Program-made: the position numbers and the translations under genes
Source: Ferruginibacter sp.
GTDB taxonomy: Bacteria; Bacteroidota; Bacteroidia; Chitinophagales; Chitinophagaceae
DNA: 64,000 nucleotides
Assembly (NCBI GenBank): GCA_028288705.1
Contig: JAQBNH010000005.1
Coordinates: forward strand, 62,001 to 126,000
Reading direction: 5' to 3'
The notes under the pieces: generated by a model
The model's database searches: none
What the model was told of the DNA's origin: nothing
Seen by the model: the letters and a program-made list of their open reading frames with translations, nothing else
Part shown: piece by piece, positions 1-64,000 of the stretch
Position numbering within the stretch: position 1 is the first letter of the stretch
How the letters are laid out: every line of letters starts with the position of its first letter

Positions 1-521
1 ACATTTTCACTACCGCTGGTATTGCTTTTAAGCGCAGCCGCACCAAAAGCACTATTCAGAATGCCGATGCTATTGAGGCCCGAATTGAGCCCAAGGAATA
101 TGTTGCCATTTGAGGAATGAATTTCACCCGCCCATACATTATTCACCTTAAACCGCAGGGGCTGATTGTCGCTTGTCCCTAAGTAATGCGTAGCGGGATT
201 AGTAGCGTTGTTACCCGTTAACAGCCAGCCAAAAGTCCCTGATGAAGCAAGGTTAGTCCAGCCCGTTCCATTGTAAAACCAATAGGTGTTGGTATCGGTA
301 TCATACACAAATAATCCTGCAGCAGGCGTTGCAATATTCATGCGCTGCGTGCTGTTCATCCGTGGGGGCAATAAACCTTTTGTTGTGCTTTTTATATCAA
401 GCAAGGCGCTGCTGTGAGGCGTAGTGCCATCGTTGTTGATGGCCACAGACTGGGAAAAAAGATTGGATACAAAGAGTATTGGCGATATCAAGGCGAGCAG
501 GCAGGCAATAAACGTTTTCAT
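1..521 (-). CDS. secreted tail-fibre/S74-like protein, N-terminal part (runs off left edge)
   Basis: The complement has an ATG at 521 followed by an open frame to the window edge. It begins with a hydrophobic signal peptide (MKTFIACLLALISPILF) and then contains SSALLDIKSTTKGLLPPRM and later YDTDTNTYWFYNGTGW. This beginning is typical of large Bacteroidota secreted proteins that often end in a peptidase S74 (endosialidase chaperone) domain or other adhesin-like modules; that is family knowledge, because the C-terminal part is outside the window. Repetitive N/S/G-rich sequence follows (about residues 110-173). It is transcribed away from the response regulator. Function is not assignable from the visible part; a cell-surface or exported structural role is likely. 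Confidence 0.7.
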   Translation of the reverse strand, partial: MKTFIACLLALISPILFVSNLFSQSVAINNDGTTPHSSALLDIKSTTKGLLPPRMNSTQRMNIATPAAGLFVYDTDTNTYWFYNGTGWTNLASSGTFGWLLTGNNATNPATHYLGTSDNQPLRFKVNNVWAGEIHSSNGNIFLGLNSGLNSIGILNSAFGAAALKSNTSGSEN

Positions 522-914
522 TTTTAAGAATTTATTTTTATGGGGTGATTTGTTTGGTGTTTTTATTCAGGGTTGATAGCCTGCGAACAGGTTTTTAGAT
601 CACCCTTTCCTGGTAGCGATCGTATCATTCGATCATGTTCTATTGCAGAACTTTTACCAGCAAAGGATTATTTCCTGCGATGCCCAGGTGTTCGTACGAA
701 TCCGGAATTTTTATAAGCACAGCCATGCCTTTCAGGGCGAAAAAATTCCTTCATAAAGTTGGGCTGAAAAAGAAGCAATACAAATCACTCATTTGAGTAT
801 GCTTACATCGCTAAAACGTGGCAAGCAGCCCGGCGGTTGCCATCGCAGCATGATGCGGGCTGCGGTGAAGAATTTCGAAGTGTGATAGTAACTGGCTGAA
901 CAGTGCGTTGGGGC
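522..914. other. intergenic region, no gene seen
   Basis: About 390 bases between the start of the secreted-protein gene and the end of the response-regulator gene, both on the minus strand. It must hold the promoter of the secreted-protein gene, but I could not place a convincing TAnnTTTG element. No long inverted repeat, RNA gene or copy of the dispersed repeats was seen. Confidence 0.5.
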
Positions 915-1541
915 TTACACAATATGTTCTCCCAGTGCTTTGCCAATCGCTTCCTTGCCGCTGTTTACATGAAGCTTCCGATAAATGTTTTTCAGGTGAG
1001 AGCGGGCTGTATCAAAAGAAATATGCAGATCTGCAGCAATCATTTTGGCGCTGTATCCCCTGGCAAGCAGTTGCAACACATCGATCTCACGTGCGGATAA
1101 AGCATATTCATTTCGTTTACCCGCCTGGAAGCTGTTTAAAACTTTGCGGGCGATCACAGGGCTCATGGGTGCACCTCCTTCAATCACTTCCTGTATGCCA
1201 TCAAATAATTTCTGTGGGGGTGTGTGTTTTAACAGGTAACCATTGGCTCCGGCGCATAAGCATTGAAAAAGCTTTTCATCGTCTTCAAACACGGTGTACA
1301 TGATGACAGCAGTCTGAGGCCTGGCCTCTTTCACAAACCTCACCCCATTGATGCCGCTTTCGCCGGGCATGTCTATATCCATCAAGACTACATCCGGCTG
1401 ATATACCCTGGTGATCGTAGCAGCTTCATTGCAATTATTATAGTCAGCAACCATCGCATACTCAGGCTGGCTCCTGAGCAGGTAGGCCAGGGATTCCCTG
1501 AGTTTATCATTGTCTTCGAATATAATAATGCGGGTCGCCAT
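915..1541 (-). CDS. LuxR/NarL-type response regulator
   Basis: A 208-residue two-domain response regulator. Residues 1-120 form a receiver domain with acidic residues near FEDND, the phospho-acceptor Asp55 in VVLMDIDMPG, a conserved Thr/Tyr region (VIMYT) and the Lys in YLLKH. Residues about 147-200 form a LuxR-type helix-turn-helix (LSAREIDVLQLLARGYSAK, then TARSHLKNIYRKLHV). It lies 50 bases downstream of the sensor kinase on the same strand, so the two are very probably co-transcribed and cognate. The HisKA_3 kinase type next to it is the class that normally pairs with NarL-type regulators. Target genes cannot be read from the sequence. Confidence 0.93.
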   Translation of the reverse strand: MATRIIIFEDNDKLRESLAYLLRSQPEYAMVADYNNCNEAATITRVYQPDVVLMDIDMPGESGINGVRFVKEARPQTAVIMYTVFEDDEKLFQCLCAGANGYLLKHTPPQKLFDGIQEVIEGGAPMSPVIARKVLNSFQAGKRNEYALSAREIDVLQLLARGYSAKMIAADLHISFDTARSHLKNIYRKLHVNSGKEAIGKALGEHIV

Positions 1542-1591
1542 TTGCCGAAATTAATACATATTTTTTCACATTGAGCTCACTCAAATGGGTA

Positions 1592-4579
1592 TTACGGGGT
1601 CACTGGTAATACAATTTCCATAAGTGTTCCTTTGCCCTGGGCTGTTGTCAGCTTCGTACTTCCCTTCCATTTCGCCGTTCTTGAATAGATATTTCTAAGG
1701 CCATTGCGATTGGTTAAAACGGAAGATTCAAAGCCTTTTCCATCATCTTTGATTTTTAGTAAAAATGCGCCCCCTTTCCATTGTATATCTACCCATACAT
1801 TTTTAGCAAAAGCGTGTTTAAGAATATTATTCATCGACTCTTTATAAATAAGGTACAGGTCGCGCCGCTGTTCCATATTGATTTTTTTTCCTGCAATAGT
1901 ATCATCAATCAGCAGGTGACAGGTGGTTTTGCTGTTATCGAATAATTCAGCAGCATAGCGGCGCATGCGGAAAAGGGTTTCTTCCATCGAATCATTGCGG
2001 GTATTTACATTCCAGATAATATCATTTAGTGCCTGGCTCGAAGCAGTAACTTCTTCGGATATACGCTGTAGGAATTTTGCTGCTTCCTCCGGTTGTCCAA
2101 GGTTCTTCCTGCTGATTTCAGAAAGCATATTAATGTTGGTGAGTGTAGAGCCAATGTCATCGTGTAAATCAGTGGCGATCCGGTTGCGCACTTGCTGAAG
2201 TTTAAGTAACTGCCTTACGCGATAACGATAGAGCGAGTAGATCCCTAGCAACAATACACAGGCTATAAGAATATAAAACCACCCCGTTTGCCAGAAAGCT
2301 GGTTGAATGCGGAAAGCCACACCCGCCGGCTCACCCCATTCACCATTCCAGCCCATGGTTCGTATTTCAAAGCGGTAAGTTCCTGGCCGAAGACTGGCGT
2401 AGGAGACCGTATGCCGGTTTGCGGCTCCGCTCCACATCGTGTCGCCGCTTCCCAATAACCGGTAATTATAGAGCACTTGTTTTTCGTTGATAAAAGCAGG
2501 CGAGGAAAATTCAAAGCTCACCTGGTTTTGATCGTATGTCAACTGCAATGTCGAAGCAGGATCATGTGTGCTGAATGTAACATTTGAGTCGCCTAAAAGA
2601 AGAGCGGTAATATATACGGGTGGGGGAGGCGTATTTTCCATCTCGCCATCCTTGATATTGACCATTCCGTTGTTCGTAGAGAACCATAACGAACGGGCAT
2701 CCCCTGATAAGACGGCATTTACGGTAGCAAAATAGTTATTTACACGGCTGAAATTAAAGACCCGGAAGGATGTATCAGATGGGATTAATTTATCAATACC
2801 CAGATCGGAGCCGATCCAGATGCTTCCACTTTTATCTTCGGCAATCGCCCGGATAAAGTTTGACATCAGCCCCTGACCAATGTCAAAACTTTTTTTAAGG
2901 AATGGCTGATGGTTTTCATTGTTATTTATCTGCACGATCCCCTGATCCCTGGTGCCAACCCAGATATTTTTTTTGCTGTCTTCAAACAGGCTGCGTACAG
3001 TTTTACCAGGAAGCAGGTTTGACAAATCTTCCACTGATAGGTTCAACTGATTCGCATCCGTAAGCTTTGTTGCTTTTGAATAACGAACCCGGTACAAACC
3101 ACTATCCCATGTACCGATCCATAAATAGCCTTTTTTATCTGATAGCAAAGCCGTCACGCGATGTGGAAATTTTCTTTCATACCAGAATTTGCCCCCTGAG
3201 CAAACAAGCAGGCCTTCCTGTGTTCCACTAAATATTAGTCCGTTCTCATCGATAATGGAACAGTACACTTGTGCATTTTTACATGCTGAAATATGATCTG
3301 CAATCGCTTGCTTCGACGCGTCATAGATTCCCACTTTGTTATTCTTGCCGAAGAATAAGGGTGGCTGGCTATTTTGCACCAGGCCGTAGTAAAAGAAATC
3401 GTTTGGCGTATGTACCTTCGAAAAAGCCTTGGTTTCATCATCATACAATTGGATGCCGTTGTCTGTAATGATCAGCAATTTGTGTTTCGCTAAAGGAAAC
3501 AGCGAGCTGACCATCTGTGAAGCTAATCCACTTTCCGTTGTATAGACGCGGATCTCGTTTTTTGTAACAAGCTTAGCCAGTCCGAGCGCTGTACCAAACC
3601 AGATGTTGCCTTCTCTGTCCTGGTAAAGGCAGGTAATGTTGGCAGAAGGCAGCCCGTCTTTTTCTGAAAACAATTGCCAATGGCCATCAGGATATATTTT
3701 CACCAGGCCATTTGTTGTAGCCACCCAAAGATTTTGTTTTGCATCTTCCATTATGTCATTCACCACCTGATTGTTCAATGCGGGTATCTTCAGGAACGTG
3801 TCAACAAGGATAAAACGAGCGGCATGTGTATTCTCCCGGGCAGCTACTACAAGCTTTAAACCTTTACTGGTACCCAGCCATATCCGGCCTTTCGAGTCCC
3901 TGAAGATTTTAAACGTCAGCAGTTGTTTTGGTTGTTGTATTTCTGAAAAAAGCCCAAACTGTTGATTAAGAATGCGCAGTGAACCCTCTGATCCGCCGAG
4001 TAATAGCGAATCATTCATTTCTGTAAAGTCGTGGTAAGTTGAACCGGCAAATGCCTGGGCAGCCTTGACCAGCTGGCCGTTTATGATCTGCTGTAAGCCG
4101 CTGGAATCCGTTGCAGCAATTACCCTTCCGTTTCGTAGCAGGCAGAATCGGTTGATCACCACATTGCTGAAAGCTGCCTTTTTAATAATAGCATCCCGGT
4201 ATAAAATATCAACGGTACCATTGTTTTCAGCAACCCATAGTTTTCCATCTGCCGATTCGTACACATCATTTACCATGTTATGAGAAAGTCCGTTAGTAGT
4301 ATTGTAATTGGAAAACTTATTACCGTCGTATTTGCTCAGTCCCTCTTGTGTAGCAATCCACATAAATCCTTTGCTATCCTGGTAAATACGTCTCACTGGG
4401 TTTGACACCAGTCCATCTTCCACGCTGTATGTTTTGAATAAAAAACGTTGTGCGCGTGCGCAGGGACTACCGAACGCTGCAAAAAAAAGCAATAAGATGA
4501 ACCTGATAGCGTACGCGCTGATGTCAGGTTGTAGCGAACGGTTATGTCGTTTAAAGAAATATCGCTGACTCGTAGTCAT
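1592..4579 (-). CDS. beta-propeller/Y_Y_Y sensor histidine kinase (HisKA_3)
   Basis: A 995-residue membrane sensor kinase. An N-terminal hydrophobic segment (about 25-44) is followed by a long periplasmic region of repeated two-component-regulator propeller blades (for example DSKGFMWIATQEGLSKYDG near the start and DREGNIWFGTALGLAKL), then a Y_Y_Y-type beta-sandwich around residues 670-760, a transmembrane helix (FYILIACVLLLGIYSLYRYR), and a cytoplasmic HisKA_3 dimerisation domain with the phospho-acceptor His806 in ATDLHDDIGSTL. The HATPase domain has an N-box (KESMNNILKHA, about 914-924) and a G-box (DDGKGF, about 945-950). There is no C-terminal receiver or AraC domain, so it is a classical rather than hybrid kinase. 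Signal transfer to the downstream LuxR-type regulator is inferred from adjacency. Confidence 0.92.
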   Translation of the reverse strand: MTTSQRYFFKRHNRSLQPDISAYAIRFILLLFFAAFGSPCARAQRFLFKTYSVEDGLVSNPVRRIYQDSKGFMWIATQEGLSKYDGNKFSNYNTTNGLSHNMVNDVYESADGKLWVAENNGTVDILYRDAIIKKAAFSNVVINRFCLLRNGRVIAATDSSGLQQIINGQLVKAAQAFAGSTYHDFTEMNDSLLLGGSEGSLRILNQQFGLFSEIQQPKQLLTFKIFRDSKGRIWLGTSKGLKLVVAARENTHAARFILVDTFLKIPALNNQVVNDIMEDAKQNLWVATTNGLVKIYPDGHWQLFSEKDGLPSANITCLYQDREGNIWFGTALGLAKLVTKNEIRVYTTESGLASQMVSSLFPLAKHKLLIITDNGIQLYDDETKAFSKVHTPNDFFYYGLVQNSQPPLFFGKNNKVGIYDASKQAIADHISACKNAQVYCSIIDENGLIFSGTQEGLLVCSGGKFWYERKFPHRVTALLSDKKGYLWIGTWDSGLYRVRYSKATKLTDANQLNLSVEDLSNLLPGKTVRSLFEDSKKNIWVGTRDQGIVQINNNENHQPFLKKSFDIGQGLMSNFIRAIAEDKSGSIWIGSDLGIDKLIPSDTSFRVFNFSRVNNYFATVNAVLSGDARSLWFSTNNGMVNIKDGEMENTPPPPVYITALLLGDSNVTFSTHDPASTLQLTYDQNQVSFEFSSPAFINEKQVLYNYRLLGSGDTMWSGAANRHTVSYASLRPGTYRFEIRTMGWNGEWGEPAGVAFRIQPAFWQTGWFYILIACVLLLGIYSLYRYRVRQLLKLQQVRNRIATDLHDDIGSTLTNINMLSEISRKNLGQPEEAAKFLQRISEEVTASSQALNDIIWNVNTRNDSMEETLFRMRRYAAELFDNSKTTCHLLIDDTIAGKKINMEQRRDLYLIYKESMNNILKHAFAKNVWVDIQWKGGAFLLKIKDDGKGFESSVLTNRNGLRNIYSRTAKWKGSTKLTTAQGKGTLMEIVLPVTP

Positions 4580-4627
4580 TTACTTGTTGCTGCTTATTTT
4601 ATTGAAAAGTTTGGGTAAGGAGCGGGG

Positions 4628-4650
4628 GATATATAAATATAATATATATC
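4628..4650. promoter_or_regulatory. AT-rich palindrome upstream of the sensor kinase gene
   Basis: A perfect 8-base inverted repeat, GATATATA (4628-4635) and TATATATC (4643-4650), around a 7-base A/T spacer. It lies about 50-70 bases upstream of the kinase start codon, where an operator would be expected. No direct evidence links it to a regulator. Confidence 0.3.
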
Positions 4651-4690
4651 ATCTAAATGCAATAGGGAACGGCAGAGGGTATTACCACAG

Positions 4691-4727
4691 CCCCCCCCGA
4701 ACGACCGGGGGTCTCCCGACCAACGGG
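4691..4727. repeat. GGTC-hairpin dispersed repeat (family B)
   Basis: C-rich block followed by the family core GGTCTCCCGACCAACGG, in which GGTC and GACC pair around a TCCC loop. It is preceded by CCCCCGAACGACCGGGGG, which is itself partly self-complementary. The same core occurs at about ten intergenic places in the window. Confidence 0.75.
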
Positions 4728-4960
4728 TTAAATTTCACCAACGGGTTAAGTTTTACCACAGAGTTTCGGGAGTTGTGTCCAGAGTTTCATAGAGTTTCGC
4801 CACAAAGGCACGAAAACAGAAAGGAACACAAAGATCAGGTATAGTTTTTTTCTACTTTTTACTTTTAAAGTTTTTACTTTCCTCAGTTGCGGCCCCCCGC
4901 GACTTTGCGGCTTTGCGAGAAAGTTCGCCACTAAGTCGTAAAGACAAAAAGGAACCGCAG

Positions 4961-4990
4961 CCCCCGTCTGGTCTCCCGACCAACGGGTTC
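4961..4990. repeat. GGTC-hairpin dispersed repeat (family B)
   Basis: The sequence CCCGTCTGGTCTCCCGACC followed by AACGGG forms a 9-bp stem with one bulged C and a TCCC loop. Same element as at 4691, 10290, 10633, 11620, 49850 and elsewhere. Confidence 0.8.
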
Positions 4991-5039
4991 AACTAAGCAG
5001 TCCCGATTTACTTTTCAGTTTTGACTTTGAAATAATAGA

Positions 5040-5067
5040 AAAAGCCGATCTCTTCAGACCGGCTTTT
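5040..5067 (-). terminator. Rho-independent terminator of the DUF6159 gene
   Basis: An 8-bp stem AAAAGCCG/CGGCTTTT, extended by three more pairs after one mismatch, with a CTTC loop. On the minus strand it is followed by TTTTTCTATTATTT. It starts 18 bases past the stop codon of the gene at 5085-5915. Confidence 0.8.
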
Positions 5068-5084
5068 CATTAAACACGAAAAAA

Positions 5085-5915
5085 TTATTTCTTCGAAACA
5101 AATAAATTATCAATAAACTGCTGGTTGTAATTTTCTACCGGATCGCCGGTGATGTTGTGATAGACGGAGCTTACGAAGATCGTGCGTGCGGCACTAACAA
5201 CAGTTTGCAGGATCAGGATAAAGAGGATTGCGATGACGATACCTGCAATGGGGTGGACCAGGAAACCAATGACCAGACCGCCGATAGCAGCAGCAAGAAA
5301 CCCAACCAGTTGAATTAATCCGAAACTAAAACCTGCACCAATGCTTTCTCCCCACTTTTCTTTCATCATCGAGACAGATCTTTTTAATGCATCAACAGGT
5401 CCGAGGTTTTCATAAGCGATCACCGGGATCACGAAGAACGTGCCGATACCCCAAACGATACCGATTAAGCCGGTAATGATCTTTCCTAGGACGCCAACAT
5501 TTTCCTGGATGATCTTTAAGATCGCGCCGATGGAGCCCGCAAACACCGCCCAGGCGAAGATCACGCCGATACGGCTCATGCTGAAGTCGATGCCCTTACG
5601 CACCGTTACTTCTTCCCCTTTGAAATACAGGGATGAACAATGTATGAGTGCCATGTTAAAAAACACGACCACGAAATAGTTCACGATATAATAGCCAAAC
5701 AGTAACGCGTACTTGCCGAATGTATCCGGCTTCGCGATATTATCTGTGTTCCAGCCGGCAAAGCCCAGGATAACCGTGAGGAAAGAACCCATGATCAAAA
5801 CGAGTGAAATGCCCGAAAGGATGGGGAAGATGATGAGCTGGCGGTTTGCTTTCAGCACCTTGAAGCTGTTAAGCCCGATCTGCCAGCCGGCAGAGAGGCG
5901 GTCGAAAATTCCCAT
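5085..5915 (-). CDS. DUF6159-like integral membrane protein
   Basis: A 276-residue protein with about six hydrophobic segments, for example LIIFPILSGISLVLIMGSFL (about 27-46), YALLFGYYIVNYFVVVFF (about 68-85), ITGLIGIVWGIGTFFVIPVI and GIVIAILFILILQTVVSAA. The N-terminal phrase FKVLKANRQLIIFPILSG is characteristic of this uncharacterised membrane family (DUF6159), in which the ends are soluble. A terminator follows directly. It stands alone as a single transcription unit. No catalytic motif is visible, so a role beyond the inner membrane location cannot be stated. Confidence 0.8.
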   Translation of the reverse strand: MGIFDRLSAGWQIGLNSFKVLKANRQLIIFPILSGISLVLIMGSFLTVILGFAGWNTDNIAKPDTFGKYALLFGYYIVNYFVVVFFNMALIHCSSLYFKGEEVTVRKGIDFSMSRIGVIFAWAVFAGSIGAILKIIQENVGVLGKIITGLIGIVWGIGTFFVIPVIAYENLGPVDALKRSVSMMKEKWGESIGAGFSFGLIQLVGFLAAAIGGLVIGFLVHPIAGIVIAILFILILQTVVSAARTIFVSSVYHNITGDPVENYNQQFIDNLFVSKK

Positions 5916-6692
5916 AGCAGTTTTGGTTTAGTTATGTCTAAATATAAATAAAAAGTCAAAAGTAAAAAGTAAAAAATCTCTCGCAAAGGCGCCAGGGAGC
6001 AAAGACCGCAAAGGGGAAGTGTGATAATTTCCCGCGTAGTCGCAAAGCAGCGTTTTCTCCTGCCAGGAAAACTCTGTGAAACTCCATTATAAAACTCTGG
6101 GCGACTCCGTGGTAAAAACCTTTGTAGCCCCCGAAAAAGTAGTCAAAAGTGGTCAATTGTAGTCAATTGTGCTCACTATTTCCGACGTCTGGAAAATATT
6201 TACATGCTTTGTGTTATGGTACTATCCGTTACATATTTGTCATTTAAATTTCTTTGTGGATCTTCCTGCTTTCCAGTCTTCGTGGCGATTATCCTGTTAA
6301 TTTCTGTTAAAGGATTCTATCATTTTATATCAATTTCTATCATTTTATATCAGCAATTTGTTTGTCTGAATTTTATATCCCTGCTTTGCAAAATGAATAA
6401 TTTTTTTCCGATAAAAAGAATGCAGGTTTGTTGCATTTCGCTGTTCACATTTATCTGCGGGCTGCTGTTTGCACCCGCTGCGGAAAGCTCTCCAACCAGT
6501 TCGCAGCGCAGCTTTAATGATGGAGAGATGTTTATGCCAGGAACTGTTGATATGCCATTGGTTCCTCTTACTCGAATTATTATCTCGCAAGGAATGGAAA
6601 TCAGATTAGCTCCTTCCAAAGGCTGCGCAAGAGATTTAAAAAATGAAATGTCTGCGACGGGAAATCTGTCGCAGGAAAATAAAATATCAAAT
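5916..6692. other. intergenic region, possible leader, no confident gene
   Basis: About 780 bases. 5940-6140 contains degenerate phrases (AAAAGTAAAAAGTAAAAAAT, CGCAAAGGCGCCAGGGAGC, GGCGACTCCGTGG) that recur in other gene-free stretches. A plus-strand frame is open from about 6204 straight into the XRE gene; within it, near 6421, is a signal-peptide-like run (MQVCCISLFTFICGLLFAPA). A strong terminator at 6693-6725 interrupts that frame, so I do not annotate the upstream part as a gene. Confidence 0.45.
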
Positions 6693-6725
6693 AATGGCGC
6701 AGAAAATTGCGCCATTTATTTTTTT
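6693..6725 (+). terminator. strong Rho-independent terminator
   Basis: A perfect 9-bp stem AATGGCGCA (6693-6701) / TGCGCCATT (6708-6716) with a 6-base loop, followed by TATTTTTTT. A second 7-bp hairpin, CTGCGAC/GTCGCAG, lies about 30 bases upstream. It ends 37 bases before the XRE start codon, so it either ends an unrecognised upstream transcript or acts as an attenuator. Confidence 0.75.
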
Positions 6726-6761
6726 GAAAAAAAATGGCTACAACTTTTTAAAACTAAAAAA

Positions 6762-7322
6762 ATGAAACTTCATCAATATAATTCGTCCCCCGTAATTACC
6801 AGCATTGCTGCCCTTCGCGAACGCCTTGGTATCAGCCAGTACACACTGGCAGAATACTTATCCATTCCCCGCAGCTTACTTTCCCATGTCGAACTCGGGA
6901 CGAGGATGTTACCAGACGCCGCGATCTTCAAACTCGCCCGCCTGGAAAGCGCTCATGCATTCGTCAATGCCTTCGGGTTAAGAACGCCTTCCATCCCCGG
7001 GAAGCCGGAAGGCAGCAAATTGATCGCCTCCTGGGAACTCAAACTCCTGACGAACCAGCAATCCATCTCCGACTATGCATATAAGTTAGCATCCACTAAA
7101 CAATCCCATGCCCGTGCACTTCAGTGGTATGCTGTGCTCGACAAGCTGAGTGAAGAAACGCCGGACAGTCCGGCCACTGCCGCCTGGTTGAAATGCCAGC
7201 AACTGCAGACGGAGCGTGTAATAGCGAATAACAATATTGAAACGCAAATGGAATTGCAATTGAAACTTGATTTGTTGATAGCAGAGAATGAAGTGATACA
7301 GCGGGCGCTGGAAAGGAGATGA
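6762..7322 (+). CDS. XRE-family helix-turn-helix regulator
   Basis: A 186-residue protein from the ATG at 6762, chosen because the frame upstream crosses a strong terminator and has no domain continuity. Residues about 15-60 form a Cro/C1-type HTH: IAALRERLGISQYTLAEYL then PRSLLSHVELGTRMLPDAA. The rest is helical with Gln/Glu-rich coiled-coil character at the end (TQMELQLKLDLLIAENEVIQ). The C-terminal part is not a recognised sensor domain. It is followed by a repeat-like CGCCACGAAGGCAC phrase at 7336. It has no partner gene on the same strand nearby that would suggest a toxin-antitoxin pair. Transcription regulator, target unknown. Confidence 0.75.
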   Translation: MKLHQYNSSPVITSIAALRERLGISQYTLAEYLSIPRSLLSHVELGTRMLPDAAIFKLARLESAHAFVNAFGLRTPSIPGKPEGSKLIASWELKLLTNQQSISDYAYKLASTKQSHARALQWYAVLDKLSEETPDSPATAAWLKCQQLQTERVIANNNIETQMELQLKLDLLIAENEVIQRALERR

Positions 7323-7460
7323 TAAAACAGTTTTTCGCCACGAAGGCACTAAGGCAGGAAGCCACACGAAGACTTTTCCATTGCAGGTGGTGAAAAATTA
7401 CACCCTTTACGGGGGAGAAGAACGTCGGATTTTTTATTTTTGAACCTCAACACATTTGCC

Positions 7461-7808
7461 ATGGCGCTGGACTTATTCAAAACTGTAGATATTATTGAAT
7501 TGATGGAGAACCATCTCGAAAAGATTCGTCCCCCGGAGGCAATCAGGCCAAAGCTTGACCTCGGTTATATCATCGAGAATCAAAGTATCATGCTCACCGA
7601 GATCCGCCCCGTGTTTAGGAGCCCATCGCAGTACGCAGAATATCCCTATGCGAAAGCCACCTGGGTGAAAAGCACCGGCAAATGGAAAGTCTATTGGATG
7701 CGAGGAAATTTGAAATGGTATCCTTATGACCCAAAGCCAGAAGTGAAGAGCTTGCCGGAATTTTTAAAACTGGTTGATCAGGATAAGTATCATTGTTTTA
7801 AAGGCTAG
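7461..7808 (+). CDS. DUF3024-like protein
   Basis: A 115-residue protein; the ATG at 7461 is preferred to an upstream TTG at 7440 because similarity-like sequence begins with it. The pattern ITEIRP-type strand, then PYAKATWVKSTGKWKVYWMR, then LKWYPYDP and a closing FLKLVDQDKYHCF matches the DUF3024 family as I remember it, whose members are small soluble proteins of unknown function. It sits alone between repeat-filled spacers, with no operon partners. No catalytic residues can be pointed to. Confidence 0.65.
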   Translation: MALDLFKTVDIIELMENHLEKIRPPEAIRPKLDLGYIIENQSIMLTEIRPVFRSPSQYAEYPYAKATWVKSTGKWKVYWMRGNLKWYPYDPKPEVKSLPEFLKLVDQDKYHCFKG

Positions 7809-7910
7809 GATCAAAAAAAAGTAAAAAATAAATTATTTATTCTCCTACAGCACCTGACATTCGTTTTTTAGAACAATGGAAGAAAAAATATTTAATTCTT
7901 GATTTCTCTA

Positions 7911-8162
7911 TTGTTCTTTTTCTTGATAAAAGAACCAAAAATCAAGGGCTGCGGAATGAAAGCTAAAAATTGTCTTACATGGCGCAAAGAAAACAAGTCC
8001 GGTCTTCATCTCATCACTAAGCGCTTGTGCGACATACCAACTAAATGCAAAGCCCTGCATTGGTTCTTGTTTTCTTTCTCTGCACTGTTGTCTAACTAGA
8101 TAGATTAAACGCGCCATTATATTCAATTTTCTTAACGCTTTCTTTCCGAGGCCCGGATGGAA
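7911..8162. repeat. dispersed ~260-bp structured repeat, family A, copy 1
   Basis: Begins with a hairpin GTTCTTTT/AAAAGAAC (7913-7935), then AAGGGCTGCGGAATGAAAGC, a GAAAACAAG phrase pairing with CTTGTTTTC about 100 bases later, and ends with AACGCGCCAT and ACGCTTTCTTTCCGAGGCCC. The same order of blocks recurs at 8361, 10351, 11901, 35331 and 35795. Confidence 0.85.
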
Positions 8163-8360
8163 TGCAGTCACAACTCCAATTTAAATAATGCCTCCTAATT
8201 ATACGCTCTAATAGTTTATAAATGCCGGCACTCTGCACTACAGTTTGCACAAAGCTGCCGAACAAACGGGCTGTATATCGTTTGTTCTTGACTTTTTTGT
8301 TACTTTTTTTGTCAAGAAAAAAAGTAAAGAAGAACCAAATATCATGTTGTACTTTCTTTA

Positions 8361-8620
8361 TTTCTCTTCGTTCTTTTCCTTGATGAAAAGAACCAAAAAT
8401 CAAGGGCTGCGGAACGAAAGCTAAAAATCGACTTACATGGCGGAAAGAAAACAAGTCCGGTCTTTATGCCAAGGATCGGCTGTTGTGCGACTTACCAACT
8501 GATAACAGGGCCGGGCATTTGTTCTTTTGTTTTCTTTCTCGAAACAGTTGGCTAACTACAAAGACTATACGCGCCATTTCAGTCAATTTTCTTAACGCTT
8601 TCTTTCCGAGGCCCGAATGA
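8361..8620. repeat. dispersed structured repeat, family A, copy 2
   Basis: The same blocks as copy 1: hairpin GTTCTTTT (8370-8377) / AAAAGAAC (8386-8393) with the loop CCTTGATG, AAGGGCTGCGGAACGAAAGC, the GAAAGAAAACAAG / TTGTTTTCTTTC long-range pair, and the terminal CGCTTTCTTTCCGAGGCCC. Confidence 0.85.
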
Positions 8621-8727
8621 AGACAATTCAAAAAAAATCAAATAGCGAAACCCTTCCCTTAAGACTTATAATTATCCTTGGAATTTATCCATAAATGGCA
8701 AACCTTTATGTCCTAAAATAGATCGCC

Positions 8728-9171
8728 ATGCAACCACTCACGCCCGCTCAGGTAAAAGAAATAGCAGAAGAACTCGGCATCGGCCAATGCTGCTATTATC
8801 ACAAGGAAAAAGGAACCTTGCTTTTCCTGCCCGACTTCGCAGCTCACATGTATGAAATCGATGAGTTGTATGCCGATGATATAGCCGAGGTAGAAAATAA
8901 TTCCGGCGATTACATTGTGCTGGAGCCTCCGACGTCAAAAGAAAGTTTTCGCATCATGGCAAATTTTGCTAATTCGCTGCCGGAGAACCTCGGCCTGAGG
9001 AACCAGTTGTTCTATGCCCTGGACAACCGCAAACCCTTTAGCCATTTTAAAAACCGTGTGGACGACTCGGATTATCGCGAAGCATGGTTTGCATTTAGAG
9101 ACGAGCAGCTGCGGCAATGGGTGGTTGAAAGGTTTGAAGAGGAGATGAATCGCATGGAAGATCCGGACTGA
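8728..9171 (+). CDS. UPF0158-like protein
   Basis: A 147-residue soluble acidic protein. The arrangement resembles the UPF0158 family: an N-terminal helical part, a strand with EKGTLLFLPD (about 30-39), a central EPPTSKESFRIMANFANSL helix, a KPFSHFKNRV phrase and the C-terminal EAWFAFRDEQLRQWVVERFE, which matches the family's W-x-A-F-R-D end. The family has no established function. The gene stands alone, bounded upstream by the family A repeat. The assignment rests on motif order only. Confidence 0.6.
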   Translation: MQPLTPAQVKEIAEELGIGQCCYYHKEKGTLLFLPDFAAHMYEIDELYADDIAEVENNSGDYIVLEPPTSKESFRIMANFANSLPENLGLRNQLFYALDNRKPFSHFKNRVDDSDYREAWFAFRDEQLRQWVVERFEEEMNRMEDPD

Positions 9172-9320
9172 TCAACTTAATTATATTAATAGATGTCTTC
9201 CCCATAGGCGGCCTTCAAACTTTTACGTACAATTGCTCACAGATTACTGTCGGCTCATGCCCATGATTTTATATATCTCGTGTGATCGCATTCCAGGTAT
9301 TTTATTTAAAATTGAAACTT

Positions 9321-10151
9321 ATGTCAGCAAGGATATTCCTCTTTTCATTTTTCATGTACGCTGGTTTTAATGCAGGTGCACAGGATATTTCCGGTACCTG
9401 GACCGGCAATTATAACAAGACATTTTTAATGTCGCAGCCGGAAAAACTCGTTGTGGAGATACAATTGTATAACGACTCGATGATCACCGGCGCATCGCAC
9501 CTGTACTACAGGAATAATAAATATGAGCATTACAAAATCAAAGGGGTTTTTCACAGGAAGGACTCGACAGTCAGTTTCACAGAAGACAGTACCATCGCGG
9601 TGAAACTCGGTTTTATGGCCACCAATTGCCTGGGTCATTATGCCATGAAGTTGAAGCTTAACGATACCGCAATGTTGTTATCTGGAAGATGGAAAGATAA
9701 GTCCCGGTCGCTTTTCAAATGCCCGTCTTCTGCTGTATCGCTCCATAAACAACTTCCCATTGTTCCTGTTGATGTCAGGCGTCTGCCGGAAGAAGCTGTT
9801 CAACGCATCCCGGATATTCAAAGCCTGATTGAAGTGGGGGATGCGGAAAAAGATTCCATTAAAATTGAGGCGTATGACAATGGCGTGGTTGATGATGATT
9901 CGGTGTCGGTTTACTTCAATGATAAAAAGATCGTGCAGAAGCAGCTGATCAGCCTGCAGCCCATCAGGTTTTATGTTTCCCTGCAACAAGAAAATCCGAT
10001 CAGTAAAATTCAACTCGTTGCAGAAAGTCTGGGGAAATATCCGCCCTGTACGGCGTTGATGATTGTTACGACAAAAATGAAGCGGTACGAAATTCACCTT
10101 TCCAGTAATTTCCAATCAAATGCTGCGGTAGAATTTTTTTTAAAAGAGTAA
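9321..10151 (+). CDS. secreted protein of unknown function
   Basis: A 276-residue protein. The ATG at 9321 is preferred over a GTG at 9282 because it puts the hydrophobic signal peptide at the very N-terminus (ARIFLFSFFMYAGFNAGAQ, cleavage expected after GAQ). The mature protein opens with DISGTWTGNYNKTF and contains alternating strands (VVEIQLYNDSMITG, YKIKGVFHRKDSTVSF), reminiscent of lipocalin-like sandwich domains in other Bacteroidota exported proteins. A second half (about 170-276) contains IKIEAYDNGVVDDDSVSVYF and LQPIRFYVSLQ. I do not recognise a named family. It is a single gene. Confidence 0.6.
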   Translation: MSARIFLFSFFMYAGFNAGAQDISGTWTGNYNKTFLMSQPEKLVVEIQLYNDSMITGASHLYYRNNKYEHYKIKGVFHRKDSTVSFTEDSTIAVKLGFMATNCLGHYAMKLKLNDTAMLLSGRWKDKSRSLFKCPSSAVSLHKQLPIVPVDVRRLPEEAVQRIPDIQSLIEVGDAEKDSIKIEAYDNGVVDDDSVSVYFNDKKIVQKQLISLQPIRFYVSLQQENPISKIQLVAESLGKYPPCTALMIVTTKMKRYEIHLSSNFQSNAAVEFFLKE

Positions 10152-10289
10152 GGGAGAAATGAGTTTTACACGATATGCTGATTTCAGGCGGTAGGGATTA
10201 AAAGTAAAAAGTAGAAACTCAGACGCGCTGCCTTGGCGAAGACCGCCTCCATCTGCCTTTTTGGAAGGGGATTGATAAAGGACCGGATG

Positions 10290-10315
10290 CCGCTGTCTGG
10301 TCTCCCGACCAACGG
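10290..10315. repeat. GGTC-hairpin dispersed repeat (family B)
   Basis: CTGTCTGGTC/GACCAACGG hairpin with a TCCC loop. It is preceded from about 10200 by AAAAGTAGAAACTCAGACGC and GCGCTGCC, which also precede the other family B copies at 10633 and 11620, here separated by an insertion of roughly 40 bases. Confidence 0.75.
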
Positions 10316-10350
10316 TACTTGTAGTCTGTTTTAAAAAAAATCTTTTCCTG

Positions 10351-10620
10351 ATTTCTCTGATCTCCTTTTCCTTGATGAAAAGGAGCAAAAAATCAAGGGC
10401 TGCGGAATGAAAGCTAAAAATTTCCTTACATGGCGGAAAGAAAACCAGTCTGGTCATATGTGCAATACCCAGCTTTGGTGCGAATTACCTGCTAATAGCA
10501 AAGCCAGGCATTTGATCTTTTGTTTTCTTTCCCGAAACAGTTAGCTAACTACAAGGGCTAAACGCGCCATTCCAGTCAATTTTCATAACGCTTTCTTTCC
10601 GATGCCCGGATGAAGAGAAT
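10351..10620. repeat. dispersed structured repeat, family A, copy 3 (compensated hairpin)
   Basis: Full-length copy. Its first hairpin is CTCCTTTT (10361-10368) / AAAAGGAG (10377-10384) instead of GTTCTTTT / AAAAGAAC: two pairs differ, and both arms have changed so that pairing is kept. Confidence 0.85.
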
Positions 10621-10632
10621 TACAAATTGAGA

Positions 10633-10703
10633 AGTAAAAAACTCAGACGCGCTGCCTCGCGATGATCGCCGCCCCCGAACGTTCGGGGGTCTCCCGACCA
10701 ACG
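10633..10703. repeat. GGTC-hairpin dispersed repeat (family B, long form)
   Basis: AAGTAAAAAACTCAGACGCG, GCTGCCTCGCG and CCCCCGAACGTTCGGGGG (a perfect palindrome) followed by TCTCCCGACCAACGG. Confidence 0.75.
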
Positions 10704-10827
10704 GAATTGCGAAAAACAGTATCAGTGATTAGAATGGAATAAGACGGGGCGTACCCGTTTATTTTACGCGGACTTTGCGCTGTAATTCCCCCCGGAAGAA
10801 CGACATAATGCGCGAATTTGTTGTTGC

Positions 10828-11274
10828 ATGATTCCAAAAGATACAATTCGCGCTCTTGTAAAAAAGCGATTCGCTGACGCCAGGATTTTGTTTAGAAATG
10901 ACAGGTATTCAGCTGCGATGTACCTATGCGGTTACTCCCTGGAACTCGGGTTAAAACACGGTATCTGCACGATTATGAAATTTGACAATGGATTTCCTGA
11001 AAATAAGCAGGAGTTTAATACGTATTACCTGGATACAACAAAGACATTTCTAAGAAGTACGATCAGAGAACTGCGGGACATACGCCATCATAGACTCCAG
11101 GATTTACTCCGCTATTCCGGTGAGCAAGTAAATATTGAGAAGAATTTTGCCGAAGCCTGGAATGTTGCCATAAACTGGACTCCTGAAATGAGATACAAGA
11201 ATGATGTCATTAGGAGAAAAAGGGTGGAAAGGTTTATTCAGTCTGTCAGGGTTATTTTGAATGAAATAATGTAA
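10828..11274 (+). CDS. HEPN-domain protein
   Basis: A 148-residue all-helical protein with the hallmarks of a HEPN fold: an N-terminal helix KKRFADARILFRNDRYSAA, the membrane-independent YLCGYSLELGLKHGI helix (about 32-46), and RDIRHHRLQDLLRYSG (about 88-103), which contains an R-x4-H arrangement (Arg, DIRH, His) as in catalytic HEPN RNases. HEPN proteins commonly act as RNase toxins or as accessory parts of nucleotidyltransferase pairs; no MNT-type partner is present here. A DUF2188 gene follows after 23 bases on the same strand, which makes a two-gene operon likely. Whether the His is catalytic cannot be decided from sequence alone. Confidence 0.7.
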   Translation: MIPKDTIRALVKKRFADARILFRNDRYSAAMYLCGYSLELGLKHGICTIMKFDNGFPENKQEFNTYYLDTTKTFLRSTIRELRDIRHHRLQDLLRYSGEQVNIEKNFAEAWNVAINWTPEMRYKNDVIRRKRVERFIQSVRVILNEIM

Positions 11275-11297
11275 GTAAATTTGTAAAAATTAAAGCG

Positions 11298-11522
11298 ATG
11301 TCAAAGAAAAATCAACATGTTGTTCCTTTAGGCAATGGTTGGGCCGTTAAATCTGCGGGAGCTGACAGAGCAACTGTCATTACGAATAAGCAGTCTGATG
11401 CTATTAGTGCTGCGCGGGATATTGCAAAAGCCAACTGTACAGAATTAATTGTACATGGCAGGGATGGAAAGATCAGGGAGAGGAATAGTTATGGGGCTGA
11501 TTCTTATCCGCCTAAGGACTAA
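11298..11522 (+). CDS. DUF2188 protein
   Basis: A 74-residue protein with the DUF2188 pattern: HVVPLGNGWAVKSAGADRA at the N-terminus, an alternating helix with AISAARDIAKAN, a central strand ELIVHGRDGKIRERNSYG and the acidic/proline end SYPPKD. The family is small, soluble and of unknown function, often found beside toxin-like or stress genes. Its position 23 bases after the HEPN gene suggests that they form one unit; an antitoxin role is only an inference. Confidence 0.75.
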   Translation: MSKKNQHVVPLGNGWAVKSAGADRATVITNKQSDAISAARDIAKANCTELIVHGRDGKIRERNSYGADSYPPKD

Positions 11523-11529
11523 CGATAAA

Positions 11530-11612
11530 AGTTAGCTAACCACAAGGAGTAAACGCGCCATTCCAGTCAATTTTCTTCACGCTTTCTTTCCGAGGCCCGG
11601 ATGAAGAGAATT
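11530..11612. repeat. family A repeat, 3'-end fragment
   Basis: Only the last block of the element is present (GTTAGCTAACCACAAGGAGT, AACGCGCCATTCCAGTC, CGCTTTCTTTCCGAGGCCC); the hairpin part is missing. Confidence 0.75.
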
Positions 11613-11619
11613 TATAAGT

Positions 11620-11692
11620 GAAAAGTAAAAAGTAAAAAACTCAGGCGCGCTACCTCGCGAAGATCGCCGCCGTCTGGTCTCCCGACCAACGA
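11620..11692. repeat. GGTC-hairpin dispersed repeat (family B, long form)
   Basis: AAAACTCAGGCGCGC, CTCGCGAAGATCGCCGCC and then the hairpin CGTCTGGTC TCCC GACCAACG. Confidence 0.75.
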
Positions 11693-11765
11693 CAATAATT
11701 AAAAGTAAAAAGTAAGAATTAAAAAGTAAAGCTGGAGCCACACTGCATGGCCATTCCGAATTGCC

Positions 11766-12158
11766 AATGCTGAAGTCACAGTAGCACAAAAGCTAAATCA
11801 GGGCTCCTTCCCAAATCGGGCAGTAATCGATTTGGGGCTCTTTTTTTGTTTCTTTTTTGGAGAAGCAAAAAAGAAAGACGAAAAATTAATTAATGTATGT
11901 TATTGTTCTTTTTCTTAACAAAAAGAACCAAAAGTCATGGGCTGCGGAATGAAAGCTAAAAATTTCCTTTCATGGCGGAAAGAAAACAAGTTCCATCATA
12001 TGAACAATGCCACGCTATTGTGCGACTTACCAGCTAAGAATATATCCAGGCTTTAGTTCAACTGTTTTCTTTCTTTAAACAGTTAGCTAACTACAAAGAT
12101 TAAACGCGCCATTCCAGTCAATTTTCTTCACGCTTTCTTTCCGATGCCCGGATAAAGA
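11766..12158. repeat. family A repeat with terminator-like leader, copy 4
   Basis: The leader (11766-11880) carries CCCAAATCG/CGATTTGGG, a 9-bp stem followed by a T-run, and TTTCTTTTTTG/CAAAAAAGAAA, an 11-bp stem. The core starts at 11901 with GTTCTTTTT/AAAAAGAAC (11905-11928) and continues through the GAAAACAAG/TTGTTTTC pair to GCTTTCTTTCCGATGCCCGG. Confidence 0.85.
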
Positions 12159-12336
12159 CGTCCATAAATAAAAGTTCAGTAAATCAGGTTCGTTTGCGAC
12201 AATTTTGTTTATTTGCCATGATTAACTTGCAGGGAAATGAGCCGCATTGTGCGGAATTGAAATCAGCAGTTAAGGATGCTTAATGCCGCGGAGCCAGCGG
12301 GGCGAAAACCTCTTTTCAATTTATCAGGCAATTTTT

Positions 12337-12852
12337 ATGAACGTTATTTACTGCAGTGCTAAACTGGCTAAATTATTAGGAATAAAATCAAAGGCTGCCC
12401 AAGCCGATGGGATTGCAGGTACAGCCTTGGGCAGCTGGAACGCTCATCTCTTTTATTTCGATCGTAAAAAGTTTATCATTTTTATGAATAAGCGGTCCAT
12501 CTATTCGGTAACGATTTGTAATTATAAGAAAACAGACTTGCTGACTTTAAAACTGCTTTTTTTAAAAGCGTTAAAAGATCAATGCATGTATGACGGAATT
12601 TCTATAGAGGAGGAACAGTTGCGACATCATTTTTCCGGTTTCCATTTCTCCCTTACAGACAATGATAAATCTGCCATCGGGTCGCTGAATGATTTGGTTT
12701 ACCAGGCCCAGGCTTCCCTCGCTGCAGGGCCGCCGGCACTTCAGTATCTTGATGATGAGGCCACAGTATTTAATATGAACTCGGCTCCATACGGGCCGAT
12801 AAATTATCAATCGGCAGCGAACGTTTTTGCAGAGCTTTTGAAAAGTACTTAG
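12337..12852 (+). CDS. DUF6933-like protein
   Basis: A 171-residue protein from the ATG at 12337; an upstream TTG/ATG-rich extension to 12283 lacks conservation-like sequence. The N-terminal pattern VIYCSAKLAKLLGIKSK, then GSWNAHLFYFDRKKFIIFMN (about 33-52) with RSIYSVTI resembles the DUF6933 family, small proteins of unknown function. A tail with SGFHFSLTDNDKSAIGSL follows. No partner genes; the spacer upstream is repeat DNA. Assignment is by motif order only. Confidence 0.55.
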   Translation: MNVIYCSAKLAKLLGIKSKAAQADGIAGTALGSWNAHLFYFDRKKFIIFMNKRSIYSVTICNYKKTDLLTLKLLFLKALKDQCMYDGISIEEEQLRHHFSGFHFSLTDNDKSAIGSLNDLVYQAQASLAAGPPALQYLDDEATVFNMNSAPYGPINYQSAANVFAELLKST

Positions 12853-13110
12853 CTAATGCGCGACCATGCAGACTGAAGATTCGGGCAGAAAGCGTGACCC
12901 ATATCACTTATTAATCAGTGACATTCGCAAAGCAATTCGCATCTTTTCGTTTTTATTTCATCCTGTTCGCAGTAATACTCTTTCTTTCGCTTTCTTTCTC
13001 TTTCTTTTGCTTTTTTTCCTTTCTTTTCTCTCCAATTCATGAGCAGGCTTTTTCGCCATGGTATATTTGGGGCCCAGTCAATAATGGGTGTTTTTGTACC
13101 ACTTTGTTTT

Positions 13111-13206
13111 ACTCTTATTCGACTCTTGTTTTACTCTTGTTCGAGAGGGGTTCGAACGCTATCGAACAAGCATCGAACAAGACCCGAACAAGACCCAAAC
13201 AAGAAT
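13111..13206. repeat. inverted array of 11-nt iteron-like units
   Basis: Four direct units on the plus strand, exactly 11 nt apart: CGAACAAGCAT (13163-13173), CGAACAAGACC (13174-13184), CGAACAAGACC (13185-13195) and CAAACAAGAAT (13196-13206). Three units read on the minus strand: CGAACAAGAGT (13143-13133), AAAACAAGAGT (13132-13122) and CGAATAAGAGT (13121-13111). A 19-nt spacer separates the arms. Confidence 0.8.
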
Positions 13207-13328
13207 ACCGGAAGAACGGGTGATTTTTAGCACGGGTGGCCGGGTGATCTTGTAACCCGGGACCAGGGTAGGAGACGATGTGTCTTATATTTCGTTATCA
13301 CGCAACGACGACTTAATGGCTGATTACG

Positions 13329-13589
13329 ATAAATTTTGCTGGACTGCCGCAATGTTTAATAAGGCCAGGGGTGGGTTTTGTCAGGACCGGGTGTTTAAAC
13401 TTAGCTTCGCATAACCAAAATGATCAGGATTGTCAAAATGAATTTGTTGCGCTGCTGTACACTTACATAATATTGATTCGCCACCAATGCTTTGGTGAAA
13501 GTTGGTTTTTGATTGTTAAGAAGCGCCAAGATGTTTTTCACGAAATGCTTGGTGAAAAAAAGCAATAAATTTTGAGGGATTGCCGCAAT
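13329..13589. repeat. 25-bp direct repeat pair
   Basis: ATAAATTTTG and TGCCGCAAT flank a 6-base variable middle in both copies (13329-13353 and 13565-13589; 22 of 25 positions the same), 236 bases apart, just outside the left side of the defence-type operon. Confidence 0.6.
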
Positions 13590-14029
13590 AATATATATTA
13601 GCAGCGAAACTAATCCGCTACTTCACCCTAAAACTCGCTTATGATAATTAATAAAAGGTTATCCCTGTTTTCGCGCCGCACTTGTGGTTTCTCACTTTAA
13701 ATCGATTCAGGTTATAATATCGGAAATAAGGTCATAATTGATTATTCCCGTAAGACTTTAACATACAAGGCTTTCCGACATATACACGCTCTTTAATAAG
13801 AGGCCTAGTCATATTCCGAACGTGGCCATTGTTCTATATTTACAGTCAATCCTGAAGTGGAACCTTTAATCCCAACCTGAAATGATATTTCTGGAATTGA
13901 TTAATGTAATTTGTCACCCGCATGGGAAAAAGTGCTTGATTAAAAAGTTGCAAAATAGCTCCCTATAGAATGTTCAGCTGCAGGCGATCACGCATCGTAA
14001 ATTATTTAACTACATAAATTAATACCATT

Positions 14030-14863
14030 GTGAGTTTACAAGATACAGAAGCATTAGTGCTCCCTTTTTTAAAATGGCCTGGTGGTAAGCGTTGGTTTGT
14101 GAAAAAGTATTCTGATCTATTGCCCTTAGATTATAACACTTATTTAGAACCTTTTCTGGGTAGCGGCGCTGTATTTTTCCATTTGAAGCCAACTCGGGCA
14201 ATCCTCTCTGATTTGAATCCTGACGTTATTGCTGCTTACAGTAGCATCAAGACCGATTTTAAATTTATAAAAAGAAGCCTTCAGTATCATCAAAGAAAAC
14301 ACAATGAAGATTATTATTACCAAGTAAGAAAAAAGAAAACAATCAGCGAGTGCCAACAGGGCTCTAAAATGCTTTATTTAAATCGCACGTGTTTTAACGG
14401 AATTTATCGTGTGAATCAAAATGGGGAGTTTAACGTACCCATTGGTAGTAAGGAAAAGGTTTTGTTAGATACCGATGATTTTGAGTCTATTTCGAAGCTG
14501 CTACAATCAGCGCAAATTTTCAAATCAGATTTCGAGTTTGTAATAGACAAGGCAAAGTCAGGGGATTTTGTTTTTGCTGATCCTCCCTACACAGTAAGAC
14601 ATAATTTAAATGGGTTCATCAAATATAATGAACAGTTATTCTCTTGGGCAGACCAAGAAAGATTAGCCTCGTCGCTGCTCAGAGCAAAAAATCGAGGCGC
14701 AAAAATCGTTCTAACGAATGCGAATCATTCTTCCATCAAAGAATTGTATGAAGGGTTTGGCTTTCATCTCCGGGTAGTTTCAAGATACTCTTCTATTGCT
14801 GCTAGTGGCGCGGATCGTAAACAATTCGAAGAACTAGTTATTTTATCACATCCAAATAAATGA
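14030..14863 (+). CDS. D12-class (Dam-like) DNA adenine-N6 methyltransferase
   Basis: A 277-residue enzyme starting at a GTG. It carries the D12-class signatures in alpha order: the AdoMet-binding N-terminus FLKWPGGKRWFV (about 13-24), PFLGSGAVFFHL (41-52), and the catalytic DPPY at 184-187 (VFADPPYTVRH). Expected to transfer methyl groups from S-adenosylmethionine to N6 of adenine; Dam-like enzymes often target GATC, but the specificity is not readable here. It is the first gene of a tightly packed operon: the HerA gene starts 3 bases after its stop. In this setting it most likely marks self DNA for the downstream nuclease machinery, which is inference. Confidence 0.93.
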   Translation: MSLQDTEALVLPFLKWPGGKRWFVKKYSDLLPLDYNTYLEPFLGSGAVFFHLKPTRAILSDLNPDVIAAYSSIKTDFKFIKRSLQYHQRKHNEDYYYQVRKKKTISECQQGSKMLYLNRTCFNGIYRVNQNGEFNVPIGSKEKVLLDTDDFESISKLLQSAQIFKSDFEFVIDKAKSGDFVFADPPYTVRHNLNGFIKYNEQLFSWADQERLASSLLRAKNRGAKIVLTNANHSSIKELYEGFGFHLRVVSRYSSIAASGADRKQFEELVILSHPNK

Positions 14864-14866
14864 AAA

Positions 14867-16879
14867 ATGTCTCACGGCTCTGTAACCCAATTATTGAATA
14901 ATACATCTATCAGCGGCAATCCGATCGAATCTTTAAGAAGCTTTCTTGATACGGAATCACGAATGGAGGCCGCAAAACAATTAGAAAAGATGCGATTTGT
15001 TGGGTACGTCCTGGAATTAGGTTATGACACGGCGAAGATAATCACGAGTGATCCATATAAGCTCGCCGTAGGTGGTATCCCTCGAGGCTCGTTTTTAATC
15101 ATGACACCAATAAATGCAGGTAACACTCCTTTGCATTTTACGTTGTTGCGTGTAAATGGTGTGTCTCCTACACCGCTGACAATGCAAGTTCAGCAAACGT
15201 ACTTTGAACTCCACAAAAAGTCAATGCCTGAGTTAGACCGATGGACTCAGAGTGAATTACAATGGGGTGCTTTAAGCTGTAATGTGCTGGGTATGTTTTA
15301 TGCGAACCCCGTAGAAAACCAGAAACTTGCCTTTTCCGGTGACGTAAATAATGTCGTAAGTGCACACCGTTACAAAGTGTTTGCACCCGACGATGAATTA
15401 TTGAAGTTAATCGTGGACGGAATGGTTAATATCGATCATAAGTATTCGATTGGTGCGTTGAGGACTATGGAATGTGGATTGTTCAGCCCTGGCGCAGCTG
15501 GAAAAATTCCTGTTTCAATATCGATGCGTGATTTTATGGGAACTCGTACGGCTATGTTTGGAAAAACCAGGTTGGGCAAATCGAATGTCGTAAAACTTAT
15601 TGCTCAGGGACTGATAGAAACTACAGGGGATAAAAAAAATGTCGGTCAGATAATTTTTGACATTAATGGTGAATACGCAAATGATAACCCACAGGATGGA
15701 AACAAATCTATCAGGTCAGCCTATCAGGAGCGTTGCCAGGTATATGCCCTTACTGAGAGGGCAGAAACACCATCGCTCCCATTAAGACTAAATTTTTACG
15801 AGCAGCCTGACAGCATTATCGAGGTCATTGCTTCGATGTTAGCTACTGACAACAAAAATGCAAACTATATAAAAAGCTTTGCTAGTGTCAAGCTTCCTGC
15901 AATCAGTTCCATTGCTACAATGGAAGAAAGTGATAAGTGTAGAGCCATTAGGAAAGTTCAATTGTTTTGGGCGATTTTAAAAAAAGCAGGTTTCCCCGCT
16001 GTTGAAAGCAAGCTAAAATCGCTTGGTCTCACTAGCCGAAATACCAAGCATTTTAACCCTTCTTATAAAGCTGATTTAAGAACTCAGGCTTACCAACATC
16101 ATGGCCAAAGCGCAGCTCCTGCCCACCCTGACTCATTAGATCAACTTGTTACGGAGATGGAGGTAATGGCTCAGTTTCGCCGAGATAATGGCAGCAGTCT
16201 ACTCTTGAAATCGGTAAGTGGAAAAGATATTTTTGACGCTGATGATGTAGCAATGTTGGACTTCTTAAATCCCAGTTCTGGTTCGGGGCCCTCTGTCTTA
16301 AGGTCCTACATAACCTACCATTCTCCGAATGCAGGCGACTTTTTAATTGAGATACTTGGATTAATTGATGGTGGAACTACTGTGATCTTAGACCTGGGAA
16401 ATGCCACTGACCAAATCAGGAGGTATTTTGCCGACATGATTTCGAAAGAAGTTTTCGGCCACCAGGAGAAAAAATTCGTGGAAAATAAATTAGGTGATCA
16501 TTTTATACAATTATATTTTGAAGAGGCGCACAACTTATTTCCGCCGGACGGGAAGGATTTAACAGGCGTGTATGCCCGATTCGCCAAAGAAGGGGCTAAG
16601 TTTCACGTAGGTATGATATACTCGACGCAATCGCCATCAACGATTAATAAAGAATTACTTGCACAAACGGAAAACTTCTTCGTAGGTCATTTGTCAAGTC
16701 AGGATGAAACAAGGGCACTATCAAGGGTTCAAATTGCATTTGACGGTAGTGAAGAAGACATTTTAAAAGCGAAGACCCCCGGCTACATGCGCATGCTTAC
16801 TATGTCACACAGATTTGTGATCCCCATCCAAGCTAATAAATTCGAAGCCACTGCCTCTGTTGTCAAACCATTAAATTAA
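14867..16879 (+). CDS. HerA/FtsK-type DNA-translocating ATPase
   Basis: A 670-residue ATPase of the HerA (DUF87) type. The N-terminal ~200 residues are the barrel/HAS-like region; then come Walker A GKTRLGKSN (232-240), a Walker B-like IIFDINGEYAN (262-272), and late in the protein YFEEAHNLFP (550-559), the HerA DEAH-like motif, followed by STQSPSTIN. HerA forms a hexameric ring that threads duplex DNA and is normally paired with the nuclease NurA, whose gene begins 5 bases downstream here. This strict adjacency makes a HerA-NurA resection complex very likely. It is followed by the NurA gene and an AddAB-like helicase-nuclease. Confidence 0.92.
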   Translation: MSHGSVTQLLNNTSISGNPIESLRSFLDTESRMEAAKQLEKMRFVGYVLELGYDTAKIITSDPYKLAVGGIPRGSFLIMTPINAGNTPLHFTLLRVNGVSPTPLTMQVQQTYFELHKKSMPELDRWTQSELQWGALSCNVLGMFYANPVENQKLAFSGDVNNVVSAHRYKVFAPDDELLKLIVDGMVNIDHKYSIGALRTMECGLFSPGAAGKIPVSISMRDFMGTRTAMFGKTRLGKSNVVKLIAQGLIETTGDKKNVGQIIFDINGEYANDNPQDGNKSIRSAYQERCQVYALTERAETPSLPLRLNFYEQPDSIIEVIASMLATDNKNANYIKSFASVKLPAISSIATMEESDKCRAIRKVQLFWAILKKAGFPAVESKLKSLGLTSRNTKHFNPSYKADLRTQAYQHHGQSAAPAHPDSLDQLVTEMEVMAQFRRDNGSSLLLKSVSGKDIFDADDVAMLDFLNPSSGSGPSVLRSYITYHSPNAGDFLIEILGLIDGGTTVILDLGNATDQIRRYFADMISKEVFGHQEKKFVENKLGDHFIQLYFEEAHNLFPPDGKDLTGVYARFAKEGAKFHVGMIYSTQSPSTINKELLAQTENFFVGHLSSQDETRALSRVQIAFDGSEEDILKAKTPGYMRMLTMSHRFVIPIQANKFEATASVVKPLN

Positions 16880-16884
16880 GACTT

Positions 16885-18219
16885 ATGCCTTACTCATCTG
16901 GAACTCGCCTACCCGGCGAAATGGCTTCTAAGCTTGGACATATTTCTGTTATAGAAAGTCCTTGGGTTCAATCGTTAGTTGAAGATTTCGAGAGTTCAGA
17001 ATTCAGCAGTGAAGAGGAAGTGACTGAAATATGGCAGGAGTTTGATGCAGTCAATATTCTGCCTTTAAAGAATATCTGGGCGGTAGACGGTTCGTTCGTT
17101 GCAGTCAAAACCTCTGGAAAGCCTCCCAAAGAAGTATCATTTGTAAAGACCGCTCTCCTAACCGTAGATAGGTTGAAGCTTGACAAAATTGATAAAGAAC
17201 ATCCGCATCCATTGTTAATGCAGGATATCTTAAGGGATAGCGCAATTTTCCATGCTACTGTCTTTCCACTTAAAAACGTAAAGACATCACTCGGTTCAAA
17301 CTATGACGCCATCCGTAACATAGTAAATGATTCTTTGAAAGTTGATGATAACGGAGTGTTTTATGAAACTTTGAAATGGCTAGCGTACCGGAAATGGGAT
17401 ACGACTGAATTTAGTAGCCCTGGGTTTGAATGCCCGCACTGCCACTTTAAAAACGACAAGGGACTTCCATTTGATGCTGATGGAGCCAATTGCGAGGACT
17501 GTGATAAGCCTATCTATCTTACAGACATGATCGGGTTTCATCTAGATATGGACGAAGATAGCGCTCCGGACTCGGTTGCTTCTGCTTACATGTTAGTAAT
17601 GGAACACCTGATGCTTTTTACTCCAATACGTTTGTTATGGTCCCATTCAGATCAGAACATTATCTCTGAGACCTTATTTATAAAAGATGGACCATTAACC
17701 TTACGAAGTCAATATTCTAAACTAATACCCAACATCCGATCCTTTATTCAACACGCTAAAAATATTAAAAGGCCAGTTCATATTATTGGACAGGAAAAAA
17801 GTGGGGCTTTCTTTGATCATTTGGCTTCGATAGTCCAAACTGTTGCCCCCCATGATCGTGGGGAAAAATTATCATTTGCTCCGCTAACACATGACTACGT
17901 TCGTCGCCAGGTTTATCGTTCTCCTGACCTTTCAAACCCGTATGGTAAAAGAACCAACTGGGGAGAAAAACTTTTTGTAAAAATAGATCCGGGAACTTAT
18001 ATGGTGTTGAATGTGCCTACCGGAATTTATGTGGATGATGGTAGTTTTCCCCTTGCCACTGATTTGATCGGCGTAGAACGCATTCTTGCCACTTTGCCAG
18101 AGATAGTTAGTAGCAAATTCGAGGGAGCTCTATTTCCTGTCGAGTTAGCTAATGGGGTGGCATCAATGTCAAGTTATCCATCAGCTAAAATACTTGAAAG
18201 ATTTCTGGATGGCAGATGA
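16885..18219 (+). CDS. NurA-type nuclease with inserted Cys4 motif
   Basis: A 444-residue protein with NurA-family signatures: the N-terminal metal-binding Asp68 in IWAVDGSF, a second Asp268 in FIKDGPLTLRSQYS, the GQEKSGAFF phrase near 302-310, and a late KIDPGTYMVLNVP strand. It also has CPHC (183-186) and CEDC (203-206), a Cys4 knuckle between the two catalytic Asp residues. NurA is an Mn-dependent exo/endonuclease driven by HerA in DNA end resection. The start is the first ATG after the HerA stop, a 5-base gap. A 42-base gap separates it from the helicase gene. The extra cysteines may bind zinc; whether this is usual among bacterial homologues I cannot check. Confidence 0.85.
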   Translation: MPYSSGTRLPGEMASKLGHISVIESPWVQSLVEDFESSEFSSEEEVTEIWQEFDAVNILPLKNIWAVDGSFVAVKTSGKPPKEVSFVKTALLTVDRLKLDKIDKEHPHPLLMQDILRDSAIFHATVFPLKNVKTSLGSNYDAIRNIVNDSLKVDDNGVFYETLKWLAYRKWDTTEFSSPGFECPHCHFKNDKGLPFDADGANCEDCDKPIYLTDMIGFHLDMDEDSAPDSVASAYMLVMEHLMLFTPIRLLWSHSDQNIISETLFIKDGPLTLRSQYSKLIPNIRSFIQHAKNIKRPVHIIGQEKSGAFFDHLASIVQTVAPHDRGEKLSFAPLTHDYVRRQVYRSPDLSNPYGKRTNWGEKLFVKIDPGTYMVLNVPTGIYVDDGSFPLATDLIGVERILATLPEIVSSKFEGALFPVELANGVASMSSYPSAKILERFLDGR

Positions 18220-18261
18220 TAATTTAATTTGTAAAAAACTTTTTTTGAAAAAAATAATTAG

Positions 18262-20853
18262 ATGAAGTCGAGCAGGGTTATAACTATTGAAGAATTGTGG
18301 CGGATACATAATTTTACACCAAACGACAATCAACGAGAGGCAATACTTTATGGTGAGGGACCTTTATTACTGACTGCCGGTCCAGGATCTGGTAAAACCA
18401 GGGTGTTACTCTGGCGAACCTTAAATTTGATCGTTTTTCAAAATGTTCCACCAGAAGAAATCTTTCTTACCACGTTTACTGAAAAAGCAGCACTACAGCT
18501 CAAAGAAGGGCTCCGAACATTGCTGGGTACTGTCACTAACCTTACAGATAAGCCCTATGACATTTCTAAGATGTCACTCGGGACCGTTCATTCCATTTGT
18601 CAATCACTCATTACCGATAGGAGATTCTCACCTGGGGGTGCTCGTAAACATGCGCCCGTACTTATGGATAGCCTTTCGCAGTACTTCAAGGTTTACAAGA
18701 AAAGCTTTTGGCAAGAGTTATGGGTTGCAGGCGGCTTTACGGATGAAGAAAGTGCTCACAATTTTATTTCAAATTATTTTTTGGGAAAGGAAATAAATTC
18801 CAGGCACGTTGCTGTTACAGAGTGTATAGCCTTGTTTAACCGGTTTTCAGAAGAAAATATCAATCCGTCAACCGTACAAACAACTGATAATTCTTTGAAA
18901 GCTCTGCTGAAAATGTATGAGTATTATAAAAATTCACTCCAGATAAACTCATCCGTTAAACAAGTTGATTTTTCGCTGCTGCAACAGGATGCCTTTCAGG
19001 CAATTGAAAGCTTTGCCAATTCCGGGAATGTTTTCAAGCACCTTATCATAGATGAGTACCAGGATACAAATGCAATCCAGGAGAAACTTTACTTTGCTTT
19101 ATCCAAGGGCTCTAAAAACATTTGTGTTGTCGGTGATGATGACCAGGCGCTATATCGTTTTCGTGGAGCAACCGTGGAAAATCTTGTTGAATTTGAAAAT
19201 AGATGTTTTGCGAACATAGGGCAAACGCCAAAGCGTATTGACCTTGATATTAATTATCGTTCACGAAAGAATATTGTTGATTTATACAGCCACTTCATTG
19301 TACAAACCAACTGGGAAAATGAAACAAAAAAAGGTAGCTATTATCGTGTAAATGACAAGGTAATAAAAGCAAATAGTGTCGACCTAAAGCCGTCAGTGGT
19401 TGTTTCAACAAAGGATAAGGCTGAAAACGTTTATGCTGAAATCGCAGAATTTGTTCTTGATTTGAAGCGTACGGGTAAAATTCACGATTATAATCAATGC
19501 GCTTTCTTATTTCCTTATCTAAAGGGAAGCACAAGGGTAACAGGTTTTGCTAACGCCTTTGAGGCATTAGGTATTCCGGTGTACGCACCCAGAGCAAAAA
19601 GTTTTATCGAGGTAGATGAAGCTAAAGCCATATTTGGTTTGTTTCTCAAAATATTTGACAGACCACATTATGGAAATACCGGAAGCCAGAGCATCATCAA
19701 TTTTCGTAACTGGATGATTGAATGCATGCAAATTGCTGATACCCTGATGAGGGAGGATAAACTTTTGAAGGAATTTGTAACCGATAAAAAGAATGAGGTT
19801 GCCATTGCTTTAGAAGATTATAACTTGCTGTTAGCATTCATAAAGAAGAAAAAATGGGGTGTTAAGGATCCTTTTAAGTTGGCGATGATCCGTGAATTTG
19901 CCGAATTGCCAAGGCTTTCCCCGAAAGCTAGAAAAAACTTAACTAATTCTTACTTCAAAAAGGTAATTGAGTTCAAGGAGAGAGATGGTGAACCCTACAG
20001 TATCGACTATATCATAAACCGCACAACATCGCTTGATTGGACGGTACTGGATTTATTTTATCAGCTAAATGGATTCCGCCATTTCCGTGATATGTTTCTA
20101 TTGGCAGAAGATGGTACTGACGAGGGCCCGGTTTGTAATCTTGGCTTGCTTTCTCAGTACATATCTCGTTTCATGGACCAATATGGGACCATATTAACTG
20201 CATCATTTTTATCTGAAGAAAAGTTTGTAAGAGTATTTTTTGCCTCTTATGTGTACGCATTGTATCGCCTAGGCGAAAGCGAATATGAAGATGCGGATGA
20301 TCCCTTTCCTAAGGGTAGAGTACCTTTCCTTACCATTCATCAGTCCAAAGGCTTAGAGTTTCCAGTTGTGGTATTAGGCGCAGTTTATAAAAGGGAGAAG
20401 CCTGCCGATAAAAAGGAAATTATTATTCGTAGCTTATTAAGCAAAGCAGGGGAGCCTTTGGATAAAATATCCTGTTTCGATAACATGCGTATGTTTTACG
20501 TCAGTCTTTCAAGAGCACAAAACCTATTGATATTGCCTCGCTACACACATAGTTCTGCCGCTACCGAAGTATTCAAAAATATTTTTGCAAACTACCCTTT
20601 ACAAGGTATTCCTGAATTAGACAAGGAGCAGGTTCCGGTTGCAGAAGAAAGCAAACAGGACTTAGGTAAAAGCTATAGCTATACTGCAGATTACTTGTTA
20701 TACAACAAGTGTCCAAGAAATTACATGATCTTCAAAAAATATGGTTTTGTGCCTTCACGGTCACAGACAATGTTGTTCGGTTCGCTGGTTCATAAAACGA
20801 TTGAAGATCTGCACCATTTATTAATGCACGACCGTAAAACTGCTGCTGTATGA
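18262..20853 (+). CDS. UvrD/AddA-like SF1 helicase with the beginning of a RecB-type nuclease
   Basis: An 863-residue superfamily 1A helicase. Visible motifs: Q-like FTPNDNQREAI (18-28), Walker A AGPGSGKT (39-46), motif Ia TTFTEKAA, motif II IIDEYQDTN (262-270), motif III GDDDQALYRFRGA, motif IV LDINYRSRKNI, motif V TIHQSKGLEFPVVVLG, and motif VI MFYVSLSRAQNLLIL. The last 60 residues leave the helicase and show NKCPRNYMIF with Cys817 and GSLVHKTIE (840-848), which is the start of a RecB/AddB-type nuclease domain. The rest of that domain is encoded by the next gene, which overlaps it by 4 bases (ATGA). It probably loads on DNA ends and unwinds them 3'-5'. Confidence 0.9.
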   Translation: MKSSRVITIEELWRIHNFTPNDNQREAILYGEGPLLLTAGPGSGKTRVLLWRTLNLIVFQNVPPEEIFLTTFTEKAALQLKEGLRTLLGTVTNLTDKPYDISKMSLGTVHSICQSLITDRRFSPGGARKHAPVLMDSLSQYFKVYKKSFWQELWVAGGFTDEESAHNFISNYFLGKEINSRHVAVTECIALFNRFSEENINPSTVQTTDNSLKALLKMYEYYKNSLQINSSVKQVDFSLLQQDAFQAIESFANSGNVFKHLIIDEYQDTNAIQEKLYFALSKGSKNICVVGDDDQALYRFRGATVENLVEFENRCFANIGQTPKRIDLDINYRSRKNIVDLYSHFIVQTNWENETKKGSYYRVNDKVIKANSVDLKPSVVVSTKDKAENVYAEIAEFVLDLKRTGKIHDYNQCAFLFPYLKGSTRVTGFANAFEALGIPVYAPRAKSFIEVDEAKAIFGLFLKIFDRPHYGNTGSQSIINFRNWMIECMQIADTLMREDKLLKEFVTDKKNEVAIALEDYNLLLAFIKKKKWGVKDPFKLAMIREFAELPRLSPKARKNLTNSYFKKVIEFKERDGEPYSIDYIINRTTSLDWTVLDLFYQLNGFRHFRDMFLLAEDGTDEGPVCNLGLLSQYISRFMDQYGTILTASFLSEEKFVRVFFASYVYALYRLGESEYEDADDPFPKGRVPFLTIHQSKGLEFPVVVLGAVYKREKPADKKEIIIRSLLSKAGEPLDKISCFDNMRMFYVSLSRAQNLLILPRYTHSSAATEVFKNIFANYPLQGIPELDKEQVPVAEESKQDLGKSYSYTADYLLYNKCPRNYMIFKKYGFVPSRSQTMLFGSLVHKTIEDLHHLLMHDRKTAAV

Positions 20854-21698
20854 TAACTGATTACGAAGTAGAAAAAAGACTCGAAGAAATATTTGCTCAG
20901 AACTATGAGCTGCTCAAGCTGGAAGGTGGCCATGCGTTAACCGAAGCAGGTCAGAAAGACGCCTTTAACCAGGTATTGTATTACTTCCGTAAACTGAAAG
21001 ATGTAGCCACAAAAGTCACCGATACTGAAGTGAAGCTTACGTTGCCCGATCAGAAGACACCTGAAGGACGAAGCTTTACTATTGAAGGAATTGTAGATAT
21101 TGTTCGTGAGGATGATGAAATTTGGATGTACGATATCAAAACCCATGATCCGTTTTACGTGGCTGCCAACAAGCATTTGTACGAAAAACAACTCAATGTG
21201 TATGCTTATATTTGGGAGAATCTGAGAGGCAACCAGTTAGATCATACCGCTGTTATTTCTACTGTAATTCCCGATGCATTGAAGGAAGCTGAAATAGTTG
21301 GCGATACGGACCGTATTAAAAGGGAGCTAGAGAAATGGGAGCCTATTATTGATATTCCCTACAGGGAAGACAATGTAAAAGACACAATCCATGATTTTGC
21401 GTTGGTTGTGGATTGTATAGAGAAACATTGCTTCACGCCACCACCATTTACAGTACTCGATGAAAAAATTTATGGTACGAACAGCAAATTTGCCACTCGT
21501 ATCTGCCGCAACTGCGATGCCCGTTTTTCTTGTGGCTCATTTAGAGAGTACGCCACTAAATTACAAAAGGGCAGTACAATGAATTTCAAAAAATATTATG
21601 ATGATTACGGCACGGATGCTGAGCAAGAGGATTTCGTTAATGCCTCTATTAACCTAGATAAGATAAACGTCACCCCTGAAATAAACTTTAATTCTTAA
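20850..21698 (+). CDS. RecB/AddB-type PD-(D/E)XK nuclease module (C-terminal part of a split domain)
   Basis: A 282-residue protein with the RecB-family nuclease signature: Glu60 in TEVKLTL, Asp83 in EGIVDIV, YDIKT with Asp95 and Lys97, Gln114 in QLNVYAYIWE, and at the end CRNCDARFSC (Cys219, Cys222, Cys228; C-x2-C-x5-C). That spacing is the three-cysteine half of the Fe-S cluster seen in AddB and related nucleases; the first cysteine and the GxxxHxxxE motif lie in the preceding gene. The start overlaps the helicase stop (ATGA at 20850-20853). The frame upstream of this ATG closes at a TAA 12 bases earlier, so translation probably re-initiates rather than reading through. It may assemble with the helicase into one functional AddAB-like nuclease. 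Confidence 0.9.
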   Translation: MITDYEVEKRLEEIFAQNYELLKLEGGHALTEAGQKDAFNQVLYYFRKLKDVATKVTDTEVKLTLPDQKTPEGRSFTIEGIVDIVREDDEIWMYDIKTHDPFYVAANKHLYEKQLNVYAYIWENLRGNQLDHTAVISTVIPDALKEAEIVGDTDRIKRELEKWEPIIDIPYREDNVKDTIHDFALVVDCIEKHCFTPPPFTVLDEKIYGTNSKFATRICRNCDARFSCGSFREYATKLQKGSTMNFKKYYDDYGTDAEQEDFVNASINLDKINVTPEINFNS

Positions 21699-21709
21699 TT
21701 ACTTTAATT

Positions 21710-23575
21710 ATGTCAATAGGAAGAATAAAACCGTCTTTTCATTTTGAGACAGAACGAATCGAGCAGTTAAAACAAATTGCACCTGAGGCTTTTGCTGATG
21801 GCAAAATCAACTGGGAATCGTTACAGGAAGCGTTGGGTATTTATTTAGAAGAAGAGGATATAACATCTGAACATTTTGGATTGTTTTGGCCGGGGAAGAG
21901 AGCTGCTCGTAAAATAGCCAGCCTTCCAAGCGAGGGTACATTGGTACCTTGCATGGATGAAGCGGTGGATCAAGAAAATACTCAAAATATTTTCATTGAG
22001 GGGGAGAACCTTGAAGTATTAAAACTTCTGCAAAAAAGTTATGCTAATCGGATTAAGCTCATATTTATTGATCCTCCATATAATACGGGTAAAGATTTTA
22101 TCTATGAAGACGATTTTACCGAAACTATTGATGAATATCTAAGACGTACAGGTCAATTGGATGAAGAGGCAAAGCCAATTTCTGCAAATACAAAAGCAGA
22201 TGGACGATTTCATTCAAAATGGTTGAGTATGATGTATCCGCGGCTTAGATTAGCAAGGAATTTATTAAAGGATGAGGGTTATATTTTCATAAGTATAGAT
22301 GATAATGAAGTTCATAATCTTAGAGAACTAATGAACGAAGTTTTTGGGGAGGAAAATTTTAAAGGGTGTGTAATATGGCAGCATAGCTTACAACCAAAAG
22401 GTTATTTGGGTAAATTTTCAATTCATCATAACTACTTATTGTGTTATACCAAGTCCTCAGAAATACTTATTGGAAATCTACAACGGACTGATGAGCATAA
22501 TAAGAATTATTCAAATCCAGATAATGATCCTAATGGACCATGGCGAACAGGGGATGTTAGGAATTCGCTCTATCGTAAGAATTTAATTTATGATATTAAA
22601 ACGCCTTCAGGTAAGAAAATTTCTCCTCCCCCCAATGGGTGGCGTTGGAGCAAAGAGACTCTTCAAGAAAAAATTAGTTCTGGTGAAATTGTTTTCTCAA
22701 ATGATGAAACTAGAATTATCAGAAAAATTTATTTAAATAATTTAGAGGGAAGAACACCTGAATCAATTTGGTTCGGCAAGGATTGTGGAACGACTCGTGA
22801 CGGAATACAAGAGCTTAAGGATTTGTTTAATGACAAACCACCATTCGATACACCCAAGCCAACAACACTTATTCAAAAGATTTTAGAGCTTACAACAGAT
22901 GCAAAAAATGAGGATATTGTTTTAGATTTTTTTGCGGGTTCTGGTACAACTGCTCATGCTGTCTTGAAAAGCAATTTTGAAGATCAAGGTAATCGCAGAT
23001 TTTTAATGATACAGATGGAAGAGCCAATCGATCTGTCTCTTCCATCTGGCATCAATGCCAAAAGTCTTAAACTTAAAACCATTTCTCAAATTTCCAAAGA
23101 ACGTATAAAAAGGGCGGGCAAGCTTCTAAGCTCAGAATATAAGAAGAAAAATAAGGATAATGAGACAGCTTATAAGTTCAAATCTTATAAGCTGTCTCAT
23201 TCAAACTTTAAACCTTGGAAAAATTATACTGGTAATAGTATAAAAGAATTAGAGATACAATTTGAAAAAAGCACAACCCCGCTTGTAGAAGATTGGGAGT
23301 CTCAAAATTTACTAACCGAGGTTCTTTTGATTGAGGGATTTCCTTTAGATAGCAAAATTGAAGTTTTGAATCAGTATAAGAAAAATGAAGTTACAATGGT
23401 TACATCAGATTTCTGCGAGCACAAGCTGCTGGTTTGCCTTGATAAAAAAGTGTATGCAGATACCATAAAATATCTGCAATTAAATGCAGATGATATTTTT
23501 ATTTGTTTAGATAGTGCCATCTCAGACCAGGATAAAATTACACTACAAGACAAAGGCTTAATCAAAACCATTTAA
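21710..23575 (+). CDS. mod: type III restriction-modification Mod (beta-class adenine methyltransferase)
   Basis: A 621-residue Mod protein with beta-class motif order: catalytic IDPPYNTG (DPPY at 121-124) before the AdoMet site VLDFFAGSGTTAHAVL (about 407-422). The region between them holds the variable target-recognition part. This size and the following Res gene are usual for type III systems. Type III Mod methylates one strand of an asymmetric site and also guides Res. It starts 11 bases after the nuclease gene and ends 7 bases before res. A perfect 18-bp inverted repeat sits inside the coding sequence at 23159-23201. Confidence 0.94.
   Translation: MSIGRIKPSFHFETERIEQLKQIAPEAFADGKINWESLQEALGIYLEEEDITSEHFGLFWPGKRAARKIASLPSEGTLVPCMDEAVDQENTQNIFIEGENLEVLKLLQKSYANRIKLIFIDPPYNTGKDFIYEDDFTETIDEYLRRTGQLDEEAKPISANTKADGRFHSKWLSMMYPRLRLARNLLKDEGYIFISIDDNEVHNLRELMNEVFGEENFKGCVIWQHSLQPKGYLGKFSIHHNYLLCYTKSSEILIGNLQRTDEHNKNYSNPDNDPNGPWRTGDVRNSLYRKNLIYDIKTPSGKKISPPPNGWRWSKETLQEKISSGEIVFSNDETRIIRKIYLNNLEGRTPESIWFGKDCGTTRDGIQELKDLFNDKPPFDTPKPTTLIQKILELTTDAKNEDIVLDFFAGSGTTAHAVLKSNFEDQGNRRFLMIQMEEPIDLSLPSGINAKSLKLKTISQISKERIKRAGKLLSSEYKKKNKDNETAYKFKSYKLSHSNFKPWKNYTGNSIKELEIQFEKSTTPLVEDWESQNLLTEVLLIEGFPLDSKIEVLNQYKKNEVTMVTSDFCEHKLLVCLDKKVYADTIKYLQLNADDIFICLDSAISDQDKITLQDKGLIKTI
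23159..23201. repeat. perfect 18-bp inverted repeat inside mod
   Basis: The left arm is 23159-23176 and the right arm 23184-23201, fully complementary with a 7-base loop (TTCAAAT). It encodes residues around ETAYKFKSYKLSHSN of the Mod protein, near the C-terminal part after the AdoMet motif. It would form a very stable hairpin in mRNA or a cruciform in DNA. Confidence 0.95.
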
Positions 23576-23582
23576 TGCTGCT

Positions 23583-26500
23583 ATGGCTAAGAATATAAAA
23601 TTAAAATTTGAAAGCAATCAGGAACACCAGAACATTGCTGTAAACAGTGTGGTGAATCTGTTTGACGGGTTTTCACAAAACCTTATTGTAAATGAATTTA
23701 GCTCCGATATTGCTCCCAATATTGAACCTTATTACAATCTAGAAGAGAATTGGTTGTTGGATAATTTACACGCGGTTCAGGAAACTAATAGTTTACAGCC
23801 TACCCTGGCCTTGGATGTGGATGATGGTCCTATGCTGGACATTGATGGCTACAATACACACCGTTTTCCTTGTTATACAGTAGAAATGGAGACAGGTACG
23901 GGTAAAACCTATGCCTACCTAAAAACGGTTTTTGAACTTAACAAGCGGTATGGATTCCGAAAATTTATTATAGTTGTTCCTAGCATTGCTATTTATGAGG
24001 GTGTTTATAAGACAATTGAAATAACAAAAGAGCATTTCAAAACATTGTATGGAAATACAACTATGAATGCTATTAAATATGATGGTCAGCAGATTGGGAA
24101 AGTGAAAGATTTTGCTGTTAATCCTTATATCAACATAATGATCATGACTATTGATGCTTTCAATGGTAAAACAAATAATATTTACAAGCCCACTGAAAAA
24201 CTTCCAGGAGAGAAGAAGCCGTATCAGTATATACAGGAGACAAAACCGATATACATTTTGGACGAAAGCCAAAACTATCTTTCGGCTAAAAGCAGGGAAG
24301 CCCTGCGAACCTTAAACCCCTTATTTGCGATAAATTATTCAGCAACCCCTAAAGAAAAACCCAACCTTATTTACCGACTCAGTCCTGTTGATGCTTTCAA
24401 ATTCAATTTGGTTAAAAAAATACAAGTAGAAGGTGTTACAGAACAACACAATCTGAATGATACTGATTTGAGTCTTTTGATAGAAGAAGTAACACGAAAC
24501 AACAATTCTATACAAGCGAGTCTTAAAGCCCATTGTTATGAAAATGGTTCCAAGCAATTAAAATCCATAACGGTTAAGAAAAATGATAACCTATTTGATA
24601 AAACAAAGAATTCAGCCTTTGAGGGATTTGTGGTGGACGATATCAACTTAAAAACGCAACAGGTGTTCTTTACAAATGGTTCTTCGCTTGGAAGTAATGA
24701 TGCACATAGCATTACCCTTTCTAAAGCAGAAATATTTAGGGTTCAGATTGAGCAAACAATCAAATATCATTTTGAACGTCAGAAAGCCTTACGAGAAAAA
24801 GGGATAAAGATTCTCTCCTTATTTTTCATTGATAAAGTTGATAATTACGTACAAGATGATGGTATTATCAAAAAACTTTTTGATGATGCCTTCACTAAGT
24901 ATAAGCATTTGGATAAATCTTTTGCACAGCTTGAACCTCACCAGGTAAGAGAAGGATACTTTGCAAAAAAGAAAAACCAGAAGAAGGAGGAAGAATTTGT
25001 AGATACTGCTATTATAGAAAGTGATAAGTCAAAAGATGATAAAGCGGCTGAAAAGCAGGCCTACGAATTAATAATGAAAAAGAAAGAACAGCTACTGAAT
25101 TTTTCGGAACCTGTATCCTTCATTTTTGCCCACTCAGCATTGCGGGAAGGATGGGACAATCCAAATGTATTTCAGATCTGTACATTGAATACAGCCACAT
25201 CGGAAAGCCGCAAACGGCAGGAAATTGGTCGTGGGCTCCGCCTTTGCGTAAATCAGGAAGGTGAAAGGGTTCAGGAAGAAGGAGTAAATGTGCTTACAGT
25301 TATAGCAAACGAGCATTACGAGAACTACTGTAACGAATTGCAGAAAGAATACAGGGATAGCGGGGATGTTGCTCCGAGTAAGCCTAGCGATGCTCGGAAA
25401 AAACCAGCGAAGCGTAATGACAATGTTTTTAACTCCAAAGAGTTTAAAGCTTTGTGGGATTTGCTGGCACAAAAAACTGATTACGAAATAAAACTGGACA
25501 CTGAAAAATTGGTCACAGAATGCATGAACAAATTAAATAGCCCAAAGACAGTTTTCCCTGAGTCGCAGATTATCATCACCAGAGGCAAATTCGTTATCAC
25601 TACATTTCGTTTTAAGCTTAATAAAGTTTCTGTTGGTTTGGCTCAAATAGATATTTCCATAACAGATACTGATAATGTTGAAAACATTATCAAAGGTCAA
25701 TGGTATAAAGAAGGTTTTGACTTTGGGAAAAAAGTAAGTAAACGTTTATCTGGGTTTAAAATAGTTGAAATTAAAGAGTACAAGTCTGACAGTGTTGTTC
25801 ATTTTGGAAACGGTGAGTCCTTAACGATGGAATCTGAAATATTTCATACTGACAATAAGGGCCATCAGTTGGAAGCCATCACAAAACAAGAAGCTCAAAC
25901 CAATTATCCTGTATTTAATATCATCGACCGCACCTGTAAAGAGACAGGAATAACCAGGCCGACTGTGTTTCGAATTTTCAAAGGCATGGAAGAAGAGAGG
26001 AAAAAACACATTTTCAAAAATCCTGAGGGATTCGCCAGCAAGTTTATAGAGGTAATTCGAGAACAGTTGGCAGATCATGTTGCTGACACTATAGAATATA
26101 AACTTACTGGAGAATTAGAAGCTTTTGACTTCGATGATTTATTCCCGGCTTCAAAGCCATTTCCACAAAAGGAATTAGTAGATGGATCAGAGCACTCATT
26201 ATATGATTGCGTTCAAGTTGATTCAGGTGTTGAGGAGCGGTTCGTAAACAATATCCTTGTTGAAGATGATAAAAGCGGTAACGTTCTGGGATACTTCAAA
26301 TTCCCTCCTTCATTTAAAGTTCGCATTCCAAAAATCATAAAGAATTATAACCCAGACTGGGGTATTATAAGAAAGACCAAAGACGGAAAAACATCGATAA
26401 ATCTGGTCAGAGAAACAAAAGGATCGTTAATCCCCGAACAATTGCAATGGCCAAGTGAAAAAAGGAAGATAAAATGTGCAATCAAACATTTTGAAAGGCT

Positions 26501-26627
26501 AGGCATAAACTACAGACAAGTGACAGGCGAAACATTGAAGTATTGGGAGACTAATAAGCCTACTAAAACCTATCGCCTAGACCTGGAACAAGATAATGAG
26601 AACATCTTATATGACGATGGGCATTGA
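23583..26627 (+). CDS. res: type III restriction-modification Res (helicase-nuclease)
   Basis: A 1014-residue Res subunit. Superfamily 2 helicase motifs: METGTGKTYAYL (Walker A, about 102-113), IYILDESQNYLS (motif II, DESQ instead of DEAH), INYSATPKEKP (motif III), and the SRKRQEIGRGLRLC motif VI. Near the C-terminus, NPDWGIIRKTKDGKTSINLV then RETKGSL gives the D...ETK core of a PD-(D/E)XK nuclease (about 945-970). Cuts DNA 25-27 bases from Mod-recognised sites in characterised type III enzymes. It follows mod by 7 bases. Length and domain order are normal for the family; nothing suggests inactivation. Confidence 0.94.
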   Translation: MAKNIKLKFESNQEHQNIAVNSVVNLFDGFSQNLIVNEFSSDIAPNIEPYYNLEENWLLDNLHAVQETNSLQPTLALDVDDGPMLDIDGYNTHRFPCYTVEMETGTGKTYAYLKTVFELNKRYGFRKFIIVVPSIAIYEGVYKTIEITKEHFKTLYGNTTMNAIKYDGQQIGKVKDFAVNPYINIMIMTIDAFNGKTNNIYKPTEKLPGEKKPYQYIQETKPIYILDESQNYLSAKSREALRTLNPLFAINYSATPKEKPNLIYRLSPVDAFKFNLVKKIQVEGVTEQHNLNDTDLSLLIEEVTRNNNSIQASLKAHCYENGSKQLKSITVKKNDNLFDKTKNSAFEGFVVDDINLKTQQVFFTNGSSLGSNDAHSITLSKAEIFRVQIEQTIKYHFERQKALREKGIKILSLFFIDKVDNYVQDDGIIKKLFDDAFTKYKHLDKSFAQLEPHQVREGYFAKKKNQKKEEEFVDTAIIESDKSKDDKAAEKQAYELIMKKKEQLLNFSEPVSFIFAHSALREGWDNPNVFQICTLNTATSESRKRQEIGRGLRLCVNQEGERVQEEGVNVLTVIANEHYENYCNELQKEYRDSGDVAPSKPSDARKKPAKRNDNVFNSKEFKALWDLLAQKTDYEIKLDTEKLVTECMNKLNSPKTVFPESQIIITRGKFVITTFRFKLNKVSVGLAQIDISITDTDNVENIIKGQWYKEGFDFGKKVSKRLSGFKIVEIKEYKSDSVVHFGNGESLTMESEIFHTDNKGHQLEAITKQEAQTNYPVFNIIDRTCKETGITRPTVFRIFKGMEEERKKHIFKNPEGFASKFIEVIREQLADHVADTIEYKLTGELEAFDFDDLFPASKPFPQKELVDGSEHSLYDCVQVDSGVEERFVNNILVEDDKSGNVLGYFKFPPSFKVRIPKIIKNYNPDWGIIRKTKDGKTSINLVRETKGSLIPEQLQWPSEKRKIKCAIKHFERLGINYRQVTGETLKYWETNKPTKTYRLDLEQDNENILYDDGH

Positions 26628-26793
26628 AAGCGAGTGCGAATTTTCCTAATGCAATAGTCTTGCAAAACTTTAAGTCTGGCTTTCTTGAAACGGAGTCTAA
26701 TAATTTAAACTCGCTAAAAAAACATTTAATTCAATAACATTATTCCTCGAGATTAACATTTCGGAAAATCTTTTTCCTCAATATAATTAAAAC

Positions 26794-27462
26794 ATGATTA
26801 TGACTAGAAATCCGTTTATCATCGCGAATATGAACAATTGTGGTCTTGCGGATTTCCTAAAAAATGGAGTCGAAAATTATTTTAAGGAGTTAGAAAAATA
26901 TATCAACGACAATGAAGATGAAGATATATTAGCATATGCGAATGAAGCAACAATGGCTTCTTTATTTATGTGTGGTAATCTCAGAGTTAATCCACAGATG
27001 ACCGGAGTACAGGAATACGGCACAATTTGTACAAAGTACGGAAAGGAAGTGCGAGGAAGGCCCGATATTTTTATTAAAGACCAAAAGAGAGCGATTTGGA
27101 TAGAGTGCAAATACCAGAAATCAACTCATCATCTTGGCGATGAGCATTGGGATATTCCAGCCTGGTTAGCTTGGGATAAGGTTAACGTTTTCAACCAGGT
27201 GGAAACCTATTATAATTCCGAATCAGAAAAATTGAATAGCAGCTATGAAGAGCGATTCATAGTAACATTATGCTTTAAAAGAATTCATGTAAATGCTGAA
27301 AAACATAACAAAGAAGTTAAGCAAAAATTGGAAAGACACCAGTCGTCTACCTATGACAGAACTTGGTATTACCAAGTCGGTTTTCTTCCCGGAAAGGAAT
27401 CGATGTCTTATGGGTTAGAAGTTTATGGTACATGTTCTGGGGATTTAACCAGAAAAAAATAG
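26794..27462 (+). CDS. stand-alone PD-(D/E)XK restriction-endonuclease-like protein
   Basis: A 222-residue protein with a PD-(D/E)XK core: a helix Glu in YANEATMASLF, then GRPDIFIKD, then IWIECKYQK (Asp and Glu-x-Lys about 13 residues apart). It follows res by 166 bases, with AT-rich leader sequence that could carry its own promoter, so it may be a separately regulated addition to the island. The fold is common among restriction enzymes, Holliday-junction nucleases and Mrr-like proteins; which of these it is cannot be told from the sequence. A role as an extra DNA-cutting subunit of the system is inference from neighbourhood. Confidence 0.65.
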   Translation: MIMTRNPFIIANMNNCGLADFLKNGVENYFKELEKYINDNEDEDILAYANEATMASLFMCGNLRVNPQMTGVQEYGTICTKYGKEVRGRPDIFIKDQKRAIWIECKYQKSTHHLGDEHWDIPAWLAWDKVNVFNQVETYYNSESEKLNSSYEERFIVTLCFKRIHVNAEKHNKEVKQKLERHQSSTYDRTWYYQVGFLPGKESMSYGLEVYGTCSGDLTRKK

Positions 27463-27474
27463 CCTAAAAATATT

Positions 27475-27493
27475 CAGTTTTTTTAAAAAACTG
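27475..27493. other. near-perfect palindrome at the right edge of the island
   Basis: CAGTTTTTTTAAAAAACTG, a 9-bp self-complementary arm pair, 12 bases after the nuclease stop and 19 bases before the pseudogene. It may act as a terminator (T-rich on both strands) or mark the junction. Confidence 0.4.
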
Positions 27494-27512
27494 CTGGTAC
27501 TTAAGGTTATTG

Positions 27513-27776
27513 CTAATTTGCCGCCTTTTCCCACCAGCCATACACCGCCTCCAAAATCTCCTCCTGCGTTTTGTCCTGGGTGCTGGTGAGCGGAATTGTG
27601 GATTTATAAAAGCCTTCATAGCCGTCTTTGCGGTAGTGGACGATCAGTACGAAGTTATCTCGGAAGGTTATCGTTTGGTCTTCTTCGGTGACATGCGCGT
27701 TCGCGAAATGCTGCCAGTGGGTGATGAGTTTGCCCGAGACGTAGAGCCCACACGGTTGATGAGAATGACGGGTTTA
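27513..27776 (-). pseudogene. decayed 3' fragment duplicating the neighbouring membrane-protein gene
   Basis: The minus strand here matches the last ~90 codons of the intact gene at 27801-28277, about nine bases in ten by eye (for example VHYRKDGYEGFYKSTIPL and QDKTQEEILEAVYGW versus QDKTQEQILEAVYGW). The beginning is missing: homology stops near 27776 at the codons for KPVI. One base is deleted in the codons for RVG-YVSG, so the frame is broken. The end differs (WEKAAN then stop). It is a truncated, frameshifted tandem copy right beside the island. Confidence 0.85.
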
Positions 27777-27800
27777 GGGAGCAGCAATTAGTTAACGAAG

Positions 27801-28277
27801 CTATACGGTATTTTGCGCCCTGACGTACCACCCATACACCGCTTCCAAAATCTGCTCCTGCGTTTTGTCCTGGGTGCTGGTGAGCGGGATCGTGGATTTG
27901 TAAAAACCTTCGTAGCCGTCTTTGCGGTAGTGGACGATCAGCACGAAGTTATCGCGGAAGGTCATCGTGCGGTCTTCTTCGCTCACATGTGCATTGGCGA
28001 AATGCTGCCAGTCTGTGATGAGTTTGCCCGAGACGTAAATGCCGACCCTGTTGATGATGATGACGGGTTTACGGAACATGATCTTTAAGGTGACAAGGAT
28101 CGCGGGGATGAGGCCGCAAAGGGTAGCGCGGAGATAGTTTTTCTCACCGGCGTCTGTGTACAGCGCGGCGAAAAAGACCATCGCGGTAAAGGCGAGACCG
28201 ATGAAAAGCAGCATCAGGATGGAATCGTTTACGACGAACTCGTCTGCTGTTTTGCGATATGCTTTGTTGTTGATCAT
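27801..28277 (-). CDS. small two-helix membrane protein of unknown function
   Basis: A 158-residue protein. Two hydrophobic segments, SILMLLFIGLAFTAMVFFA (about 19-37) and YLRATLCGLIPAILVTLKIM (about 48-67), are followed by a soluble domain of about 90 residues with KPVIIINRVGIYVSGKLITD and FRDNFVLIVHYRKDGYEGFY. The soluble part is strand-rich, like PH-like or YcxB-like membrane-anchored domains, but I do not recognise a named family. A broken partial copy lies directly downstream. Confidence 0.6.
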   Translation of the reverse strand: MINNKAYRKTADEFVVNDSILMLLFIGLAFTAMVFFAALYTDAGEKNYLRATLCGLIPAILVTLKIMFRKPVIIINRVGIYVSGKLITDWQHFANAHVSEEDRTMTFRDNFVLIVHYRKDGYEGFYKSTIPLTSTQDKTQEQILEAVYGWYVRAQNTV

Positions 28278-28328
28278 CCGGCTATTTTATTCTATTCTTC
28301 AGAACTGTTTTATTGTTATTTCCATTTG

Positions 28329-28436
28329 AACCCGTTGGGCGGGGACCCAACGGTCGGGGAGGCGGCGGTTCATTTTTGTCATGCTTCAGGAACCCGTTGG
28401 TCAGACTACCCGAACTCCCGAAGCATCGGGTCGCGG
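28329..28436. repeat. GGTC-hairpin dispersed repeats (family B), two variant copies
   Basis: The first (28329-28353) is CCGTTGGG/CCCAACGG, a perfect 8-bp stem around CGGGGA. This is a variant stem compared with GTTGGTC/GACCAAC elsewhere. The second begins AACCCGTTGGTC at 28390 and continues with CCCGAACTCCCGAAGCATCGGG. The spacer 28278-28498 carries nothing else obvious. Confidence 0.65.
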
Positions 28437-28498
28437 GGCAGCGAACTGTAACACCCAATTACCAAATCCCAATTCCACGTTCTAACCCAACCAATCAA

Positions 28499-31400
28499 CT
28501 ACTCAACCGCCTTCACCTGCGTCTGCGCATCCCGTTCCTGTAACGTCTTCTTCGTTCTAAAAATATCCGACAACCGATTAAAATCCTTCCGGTAAGATAA
28601 CTGCAGCCCCGAGCGGTTACGCTGTCCCGTGGTAACATCGGTGAAACTGGTACGTGTAAAGCCGACTACGCGAAGGGAGCCGTCTTTATTTAAGAGCCAC
28701 TCGATCGTGATATCCGGCGTGATAAGGCCCTTGCGGTCGAGCTGCGTATAGGGGTTGTTGTAATCCAGGTTGCCGCCGATCAATATGTTGAGGCGGTTAC
28801 TCAATAAGATCTTCAATCCCGCCCGCACATTGGCCTGCAGCTGGTTAGCTTTATTTTGCAGATCCAGTGATGGGTTGATATCAATATAGGTCGAGATGAC
28901 GCCCTTCGTTGCTTTGTCCAGTTCGCGGTTAAAGATATTCGTCAGCCAGCCGCTGATCACGCCGCCGATCGTACTGGTCGCGAGGGAGATCGTATTTTCC
29001 TGCGACAGAAAATTCTGGTTGTCTGTCACGAAGGAATTAAACAGCAATAAACTCGCGACCTGCTTGTTCATGACGTTATCATCATTGCGGTAATCGGCCA
29101 GTCTTTTCACAACGATATAATCGCGGTTCAGTTCTGATTTCTCCGGTAACTGTAATTCGAAACTGATCTTCGGGCTCTTCAGCCTGTCCGTCAGGTGCGC
29201 CGTAATCGTGATGTCTTCTTTCTGCCGGAAACTGTTGCTGGACGTGAGGCTGCTGATATCCACGTTCTTCGCTAAATACTCGGCATCAATATCAATGATG
29301 GCTTCATAAGGATCGCCGTTCCAGGTGATCGATCCCTGGCTGAGCGTAAATGGTTTCTTTAAAAAAGTCTGGAAATTAAACGTGTACTCACCCTTCGTTA
29401 AATTGTATTTGCCGCGCATGGTGAGCGGTTCTTTATTCCCGACACGGATATTTAAATTCCCGACGCCCTGGCCTTTTAAAATATCCCCGGTCTCTTCATC
29501 GAGGATCACATCGATCTTACAGGCTGGGTTAACATTCAAATTCATATTCACGACGATATTGGCAGCGGTGTTGCGGCTTTCGCGCGCATCCATCTCGCTA
29601 CCAAACTGGATGAACTCTATATAATCGATCGCGTTGTTTTCTTTGCTGTTGCCGGTGGGCAAATAAATATGACTGCTGTCTGTCGCACTGGGCTGACCGT
29701 CAATATTCATTTTTAAATTCGTCACAGGGCCCGCCATCGTCATCACCGCAGAACCGATCACGGTTCCGTAAAACTGGCTGTTGTCTTTTTTCGTCGTGTT
29801 CAGTACAAGCATTTTGCTGGTCTCGAAGCGCATGCCTTCAAATGAAAACTCTTTAAAGAAATGATGGTACATTTTTCCGCTCACGGACCCTTCATTACCC
29901 AGCGTATCTTTCAATTTCAGCAGGCCGAGATCGATCACATCTTTACCAAATTTGAGCGTATGGTTGCTGAACAGATATTTACATTGCGTATATGCGACTT
30001 TCACAGAACCGTCCAAAAGCGTGGCTTCGCCGGTGAGGTACTGGTGTCCTTTTCCGCCCGAGACTTTCAGATTCGTTCTCGCAATGCCGTTCATTTTTGA
30101 AAAGATCGTGCCCAGGTATGGCTCCAGGATATTGATGTTAAACCGCTCCGAAAGGAAATTAATATCCATCTGGTTGCCGGTGGAATCTTTGTAATTATAA
30201 TTGCCGTCTACATTAAATACATAGTCCTGATCATCAGCGCTGGTCTTGAATTGCACAATGCCTGTCCCGAGATTCGCATTCGCACTCAGGTTCACTTTTC
30301 CGATATACTTATCGTCCAAAGAAAAACTATCCGCTACGCCTAAAAATTCAATCGTGGTTTTCCCGAAGGGATCACGCACCGTCGCTGTTCCGCTCAACAA
30401 ACCTTTCAAGCCGGGCTTGCTGATGATGAAGGGTGCAAAGTCGCCGATGTTCACATTTTGCATCCGCGCCACCAGGTGCGTATTATCATTCACGTCATCC
30501 AGTTCCGTGGAGAAAACGATCTGCTGGTTCTCATGCACGAACTTCACTTCGTTGGCATCAATGAATTTCTTGCGTAGGGTGATCTCCCCATCTTTCTCCA
30601 GCTGCCAGCGCTTGTCGTTGATCACGAAAGAGGAGGGAAAGAAATGCACGCGGAAGCCATCGCTTAATGTCTGGATGCTGGCATTGAGTTCTGCATCGCT
30701 CAGCGTTTTGCTCGCGCTTGTATTGAGTTTGATCAGGGAGACGTCGTTGCTGGCGGCAAGCTTTAAGCGTGTGCCGGGCAGGTGCAGACTATCGCTCATC
30801 ATGATATCTTCCACGGAGATATCGGCCAACAGCGTGTCCCGGTTACCGTTACCTATTAAGAGCGTATTCGTAAATAATTTATTATCGTAACTGAACTCGG
30901 GCACTTTGGCTTCGAGACTGAGTTCATAGCTGTCCAGTTTCAGCCGACCGTTGATCGTGGAATTATTAAACCCACGCAGCTTTTGATTAAAGAGACGGAT
31001 ATACTCATCTACCTGGTTGGTGCGGATCGCGAAGCTGAAATCCTGTTTACTGTTCACCCAATATTTCGGCACTTTGAAATAAGTGGGGTAGTAGCGCGCG
31101 AGTAACACTTCAAACGCCGCAGGCAATTCTTTGATGCTAAACACGCCATTGATCTCCGCATCGATCTCGTTTGATTGCAGGGACAAACGTTTTTTATTGT
31201 CGACGATCTGCGAACGCAGCGTGAGTGAATCAAATGACAATCGCGTGCTGTCATGTTGCAGCGTCGCGCTGTACACACGTGCCGTACCCAGGAAATTATC
31301 AATATTGTTCCCGGTGAAATTCAGGCTGAACACCCCGTTCAATGTCAGGTTATCATTCGTTAAATGCAATTGCTTCAGGTTTGCGTGTTGCAGGTTCGCA

Positions 31401-33166
31401 TCGAGGTTAAAGGCGATCTCTTTGGTTGATAAATTCAGCTCCCCATCCAGGTCGCGGATCTGCAGGTTGGGATCGTTGATCGATAAATGTCCTTTGAATA
31501 ATTTCTTTTCAAAGTCGCCATTGATCGTAATATTTTTATAGGAATATTTTGCAAAGTCGAGGCGGGAAACCGTTCCATCCACATTCGCATTCAGTTCATC
31601 TAACGTAAAGCCATGGCCGCTGATCTTACTGTTCAGGGCAACGATGCCTAATTCCGGACTATTAATAAAAGAACCCACGTTAAAACCCGGCGTAGAGATG
31701 CGTCCCGAGTAAGCCGCAGGCCTGCCCGTTGGCAACTTCATATTCAGATCAGCCGTTAAAGATCCCAGGCTGGTATTGAAGGTCCCGTAGGTCACGAAGT
31801 CGTTTAGAAAGCCCGTAAAATTCCCGGCGTAACGGATCGTCCCCAGCTTCGCGATCGCCGGTTTCGTTACCTTCCTTAAAGCCGGCATGATCGTTACCAG
31901 GTCGTTATAATTCGTTACCAGATTTTTTGCATGCAGGTCGATGAAGGTCGATTTGATATCGGGCAGTCCGCGCATCGCGAGATCACCACTGATCAGCGAA
32001 TTACCGCTGCGGATCGTCATGGTACGCGTGGAGAAATTATCCACGGTTCCTTTCGCCGTTCCATCGAGAAAGAAAGTGCGCTTCCAGGATTTTAATGCCG
32101 GGGCAAAGATCGCCAGGTCATCAGAACTCAAATAACTATCCTTGAAATTTGCATCCAGGGTAACGGCATGAATAAAACTACTCATGTCCTGGTTAAAGGC
32201 ATTGTAGCGCATCGCGAAATAATTGCCCAGGCTGCTTTTGTTGCTCACCAGTTCCAGTGCTTTGAATTCCATCAGCTCCGGTGTGAAGCGCAGGTTCGTT
32301 TTAAACTTTTTTAAATTCAGGCCGCTGCGTTCCCGCGCAGATAAGGAGAGATCTGCAGCCAATGTATCATTTAAAAAATACACATTGTTCATGCTGCCGG
32401 TGATGGAAGAGAACAGTAAATGCTGCCCGTCGAACTTATCGGTAAAGGGTGCACGCTCTGTATATTTATCGTTGCGGAAACTGCCGTTAAAGACCTGGAA
32501 TTTTTTTAGCTGCAACACCCAGCCGGAGTTGTTCCATTTAAACGCGGAGATCACGGGAACTTTTTCCAACACGCTGGCCAGCGTCGGTTGCGGGGGCTTA
32601 TTGCCTTTATAATCATGCTGCGCGAAATAAGGCTCTTCCATGTAGAGCTCGCGGATAAGGATGCGTTTCTTCCCGATATCCAGGCTGTCCATCACCAGGT
32701 CGAGTTTCTTCAACGCCGCCGTCATATCCTGCCCAACCCACTGATCGATTTTATTGAAACGAATATTTTTAAAATGCACTTCGCCCAGATCGATGTTGAG
32801 GCTTTTCTTCGCCTTCGTGCTTTTGCTCGTATCCACGAAATAGTCCACGAGGAACTGGTAGTTCCAGACCGAATCACGACGGTTCATATTTACGATCGCA
32901 TTTTCCAGTTCCACATTTTTTAATGCAACGCGGTCTTTGAAAATAAACCAGTCTGTCACATCCGCTTTCGCGATGCCGGCATACAACAGCGTATCCTTGC
33001 GATGGTCTTCCACCATCAGCCCTTCGAGCAATAATTTATTAAAGAAATGAAATTCGACCTTCTTGACCGTCACTCTCGTCTGCAGTTTTACCGACAGGTC
33101 GCGGGCAACTTTATTCACGACCCAGGTCTGCACCGGCGACAATTGCAGGAGTCCGTATGCCAGCAC
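28499..33166 (-). CDS. TamB-like (DUF490) envelope assembly protein
   Basis: A very long protein (1555 residues from the first canonical start) with an N-terminal membrane-proximal part (SPVQTWVVNKVARDLSVKL), a long beta-rich middle typical of bridge-like AsmA/TamB proteins, and a C-terminal DUF490 region ending ITIEWLLNKDGSLRVVGF and RSGLQLSYRKDFNRLSDIF. TamB-type proteins span the periplasm and help lipid or protein movement to the outer membrane. The GTG at 33166 gives a truncated membrane anchor; the frame stays open for 21 more codons (to a TAA at 33233-33235), encoding Lys-Arg then a Leu-rich helix, with ATT at 33229 or CTG at 33223 as possible starts. A BamA/TamA-type porin gene lies at 61721, not adjacent. 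Confidence 0.85.
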   Translation of the reverse strand: MLAYGLLQLSPVQTWVVNKVARDLSVKLQTRVTVKKVEFHFFNKLLLEGLMVEDHRKDTLLYAGIAKADVTDWFIFKDRVALKNVELENAIVNMNRRDSVWNYQFLVDYFVDTSKSTKAKKSLNIDLGEVHFKNIRFNKIDQWVGQDMTAALKKLDLVMDSLDIGKKRILIRELYMEEPYFAQHDYKGNKPPQPTLASVLEKVPVISAFKWNNSGWVLQLKKFQVFNGSFRNDKYTERAPFTDKFDGQHLLFSSITGSMNNVYFLNDTLAADLSLSARERSGLNLKKFKTNLRFTPELMEFKALELVSNKSSLGNYFAMRYNAFNQDMSSFIHAVTLDANFKDSYLSSDDLAIFAPALKSWKRTFFLDGTAKGTVDNFSTRTMTIRSGNSLISGDLAMRGLPDIKSTFIDLHAKNLVTNYNDLVTIMPALRKVTKPAIAKLGTIRYAGNFTGFLNDFVTYGTFNTSLGSLTADLNMKLPTGRPAAYSGRISTPGFNVGSFINSPELGIVALNSKISGHGFTLDELNANVDGTVSRLDFAKYSYKNITINGDFEKKLFKGHLSINDPNLQIRDLDGELNLSTKEIAFNLDANLQHANLKQLHLTNDNLTLNGVFSLNFTGNNIDNFLGTARVYSATLQHDSTRLSFDSLTLRSQIVDNKKRLSLQSNEIDAEINGVFSIKELPAAFEVLLARYYPTYFKVPKYWVNSKQDFSFAIRTNQVDEYIRLFNQKLRGFNNSTINGRLKLDSYELSLEAKVPEFSYDNKLFTNTLLIGNGNRDTLLADISVEDIMMSDSLHLPGTRLKLAASNDVSLIKLNTSASKTLSDAELNASIQTLSDGFRVHFFPSSFVINDKRWQLEKDGEITLRKKFIDANEVKFVHENQQIVFSTELDDVNDNTHLVARMQNVNIGDFAPFIISKPGLKGLLSGTATVRDPFGKTTIEFLGVADSFSLDDKYIGKVNLSANANLGTGIVQFKTSADDQDYVFNVDGNYNYKDSTGNQMDINFLSERFNINILEPYLGTIFSKMNGIARTNLKVSGGKGHQYLTGEATLLDGSVKVAYTQCKYLFSNHTLKFGKDVIDLGLLKLKDTLGNEGSVSGKMYHHFFKEFSFEGMRFETSKMLVLNTTKKDNSQFYGTVIGSAVMTMAGPVTNLKMNIDGQPSATDSSHIYLPTGNSKENNAIDYIEFIQFGSEMDARESRNTAANIVVNMNLNVNPACKIDVILDEETGDILKGQGVGNLNIRVGNKEPLTMRGKYNLTKGEYTFNFQTFLKKPFTLSQGSITWNGDPYEAIIDIDAEYLAKNVDISSLTSSNSFRQKEDITITAHLTDRLKSPKISFELQLPEKSELNRDYIVVKRLADYRNDDNVMNKQVASLLLFNSFVTDNQNFLSQENTISLATSTIGGVISGWLTNIFNRELDKATKGVISTYIDINPSLDLQNKANQLQANVRAGLKILLSNRLNILIGGNLDYNNPYTQLDRKGLITPDITIEWLLNKDGSLRVVGFTRTSFTDVTTGQRNRSGLQLSYRKDFNRLSDIFRTKKTLQERDAQTQVKAVE

Positions 33167-33304
33167 GAGCAGGAGCAGGAGGGAGCAGACGAACCGGGCT
33201 AATATTTGCAGAAAACGTTTCAGGTGAATGAATTAGCTGTAAAAATAGCCAATCAACCCCGTTGGGCTGCGCATTAACGAATAATTATTACTTAATAATT
33301 TGCC

Positions 33305-35002
33305 TCACCAGCCACGCACGGCATCATCACCCCGTTTATCGCCGATCGCGTTGAGCTTTTTCTCTGCCGGGAGGATGCGGATCAGTTCCACGCGGCCAAT
33401 ATCGCCGCGGGTTTTCACGGTATACCCCATGCTTTTCAATGCTTCGGTAACAGCTGCCGGGAAATCTTTTTCCACTTCAATAATATCGGGTAGCCATTGG
33501 TGATGGAACTTTGGTCTGTTCACCGCCTCTTCTTCAGAGAGGCCGAACTCGAGGATATTGACCAAAGACTGGAAGACGGAAGTAGGGATCGTGGTGCCGC
33601 CCGGCGTCCCGACAACAATATAGGGCAGGTTATTTTTTAGGACGATCACAGGCGTCATGCTGCTTAGCATCCGCTTGTTGGGCGCGATCGCGTTGGCGGC
33701 ATTTCCAACCGCACCATACATATTCGGCACGCCTTCTTTGATGCTGAAATCATCCATTTCGTTGTTGAGTAAAAAGCCCGCACCGCGCACCATTGTCTTG
33801 TTGCCATAGCCGTCATTGAGGGTCGTGGTTACCGAGACCGCATTGCCTTTTTCATCCATCACGCTGAGGTGGGTTGTCTCTTCCGATTCTTTAACCACGC
33901 CTGCTTTGGTGATGCTGCTGCTGCCCGCTTTGCCGGGGATAAAATCCGCCATGCGTTTTTCCAGGTAGCTGTCGCTCACCATGGCGGCCACCGGTACTTT
34001 TACAAAATCCGGATCGCCCATAAAATTCGCGCGATCGGCATAGGCGCGGCGTTCGGCTTCCACCATCAGTTGCACGCTGGCAGGCGTTTGAAATTGCAGG
34101 GATTTGATATCGCGTTTCTCGATCATTTTCATCAGCTGCTGGATGATGAGTCCGCCACTGCTCGGTAAAGGCATCGTGAGCACCTGGTATTCTTTGTAAG
34201 GGAACTGCATAATTTCGCGTTCGCGTGCCCGGTAGTTCTTTAAATCTTGCAGGCTGATGATGCCCTGACCGCGTTTCATTTCTGCTTCGATGAGTTTAGC
34301 CGTAACGCCTTCATAAAATCCTTTAGCGCCGAGGTCGCGCATTCTTTTTAACGTAATGGCCAGGTCCTTTTGAATCAGTGTGTCGCCGGCCTTCCACTTT
34401 TCTGTTTTAACGAAAGGCATATTACCCACGTTGGCTTTGATAAATGCATCACGGTTGCCGTTAAAACTATTCGCTTGTCCGGCTGTGATGGCAAAGCCTT
34501 TATCCGCCAAAACGATCGCGCGGGCGATGAGTAACCGAAAGGGAAGTTTCGCATATTTCAGGCTGGCGAAGATGCCGGCGACTGTCCCCGGCACGCCACT
34601 CGCCAACCGGCTTTTTTGGGAGAGGGTTGTATTGGCATTACCCGCACTGTCGAGGTACATATCCCTAAAAGCCTTGCCCGGGGCGGTCTCGCGGTAGTCG
34701 AGTGCATAATTCTTACCGTTTGCAAAATGCGCGACCATGAAACCACCGCCACCGAGATTTCCGGCGCCGGGATAAACAACGGCCAAAGCCAGTTGCGTCG
34801 CGATCGCCGCATCTACGGCATTACCGCCCATCTTCATCACTTCGAGCCCGGCATCACTCGCCAACGGATGTGCGGAGACCACCGCAGCCCGCGAGACCGT
34901 CATTTTTTTAATGGACGTATAATGATATGGGTCCAGTTGCGCGAAGCTGACTACTGTTAGTAATAAACATATACCCAGGGATGAGATGGTTTTTGCGATC
35001 AT
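33305..35002 (-). CDS. ggt: gamma-glutamyltransferase
   Basis: A 565-residue protein from the ATG at 35002, chosen over an upstream start because it begins a clean signal peptide (MIAKTISSLGICLLLTVVSFA). It shows the family core: ATQLALAVVYPGAGNLGGGG, the autocleavage site and catalytic Thr376 in EETTHLSVMD, and downstream SVTTTLNDGYG, FLLNNEMDDFS and the GTPGG oxyanion region (VVGTPGGTTIPTS). Periplasmic glutathione and gamma-glutamyl compound hydrolysis is expected, with maturation into two subunits at Thr376. It is the gene next to the TamB-like gene on the same strand; co-transcription is possible but the gap is about 75-140 bases. Confidence 0.94.
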   Translation of the reverse strand: MIAKTISSLGICLLLTVVSFAQLDPYHYTSIKKMTVSRAAVVSAHPLASDAGLEVMKMGGNAVDAAIATQLALAVVYPGAGNLGGGGFMVAHFANGKNYALDYRETAPGKAFRDMYLDSAGNANTTLSQKSRLASGVPGTVAGIFASLKYAKLPFRLLIARAIVLADKGFAITAGQANSFNGNRDAFIKANVGNMPFVKTEKWKAGDTLIQKDLAITLKRMRDLGAKGFYEGVTAKLIEAEMKRGQGIISLQDLKNYRAREREIMQFPYKEYQVLTMPLPSSGGLIIQQLMKMIEKRDIKSLQFQTPASVQLMVEAERRAYADRANFMGDPDFVKVPVAAMVSDSYLEKRMADFIPGKAGSSSITKAGVVKESEETTHLSVMDEKGNAVSVTTTLNDGYGNKTMVRGAGFLLNNEMDDFSIKEGVPNMYGAVGNAANAIAPNKRMLSSMTPVIVLKNNLPYIVVGTPGGTTIPTSVFQSLVNILEFGLSEEEAVNRPKFHHQWLPDIIEVEKDFPAAVTEALKSMGYTVKTRGDIGRVELIRILPAEKKLNAIGDKRGDDAVRGW

Positions 35003-35187
35003 AAGGGGAAGATAGGGAATTGGGCGACTTTGATAAAGATACAAGTCATATTTTTTACGCCGCGCCGGTCAGGGCCGTTGTTGATTTCTTCAGCAAACAG
35101 TTCAATTTTCTCCACGCTTTCATTCTAATAACCGGAAGAAGAGAATAAAAAATAAAGACCGGAGGTTTTTTGCAGGCAGTTGCGCAT

Positions 35188-35600
35188 TGTTAATGCTGAA
35201 GTCACAGTAGTACAAAAGCGTAATCAGGGCTCCCTCCCAAATCGGGCAGTATTCGATTTGGGGCTCCTTTTTTGTTTCTTTTTTGGAGAAGCAAAAAAGA
35301 AAAATGAATAATTAATTTATCTCTTTTAATGTTCTTTTCCTTGATGAAAAGAACCACTCCGACATTCGGTCGGAGCAAGGGCTGCGGAACGAAAGCTAAA
35401 AATTTCCTTTCATGGCGGAAAGAAAACAAGCTCTATCAGATGTGCGACACCTGACTGTTGTGCGACTTACCAGCTAATAGCAAAGCCGTGCAATTGTTCT
35501 TTTGTTTTCTTTCCCGAAACAGGTGTCTAACCAGAAAGACTAAACGCGCCATTCCAGTCAATTTTCTTAACGCTTTCTTTCCGATGCCCGGATGAAGAGC
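35188..35600. repeat. family A repeat with leader, copy 5
   Basis: Leader from TTAATGCTGAAGTCACAGTA, the CCCAAATCG/CGATTTGGG hairpin with a T-run, TTTCTTTTTTG/CAAAAAAGAAA, hairpin GTTCTTTT/AAAAGAAC (35331-35354), then an extra hairpin CTCCGAC/GTCGGAG absent from copies 1-4, then the usual core to GCTTTCTTTCCGATGCCCGG. Confidence 0.88.
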
Positions 35601-35653
35601 ATTTAACATTTAAAAGTAAACATAGTCTGGCAATTCGCAGGCCGTTGCGATCT

Positions 35654-36063
35654 GTTAATGCTGAAGCCACAGCAGTACAAAAGCTCAATCAGGGCTCCCT
35701 CCCAAATCGGGCAGTAATCGATTTGGGGCTCTTTTTTTGTTTCTTTTTTGGAGAAGCAAAAAAGAAAAATGAATAATTAATTTATCTCTTTAATGTTCTT
35801 TTCCTTGATGAAAAGAACCACTCCGACATTCGGTCGGAGCAAGGGCTGCGGAATGAAAGCTAAAAATTGCCTTTCATGGCGGAAAGAAAACAAGTTCTAT
35901 CAGATGTGCGATACCCAGCTGTTGTGCGACTTACCAGCTAATTGCAAAGCCCGGCATTTGTTCTTTTGTTTTCTTTCCCGAAACAAGTGTCTAACCAGAA
36001 AGACTAAACGCGCCATTCCAGTCAATTTTCTTAACGCTTTCTTTCCGATGCCCGGAAGAAGCG
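35654..36063. repeat. family A repeat with leader, copy 6
   Basis: Nearly identical to copy 5 over its whole length, including the inserted CTCCGAC/GTCGGAG hairpin; the first hairpin is at 35795-35818. Copies 5 and 6 are separated by about 53 bases, so they look like a recent tandem duplication. Confidence 0.88.
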
Positions 36064-36117
36064 CATTATATTGAAAACCAACTATCTGTGGCCTGTTACA
36101 CACACCGGCTGTAGCTC

Positions 36118-36840
36118 GTCTCCAAATAATTTTACGGCCGCCGTGGTTGGTGTTTTCACCAACCACATCAAACGCTCTTACTCCGGCCCTCGTTCCGGTG
36201 TTGGTCAGGCAGGTGAAGAATAATTTAAACAAAAGCGCGACAGTTTTAGTATAGGTCCGGTTGGTGAAAACACCCAACCGGGGCGTATGAGGGTGGGAAG
36301 AGTAGGCTTTTATTGAAACGCTAGGGGATGCTCTGATCCAATCTGTCAATTGGACAACTGCGCGTTTTTTTCTCCGAAATAATTTTACGGCCGCCGTGGT
36401 TGATTTTTTTTCGACCACATCGAAGGCTCTTACTCCGGCCCTCGTTCCGTTGTTGGTCAGGCAGGTGAAGAATAATTTAAACAAGGGCGCGACAGTTTTA
36501 GTATAGGTCCGGTTGGTGAAAACACCCAACCGGGGTGTAAGAGGGTGGGAAGAGTGGCTTGTATTGAAACGCTATGGGATGCTCTGATCCAATCGGTCAA
36601 TTGGACAACTGCGCGTTTTTTTCTCCGAGATAATTTTAAGGCCGCCGTGGTTGGTGTTTTCACCAACCACATCAAACGCTCTTACTCCGGCCCTCGTTCC
36701 GTTGTTGGTCAGGCAGGTGAAGAATAATTTAAACAAGGGCGCGACAGTTTTCGTATAGGTCCGGTTGGTGAAAACACCTAACCGGGGCGTATGTGGATGG
36801 AAGAGTGACGCCAGCTCGATTAAGCGGTTGATCATAAGAC
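36118..36840. repeat. three-unit ~252-bp tandem repeat
   Basis: The block AATAATTTTA-(C/A)-GGCCGCCGTGG recurs at about 36124, 36377 and 36628 (spacings 253 and 251). Each unit has GGTTGGTG/CACCAACC (unit 2 degenerate), CTCTTACTCCGGCCCTCGTT, AATAATTTAAACAA and CCGGTTGGTG/CACCCAACCGG (last unit diverges). Units 1 and 2 are followed by CTGATCCAATC and CAATTGGACAACTGCGCG. The spacing is not a multiple of three for all units, which argues against coding. Confidence 0.9.
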
Positions 36841-36860
36841 CCAACCGCGGCGTTCGTTCA

Positions 36861-37180
36861 TGGAACCCGTTGGTCGGGAGACCCCCGAATGTTCGGGGGG
36901 GGCTGCGCTTATATTAAACCTGCCGGCAGTGGAAAATTTAGGAATCGAATCCGGACAGAGTCCGGCGAGTTTACCAAACCCCAGTCGCCCTGCGGAAGAC
37001 TGGCGCCAGAGCGGAGTTTATATTAAACCTGGCGACAGCATGGAACCCGTTGGTCAGGAGACCAGACGGGGGCACGTTTATATAAACCGGGCTCCAGTGG
37101 AAAATTCAGCAATCGAATCCGGACACAGTCCGTCGAGTTTACCAAACACCAGTCGCCCTGCGGAAGACTGGCGCCAGTGC
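36861..37180. repeat. two-unit 180-bp tandem repeat with family B hairpin
   Basis: Units start at 36861 and 37041 (TGGAACCCGTTGGTC), exactly 180 bases apart. Both contain AATCGAATCCGGACA with AGTCCG, AGTTTACCAAAC, and CCAGTCGCCC with GACTGGCGCCAG. Confidence 0.88.
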
Positions 37181-37254
37181 CATCATAAAACCACTCCTAA
37201 AATAACTTTCCATAAGCCCAAGCTTTTAAATAATTTCACCACTTAATCATTGCA

Positions 37255-39768
37255 ATGAAATGTACTTCTTTCTTCCTCGCGCTGCTGCTGTTGTTTGTGA
37301 TACCTGTGGCCGCGCAGCCGCTGCAGTCACCGGCTGATTTTTTAGGCTACCAGCTTGGCGATAAATTCACGCCGCATTACCGCATCGTGCAATACTTCGA
37401 GAATGCCGCCAAGGCCGCGCCCCAAATGATGCAGCTCGAACATTATGGCCAGACTTACGAAGGCCGGCCCTTATTGTTAGCTTATATCTCCTCGCCGGAA
37501 AATATGACCAGGCTGGAAGAGATCCGTAAAAACAACCTGCGACTCACCGGCATGCTGAAAGATAAACCTGCAGAAGCGGGCGGACCTGCCATTATCTGGT
37601 TCAGCTATAACGTCCATGGCAACGAAGCGAGCTCTTCGGAGGTCTCGATGAAAACCCTGTACAAACTCCTGGGTACCAATAACCCGCAAACGAAAGCATG
37701 GTTGAAGAATACCGTCATCATCATCGACCCCTGCCTTAACCCTGATGGCCGCGACCGCTACGTCAACTGGTATAACCAGGTGGTGGGCGCTACGCCCGAT
37801 CCTGACCCCGAAGCACGCGAACACAACGAACCCTGGCCGGGCGGCAGGACCAATCATTACAATTTCGACCTCAACCGCGACTGGGCCTGGCAGACGCAAA
37901 TTGAAACACAGGCGCGCCTGAAAAAATACAACCAGTGGATGCCCCAGGTGCATTGCGATTTTCATGAGCAAATGCCGGGCAATCCTTATTATTTCGCACC
38001 GGCTGCTGAACCTTTTCATGAAGTGATCACGGGCTTCCAACGCAGCTTCCAGACGACCATTGGCAAGAACCACGCGCGTTATTTTGATGCTAATGGCTGG
38101 CTCTACTTTACCAAAGAATATTTCGACCTGTTCTATCCTTCTTACGGTGATACCTACCCGCTGTACAATGGTTCCATTGGTATGACCTACGAGCAGGCCG
38201 GTCATGGCAGGGCCGGACTGGCGATCGACCTGGACAATGATGATACCCTGCGTTTATCAGACAGGATCGCGCATCATTTCACCACCAGCATGAGCACGGT
38301 AGAAGCAGTGTCTAACAATGCGGCACAGCTGATGTCGTCCTTTAAAAAATATTTTGACGACGCGAATGCCGGCCTGGTAGGAGAATACAAAACCTATATC
38401 GTTGCCGGCGCTACCGAAAGTAAGCTCGCGGAATTAACGGCACTCTTTGATCGCAACGCGATTCAATATGGTTATGCCGTGAAAGGCAAACCGGTAAAAG
38501 CGTACAACTTTTTTAATGGTAAAGAAGAGAATTATACGTTAACGGATCGCGATATCGTGATCCCGACCAACCAGCCGAAAGCCGTGCTGGTAAAGGTCTT
38601 GTTTGAACCCAGCGCCAAACTCACCGACTCGGCAACTTATGATATCACCGCATGGTCGTTACCTTTTGCCTATGGCTTACAATCTTTCGCCACACGCGAG
38701 AAACTACCGTTATCCGGAACGGCCGTTAATACTTCTTCTCCCAATTATCAAACCCCGGTGAGCAATTATGGCTACCTGGTGAATTACAATTCTTTTGAGG
38801 ATGGAAAGTTTTTAGCTGCCTTGCTGAAAAATGATATCCGTGTCCGCTTCGCAGAAAAAGAATTCAGTTATAACGGTGTGCGTTATGCGAAAGGCAGCCT
38901 GGTAATTTTAAAAGCAGGGAACGATGCTAAAATGAACAAACTCCTGGAACTGGCTAAGCAATTCAACAATAAGATCACGGCAGTATCGTCTGGCTTTATG
39001 GAGAGCGGCTTCGATTTCGGTTCTGATAAACTACACCTGCTGAAAAAGCCAAAGATCGCTTTGGTAACGGGCAACGGATCGTCCTCCGGTGCTGCCGGCG
39101 AGATCTGGCACCTGTTTGAACAGCAATTGAATTACCCGTTGACGCTGGTGAACGCCGAAGATGTGGACGGTACAGACTGGAAAGAATTTGATGTGCTGAT
39201 CGTACCGGATGGTTATTATAAATTCCTTGGCACTAAAGACGCCGCAGGTGAATTGCGTTCCTGGGTGCGCAATGGCGGCAGGCTGATCCTGATGGAGAAT
39301 GCTGCAGCACAGGTAGCCGGTTTAGAGTGGGGCATCAAATTGAAAAAGGCGGAAGAAGAAAAACCAGATGATAAAAAAGATCCATATACCGATCTGAAAA
39401 AATATGAAGACCGCGAACGCGATAATATCGTTAATAATATTCCCGGTGCTATTTATAAAGTGGAGTTGGATAACAGCCACCCGCTGGCATTTGGGTATCC
39501 ATCGTATTATTATTCATTAAAACTCAGCGATAATTTATACGAGTTTTCAAAAGACGGCTGGAACGTGGGCGTGATCAAAAAGGAAAAGCAGGTATCCGGT
39601 TTCGTCGGGAATAAAGTGAAAGAAAAGATCAAAGACGGAACAGTGATCGGCGCCATGCAAATGGGCCGCGGGCAGGTTATTTATTTTGCAGACGACCCGG
39701 TGTTCCGCAGCTTTTGGCAAAACGGCAAACTGCTGTTGACGAACGCCGTGTTTTTAGTCGGACAATAA
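37255..39768 (+). CDS. M14-family zinc carboxypeptidase
   Basis: An 837-residue secreted protein with a signal peptide (SFFLALLLLFVIPVAAQ). The N-terminal catalytic domain shows the zinc site HGNEASSSE (His121, Glu124), IDPCLNPDGRDRYVNWYN, NFDLNRDW and VHCDFHEQ (third ligand His233 or His237). The long C-terminal part (about 420-837) has a class I glutamine-amidotransferase-like appearance (IALVTGNGSSSGAAGEIWHL, VLIVPDGYY, LILMENAAAQVAG). Expected to be a periplasmic or exported metallopeptidase. It is the first of three genes on the plus strand; the PIG-L-type gene starts 24 bases later. Confidence 0.9.
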   Translation: MKCTSFFLALLLLFVIPVAAQPLQSPADFLGYQLGDKFTPHYRIVQYFENAAKAAPQMMQLEHYGQTYEGRPLLLAYISSPENMTRLEEIRKNNLRLTGMLKDKPAEAGGPAIIWFSYNVHGNEASSSEVSMKTLYKLLGTNNPQTKAWLKNTVIIIDPCLNPDGRDRYVNWYNQVVGATPDPDPEAREHNEPWPGGRTNHYNFDLNRDWAWQTQIETQARLKKYNQWMPQVHCDFHEQMPGNPYYFAPAAEPFHEVITGFQRSFQTTIGKNHARYFDANGWLYFTKEYFDLFYPSYGDTYPLYNGSIGMTYEQAGHGRAGLAIDLDNDDTLRLSDRIAHHFTTSMSTVEAVSNNAAQLMSSFKKYFDDANAGLVGEYKTYIVAGATESKLAELTALFDRNAIQYGYAVKGKPVKAYNFFNGKEENYTLTDRDIVIPTNQPKAVLVKVLFEPSAKLTDSATYDITAWSLPFAYGLQSFATREKLPLSGTAVNTSSPNYQTPVSNYGYLVNYNSFEDGKFLAALLKNDIRVRFAEKEFSYNGVRYAKGSLVILKAGNDAKMNKLLELAKQFNNKITAVSSGFMESGFDFGSDKLHLLKKPKIALVTGNGSSSGAAGEIWHLFEQQLNYPLTLVNAEDVDGTDWKEFDVLIVPDGYYKFLGTKDAAGELRSWVRNGGRLILMENAAAQVAGLEWGIKLKKAEEEKPDDKKDPYTDLKKYEDRERDNIVNNIPGAIYKVELDNSHPLAFGYPSYYYSLKLSDNLYEFSKDGWNVGVIKKEKQVSGFVGNKVKEKIKDGTVIGAMQMGRGQVIYFADDPVFRSFWQNGKLLLTNAVFLVGQ

Positions 39769-39792
39769 TTTTTTATCCTTATACAATTGCTC

Positions 39793-42267
39793 ATGAGGTT
39801 TTATTTTTTGCTTGCCCTGTTTTCAATAGGAATATCTTCTGTGCATGCGCAAACCCCTAAGTCTTATTCCGGGGCGGATATTTTACAGGAGTTGAAAAAG
39901 CTCGAGGTCTTTGGCTCCGTGCTCTATATCGCTGCTCACCCGGATGATGAGAACACGCGCCTGCTCGCTTATCTCGCGAATGAAAAAAAATACCGCACGG
40001 GTTATTTAAGCCTGACGCGTGGCGATGGCGGACAAAACCTGATCGGTGACGACCAGGGAATCGATCTCGGCCTCATCCGTACACAGGAATTGCTGGCTGC
40101 CCGCCGCATCGATGGCGCGCAACAGTTTTTTACAAGAGCTTACGATTTTGGCTTTAGCAAAAATCCCGAAGAAGCATTGCGCATTTGGGGCCACGATAAA
40201 ATATTGGCAGATGTGGTTTGGGTGATCCGCAATTTCAAACCGGATGTGATCATCACGCGTTTTCCCACAACAGGAGAGGGCGGTCATGGGCACCACACGG
40301 CTTCGGCTATTCTTGCCGGTGAGGCATTTGAAGCAGCCGCCGATCCGACAAAATTCCCGGAGCAATTGTCAAAAGTTTCGGTATGGACGACCAAACGTTT
40401 GTTGTGGAATACCTTCAACTTCGGCACAACCAATACGCAACGCGAAGACCAGTTTAAACTGGACGTGGGTGTGTACAATGCCCTGCTGGGAAAGAGCTAT
40501 GGCGAGATCGCAGCAGAAAGCAGGAGCCAGCATAAGAGCCAGGGATTCGGTGTGCCTGCACAACGTGGATCGGCACTGGAATATTTTTCTGCCATCAAAG
40601 GCGATAAGCCGATAGCGGAATTATTGGAAGGCATTGATCCAACGTTCAGCCGGCAGGGATTTTCTTCAGCAGCTACACAAGCCAGTTACCAGCAACAGGT
40701 AAAAAATATCATCACGACATATGATCCGGCCACACCGCAAAACAGCTTAAACAAATTAACCGCACTATACCGGGAGTTGCAGGCGCAGGGTGGTCCGCAA
40801 AGCAAGCTGGCAGACCTGGATAAACTGATCGCTGCCTGCAGTGGCATCTTTATGGAAGTTACTGCCCAGAATCAATTGAACGTGATTGGTGACAGCATGA
40901 AGCTGCAGCTTAATTTTAATAATCGTTCCGGCGTTCCCGTTAGTTCCGCTGCCGTTAATGTTTTTGGTCAGCAGTTCTCCTTCAACGGGGTTCAACCGAA
41001 TGTGAGCAGTACACAGACCGTCAGCATTTATATTCCAAAAGATGCCCGGGTCGCTCAGCCCTATTGGCTGGTCAATCCTTTTAACGGAGGGTATTATGAT
41101 GTGCCAGACCAGTCGATGATTGGCAGGCCGGAGATCTATCCCTACAATGCCGAATTTGATGTAACTATCGATGGCCTTGTGCATCATTTTACGCGGCCGG
41201 TGCAATACAAATATACCGACCCGGTGAAAGGAGAACTGTATGAACCGATGCAATTGGTGAACCCGGTGTTCGTGAACAGTTCGCCTTCGTTTATCCTTTT
41301 CTCCAACAATAAAAAGCAACAGGGAACGCTCCACTATACCCTGCAATCAAACCTGCCGTTCAACGAAAAGGCTTCGCTGAATATGATATATGATCATGCG
41401 AAGAAAAACGTGTTCGACAGCACGATCAGTTTTGCCCGTGGGGAGAAAAAGACCTTTGATGTGAAAGTGGAATCCGGCTTATTTCCAAATGATTCCACCA
41501 GTTATATCGGTGCGGAGTTAACAGTTCCTTCATTCGGCGCACCGCAATATAATTCGCTGAACAAGATCAGCTACGATCATATCCCGAACTTATTTTATAA
41601 TTATTACGACCGTGCCAGAGTGGTGAAAATGGACCTCACCGTGAAAGGCAGCCTTGCCGGTTATATTGCTGGTGCAGGAGATAAAGTTCCGGATGCCTTA
41701 CAGCAGATGGGGTATAAGGTGGTGATGCTGACCGAAGCGGATATCAATGCGGCCAACCTCAAACAATTTGACGTGATCATCACCGGCGTACGTGCCTATA
41801 ATATTCATGCCTGGCTGAGTACAGCTTACCCGGTGTTGATGGATTATGTAAAGAACGGCGGCATCCTCTTAACGCAGTACAATACCAATAATTCTATCGG
41901 GCCGGTAAAAGCAAAGATCTCGCCTTATCCTTTTACGATCAGCAGGAACCGGGTAACAGATGAAACTGCGAAAGTGAATTTCCTGTTGCCAAAACATCCC
42001 GCTTTAAATTACCCGAATAAGATCACGGCGAAAGATTTTGACGGCTGGATACAGGAACGCAGTATTTATAATGCAGAAAATGTTGACCCCGCTTACGAAA
42101 GAATTTTAAGCATGAAAGATCCGGGAGAAACAGACCAGGATGGCAGCCTGATCATCGCAAATTATGGCAAAGGAAGATTTGTATATACAGGACTGGTCTT
42201 CTTTCGCGAGCTACCTGCAGGCGTTCCGGGCGCCTATCGGTTATTTGCCAACCTGATCGCCCGATAA
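39793..42267 (+). CDS. PIG-L family deacetylase-like protein
   Basis: An 824-residue secreted protein; the ATG at 39793 is preferred to the TTG at 39787. After a signal peptide (YFLLALFSIGISSVHAQ) comes a PIG-L/LmbE domain with the zinc motif AAHPDDENTR (residues 47-56), RTQELLAARRIDGAQ and TTGEGGHGHHTASA (His residues of the metal site). A long C-terminal region (about 350-824) contains a DUF6-like sandwich and an ATPase-unrelated, DJ-1/amidotransferase-like end (VMLTEADINAANLKQFDVII). N-acyl deacetylation of a sugar or sugar-like substrate is the family reaction; the substrate is unknown. It is co-oriented with the peptidase and the symporter. Confidence 0.88.
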   Translation: MRFYFLLALFSIGISSVHAQTPKSYSGADILQELKKLEVFGSVLYIAAHPDDENTRLLAYLANEKKYRTGYLSLTRGDGGQNLIGDDQGIDLGLIRTQELLAARRIDGAQQFFTRAYDFGFSKNPEEALRIWGHDKILADVVWVIRNFKPDVIITRFPTTGEGGHGHHTASAILAGEAFEAAADPTKFPEQLSKVSVWTTKRLLWNTFNFGTTNTQREDQFKLDVGVYNALLGKSYGEIAAESRSQHKSQGFGVPAQRGSALEYFSAIKGDKPIAELLEGIDPTFSRQGFSSAATQASYQQQVKNIITTYDPATPQNSLNKLTALYRELQAQGGPQSKLADLDKLIAACSGIFMEVTAQNQLNVIGDSMKLQLNFNNRSGVPVSSAAVNVFGQQFSFNGVQPNVSSTQTVSIYIPKDARVAQPYWLVNPFNGGYYDVPDQSMIGRPEIYPYNAEFDVTIDGLVHHFTRPVQYKYTDPVKGELYEPMQLVNPVFVNSSPSFILFSNNKKQQGTLHYTLQSNLPFNEKASLNMIYDHAKKNVFDSTISFARGEKKTFDVKVESGLFPNDSTSYIGAELTVPSFGAPQYNSLNKISYDHIPNLFYNYYDRARVVKMDLTVKGSLAGYIAGAGDKVPDALQQMGYKVVMLTEADINAANLKQFDVIITGVRAYNIHAWLSTAYPVLMDYVKNGGILLTQYNTNNSIGPVKAKISPYPFTISRNRVTDETAKVNFLLPKHPALNYPNKITAKDFDGWIQERSIYNAENVDPAYERILSMKDPGETDQDGSLIIANYGKGRFVYTGLVFFRELPAGVPGAYRLFANLIAR

Positions 42268-42289
42268 AACAACGAATCAACCATAGAAA

Positions 42290-43924
42290 GTGAGTTCATT
42301 AGACTGGATCATATTAGTGACGGTACTGCTGGGCATCGTCGCCTACGGCATTTATAAAAGCCGCACGACGAAAAACCTGGAAGGCTATTTCCTCAGTAAC
42401 AGGAGCATGCCCTGGTACCTGGTATTGCTGAGCATCATGGGCACGCAGGCCAGCGCCATCACTTACCTTACAGGACCAGGACAGGCGTATACAGACGGGA
42501 TGCGATTTGTGCAATATTATTTCGGACTGCCGTTCGCGATGATCGTGATCGCCGTATTTTTTGTGCCGGTGTATAGCCGGTTGAAAGTATTAACCGCCTA
42601 CGAATTCCTCGAGCAACGCTTCGATCTCAAGACCAGGACATTTACTTCCTTTTTATTTTTGTTATCGCGCGGGCTGAGTACAGGTGTGAGCATTTACGCG
42701 CCATCGCTGATCCTCAGTTCCATCATGGGCTGGAATATTTATTATACCAATCTCGTGATGGGTGGCCTGCTCATAATATACACGATGAGTGGCGGTGCAA
42801 GGGCTGTGGCACATACGCAAAAGCTGCAGATGATCATCGTATTCATCTCACTTTTTATTGTGGGATATATCGCCATCAGTTTATTGCCGGCGGATATGGG
42901 TTTCCGTGAGGCGATCCAAAAAGCGGATGACCTGGGAAAGATGAACATCATTACATCCGGATTTACGGAGAAAGGATTTAACTGGAAAGACAAATACAAT
43001 ATCTGGAGCGGACTGATCGGTGGATTTTTTTTGGCGCTCAGTTATTTCGGAACCGATCATAGCCAGGTAGGCCGTTACCTTACGGCGAAGAACGTGGATG
43101 AAAGCCGCAAAGGTTTACTGATGAACGGCCTCGTAAAAGTGCCGATGCAATTTTTCATCCTGCTCATCGGTATCCTCATTTTTTCCTTTTACTTATACCA
43201 TAAAGCGCCGGTCTATTTTGACGAAGCGAAAATGGAAGCAGCGAAGAAAACCCCTTACGGACCGGAGCTGAATCAACTGGAAGGTCAATATGCACAGGCA
43301 TTTTCTGCTGGAAACAAACCTTTGTCAGACAGTATCCGCGTGGCCTACAAAGCCACCGTTAAAAAAGCGTTTCCAAAAGAGGAGCCGAACGATACCAATT
43401 TTATTTTCCTGCGTTTTGTGAAAGACAACCTGCCGATCGGCCTGGTAGGTTTATTATTCGCCGTCATCTTTTTATCGGCATGGGGGAGTATTGCCGCCGC
43501 TTTGAATTCTTTAGCCGCATGCACGATGATCGATTTTCATAAAAAGTTTTTTGTCAAAAATGACAGTGACATCGAGGAATATAAAATTTCGCAATGGTAT
43601 AGTTTCGGCTGGGGCGTGTTCTGTATCATCATCGCCATGTTCGCCCACAATATTGGCAATAGCCTGATCGAGGCGGTGAACATTTTAGGGTCGCTTTTCT
43701 ATGGCGTTATCCTGGGAATTTTTTTGGTGGCGTTCTGGATAAAATACATCGGAGCCAATGCCGTTTTCTGGTCCGCTGTTATTTCCGAGATCGCCGTATA
43801 TAGTATTTACAAAGCGGATATCATTTCCTTTCTCTGGCTGAACGTGATCGGCGCGTTGCTCGTCATTATTTTGGGATTTATCCTGCAAGCCATGATCGGC
43901 GGAAAGAAGCAAGTAGCCGGTTAA
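42290..43924 (+). CDS. sodium:solute symporter (SSS family)
   Basis: A 544-residue integral membrane protein that starts with a GTG 23 bases after the PIG-L gene. Many hydrophobic helices (IILVTVLLGIVAYGIY, YLVLLSIMGTQASAITYLTG, GLPFAMIVIAVFFVPVY, LLFAVIFLSAWGSIAAAL and others), with the family segment GPGQAYTDGMRFVQYYFGLP. About 13 transmembrane segments fit the SSS fold. The hydrophilic loop at about 305-370 is longer than in small symporters. The substrate is unknown; the gene order with a deacetylase and peptidase suggests uptake of a breakdown product, which is inference. A strong terminator follows. Confidence 0.92.
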   Translation: MSSLDWIILVTVLLGIVAYGIYKSRTTKNLEGYFLSNRSMPWYLVLLSIMGTQASAITYLTGPGQAYTDGMRFVQYYFGLPFAMIVIAVFFVPVYSRLKVLTAYEFLEQRFDLKTRTFTSFLFLLSRGLSTGVSIYAPSLILSSIMGWNIYYTNLVMGGLLIIYTMSGGARAVAHTQKLQMIIVFISLFIVGYIAISLLPADMGFREAIQKADDLGKMNIITSGFTEKGFNWKDKYNIWSGLIGGFFLALSYFGTDHSQVGRYLTAKNVDESRKGLLMNGLVKVPMQFFILLIGILIFSFYLYHKAPVYFDEAKMEAAKKTPYGPELNQLEGQYAQAFSAGNKPLSDSIRVAYKATVKKAFPKEEPNDTNFIFLRFVKDNLPIGLVGLLFAVIFLSAWGSIAAALNSLAACTMIDFHKKFFVKNDSDIEEYKISQWYSFGWGVFCIIIAMFAHNIGNSLIEAVNILGSLFYGVILGIFLVAFWIKYIGANAVFWSAVISEIAVYSIYKADIISFLWLNVIGALLVIILGFILQAMIGGKKQVAG

Positions 43925-43945
43925 AGTCAGGGGTTAACTAAATAA

Positions 43946-43977
43946 AAAATTCCCGGGGAAGAATCCGCGGGAATTTT
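43946..43977 (+). terminator. Rho-independent terminator after the symporter gene
   Basis: A 10-bp stem AAAATTCCCG (43946-43955) / CGGGAATTTT (43968-43977) with a 12-base loop, then CTTTTAACC. It closes the 37255-43924 gene run. The rest of the spacer up to lon (43978-44129) shows only weak repeats. Confidence 0.75.
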
Positions 43978-44129
43978 CTTTTAACCCTTAAAACAACCAA
44001 CATGAAATTAGTTGAGATAACTACTTATAAATACGTTGTTCGGGGGCCGATGGTTTCAATAAACCGAATTATTTTTTACTAAATAAACCTGGTTAAACTA
44101 TTATCTGTAATTAACAGAATCACTGGCTG

Positions 44130-46529
44130 TTAGGTGAGTGCAAGGTCAAGTACCTGTTGCATCGTTTTAACATAATGAAATTTGATCCCCTTAATAAACA
44201 GCGGGTTGATCTCCGTTACATCCTTTTCATTCTGCCAGCACATGATGATTTCCTTTATACCGGAGCGCTTGGCCGCCAATACTTTTTCTTTAATCCCGCC
44301 TACCGGAAGTACTTGTCCGCGCAAGGTAATCTCACCCGTCATCGCGAGATAAGGCTTGATCTTCCTGTTCGTAAACGCACTGGCCAACGCGGTCATCATC
44401 GTAATGCCTGCACTCGGACCATCCTTTGGCGTCGCACCTTCGGGAATATGAATATGGGCATCTTTATTATTGAAGTCAGCCACCGTTAAGCCCAGTTTTT
44501 TACAATTGGCTTCCAGCCAGGTAAAAGCCGTCGTCGCACTTTCTTTCATCACGTTCCCAAGATTGCCCGTCATTTTTAGTTCGCCTTTCCCTTCACTCAG
44601 CTGTGTTTCGATAAACAAAATATCGCCGCCGACGTAAGTCCAGGCTAAACCCACCGCCACGCCCGGCATATTGGCCATTTTATATAATTCGTTGCTGTAA
44701 CGCGTACGTCCCAGGATTTTCTCTACATCATTATTTGTGACAGTCGCTTTTAGTTTCCCGCGCATCACGAGTTCTTTCGCCTGGTAACGCATGATGCTCG
44801 CGAGTTGGCGATCCAGTTCGCGCACGCCGCTTTCACGCGTATAATCAGCAATGATCTTTTCCAAAACCGCATCGCTCATTTTAAAACTCGTGGGTTTTAA
44901 GCCATGCATTTCTTTTTGCTTCGGTACCAGGTGTTGCTTCGCGATCTCGATCTTTTCTTCCACGGCATAACCGCTCAGGTCGATGATCTCCAGCCTGTCA
45001 CGCAGCGCAGGTTGAATATTCGCGAGGTTATTCGCCGTAGCGATGAACAGCACTTTGCTGAGGTCATATTCCAGCTCTAAGTAATTATCGTAAAAGCTGT
45101 TGTTTTGTTCCGGATCCAATACTTCGAGTAAAGCCGATGATGGATCGCCGCGCTGGTCGTTACCCACTTTATCAATTTCATCCAGGATCAATACCGGGTT
45201 GCTGGATTTGATCTTGCGAATGGACTGAATAATTCTTCCCGGCATTGCACCGATATAAGTTTTCCTATGACCGCGGATCTCGCTTTCATCATGCACGCCA
45301 CCAAGGCTAAGCCGTACATATTTCCGGCTGATCGCAGCGGCAATACTTTTACCGAGACTGGTTTTGCCGATACCCGGAGGGCCAACGAAACAAAGGATCG
45401 GGCTTTTCATATCGCCTTTTAATTTCAATACAGCCAGGTATTCCAAAATTCTTTCCTTGATCTTGTTCATGCCGTAATGGTCATGATCCAATACTTTCTT
45501 CGCTTTTTTCAGGTCATATTGATCCTGCGTATATTCTTCCCAGGGAAGATCGAGTAAGAGGTCTAAGTGATTATATACAACAGAGTAATCCGGTGTGGAA
45601 GGATGCATACGTTCCAGTTTTTCCACGCCCTTGTTGAACATATCTTTTGCAGCAGCAGGCCATTTTTTCGTCTCGGCTTTTTTCTGCATTTCTTTCACTT
45701 CCGCAACATTATCACCGCCGAGTTCATCTTTGATGGCTTTCATTTGTTGCTGAAGAAAATATTCGCGTTGCTGTTTGTCCAGCTCCGCACGGGTTTTATT
45801 CGTGACCTTATTTTTCAGTTCTGCATATTGCAGTTCCGTATGCATCAGGTTCATCAGTAATTCAGCGCGTGCTTTGATATTACTGATTTCCAGCAACTGT
45901 TGTTTTTGCTTGATATCGCTGTTGAGGTTGCTGCTGACGAAGTGGATCAGGAAAGAAGGGTTCTCGATATTTTTAAGAATGATACCTGCTTCACTTGGAA
46001 GGTTTGGAGAAAGGCTGATGATCTGCGCAGCCAGATCTTTAATGCTACCCACCAGTGCATTAAAATCTTTATCGCCGGCCGGTTTCTCTTCTTCCAACAC
46101 TTTGATGCGGGCTTTAAAATAAGGGTCTTCGGTGGTGATCTCTTCGATCTTCATCCGTTTGCGTCCCTGGATGATGATCGTGGTGCCGCCATCGGGCATT
46201 TTGATCAGTTTTACCAGCTTGGCAACCGTACCAATATTTTCCAGGTCGCTTACTGTTGGTTCTTCCACGTTGCTGTCTTTTTGTGCCACAACGCCGATCA
46301 ATTTGTCAGCCTTATACGCATCCGTGACAGCCTTAATGCTTTTATCACGGCCTACCGTGATAGGGATAACTACACCCGGGAACAGTACGGTATTGCGGAG
46401 CGGCAACAGCGGCAATTCTTCGGGAAACGGCTGGTCATCGGCATTTGCATCATCTTCTTCGTTCAGGGGAATGATCGGCATAAACTCCATTTCATCTTCT
46501 CCGCCCTGTAAATAAAAATTATTTTCCAT
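44130..46529 (-). CDS. lon: ATP-dependent protease Lon
   Basis: A 799-residue Lon protease. N-terminal LON substrate domain (about 36-230: [19 protein letters not shown]), AAA+ domain with Walker [12 protein letters not shown] (about 375-385), Walker [11 protein letters not shown], the sensor region, and a C-terminal S16 protease with the catalytic dyad Ser706 ([11 protein letters not shown]) and Lys749 ([12 protein letters not shown]), 43 residues apart as in E. coli. It degrades misfolded and regulatory proteins in the cytoplasm. The gene is alone, divergent from the CCA-adding enzyme over a 200-base spacer. Confidence 0.98.
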
Positions 46530-46733
46530 AGTATCTTATAAGTTCGTCAAAATGGCAAAATCCACTGCACCGGCGCGTTTTTTTTGCGGATGATAGTATT
46601 GTCAAGATTAGTGCCGAATGCTGCTCCGGGCCTGCAAAGCTAAGGCAGTAAAAGCATTCCGCGGGAACATAGTTAGCGGCAGAAAAATAGGAATAATTAT
46701 ATGAATTCTTAATTATCAATTATTTTGCGGCTT

Positions 46734-48152
46734 ATGGATATTGTTTGCAGTGAGAAAGAGGCGGGGATATTTGAAAAGATCGCTGCTGCAGCGGCGGCAT
46801 TGCAAACGCCGGCCTGGGTGATCGGCGGTTTCGTGCGGGATAAGATCCTGGGAAGAGAGACAAAAGACCTGGATGTCGTTTGCCTCGGAGATGGCATCGC
46901 GCTGGCACATGCTGTCGCTAAATCCTTTCATCCTGCACCTTCCGTGAATTACTTTAAAAATTTTGGAACAGCCCAATTAAAATGGCAGGACCTGGAGATA
47001 GAATTTGTTGGCGCGCGTAAAGAAAGTTATAACAGCGATAGCCGCAAGCCCGCCGTGGAAGCCGGTTCGCTGGAAGACGACCAATTGCGCCGCGACTTTA
47101 CGATCAATGCGATGGCGATCAGCCTGAATAAAGAAGATTTTGGTAAACTGATCGATCCGTTTAACGGCATGGCAGATCTTGAACAGAAGATCATCAAAAC
47201 GCCAACGGAAGCCGGCCAGACCTTCATTGATGATCCCTTACGGATGATGCGTGCGATCCGCTTTGCGACGCAATTACAATTTACGATCGAAGCCAAAACG
47301 CTGCAGGCATTGGCTGATCATGCCAAACGCATTAAGATCATCAGCGGCGAAAGGATTGCCGATGAACTGAATAAAATACTGTTGAGTGAAAAGCCTTCTG
47401 TGGGTTTTGACCTGTTATATAAATCGGGTTTGTTGCAACTGATCTTCCCGCAAATGGTGGCGCTGGCCGGCGCTGAATATATTGATGGCAAAGGCCATAA
47501 AGATAATTTTTATCATACGTTGCAGGTCGTGGATAATATCTCGCGACATACCCATGATCTCTGGTTGCGCTGGGCGGCCGTGTTGCATGATATTGCCAAG
47601 CCCGTGACGAAGAAATTTGAGGAAGGTCATGGCTGGACCTTTCATGGCCACGAGGTGGTGGGTGGCAGGATGGTGCCAAAGATCTTTCAGCAACTGAAAT
47701 TGCCGCAGAATGAAAAAATGCGTTTCGTACGTAAGATGGTGGAATTGCATTTACGCCCGATCAGCCTGAGCCGGGATGAAATAACGGATTCGGCTATTCG
47801 CAGGTTATTGTTTGATGCCGGTGAAGACCTGGAATCATTGATGATGTTATGCGAAGCAGACATCACTTCCAAGAACAAACAAAAAGTGCAGCGCTTCCTG
47901 GATAATTTTGAACTGGTAAGAAAACGTTGCGCGGAGGTAGAGGAGAGTGATCATATGCGCAACTGGCAGCCGCCGATCAGTGGCGAGATCATCATGGAAA
48001 CCTTTAAGATCCCGGCTTCCAAGCCTGTCGGTATAATCAAAGATGCGATTCGCAACGCGATATTAGATGGCGTTATTCCCAACGATTATGAAGCGGCTCA
48101 TCGGTTTATGCTGGAGAAAGCGGCTGAATTGGGCATCGCGGCGGATAACTAG
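46734..48152 (+). CDS. cca: CCA-adding tRNA nucleotidyltransferase with HD domain
   Basis: A 472-residue protein from the ATG at 46734 (a TTG nine bases upstream is possible but less likely). The nucleotidyltransferase domain has IGGFVRDKILGRETKDLDVV, then DDQLRRDFTINAMA, DPLRMMRAIRFATQL and the R/D-rich neck region. The C-terminal half has an HD phosphohydrolase motif (HTLQVVDNISRHTHDLWLRW then AVLHDIAK). Adds or repairs the 3' CCA end of tRNAs; the HD domain may remove 2',3'-cyclic phosphates. The order domain-neck-HD is standard. It is alone in front of a small gene. Confidence 0.95.
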   Translation: MDIVCSEKEAGIFEKIAAAAAALQTPAWVIGGFVRDKILGRETKDLDVVCLGDGIALAHAVAKSFHPAPSVNYFKNFGTAQLKWQDLEIEFVGARKESYNSDSRKPAVEAGSLEDDQLRRDFTINAMAISLNKEDFGKLIDPFNGMADLEQKIIKTPTEAGQTFIDDPLRMMRAIRFATQLQFTIEAKTLQALADHAKRIKIISGERIADELNKILLSEKPSVGFDLLYKSGLLQLIFPQMVALAGAEYIDGKGHKDNFYHTLQVVDNISRHTHDLWLRWAAVLHDIAKPVTKKFEEGHGWTFHGHEVVGGRMVPKIFQQLKLPQNEKMRFVRKMVELHLRPISLSRDEITDSAIRRLLFDAGEDLESLMMLCEADITSKNKQKVQRFLDNFELVRKRCAEVEESDHMRNWQPPISGEIIMETFKIPASKPVGIIKDAIRNAILDGVIPNDYEAAHRFMLEKAAELGIAADN

Positions 48153-48195
48153 CTGAAATATGCTGGATTTAAAATTTTCAAATTAACTTTACGAT

Positions 48196-48771
48196 ATGGC
48201 AATTCTACGATTCAGAACATACTGGGAAGATGATGAAAGTGTTTACCGCGATGTGGCAATAAGGCATACGCAGACTTTCTTCGATCTTCATAACGCGATC
48301 TTAAAAAGCTACGAATTCGATAATAAACATAAGGCGACTTTTTACCGCAGCAATGATGCCTGGCAGCGGGGCCGGGAAATTTCTTTGGAGAAATATGACA
48401 AGGCTTACCGCGTCGATCCCCTGATCATGGCAGATATAACGATCGGCAGCGAAATCAAAGATCCTAATCAGAAGTTCATCTACGAATACGATTTTAATAA
48501 GAACTGGCATTTCATGGTGGAACTGATTCAGGTAGACAAGGAAGAAAATAAAAAGCTGGTTTATCCCTGCTGTATCCGAACGGAAGGCATTTCGCCTTCA
48601 CAGTACGGCACCAAAGGACTGGTTGATAAGCGCCTGGCAGAAATGGAAGAGAAATACGACCTGCAACCAGAAGCGATGAAAGATGGTTTCGGTCACGAAG
48701 GTGAAGACGAGGATGTGGTGGACAGTGATGAGGCAGGGGAAGATACGAATGAAGGCAACGACGGATTTTAA
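48196..48771 (+). CDS. pRiA4b ORF-3-like protein (IS1096 TnpR-like passenger family)
   Basis: A 191-residue protein. The N-terminal YWEDDESVYRDVAIRHTQTF and LHNAILKSYEFDNKHKATFY give the beta-alpha pattern of the plasmid pRiA4b ORF-3-like domain; the tail is very acidic (EDEDVVDSDEAGEDTNEG) with low complexity. The family is found in plasmids and insertion elements but also as lone chromosomal genes and has no established activity. It lies between the CCA-adding enzyme and miaA on the same strand and has its own terminator, so no mobile element is needed to explain it. Confidence 0.75.
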   Translation: MAILRFRTYWEDDESVYRDVAIRHTQTFFDLHNAILKSYEFDNKHKATFYRSNDAWQRGREISLEKYDKAYRVDPLIMADITIGSEIKDPNQKFIYEYDFNKNWHFMVELIQVDKEENKKLVYPCCIRTEGISPSQYGTKGLVDKRLAEMEEKYDLQPEAMKDGFGHEGEDEDVVDSDEAGEDTNEGNDGF

Positions 48772-48798
48772 CCAGTCTCGTCATTTGAAAATATTATT

Positions 48799-48824
48799 AA
48801 GGAAGCCCGCAGCTTCCTTTTTTT
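48799..48824 (+). terminator. Rho-independent terminator
   Basis: A perfect 8-bp stem AAGGAAGC / GCTTCCTT with a 5-base loop and a T5 run, between the 48196 gene and miaA. Confidence 0.85.
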
Positions 48825-48851
48825 ATCAGGGACGCTGAACAAATCCGCAGG

Positions 48852-49766
48852 ATGGAAAAGACATGTTTTATAATCGTTGGACCTACAGCCGTTGGCAAAA
48901 CAGCTGCTGCGATTACGATTGCGGAGCAATTGCAGACGGAGATCATTTCTGCGGATAGCCGCCAGTGTTACCGGGAACTAAACATTGGCGTTGCACGTCC
49001 CTCGACCGATGAACTGGCTGCGGTGCCTCATCATTTTATTGCTTCCCATTCAGTAACCCAACTCCTCACGGCAGCCGATTTTGAAACCTATGCATTACAG
49101 CAGGCAACCCAGATTTTCCAGTATCACGAAAGCGTTGTGATGGTGGGTGGTACCGGCCTTTATATCAAAGCATTTGCAGAAGGGCTGGATCCGATTCCGG
49201 CGGTTGCTGATGAGTTGAGAAATCAAATCCGGGAGCAGTATGCTAAAAACGGTATGCCCTGGCTGCAGGCAGAGATCCGGGAAAAAGATCCGCTTTTTTT
49301 CAAGGAAGGCGAAATGCAAAATCCGCAACGGATGATGCGTGCGCTGGAAGTAATCCAAACAACAGGCGAATCAATACTGGCATTACAATCTGGCAGCAAA
49401 CAAGAGAGGAATTTCAGGATCGTAAAACTGGGATTAGAGTTACCGAGGGAACTGTTATACCAACGTATCAACCAGCGGGTAGACCAGATGATGGACGCCG
49501 GCTTGCTGGAAGAAGCGCGTGCGTTAATTCCGCAGCAGCAGCTGAATGCCTTGCAAACCGTAGGCTACAGGGAATTGTTTGCGCATTTCAACGGGGAGAT
49601 ATCTTTAGCAAGGGCGATAGAGCTGATCAAACAAAATTCCCGTCACTACGCCAAGCGGCAACTCACCTGGTTTAAGAAAGACTCGGAGATCAGCTGGCTG
49701 GACGCGCGGGATGAGGCGGGGCTAACGGATTGGGTTAGCCGCACAATGAGCAGGAACACGGATTAA
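48852..49766 (+). CDS. miaA: tRNA dimethylallyltransferase
   Basis: A 304-residue MiaA. N-terminal P-loop IIVGPTAVGKTAAA (Walker A at 9-16), IISADSRQCYRELNIG (substrate-binding DSRQ), VVMVGGTGLYIKAF and, later, AIELIKQNSRHYAKRQLTWF, the tRNA-recognition end. It transfers a dimethylallyl group to A37 of tRNAs reading UNN codons. Length is normal. The terminator in front makes it an independent unit. Downstream is a repeat spacer. Confidence 0.97.
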   Translation: MEKTCFIIVGPTAVGKTAAAITIAEQLQTEIISADSRQCYRELNIGVARPSTDELAAVPHHFIASHSVTQLLTAADFETYALQQATQIFQYHESVVMVGGTGLYIKAFAEGLDPIPAVADELRNQIREQYAKNGMPWLQAEIREKDPLFFKEGEMQNPQRMMRALEVIQTTGESILALQSGSKQERNFRIVKLGLELPRELLYQRINQRVDQMMDAGLLEEARALIPQQQLNALQTVGYRELFAHFNGEISLARAIELIKQNSRHYAKRQLTWFKKDSEISWLDARDEAGLTDWVSRTMSRNTD

Positions 49767-49849
49767 GTGGGTTAAAAAAAACACAGATCAGAAGGATTTA
49801 ACAGGATTTGAAATGGCGCATGTTCTGTGGTTCCTAAGAACGGATGCCG

Positions 49850-49872
49850 CCGTCTGGTCTCCCGACCAACGG
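49850..49872. repeat. GGTC-hairpin dispersed repeat (family B)
   Basis: CCGTCTGGTC TCCC GACCAACGG, the canonical form with a bulged C in a 9-bp stem. Confidence 0.8.
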
Positions 49873-50020
49873 CTTCTTTTTGGTTCTGCCTGTCCGGTAG
49901 CCTGGTAAGGGTACATGGTATCAGGAGGAGGCTTTTTCATGAAACAAGAACAAGACAGAAAAGGAAGTATTTTTTTTACATCCTGATCATCGAGCCAAAG
50001 GGCAGGAGGATATCGCGATG

Positions 50021-50043
50021 CCGTTGCTCGGGAGACCAGACGG
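50021..50043. repeat. GGTC-hairpin dispersed repeat (family B), inverted copy
   Basis: CCGTTGCTC GGGA GACCAGACGG, i.e. the reverse complement of the copy at 49850 with one substitution. With that copy it forms a pair 150 bases apart in inverted orientation. Confidence 0.8.
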
Positions 50044-50126
50044 CGGCGGTCTTCGATAAAGCATCCCGAATACGTGGTTTTACTTTTTACTTTTGAATTT
50101 TTACTTTTTATTTCCATCACGCGCAT

Positions 50127-50156
50127 AAAAAAACGCGCAGCCTCTCAGCATGCGCG
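50127..50156 (-). terminator. Rho-independent terminator of the porin gene
   Basis: On the minus strand CGCGCA / TGCGCG with an 11-base loop is followed by TTTTTTT, 16 bases beyond the stop codon of the gene at 50172-51728. Confidence 0.7.
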
Positions 50157-50171
50157 CTTCCCTTGCATATT

Positions 50172-51728
50172 CTAAAATTTAAAACCCACTGTTGCGGCGA
50201 TGTTTCCCTGCTGTTGTTTTACCACGGCATAGGTATTCTGCCTGTCCTCTAACCGGTAAGGGAAATCAACGTCTTTGTTGATATGGTGAATGTAAGTCAG
50301 GTCGATAAAGAAACCTTTATTGCGGTAACCGAGCCCGCCGCTGAGCAGCATCTGGCTGGCTTTCAACGCAGCTTCTTTATATGGTCTTCCGTAATAAGCA
50401 AAACCTAAACGCCCCATGATCGTGTTGAATTTTAATTCACCCCCCACGCGGAAATTCACGGTGCCTTTATATTGTTGCTTCACCACTTCGTTCAGTCCTT
50501 TGTAATAATCTTTTTCCAGCGTACCATCTTCACTCACGTTATAAAAACGGGAACCGCCATGATTGATATACTCCACGTCTGCAGAAATAAATGCCCGCTG
50601 CCTTTTTACATTTTCTACTTCACGAAAAACATAGGAAGCACTCAGGATCGCACGCCATGGCGACATCTGCATATATTTATTTTTACCTGGTGAGCCCCCG
50701 GTAAATGTTTCAGAGGCGATGTAAGGCTCGTCCTGCGGCGGCTCCAGCCTGGTTAGTAAAGTTGTATGACGCGTATCCGTCAGCCACATGAATGAAGGGG
50801 TGTGCAATGCTAAACCGATTCTGATATACTCCTGCGGACGATAGATCGCGCCGAGTTTTAAATTCACCCCAACACCTTTTGTTTCCAGGTAATCCTGGTA
50901 TTCAAACGACTGGAACTGGTTCGTTGTACTTTGCGAAGTGTCGTATTCATTAAATGTTGTGTGGCTGTTATAATTCACCAGCGGCATACCGATCGTTCCA
51001 CCGAAAAACCATTTGTCTTTTTGGTTAAGTGCAATACCCAGCGCGGCTTCATATAAGCCACCCGTTGTTTTTTTATACATTTCCTGCATCAGTGCCTGTC
51101 CTGCATCCAGGATATATTCCGGTGCTGCCTTCACCTGCAGGACGCCGTTCACACGAACGGTATCGATCAGGTAAGTGTATAATGCAGGAGCAGATCCATA
51201 AGGGAGAGGAGAATTGCTGTTCAGCACATCGTCAATACTATAGCGCAACCGCGGATCCGCATTGGCTTTCGCGAATTCTTCTGCAAACTGTTCGCTGAAA
51301 GAACTCAGGTTGTTCAGGCCTTTATACCTGATCTCGTTATTAAAATTTGCGACCTGCGTAAAAGCAATACTTAACGCGCCGCTTTTTTTGCTGTATTGAT
51401 CAGAGCCACCCAGCACAACACCGATCGGTCCCATGCTAAATGCATTCTTATTCTGTTGCGTCCTGGTATCGCGGTAATCGGCTTTGTTTTTATTCATGGT
51501 AAAACCCGGACTAAAAACGAACTCACCCGTTTTGTAAAAACCAAGTCCGGCAGGATTTACAAATGTGGCATTGATATCACCGCCGAGGGACCCCATCGCG
51601 CCACCGATCGCGAGATTTCTTGCGGTACCGTTTTGCGGGAACCAGCTGTAGCGTAAAGCATCTTCCGGCACCTGCGCATAAAGCGCTCCGGATGAGAGCA
51701 GGGTTAGAAGAAGTATATATTTTTTCAT
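50172..51728 (-). CDS. FadL/OmpP1-like outer-membrane protein
   Basis: A 518-residue outer-membrane protein with a signal peptide (YILLLTLLSSGALYAQ) and the conserved N-terminal block LAIGGAMGSLGGDINATFVN then PAGLGFYKTGEF, typical of FadL/TodX-family transporters. The rest is beta-strand-rich and it ends NIAATVGFKF, an outer-membrane type C-terminus ending in Phe. Transport of a hydrophobic substrate is the family role; substrate unknown. A terminator follows; a 60-base gap separates it from the lipoprotein gene upstream on the same strand, which may share a promoter. Confidence 0.88.
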   Translation of the reverse strand: MKKYILLLTLLSSGALYAQVPEDALRYSWFPQNGTARNLAIGGAMGSLGGDINATFVNPAGLGFYKTGEFVFSPGFTMNKNKADYRDTRTQQNKNAFSMGPIGVVLGGSDQYSKKSGALSIAFTQVANFNNEIRYKGLNNLSSFSEQFAEEFAKANADPRLRYSIDDVLNSNSPLPYGSAPALYTYLIDTVRVNGVLQVKAAPEYILDAGQALMQEMYKKTTGGLYEAALGIALNQKDKWFFGGTIGMPLVNYNSHTTFNEYDTSQSTTNQFQSFEYQDYLETKGVGVNLKLGAIYRPQEYIRIGLALHTPSFMWLTDTRHTTLLTRLEPPQDEPYIASETFTGGSPGKNKYMQMSPWRAILSASYVFREVENVKRQRAFISADVEYINHGGSRFYNVSEDGTLEKDYYKGLNEVVKQQYKGTVNFRVGGELKFNTIMGRLGFAYYGRPYKEAALKASQMLLSGGLGYRNKGFFIDLTYIHHINKDVDFPYRLEDRQNTYAVVKQQQGNIAATVGFKF

Positions 51729-51788
51729 ACAATAAAATTATAGTTGCGCGCCTGGAGCGTACATTAATAAATGGGTTACAGCCTGCTA

Positions 51789-52427
51789 TTATTGCTTGCG
51801 CGCCGGCCTTGGTACGCTGGTACCTGAACTTGTGCCGGAAGATGACGATGAACTGCTGCTGGGCGGAGTGTAAGTCCGGGTATTATTGTCGGATGAAGTT
51901 GATCTTGTACTGGTAGATTGCGTCGGCAAAATCACGCGGCGCGTTGTGGTCGTACGGTTTGAATTGTTATAAGCACCGGAACTATTGCTGTTGTACACAC
52001 CACCGGTCTTAACATTTGTCGTCAGCACACTATTGTTATGATAGCTGCCGAGGTTACTCATCCGTGGAGCTGTATTTTTCGGGTTCGTAAATTTCACGCC
52101 TGCATAATAAACAGGGTAGGCGTAATAGTAAGGATTGTAATAATAACCATATGCGTAACCGTAGCGGTAAGGATTATAACGATAATCATAATCGTAATCA
52201 TAATCCAGGTCACGCCAGCGGCGATCGTAGGTGGCCATGCGAATCTGGCGCTCATCCCTGTCATTGCGCGTCACCACCTCTTCCTGTTCTTCATACTTTG
52301 TATTTTCTTCTACTACGCGTGCAGGAGAGTAATACACATCATCGGGAGTTTGGCCGCTTTTATAAGCGGTGCTGCAACTGCCTAAGGCAGCGGCGGAAAT
52401 AGCGAGAAGTAAAATTTTAATTTTCAT
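51789..52427 (-). CDS. low-complexity lipoprotein
   Basis: A 212-residue protein with a lipobox (ILLLAISAAALGSCS, cleavage before Cys17). The mature part has an acidic segment (VVEENTKYEEQEEVVTRNDR), a Tyr-rich YDYDYDYRYNPYRYGYAYG run (about 77-105), then Asn/Ser/Thr-rich sequence and a Ser-rich tail. No enzyme motif. Probably an envelope protein of the outer membrane. It precedes the FadL-like gene on the same strand. Confidence 0.7.
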   Translation of the reverse strand: MKIKILLLAISAAALGSCSTAYKSGQTPDDVYYSPARVVEENTKYEEQEEVVTRNDRDERQIRMATYDRRWRDLDYDYDYDYRYNPYRYGYAYGYYYNPYYYAYPVYYAGVKFTNPKNTAPRMSNLGSYHNNSVLTTNVKTGGVYNSNSSGAYNNSNRTTTTRRVILPTQSTSTRSTSSDNNTRTYTPPSSSSSSSSGTSSGTSVPRPARKQ

Positions 52428-52576
52428 GGCGCAATGATTTAAAAAATTAAAGGTTAAAGTTACTGATTGTTCCCTCTAAAATGCTGTTGTAAAGTTGCAC
52501 AATCTATTTGCTATAAGACGTATAGGCTTAAATTCCTGCTGTTAAAGATGTCTTAAATAGATGCGACAATTATCGT

Positions 52577-52584
52577 TACTTTTG
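52577..52584 (+). promoter_or_regulatory. putative Bacteroidota -7 element of proS
   Basis: TACTTTTG matches the TAnnTTTG consensus; a clear TTG at -33 is missing. It lies 68 bases before the proS start codon. Confidence 0.4.
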
Positions 52585-52651
52585 CAACCCCCGGAAATGA
52601 CTTTTTTTAGTGATGAAAACTGGAGAAGAGCCCGGGATAACCTGATAATGT

Positions 52652-54130
52652 ATGAGTAAAGAACTGACAACAAGGGCTGCCGACTATTCCCAATGGTACA
52701 ACGATCTCGTGATCAAAGGCGGGCTGGCAGATTATTCCGCGGTTCGCGGTTGTATGGTGATCAAGCCTTATGGCTATGCCCTTTGGGAAAATATGCGCGA
52801 TCAGCTGGACAAACGCTTTAAAGAAACCGGCCATGTGAATGCATACTTCCCGCTTTTTGTTCCCAAGAGTTTATTTGAAGCAGAAGAAAAAAATGCGGAA
52901 GGCTTTGCCAAAGAATGCGCCGTTGTTACGCATTACCGGTTAAAAACAGACCCGGATAACAAAGGAAAACTGATCGTTGATCCCGAGGCGAAACTGGAGG
53001 AAGAACTAGTGGTTCGTCCAACCAGTGAAGCCATCATCTGGAATACCTATAAAGGCTGGATCCAGTCCTATCGCGATCTGCCATTACTCATCAATCAATG
53101 GGCAAATGTGGTGCGTTGGGAAATGCGCACGCGGTTATTTTTACGTACCGCTGAATTTTTATGGCAGGAAGGGCATACCGCACATGCAACAAAAGCAGAA
53201 GCGATCGAAGAGACAGAAAAAATGCTGGACGTGTACGCAGAGTTTGTTGAAGAGTATATGGCCGTGCCGGTGATCAAGGGAATTAAAACGCCTAATGAAC
53301 GTTTTGCAGGTGCAGAAGAAACTTATTGTATTGAAGCGATGATGCAGGACGGCAAGGCTTTACAGGCAGGCACCTCGCATTTTCTCGGGCAGAATTTCGC
53401 CAAAGCATTTGATGTGCAGTTCATGAATAAAGAAAATAAACTGGAATATGTGTGGGCCACGAGCTGGGGTGTTTCTACACGACTGATCGGTGCATTGATC
53501 ATGGCACATAGCGACGACCAGGGATTGATCATGCCGCCAAAAATTGCCCCGTTGCAGGTAGTGATCGTGCCGATTTATAAAGGTGCTGATAGCAAACCGG
53601 TGATTGATGAAAAAGTGGCAACGATCATGGCTGAATTAAAAGCCCTGGGCATTCGTGCGAAATACGACGACAATGATAATGCACGCCCGGGATGGAAATT
53701 TGCAGAGCATGAATTAAAAGGTGTTCCGGTAAGGATCGCGATGGGCATGCGCGACCTGGAAAATAACGTGGTGGAATTAGCGCGTCGCGATACGAAGGAA
53801 AAACAAACCGTTCCGCTGGATGGCCTGGCAGGACTTGTTCAGAACCTGCTGGAAGAAATTCAGCAGAATATTTACAACCGTGCACTCGCATTTCGTGCAG
53901 ATCATACAAGCGAAGCAAATAGCTGGGAAGAATTTGTGGATCTGCTGGATAACAAAACAGGATTTGTTTCCGCACACTGGGATGGTACCGCTGAAACAGA
54001 AGATGCGATCAAAGATAAAACCAAAGCAACGATCCGTTGTATACCCTTAAATAATAAGCAGGAAGCCGGTGTTTGTATCCTCAGCGGGAAACCAAGCACA
54101 CAGCGGGTTTTGTTTGCAAGAGCTTACTAA
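52652..54130 (+). CDS. proS: proline-tRNA ligase, short (archaeal/eukaryotic-like) form
   Basis: A 492-residue class II synthetase with the ProRS core: the N-terminal [19 protein letters not shown], motif 2 region [13 protein letters not shown] then [20 protein letters not shown] and EGHTAH, motif 3 region [20 protein letters not shown], and an anticodon-binding part with [20 protein letters not shown]. This short form lacks the editing insertion of bacterial-type ProRS and is usual in Bacteroidota. Charges tRNA-Pro. A perfect terminator follows. Confidence 0.97.
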
Positions 54131-54152
54131 AAATTTCTATTTTAATCATTTT

Positions 54153-54183
54153 AAAGCGTTGAATTTTTCAACGCTTTTTTTGT
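54153..54183 (+). terminator. Rho-independent terminator of proS
   Basis: A perfect 10-bp stem AAAGCGTTGA / TCAACGCTTT with a 5-base loop and a T-run to 54181, 22 bases after the proS stop. Confidence 0.88.
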
Positions 54184-54229
54184 CGTGTCAATTTTCTTTT
54201 TAATATTCGTTGTTACCAAAACGACAACT

Positions 54230-54685
54230 ATGGAACAACAGCAAAATTTGATTTCTAACGATTTACAGGTAGATCATATCGCCTATGTTCATTTAAAAGA
54301 ATCAGCGTCCTGGGCAAAATTCCTGGGTATCGTGGGGTTCGTTATCAGCGTCTTAATTGGGATCGTTGGTTTATTCGCGGGTAGCCTGGTCTCGAGATTC
54401 AACCGCGGATTTGGCGATTCTTCTGCAGGTATGATGGGCGCAGGATTTATAACGGTGATTTACCTGGTGATAGCGATTGTTTATTTCCTCGTTTCGCTGT
54501 ATGTATTTCGATTTGGAACAAAAATGAAGCAGGCATTGCAGGCAACGGACCAGGAAAATTTCAATGACGCGCTCAGTAATTTAAAAGGGGCATATCGTAT
54601 CGTGGGTATCATCACGATCATCTATACAGGGTTGATCGCTATTGCTATGGTGTTCGCGATTGGCACGGCGCTGTTGCGGAAATAA
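54230..54685 (+). CDS. DUF5362-like membrane protein
   Basis: A 151-residue protein from the ATG at 54230; the longer frame from a GTG at 54185 overlaps the terminator region of proS and lacks a reason. Soluble N-terminus (DLQVDHIAYVHLKESASWAK), then hydrophobic segments FLGIVGFVISVLIGIVGLFA (about 27-46), GFITVIYLVIAIVYFLVSLY and IITIIYTGLIAIAMVFAIGT (C-terminal). The pattern fits the uncharacterised DUF5362 family. Convergent with the RDD gene, 24 bases apart. Confidence 0.65.
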   Translation: MEQQQNLISNDLQVDHIAYVHLKESASWAKFLGIVGFVISVLIGIVGLFAGSLVSRFNRGFGDSSAGMMGAGFITVIYLVIAIVYFLVSLYVFRFGTKMKQALQATDQENFNDALSNLKGAYRIVGIITIIYTGLIAIAMVFAIGTALLRK

Positions 54686-54709
54686 TGCAGCTTGAACGAG
54701 TTTACCGCC

Positions 54710-55495
54710 TTACTCTTTCGTGGCGAGGTAATTATAATCCTCCAGTAATTTTGTGAGGAAATCAACGCCGCCCATGTTGGTCCGGATCTGTAACACATCC
54801 TTGATCTTATATTCCACGCGGACAGCGATATCGTAATTGTTTCGTTTGTTCGCCTGCGTGAGTACCGTTTTGATCGTATTAATATCGTTATCTGTGAGGC
54901 GCATCACTTCGGGGAAACTCACCACGTAATTTTGATTCGTTACCTCCATGAAGACGGTATCGTTCACACTGAGGTCTGTCTTCGCATTCACTAAAACAGT
55001 TCCCGCAGCAATATCCCCAAGCCGCTGGCTCTTACGCGACACCGCGATGATGATGATCACGCCCAAACCCAGCATGCCGGTCATCATCGTGTACACGATC
55101 AGGCTTTCGGCAGAGAAAAAAACATAACCGAATAAAAACGGCCATTCGAAAAATTTCGTGATCCAGCGCAGCAGGTATTGCCCCATCGTAGGTTCCCCAC
55201 CGTCGAGGCTGATGACGCGTATTGCCATTAATTTCTTGCCGATCGTTTGTCCATTCATCCAGAGTTCTGTCAGCAACGAATACAATAACATCGGCAGGGA
55301 GATCAGCAGGATATCCAGCCCCATATTTTCCTGCAGGGAAATGCCCAGCCCGTTGTAGAGCAGGTATTTCATCGAAAAAATATAAGCGATCAGGAGGGCG
55401 TAATCAATTAAATAAGCCAGCAGCCGTTTATGAAAGGGGGCAACTTCAAATTCAAGGTCGATATTAAAAACCGTTTCTATCTGAATCAGGGACAT
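54710..55495 (-). CDS. RDD-family membrane protein
   Basis: A 261-residue protein with an RDD domain (KRLLAYLIDYALLIAYIF with the first Arg/Asp, IGKKLMAIRVISLDGGEPT and RLGDIAAGTVLVNAKTDL), three hydrophobic helices and a soluble C-terminus of about 80 residues. Function of the family is uncertain (transport or sensing suggested). It is divergent from SpoIIM-type gene at 55624 and belongs to the usual RDD/SpoIIM/DUF4129/DUF4350/MoxR/DUF58 neighbourhood of Bacteroidota. Confidence 0.88.
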   Translation of the reverse strand: MSLIQIETVFNIDLEFEVAPFHKRLLAYLIDYALLIAYIFSMKYLLYNGLGISLQENMGLDILLISLPMLLYSLLTELWMNGQTIGKKLMAIRVISLDGGEPTMGQYLLRWITKFFEWPFLFGYVFFSAESLIVYTMMTGMLGLGVIIIIAVSRKSQRLGDIAAGTVLVNAKTDLSVNDTVFMEVTNQNYVVSFPEVMRLTDNDINTIKTVLTQANKRNNYDIAVRVEYKIKDVLQIRTNMGGVDFLTKLLEDYNYLATKE

Positions 55496-55623
55496 TACTG
55501 CAATTTACAATCTTCGGGAAATGAAAAAGCAGATTTTTTTATTCGTAAAAAATAAAGCAAATTGTAGCCTGACGGGGACCGTACCAGCTCCTGGTCATCG
55601 TTGTTAAGCAAACTACTGTACCG

Positions 55624-56646
55624 ATGCGGGAAGCGATGTTTATTAAAAAAAATGTAGATAAATGGAATGCTTACCAGCATCAGCCAACCACAAATCCTGA
55701 TGAAACAGCCGAACGTTTCATCACCCTCATCGACGACTTTTCTTACGCAAAAACATTTTACCCGAAAAGCAAAGCCACACGCTGGCTCAACGGGCTCGCT
55801 GCTTCGATCTATCAGAATATTTATCAGAATAAAAAAGAGAAGTATCGCCGTATTCCCGAGTTCTGGAAATATGAACTGCCGCTGCTTTTCAAGAAATACC
55901 ACCGCATCTTTTTATTTACGACGCTGATCTTTATCCTTTTCGTGGCGATCGGCGTGATCTCCAGCATGCACAATCCTGATTTCGTGCGGGGCGTACTCGG
56001 CGATCGTTATGTGGATATGACGGAGGAAAATATCAGCAAAGGCGACCCGTTCGGCGTGTATAAAGATGAGAACCCGTTTACGATGTTTGTGCGCATTGCG
56101 TTTAATAATATCCGCGTCGCATTCTTTACGTTTATCGGCGGCTTTACGCTTGGTTTTGTCACGCTTTCATTATTATGGAGCAATGGCATTATGCTCGGTT
56201 GTTTCCAGTATATGTTTTTCGCAAATGGCCTGGGCGTGCAATCGATCCTCGTGATCTGGATTCATGGCACGATTGAAATTTCTTCGATCGTGATCGCCGG
56301 CACGGCAGGATTTATCCTGGCCAACGGAATTTTATTTCCGGGCACGTATAGCCGGCTCGAATCTTTCAAACGAGGTGCGCGCGATGCGGCAAAAGTGCTG
56401 ATCAGCCTGATTCCGTTTTTTATTCTTGCATCGTTTTTAGAAAGTTATATCACGCACCTGATGAGTGAGACCTATGATAAGGCAACGAACTCAGGGCTTC
56501 CGGCATGGGCGAGCGTGATCATCCTGGCGGCTTCGGTCTTCCTGATCATTTGGTATTTTGTTATCTGGCCGATCCGTTTGTCCAAACGCGGTTATTATTC
56601 AAAAAAAGAGGGCATCGTCAGCCGGATCATTCCAAGCCATGCGTAA
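55624..56646 (+). CDS. SpoIIM/DUF95-type membrane protein
   Basis: A 340-residue protein; an alternative ATG is 12 bases in. The N-terminal soluble part has AERFITLIDDFSYAKTFYP, followed by hydrophobic helices IFLFTTLIFILFVAIGVISS, NIRVAFFTFIGGFTLGFVTL, SILVIWIHGTIEISSIVIAG, and AKVLISLIPFFILASFLESY. The stretch NIRVAFFTF-IGG-FTLG and IHGTIEISSI are SpoIIM-family signatures. It starts an operon; its stop overlaps the next start (ATGCGTAA). A role in membrane organisation is inferred from the family. Confidence 0.9.
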   Translation: MREAMFIKKNVDKWNAYQHQPTTNPDETAERFITLIDDFSYAKTFYPKSKATRWLNGLAASIYQNIYQNKKEKYRRIPEFWKYELPLLFKKYHRIFLFTTLIFILFVAIGVISSMHNPDFVRGVLGDRYVDMTEENISKGDPFGVYKDENPFTMFVRIAFNNIRVAFFTFIGGFTLGFVTLSLLWSNGIMLGCFQYMFFANGLGVQSILVIWIHGTIEISSIVIAGTAGFILANGILFPGTYSRLESFKRGARDAAKVLISLIPFFILASFLESYITHLMSETYDKATNSGLPAWASVIILAASVFLIIWYFVIWPIRLSKRGYYSKKEGIVSRIIPSHA

Positions 56647-57376
56647 GTATCTCCTCTTTTTGTCCTTCGTTTTTTTCAGCAGCCTTTCTTCGTTGCAGGC
56701 ACAGGTGTCGGCACCGGAAAGTGATGACCACGCGAACGTCGAAAGAGCAGACAGCACGGAAACATTCGTGAGTGAAGGCGTAAGTGCAGATTCGATCCGG
56801 GCCTGGAAAAAAGAAAAGCAGTTTGCTTACATGCGCAACCTCGACAGTCTGCTTAAAGGCCAGCAGAAAGAGGAACCTGCTGTTCAAACCCCGGCACCGC
56901 GAAGCATTTCTTTCTTCGATGCGTTATTTGGTAGCGGCATCGTCCAGGCGATCCTCTGGATATTGGCAATAGGTTTTGTGGGGTTTATCTTATACCGGCT
57001 CTTTATCAGTGAGGGCGCGTTCCGGCGTGTGGCTAAGGATGCCAGCGTGCAGGAACAGGCAACGGAAGAGGAGATCGTGATGAGCAGGAATTACGATGCG
57101 TTAATTCATGAAGCCTGCAAACAACCGGATTACCGCGCTGCCGTGCGTTACCTGTTCCTCAAAACATTACAAAAACTATCGGAACGTTCCCTGGTCATTT
57201 TTTCTGTAGATAAAACCAACAGTCTCTATGTGAAGGAAGTGCCGCCGGCGAAACAAAATGAATTCGCCGGGTTGGTACTCGCTTATGAATATGTGTGGTA
57301 TGGTAAACTGCAGATAGATAAAGAACAATACGAAAAAATTGAAAGCCGTTTTACCGGGTTTCTGCAAAAAGTATAA
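56639..57376 (+). CDS. DUF4129-domain membrane protein
   Basis: A 245-residue protein from the ATG at 56639, which overlaps the previous stop by 8 bases and starts a signal peptide (KYLLFLSFVFFSSLSSLQAQ). A transmembrane helix IVQAILWILAIGFVGFILY (about 101-119) is followed by the DUF4129 domain (DALIHEACKQPDYRAAVRYL, then KTLQKLSERSLVIF and YVWYGKLQIDKEQYEKI). Part of the MoxR/DUF58 operon; the next gene begins on the last base of its stop. Confidence 0.85.
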   Translation: MRKYLLFLSFVFFSSLSSLQAQVSAPESDDHANVERADSTETFVSEGVSADSIRAWKKEKQFAYMRNLDSLLKGQQKEEPAVQTPAPRSISFFDALFGSGIVQAILWILAIGFVGFILYRLFISEGAFRRVAKDASVQEQATEEEIVMSRNYDALIHEACKQPDYRAAVRYLFLKTLQKLSERSLVIFSVDKTNSLYVKEVPPAKQNEFAGLVLAYEYVWYGKLQIDKEQYEKIESRFTGFLQKV

Positions 57377-58578
57377 TGGGGTTGAAACCGCTATTCTATA
57401 TAATTATTTTCGCCTTGCTGCAGTTCTCCTGCAAGCGGCAGGTACGCCTGCCGGATATGAAGGAAAGCTATGGCATAAAAGAGGCGAAGCCCTTTGGCGC
57501 GAAAGCGATCTTCCGTATGGTGCGGGCGCAGTTTCCTGCTTCAGATATCAGTACGCTCTCATTGAGTTTTAACCAACCCTATACTTCCGTAGATACAGGA
57601 AACTTATACGTTAGCATCAGCAGCAAATTTCTTCCCGATGAAGATGCAGTGAACGCGTTATTAAATTTTATCTACAAAGGCAATACGGCCTTTATCGCAG
57701 CAGGCGAAATTGACAGCAGTTTTTTACAAAGGTTTTACTGGAAACAAACGCATGCAGACTGGCCGGCAATGATGCGGGAATTTCTGTATAAGCAAACATC
57801 AGTGAGCTTGGCTGATTCTCCACGCCTGGCGCGTGATTCGGCTTTCGGATATTATTATCTTCCGTTAATTGATCACTTCACTAAAATTGATGAAGGCTAT
57901 GGAACGGTGTTGAGCCGGAACGAAATGGGTGCGCCGAATGCCGTTGGTTTTGGTTATGGAAAAGGCGCAGTGATCTTTCATGCCGAGCCCCGCGTGTTCA
58001 GCAATTATTTTTTGCTCACAGACAGTAATTATCGGTATGCTGCGGCATTACTAAAAAAATTGCCCGCAAATACAAATGAGATCTTCTGGGATGATTTTTA
58101 TAACAAGCGAACATCGGCCGCCGGCAACGGAGATCATTCATCATTTGAAACCATCTTCAAATCCCCGCAACTGACCTGGGCATTCTGGCTCACACTCGCG
58201 CTGCTGCTGTTCTATATTTTATTTAACGGGAAAAGGAGGCAGCGGATCGTGCCGGTAGAAAAGCCGGTGCAAAACGCATCCGTGGCTTTTGCAGAAGCGA
58301 TCGCCGGTTTGTACCTCAAAGAGCGCAACAATAAATCCATTGCGGATAAAATGATCACCTATTTCAACGAACAGGTGCGCAGCCGGTACTATCTTACAGG
58401 TGCCGTAGGCACGGCTGATTTTATCCAAAGCCTGAGCAGGAAAGCTGCGGTACCCGTTGATAAAGTGGAAACCTTATATCGCACGATGGCATCTTTGGCG
58501 GCGATGGAAGAAATCAGCGACTACCAGTTATTAAACCTTAACGAGCAGATACAATATTTTTATAAAACAAGAAACTAA
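57376..58578 (+). CDS. DUF4350-domain protein with C-terminal membrane helix
   Basis: A 400-residue protein with a lipobox-like start (YIIIFALLQFSCKRQ), an extracytoplasmic region with DUF4350 features (AVNALLNFIYKGNTAFIAAG, GAVIFHAEPRVFSNYF), one helix (LTWAFWLTLALLLFYILF, about 257-274) and a helical cytoplasmic end. In the family this domain resembles an enzyme-less GATase-like fold. TAATG overlap with the previous gene and one-base overlap with the MoxR gene show tight coupling. Confidence 0.82.
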   Translation: MGLKPLFYIIIFALLQFSCKRQVRLPDMKESYGIKEAKPFGAKAIFRMVRAQFPASDISTLSLSFNQPYTSVDTGNLYVSISSKFLPDEDAVNALLNFIYKGNTAFIAAGEIDSSFLQRFYWKQTHADWPAMMREFLYKQTSVSLADSPRLARDSAFGYYYLPLIDHFTKIDEGYGTVLSRNEMGAPNAVGFGYGKGAVIFHAEPRVFSNYFLLTDSNYRYAAALLKKLPANTNEIFWDDFYNKRTSAAGNGDHSSFETIFKSPQLTWAFWLTLALLLFYILFNGKRRQRIVPVEKPVQNASVAFAEAIAGLYLKERNNKSIADKMITYFNEQVRSRYYLTGAVGTADFIQSLSRKAAVPVDKVETLYRTMASLAAMEEISDYQLLNLNEQIQYFYKTRN

Positions 58579-59555
58579 TGGAAGATAATATTTTTGATGC
58601 CTCATCAGCAGTGGCGGGATTAAATGGAAAATTGCAGGAGATCCGCGCGGAGATCGGGAAAGTAATCATCGGGCAGGATAATGTGGTAGACCTGCTGATG
58701 GTGGGCCTTTTATGCGACGGGCATTTGTTGCTCGAAGGGGTGCCGGGCGTGGCAAAAACGCTGGCAGCGAAGCTACTGGCGAAGATCATCGACGTGAATT
58801 TTTCACGATTACAATTTACGCCCGACCTGATGCCGGGGGATGTGATCGGCACTTCCGTATTCAATCCGAAAGAAGGGGAATTTTATTTTAAAGCCGGGCC
58901 GATATTCAGCAATATCGTGCTGATCGATGAGATCAATCGTTCGCCCGCGAAAACGCAATCTGCCCTTTTTGAAGTGATGGAAGAAAGGCAGGTGACGGTT
59001 GATGGCGTAACGCACCAGATGAGTTACCCGTTCATCGTATTGGCTACGCAAAATCCAATCGAGCAGGAGGGAACCTACCGGCTTCCTGAGGCACAACTGG
59101 ATCGTTTCCTTTTTAAGATCGGCATCAGTTATCCGACACTGCAGGAAGAGATCCGTATCCTCACTAACCAGCAGGGTAAAACGCAGCAGGAATTATTAGA
59201 GGACGTAACCAAGGTATTGTCTGCAGATGAGATCCGGCATTACCGTTCCATCGTGCAGGATGTTGCTGTAGAACCAAGGCTGGTAGAATATATCGCAACG
59301 ATCGTAAATGAAACCAGGAACAATCCATCGCTGTACTTAGGCGCTTCTACGCGTGCATCGCTGGCGATCCTGCGCACATCAAAAGCCACGGCCGCATTGA
59401 AAGGCCGCAATTTCGTTATCCCTGAAGACATTATTGAAATGGCGACGCCTGTGCTCCGCCACCGGATAATGCTCACGCCGGAAAAAGAAATGGAAGGCAT
59501 TACGCCTGACGACCTGGTGGAGAGTATTATTAAAGCATTGGAAGTGCCCCGCTAA
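58578..59555 (+). CDS. MoxR-type AAA+ ATPase
   Basis: A 325-residue MoxR ATPase. Walker A EGVPGVAKTLAA (53-64), Walker B NIVLIDEINRSPAKTQ, sensor 1 YPFIVLATQNPIEQEG and sensor 2 region ARASLAILRTSKA. Cytoplasmic chaperone-like ATPase that usually works with DUF58/VWA partners encoded next to it; the DUF58 gene starts 5 bases later. The operon probably builds or activates an envelope stress or assembly apparatus, which is inference. Confidence 0.95.
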   Translation: MEDNIFDASSAVAGLNGKLQEIRAEIGKVIIGQDNVVDLLMVGLLCDGHLLLEGVPGVAKTLAAKLLAKIIDVNFSRLQFTPDLMPGDVIGTSVFNPKEGEFYFKAGPIFSNIVLIDEINRSPAKTQSALFEVMEERQVTVDGVTHQMSYPFIVLATQNPIEQEGTYRLPEAQLDRFLFKIGISYPTLQEEIRILTNQQGKTQQELLEDVTKVLSADEIRHYRSIVQDVAVEPRLVEYIATIVNETRNNPSLYLGASTRASLAILRTSKATAALKGRNFVIPEDIIEMATPVLRHRIMLTPEKEMEGITPDDLVESIIKALEVPR

Positions 59556-59560
59556 ACACA

Positions 59561-60904
59561 ATGAACATTTTTAAAAAATATTTCGGCGACCTCTTTATCC
59601 CGTTGCGGTTTTACATCGCGGCCGGGGGCTGCATTGTATTTTTTATCATCGCGTTTTTTGTCCCGCGGTTATCGTCATTCGCAACAATTTTATTTGCGGT
59701 GTTTGTGTTGCTTTCGTTAATTGATTATGCCTTTCTTTTTTTCAATCGGCGCGTGCCTGTAGCGCAGCGTATTGTCAACGACCGGTTGAGTAATGGGGAT
59801 GCCAACAAGATCAGCCTGCGCCTCAGGAATCCATTTCCATTCGCCATCAGCCTGCGGGTGATTGATGAATTGCCTTTCCAGTTCCAGGAGCGGCGCTTCA
59901 GCATGAAAAAAGATTTGCCTGCACGTGGTAACGGAAGATTGAATTATACGATCAAACCGACAGAGCGCGGGCAATATGGATTCGGTGACATCATTTTGTA
60001 TATCCAGACAAAACTCGGTTTGATCGAACGCCGCTATGTTGCTCCCGGCGAAGAATTAGTGAGCGTTTATCCGTCCTTTCTCAATTTGCGCGGGCAGCAG
60101 TTAATGTCTTCCAAAACAACGACGGATGGAACCGGCAACCGCCGTATGCGGAAGATCGGCCAGAGCATGGAGTTTGAGCAGGTAAAGGATTATGTGAACG
60201 GTGATGATATTCGTACGATCAACTGGAAGGCAACCGCAAGAAAAGGTCAGCTGATGGTGAACAGCTATGTGGATGAAAAATCTCAGCAGGTGTATTGCAT
60301 CATTGATAAAGGCAGGTTGATGAAGATGCCTTTTAACGGGCTGAGCCTGCTGGATTACGCGATCAACAGCGCACTGGCCCTGAGCAATATCTGCCTGAAG
60401 AAACAAGACAAGATCGGTATGATCAGCTTCTCCAATAAAATGGGCTCGGTGATTGCTGCTGACAGGAACCCGATTCAACGCGAACATATTTTGAACGCCT
60501 TGTACCAGGAAAAAACGGCCTTCCTGGAGAGCGATTATGAATTATTGTATACGCAATTGCGGCACAAGATCAAACAGCGGAGTCTCTTGATTCTCTTTAC
60601 AAATTTTGAATCGCTGAATGGCCTTCAGCGCCAGTTGCCTTACCTGCGCGCGATCGCAAAGCATCATTTGTTGCTGGTTGTGTTTTTTGAAAACACCGAG
60701 CTCAGCCGTCTCGCCGGCGCCGATGCATATAACGTAGATGACGTATATGTAAAAACTATTTCTGAAAAATTTGTGTACGAGAAGAAACTCGTTGTAAAAG
60801 AACTGCAGAAATATGGCATCATATCTATTCTCAGCACACCGGAAAACCTTACGGTAAATGCGATCAACAAATACCTCGAATTAAAAGCCCGCCAGGCGGT
60901 GTAA
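59561..60904 (+). CDS. DUF58 protein (BatA-like partner of MoxR)
   Basis: A 447-residue protein with two N-terminal hydrophobic segments (FYIAAGGCIVFFIIAFFVP and SFATILFAVFVLLSLIDYAF), then an Ig-like region and the DUF58 signature VKDYVNGDDIRTINWKATAR (about 210-229), followed by a VWA-like part. Membrane-anchored partner of the MoxR ATPase. Last gene of the operon that begins at 55624; truB follows after 37 bases. Confidence 0.9.
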   Translation: MNIFKKYFGDLFIPLRFYIAAGGCIVFFIIAFFVPRLSSFATILFAVFVLLSLIDYAFLFFNRRVPVAQRIVNDRLSNGDANKISLRLRNPFPFAISLRVIDELPFQFQERRFSMKKDLPARGNGRLNYTIKPTERGQYGFGDIILYIQTKLGLIERRYVAPGEELVSVYPSFLNLRGQQLMSSKTTTDGTGNRRMRKIGQSMEFEQVKDYVNGDDIRTINWKATARKGQLMVNSYVDEKSQQVYCIIDKGRLMKMPFNGLSLLDYAINSALALSNICLKKQDKIGMISFSNKMGSVIAADRNPIQREHILNALYQEKTAFLESDYELLYTQLRHKIKQRSLLILFTNFESLNGLQRQLPYLRAIAKHHLLLVVFFENTELSRLAGADAYNVDDVYVKTISEKFVYEKKLVVKELQKYGIISILSTPENLTVNAINKYLELKARQAV

Positions 60905-60941
60905 GAGTTGCGCCGTTTCTGTACTTTCGCAAAAATATTAC

Positions 60942-61733
60942 GTGGCAAAAAAATCTTCCTACAGGGCAAAACATCTTGAAAAAACAGCTGGCAGCATCGA
61001 TGATATGCCACGTCCGGCTGCAATTGTGATCACGGATGAATTGCGTAAAACTTTTGAAGAAGGCCGGGTAATCCTGGTGGACAAGCCACTGCACTGGACC
61101 TCTTTCGACGTGGTGCGAAAGATCCGTAACAGCATCCGCATAAAAAAAGTGGGACATGCGGGCACGCTGGATCCGCTGGCATCAGGGTTGTTGATTGTAT
61201 GCACCGGGAAGTTTACGAAGAACATCAATACTTACATGGCGCAGGAAAAAGAGTATACCGGGAGTTTTACCCTGGGCGCCATCACCCCCACATATGATCT
61301 TGAATCGGAGCCGACAGCATTGCGGGATATCTCTAACATCACAGAAGCGCAGGTGCATGAAGCCACAAAAGCTTTCACCGGTGACATTGAACAAATGCCC
61401 CCGATCTATTCTGCTATAAAAAAAGATGGTGTGGCGTTGTATGAGCTCGCGCGGCGTGGGGTGGATGTGGAATTAAAAGCGCGTCCCGTAACTATCTCCG
61501 TATTTGAGATCACGAAAATTGAATGGCCAATGGTTTATTTCCGCGTGGTTTGTTCCACGGGAACGTATATCCGCAGTCTCGCAAATGATTTTGGTGCAAG
61601 CCTGGGAACCGGCGCATACCTGAGTGCATTGCGTCGCACAAGAATCGGTGAATTTTTAGTGGACGACGCTGTAACAATGCCCGCATTTCTAGAAGGGTTG
61701 ACAGCAGCTGAACCAGGTGATCAAAACGGGTAA
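60942..61733 (+). CDS. truB: tRNA pseudouridine-55 synthase
   Basis: A 263-residue enzyme with a GTG start. Core motif GHAGTLDPLASGLLIVCTGK with the catalytic Asp77, VDKPLHWTSFDVVRKIR (47-63), KEYTGSFTLGAITPTYDLES and RVVCSTGTYIRSLANDFGAS. It isomerises U55 of tRNAs. A TACTTTCG element at 60922-60929 may be its promoter. Its 3' end overlaps the convergent porin gene by 13 bases. Confidence 0.97.
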   Translation: MAKKSSYRAKHLEKTAGSIDDMPRPAAIVITDELRKTFEEGRVILVDKPLHWTSFDVVRKIRNSIRIKKVGHAGTLDPLASGLLIVCTGKFTKNINTYMAQEKEYTGSFTLGAITPTYDLESEPTALRDISNITEAQVHEATKAFTGDIEQMPPIYSAIKKDGVALYELARRGVDVELKARPVTISVFEITKIEWPMVYFRVVCSTGTYIRSLANDFGASLGTGAYLSALRRTRIGEFLVDDAVTMPAFLEGLTAAEPGDQNG

Positions 61734-64000
61734 CTGATCCCGATCGTAAAATTGAAATTTTCGTAACGCCATTTCCGGTATTGATCATTAGCTCCTTTCG
61801 AAAATAGTTTCTTAATAAAATCGTCGAAGCCGATGGGCGGCGCTTTCCAGCCCGCGTTTTCATAACTCAGCTCCGGCCGTTTGAAACGAAACCCCAGATC
61901 GAGACGCAGGATAAAATAATTGAAGTCGAGGCGAAAACCTGTGCCGGCCGATAATCCTAATTGCTTGTATAAATTTTTGATCTGGAATTGTGCGCTATCA
62001 GGTCCGCCCGTCGGGTTACCATTTTTCATGTTCCAGATATTTCCTGCATCTACAAATACAGCGCCTCTCAACGTGAGTGAATTGGGAATGATGCGCGCAA
62101 TGTCGTATCGATATTCCATGTTGCCTTCCAGTTGCAGATCGCCGGTACGATCATTGAAAATGTTTTGCCCGAATGGCACTTGTTTTTGTCCGCCACGGCC
62201 GATTCCCCGCACCGGCCAGCCGCGCATACTATTACTTCCTCCGCCAAAATATTGTTTGAAGAAAGGCAGTGCCGTGTCTTTACCCAGCGGTATGCCAACG
62301 CCAGCAAATACCCTGAAAGCCAGGCCGGTCTTCACAAAATTCACCGTGTATTTGTATTCTGCATCGAGCTTGATAAACTTCTTCTTATATTTTCGTAAAA
62401 TGGGTAAGGCGCCCCAGGTGAGCCCTGATTCTTCCGCATTCAGTTTAACAGTGCGTTCTTTATTTAGGCTGAGTAAATGTTTTGGATTGCGATAAGTGCT
62501 CGCATAACTGGCGCCGGTGCCAAAAATAAACGCGGTATTGTAAGAGTATTTTAAAAAAGGATTTCTTACGAGGATCACATTTTTAAAACTATCACTTTGA
62601 TTGAACAGGTAACTGAATTCTGCATTGAGTGGGCGAAAGGTCCAGCGCCGTTCTTTTTTCTTGATAAAGGAAAACCCATGAGTCAGGTTTATATTTTGCA
62701 GGTTGAAAAGATTCAGTCGGTTGTTGTAGGAGAGGCTGGTATTGACAAAAGATTCAGCAACAATTAGCTTCCCCTTTACAAATTTGTTCCATGGAGTGAT
62801 CAGCCGCGGAAATACAAGCGTGTTTCGGTAACTCAATTCATTTGAGTTAACGAGCCTGTTAGCGTTGTTCCTGGAATTGTTATTAAGTTCCACACCGGCG
62901 CGAAAACTGTGCGTCATCCGGATCGCTTCACGACCGATATTCCGGTTCACCAGGGATAAGTTTCCGGAAAGTCCAAAAAGGTTTCCTGCCAACGCATTCG
63001 ACGTTCCGTTCGATGCAGAATAGCTGGCTTCCAGCGCAGCTTCAAAACCAAATTTTTTACCGGGTAATAACTCGATCACCAGATCTACTTTATTGCTGTC
63101 GGGCAGCTCAATTATCTGGATGTTTACATTTTCCCAGATGCCGGCTTTTGATAAATTGGTGAGGGTGCTGTAATATTCACTCTGGCGAAAAACATCGCCG
63201 CGTCTTAAAGTGATGTTCCGTGTGAGGAATGCCGTACGCACATATCGCTGGTGATAGCGCAACACAAACGTTCCCGAGTTGAGTTCGCGCTGAATGATAC
63301 CGGTAGTATCTGTGAGCCGGTCGCTCAACCGGAAATCTTCCAGCACATAAATTTTGTTGATCGTGTATTTATTCAGTTTGGTGGAATCTTCCGGTATGTT
63401 CAATACCACAGCCAATTTGATTTGCGGAGAGTCGCGTTTTTGCTGGGCTTCAGCCAACAGGCGCAATTGTTCGAAAGGATCATCTGTAACACTCGTCAGC
63501 GCTGCGATCGTGGTATCGCCCCGCACTTTTAATTCAGCTGAAGTAAATTTATAATACCCGTTATTTCGAAAACTATCTACGAGCCGCGACATCTCGCCGA
63601 GCACCGCAGCTTTTGTGATAGGGTTATTTTCTACCAGGATGGATTCGGATTTCATAGCCAGTGCCATTTGCTGCAGATCAGGTTTCACAAGCCGGTAACT
63701 AACGGTATCGATCAATGTCTGCCTTCCGGGAAAAACGCTGTATTTTACATTTACACGCCTTCCGTCAATCGTGTCTGCCTTGTATTCCACGCGCGAACTG
63801 TAATAGCCGAGGTGAAACATCGATGCATTCATATTCCGGGCTGAAAGTCCCGAGTAGCCTGTATCGTAAGCCGGCGGTTTATTGATCAGGTGTAACAGGA
63901 ACAGCGCGTCTTTTGTTGTCGTCTTCGCGCTGTCGTCCATCTGGTTGGCGAGTCGTTGCAGCAGGGCCGACTTTTCTGTTTTCGTAAAATTTCCTCCCGT
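61721..64000 (-). CDS. BamA/TamA-family outer-membrane protein (N-terminus beyond right edge)
   Basis: An open frame on the minus strand running to the window end; an internal ATG at 63940 is not the real start, because upstream codons remain open and family-like. It has POTRA-like segments (TINKIYVLEDFRLSDRLTDT, NVNIQIIELPDSNKVDLVIE) and then a beta-barrel with GFEAALEASYSASNGTSN, FFKQYFGGGSNSMRGWPVRG and a terminal NFNFTIGISYPF ending in Phe. It probably inserts or exports outer-membrane proteins; a TamA-type partnership with the TamB-like gene at 28499 is possible. It is convergent with truB. Confidence 0.9.
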   Translation of the reverse strand, partial: TGGNFTKTEKSALLQRLANQMDDSAKTTTKDALFLLHLINKPPAYDTGYSGLSARNMNASMFHLGYYSSRVEYKADTIDGRRVNVKYSVFPGRQTLIDTVSYRLVKPDLQQMALAMKSESILVENNPITKAAVLGEMSRLVDSFRNNGYYKFTSAELKVRGDTTIAALTSVTDDPFEQLRLLAEAQQKRDSPQIKLAVVLNIPEDSTKLNKYTINKIYVLEDFRLSDRLTDTTGIIQRELNSGTFVLRYHQRYVRTAFLTRNITLRRGDVFRQSEYYSTLTNLSKAGIWENVNIQIIELPDSNKVDLVIELLPGKKFGFEAALEASYSASNGTSNALAGNLFGLSGNLSLVNRNIGREAIRMTHSFRAGVELNNNSRNNANRLVNSNELSYRNTLVFPRLITPWNKFVKGKLIVAESFVNTSLSYNNRLNLFNLQNINLTHGFSFIKKKERRWTFRPLNAEFSYLFNQSDSFKNVILVRNPFLKYSYNTAFIFGTGASYASTYRNPKHLLSLNKERTVKLNAEESGLTWGALPILRKYKKKFIKLDAEYKYTVNFVKTGLAFRVFAGVGIPLGKDTALPFFKQYFGGGSNSMRGWPVRGIGRGGQKQVPFGQNIFNDRTGDLQLEGNMEYRYDIARIIPNSLTLRGAVFVDAGNIWNMKNGNPTGGPDSAQFQIKNLYKQLGLSAGTGFRLDFNYFILRLDLGFRFKRPELSYENAGWKAPPIGFDDFIKKLFSKGANDQYRKWRYENFNFTIGISYPF

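Follow-up and report, generated by a model that had tools for sequence, protein, structure and literature searches.

A seven-gene block of Ferruginibacter sp. probably combines two autonomous defence modules

The seven genes at 14030-26627 of the window, the 64,000-nucleotide stretch of Ferruginibacter sp. DNA that was analysed, are best read as two autonomous defence modules joined on a single strand, each with its own proposed mechanism (probability about 0.66). Module A comprises Dam-HerA-NurA (14030-18219), and module B comprises UvrD-nuclease-Mod-Res (18262-26627). The ORF listing contained seven ORFs on the + strand with gaps of 3, 5, 42, −4, 11, and 7 bases, in exact agreement with an earlier note on this DNA, and the identities which that note had given to the Dam-like methylase, HerA, the SF1 helicase, the RecB-type nuclease, Mod, and Res were supported by Pfam, NCBIfam, and PADLOC matches (Table 1).

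Table 1. Positions of the genes of both modules and of the border between them, with the main evidence for each.
Feature	Position	Strand	Evidence
Module A gene 1, Dam-like D12 N6-adenine DNA methylase	14030..14863	+	TIGR00571, 235 bits (above cut-off); PF02086, 168 bits
Module A gene 2, HerA/FtsK-type translocase ATPase	14867..16879	+	HerA central domain PF01935 (Pfam DUF87), 53.5 bits (above cut-off)
Module A gene 3, NurA/TdpB-like nuclease (predicted)	16885..18219	+	Names of relatives and predicted fold
A/B border, 42 bases	18220..18261		Step in 4-fold-site divergence; block common to module A loci stops at NurA
Module B gene 1, UvrD-type SF1 helicase	18262..20853	+	PF00580, 178.6 bits; PF13361, 79 bits
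Module B gene 2, Cas4/AddB-like PD-(D/E)XK nuclease, remainder of domain	20850..21698	+	PF12705, 30.6 bits
Module B gene 3, type III Mod methylase	21710..23575	+	PADLOC MTase_III, 594 bits; PF01555
Module B gene 4, type III Res, SF2 helicase and endonuclease domain	23583..26627	+	PADLOC REase_III, 627 bits; PF04851, PF19778

The closest solved chain to gene 1 was 2dpm (DpnII methylase 1; E = 1.2e-51). The best match of HerA among PDB sequences was TdpA (8wet; E = 1.3e-24), followed by a match at 6.6e-10, and HerA 4d2i was reached at 1.1e-4. With the NCBIfam anti-phage HerA models, whose cut-offs are 800 and 850 bits, the scores were 54.6 and 40.1 bits, respectively. The product of gene 3 had no match in Pfam, NCBIfam, or PADLOC, and none of the NurA genes tried matched a PADLOC 2.0 model. 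Its assignment as NurA, which the earlier note had made and which is supported here, leans on relatives bearing that name (three of five plasmid matches, and some entries in the homologue listing, the family counting 2,047 proteins) and on a predicted RNase H-like fold, whose best solved match was TdpB, the archaeal and Deinococcus NurA matching more weakly. Four cysteines (C183, C186, C203, and C206) were near-invariant. Searches of PDB sequences with NurA profile A1 and with the NurA of locus L063 returned nothing, and profile A2 returned nine matches, all at E = 0.5 or worse. An early structure model of NurA, built from a narrow alignment, had a pLDDT of 63.4 and was discarded. The two remaining methylase classes, each through one representative, add to the likeness to Tdp.

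Tdp is a phosphorothioate-based system with a DNA-modifying enzyme (TdpC, phosphorothioation), in which phosphorothioate marks prevent or stop TdpAB; its reference structures here were those of the TdpAB complex (PDB 8wet, 8wfd, and 8y1k). Module A resembles it in holding a HerA-type ATPase (sequence match) and a NurA-like nuclease (predicted-fold match), whereas a DNA methylase takes the place of the phosphorothioation enzyme. No phosphorothioate-making family was among the matches of the nine ORFs scanned, and the seven genes hold two methylases. By analogy, we read module A as a putative methylation-based, Tdp-like restriction cassette. The DUF4297-HerA (PMC11291478) and Sir2-HerA systems, as outlined in excerpts of their descriptions, likewise couple a HerA ring to a partner enzyme, but the partner in module A is NurA-like and a methylase gene is adjacent; neither DUF4297 nor SIR2 was among the matches of the nine ORFs. 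According to PMC10853773 and PMC12839542, on HerA/FtsK capture systems, operons directed against invaders have taken up HerA/FtsK pumps and in some cases also DNA modification, a pairing also seen in module A; neither paper contains the word NurA.

The composition of module A was conserved across genomes. Dam lay directly before HerA in 41 of the 42 evaluable close homologue loci. At the distant loci, where Dam is replaced by other methylases, a methylase-cluster gene was adjacent in 27 of 28 evaluable cases, and the four methylases checked there were all D12 or N6_N4. Three methylase clusters fill the same role beside HerA-NurA, and a DNA methylase was directly beside the pair in 68 of 70 evaluable loci and also in the window. 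Within the family, G601 carries Dam-HerA-NurA, and G753 and G544 carry HerA-NurA-methylase. HerA-NurA was found with no adjacent methylase in L052, G853, and L097, and in L040 Dam was located 3.3 kb upstream. The distances of HerA and NurA were strongly correlated (Mantel r = 0.91), and Dam gave 0.66 with each; none of 1000 permutations was as high. Continuation into UvrD-Nuc-Mod-Res was seen at none of the 43 close loci of module A whose downstream sequence extends for 2 kb or more; in one of these, L048, a UvrD-like gene lay downstream of module A, next to GajA. As judged from these gene neighbourhoods, module A is an autonomous unit, since Dam adjoins HerA in nearly all close loci and none runs on into module B.

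The surroundings and the spread of module A were defence-like. Among the 59 genomes listed of the genus, only that of the window held module A, and HerA of this kind occurred under 17 phylum labels in a 72-row tree. Proteins in the flanks (110 of 111) matched 163 PADLOC models compared with 10 for 110 control proteins drawn from 131, both sets coming from 14 genomes; these counts are of models, none of which matched more than two proteins, so that few distinct proteins may lie behind them. The number was still 163 without L019, a near copy of L012 (95% over 15 kb). A Vibrio phage carries a HerA, NurA, and methylase set beside its integrase. The sporadic spread, the flank matches, and the phage set support a defence-like character for module A. 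An alternative is that module A is a DNA repair cassette, in which HerA-NurA would resect ends as in archaea and Dam would mark strands for repair. That explanation is improbable in view of the same spread and flanks, the three methylase clusters in one role, and the nearest solved relatives, which are TdpA and TdpB and not archaeal HerA-NurA. Module A shares HerA and a NurA fold with the end-resection systems of archaea and Deinococcus, but no Mre11 or Rad50 family was found among the nine ORFs scanned.

Module B contains the parts of a type III restriction-modification system, namely a Mod of the type III family and an adjoining Res with an SF2 helicase and an endonuclease domain. The nuclease domain is divided: its first portion (motifs CP..Y and G...H) lies in the C-terminus of UvrD, and the D...DxK and CxxC.....C motifs lie in gene 2 of the module. 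The two genes overlap by four bases (ATGA), and the same overlap was found in L089, L090, and L091. A frameshift was rejected as the cause of the split: all 120 UvrD relatives that were listed, out of 7,890, fall within 835-905 aa, and both C-terminal motifs were present in 116 of them. Fused helicase-nuclease counterparts occur in L112-L114, and PF12705 was found in L113. The AddAB-like label of the earlier note fits only loosely; genes 4 and 5 are of the UvrD and Cas4-like (PF12705) kind. A layout in which a fused UvrD-Cas4-like protein accompanies type III Mod and Res was described in 2017 (BMC Evol Biol, PMC5704561). Compared with the account in excerpts of that paper, module B likewise has a UvrD SF1 helicase and a PF12705 nuclease adjoining Mod and Res, whereas its helicase and nuclease are two genes split inside the nuclease domain; where the excerpts mention an unfused helicase/nuclease pair, it is from Clostridiales and outside defence. 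On sequence grounds, module B is an already described kind of layout, here in split form. Dam-HerA-NurA was not found as a described system in the model libraries or in the open-licence PubMed Central literature searched. In the comparison with PADLOC that the note had proposed, Mod and Res were matched and NurA was not; the helicase gave GajB-like matches, but the nine ORFs scanned gave no match to GajA, so that the Gabija pairing of an OLD-type GajA with GajB was absent from them.

The earlier note had taken the seven genes for one anti-phage system, in which Res breaks DNA, both helicase-nuclease engines destroy the ends, and Dam and Mod mark self. The single strand and the gaps of at most 42 bases are consistent with this, as is the recurrence of the whole block, with gene order unchanged, at an unrelated site in a second genome (G795). 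The arrangement is therefore not due to chance. Of the window, only 14063-22360 and 23260-26614 aligned with the 19.5-kb stretch of G795. The 4-fold-site differences between the two copies were 0.57 (s.e. 0.05) for Dam, 0.42 for HerA, and 0.30 for NurA, and 0.67 for UvrD, 0.67 for Nuc, 0.61 (s.e. 0.05) for Mod, and 0.70 for Res, stepping from 0.30 to 0.67 across the border between NurA and UvrD. These values point to separate histories of HerA-NurA and module B, clear for HerA-NurA only because Dam is not clearly below Mod; part of the differences could stem from gene conversion or codon constraint. The middle of Mod was 28-56% identical between the copies (in 50-residue steps) compared with 82-92% at the ends, and this variable middle is probably the target-recognition region.

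The gene-neighbourhood check further weighed against one system, and splitting was largely what it found. In addition to the lack of continuation at the 43 close loci, 43 of the 45 module A genomes had no UvrD relative at E = 1e-60. Among 394 family genomes, UvrD was found in four, NurA in six, and both in three, a co-occurrence in favour of one system; in two of the four with this UvrD (G568 and G853), however, module B had no module A beside it, and the HerA-NurA pair of G853 was of the distant type and on another contig. One seven-gene system as originally stated is thus not supported, and we consider it unlikely. The two-module reading nevertheless leaves room for an association. In both UvrD-bearing module A genomes (L113 and L114) the UvrD relative was beside module A, together with methylase and ResIII genes, in arrangements other than that of the window; the joining of module A to a UvrD-type module is therefore recurrent. 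ResIII genes also preceded methylase-HerA-NurA in L064 and L076. Type III genes were near five to six of 82 loci (1,095 kb of flanks) and near none of 14 control stretches, although these cover 154 kb and fewer than one would be expected in them at the flank rate. Based on the G795 block, the L113 and L114 joins, and the ResIII genes of L064 and L076, modules A and B may cooperate.

A narrower form of the two-module explanation, and hence not exclusive of it, is that the modules adjoin only through accumulation in a defence island, giving additive cover and no cooperation. The excess of PADLOC models in the flanks agrees with this, as does the occurrence of module A beside Gabija (L048), GmrSD-like (L005), and Argonaute-like (L022) genes. 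Order and tight spacing are nevertheless kept in two genomes despite the unequal divergence of HerA-NurA and module B, and a UvrD-type module lies beside module A in both genomes holding the two. Accumulation alone is a possibility that we rate below an even chance.

The biochemistry and the phage-defence role under the two-module reading are what we infer from gene content, homology, modularity, and recurrence. The Dam-type methylase would mark short sites in host DNA, which probably resemble GATC, and the HerA ring would load on DNA, pump it, and feed the NurA nuclease; host methyl marks would prevent or stop HerA-NurA, by analogy with phosphorothioate marks in Tdp. Cutting of DNA with unmethylated sites, two of which are needed, is known for type III enzymes, and Mod would methylate its own sites while Mod-Res would cut DNA in which they are unmethylated. 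The two-chain UvrD-nuclease would unwind and degrade from ends. Stacking the modules would impose two independent methyl checks. A broader proposal, which we put forward tentatively and at somewhat less than even odds, is that MTase-HerA-NurA cassettes form a class of restriction-modification system that is widespread yet unnamed, a counterpart of Tdp gated by methylation. In it the HerA ring itself would detect methyl marks as it pumps, only unmarked DNA would reach NurA, and methylase classes would swap; such cassettes would be repeatedly stacked with type III-like restriction-modification and UvrD-nuclease, the cuts of one feeding the other. If module A works as outlined for the two-module reading, it would be common for restriction to need no sequence-specific endonuclease, only a pump and a nuclease that ordinary base methylation keeps in check, and some seemingly solitary methylases could be explained by cassettes of this type.

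UvrD had no match in viral_contigs and only weak helicase matches in plasmids and phages. In another phylum it was found in one of 349 genomes; the helicase there is fused and has a methylase and a ResIII protein as neighbours, with NurA absent from the surrounding 19-kb stretch. Searches for Rfam families and tRNAs gave no match. The promoter scan predicted 38 promoters compared with 41.4 in shuffles, which carries no information on separate promoters, and there were 17 terminator-like sites compared with 10.5.

The seven-gene block described in the earlier note is present as observed. Its reading as one anti-phage system stood only in part: the pairing of module A (Dam methylase, HerA translocase ATPase and NurA nuclease) with module B (UvrD helicase, Nuc nuclease, and type III Mod and Res) is real and repeated, but each module also stands alone. 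When GTDB genome contigs were scanned with a NurA alignment, 97 relatives were found; the best 80 of these, together with two viral contigs, make up 82 loci, of which 48 were close (at least 45% identity) and 34 distant. Dam was located immediately 5' of HerA in 41 of the 42 close loci retaining HerA and 700 bp upstream, and 3.3 kb upstream in the other (L040). Among 28 evaluable distant loci, HerA was preceded by a c4 methylase in 12 and a c3 methylase in 12, these clusters having been defined from the very loci counted; NurA was followed by Dam in two and by c3 in one, and none of the three was found in L052. A check of four methylases, one from c4, two from c3 and one Dam located after NurA, assigned all of them to N6_N4 or D12, and 26 of the 27 c3/c4 members had an SPPF or SPPY motif. 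Since the largest gene cluster beyond the module A families comprised only 6 genes in 4 loci, no additional gene is common to these loci. Downstream sequence of at least 2 kb was available for 43 close loci, and none of them continued into UvrD-Nuc-Mod-Res, which argues against the seven families as a conserved unit. Pairwise distances of HerA and NurA correlated at 0.91, and those of Dam at 0.66 with each; none of 1000 permutations was as high (41 loci plus the window, relatedness still being included). Phyla were intermixed in the HerA tree. Labelling its members by the class and position of their methylase, or by its absence, gave six labels, for which the tree required 8 changes by a quick method, compared with a shuffled mean of 28. 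Module A stands on its own. In a Deferribacter megaplasmid (L096), an IS200/IS605 element with TnpB interrupts HerA of a methylase-HerA-NurA cassette.

The window-type helicase was found in 4 of 394 family genomes. All seven genes were present in G795, while G568 and G853 carried UvrD-Nuc-Mod-Res with no module A within the 18-19 kb examined around it; module B likewise stands on its own. Its nuclease domain is divided, with CP..Y and G...H at the helicase end and D...DxK and CxxC.....C in the following gene. The two genes overlap by 4 bases in the window and in L089, L090 and L091, and are fused in L112-L114. A passage of the 2017 Cas4 paper (PMC5704561) gives Mod and Res as the commonest neighbourhood of UvrD-Cas4 fusions. 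Module B represents this arrangement in split form, in which type III cutting would be followed by degradation of the DNA ends by the two-chain helicase-nuclease.

A helicase search of the 45 genomes belonging to 46 close loci (L003-L048) gave relatives in two, adjoining module A in both. Lentibacillus (L113) carries a fused UvrD with two N6_N4 methylases and a ResIII/TnsA-like protein, placed 252 bp upstream of Dam-HerA-NurA. The Methylobacter set (L114), made up of UvrD, a methylase and a ResIII/TnsA-like protein, is divergent from Dam and separated from it by 4.1 kb. Methylase-HerA-NurA is preceded by a methylase and a ResIII protein in L064 and by a ResIII protein in L076; in L057 a ResIII protein is more distant. 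In L035, a fragment overlapping Dam resembles the L113 ResIII/TnsA-like protein (530 bits; Pfam match sub-threshold only). Sequence search placed such partners near module A in five of the 82 loci, and Pfam added L076; the control was not large enough for this number to be assessed. The partners are type III-like and, giving no match with the window Res by sequence search, not close relatives of it. L048, the one of the 43 close loci with a UvrD-like gene downstream, has a strong GajA (980 bits) and this helicase immediately after Dam-HerA-NurA, i.e. Gabija stacked on module A. GmrSD-like genes (L005) and an Argonaute-like gene (L022; PADLOC, 80 bits) also adjoin module A. The pairing of modules A and B is real, repeated and unexplained.

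Only two window regions aligned with the 19.5-kb G795 stretch, and the block therefore has different surroundings in the two genomes. Protein identities were 95.5% (HerA), 96.2% (NurA) and 87.4% (Dam) in module A, and 82.3% (UvrD), 86.4% (Nuc), 86.4% (Res) and 64.1% (Mod) in module B. The divergence of Mod lies in its middle part, as would be expected if its specificity had been exchanged. Fourfold-site differences were 0.30 (NurA), 0.42 (HerA) and 0.57 (Dam), compared with 0.61 (Mod), 0.67 (UvrD), 0.67 (Nuc) and 0.70 (Res), with standard errors of 0.03-0.05. These differences indicate that the history of module B differs from that of HerA-NurA; for Dam, there was no clear separation from Mod. 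A perfect 18-base inverted repeat with a 7-base loop, not listed for the G795 copy, lies inside the window Mod near the variable-region end.

NurA was present in the window's own genome, absent from the other 58 listed genus members, and found in 6 of 394 family genomes: its own, G795, G601 (Dam-HerA-NurA), G753 and G544 (both HerA-NurA-c4), and G853. In G853, HerA-NurA is followed by genes of 693 and 289 aa (751 and 293 aa after NurA in L077), and no methylase was found there. A window gene downstream of the block occurred in 39 of 40 genus genomes; in eight genus stretches, no ORF beyond the 3' end of its counterpart matched window genes, and the junction in the window is thus not the usual one. 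Module A flank proteins matched 163 PADLOC models, compared with 10 for control proteins, and still 163 after removal of a near-duplicate locus. Two Vibrio phage records had a HerA match; in the one examined (PQ189371), HerA and NurA run in one direction and a methylase, annotated Type II MTase, in the other, the set lying between integrase and excisionase labels.

Among solved structures, TdpA was the best match of the window HerA, as it was of the HerA from a single c3-class and a single c4-class representative; the predicted NurA fold was closest to the TdpAB nuclease chain. The Tdp system relies on phosphorothioate marks, which hold back the TdpA pump, while DNA lacking them is degraded by TdpB; by analogy, module A may follow the same logic with methyl marks instead. 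Dam was closest to the DpnII-system methylase 2dpm (178.9 bits); entries with the name DNA adenine methylase came next, at 105 bits. These enzymes methylate GATC, and GATC is accordingly the predicted target of Dam. Judged by the libraries and open papers covered, module A is a methylase form of a Tdp-like system that has yet to be catalogued.

Positions of the features discussed
Sequence	Position	Strand	Feature
Window	10828-11274	+	HEPN-like ORF
Window	14030-18219	+	Module A
Window	18262-26627	+	Module B
Window	14063-22360		Aligned with G795
Window	23260-26614		Aligned with G795
Window	23159-23201		Inverted repeat
Window	26794-27462	+	222-aa ORF
Window	28499-33166		Gene in 39 of 40 genus genomes
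L096	2126-5924		Interrupted cassette
L137 (G853)	5644-11946		HerA-NurA and two genes
L048	7080-11017		GajA and UvrD
L140 (PQ189371)	1309-5750		Phage HerA, NurA, methylase

The 222-aa ORF begins 166 bases after Res and had no match in Pfam, PADLOC or NCBIfam; by eye it contains a PD...ExK-like stretch (RPDIF...IECKY). A different-looking ORF takes its place in L089. The HEPN-like ORF upstream of the block encodes 148 aa and was matched by Pfam at 25.6 bits and by the PADLOC model PDC-M28A at 27 bits.
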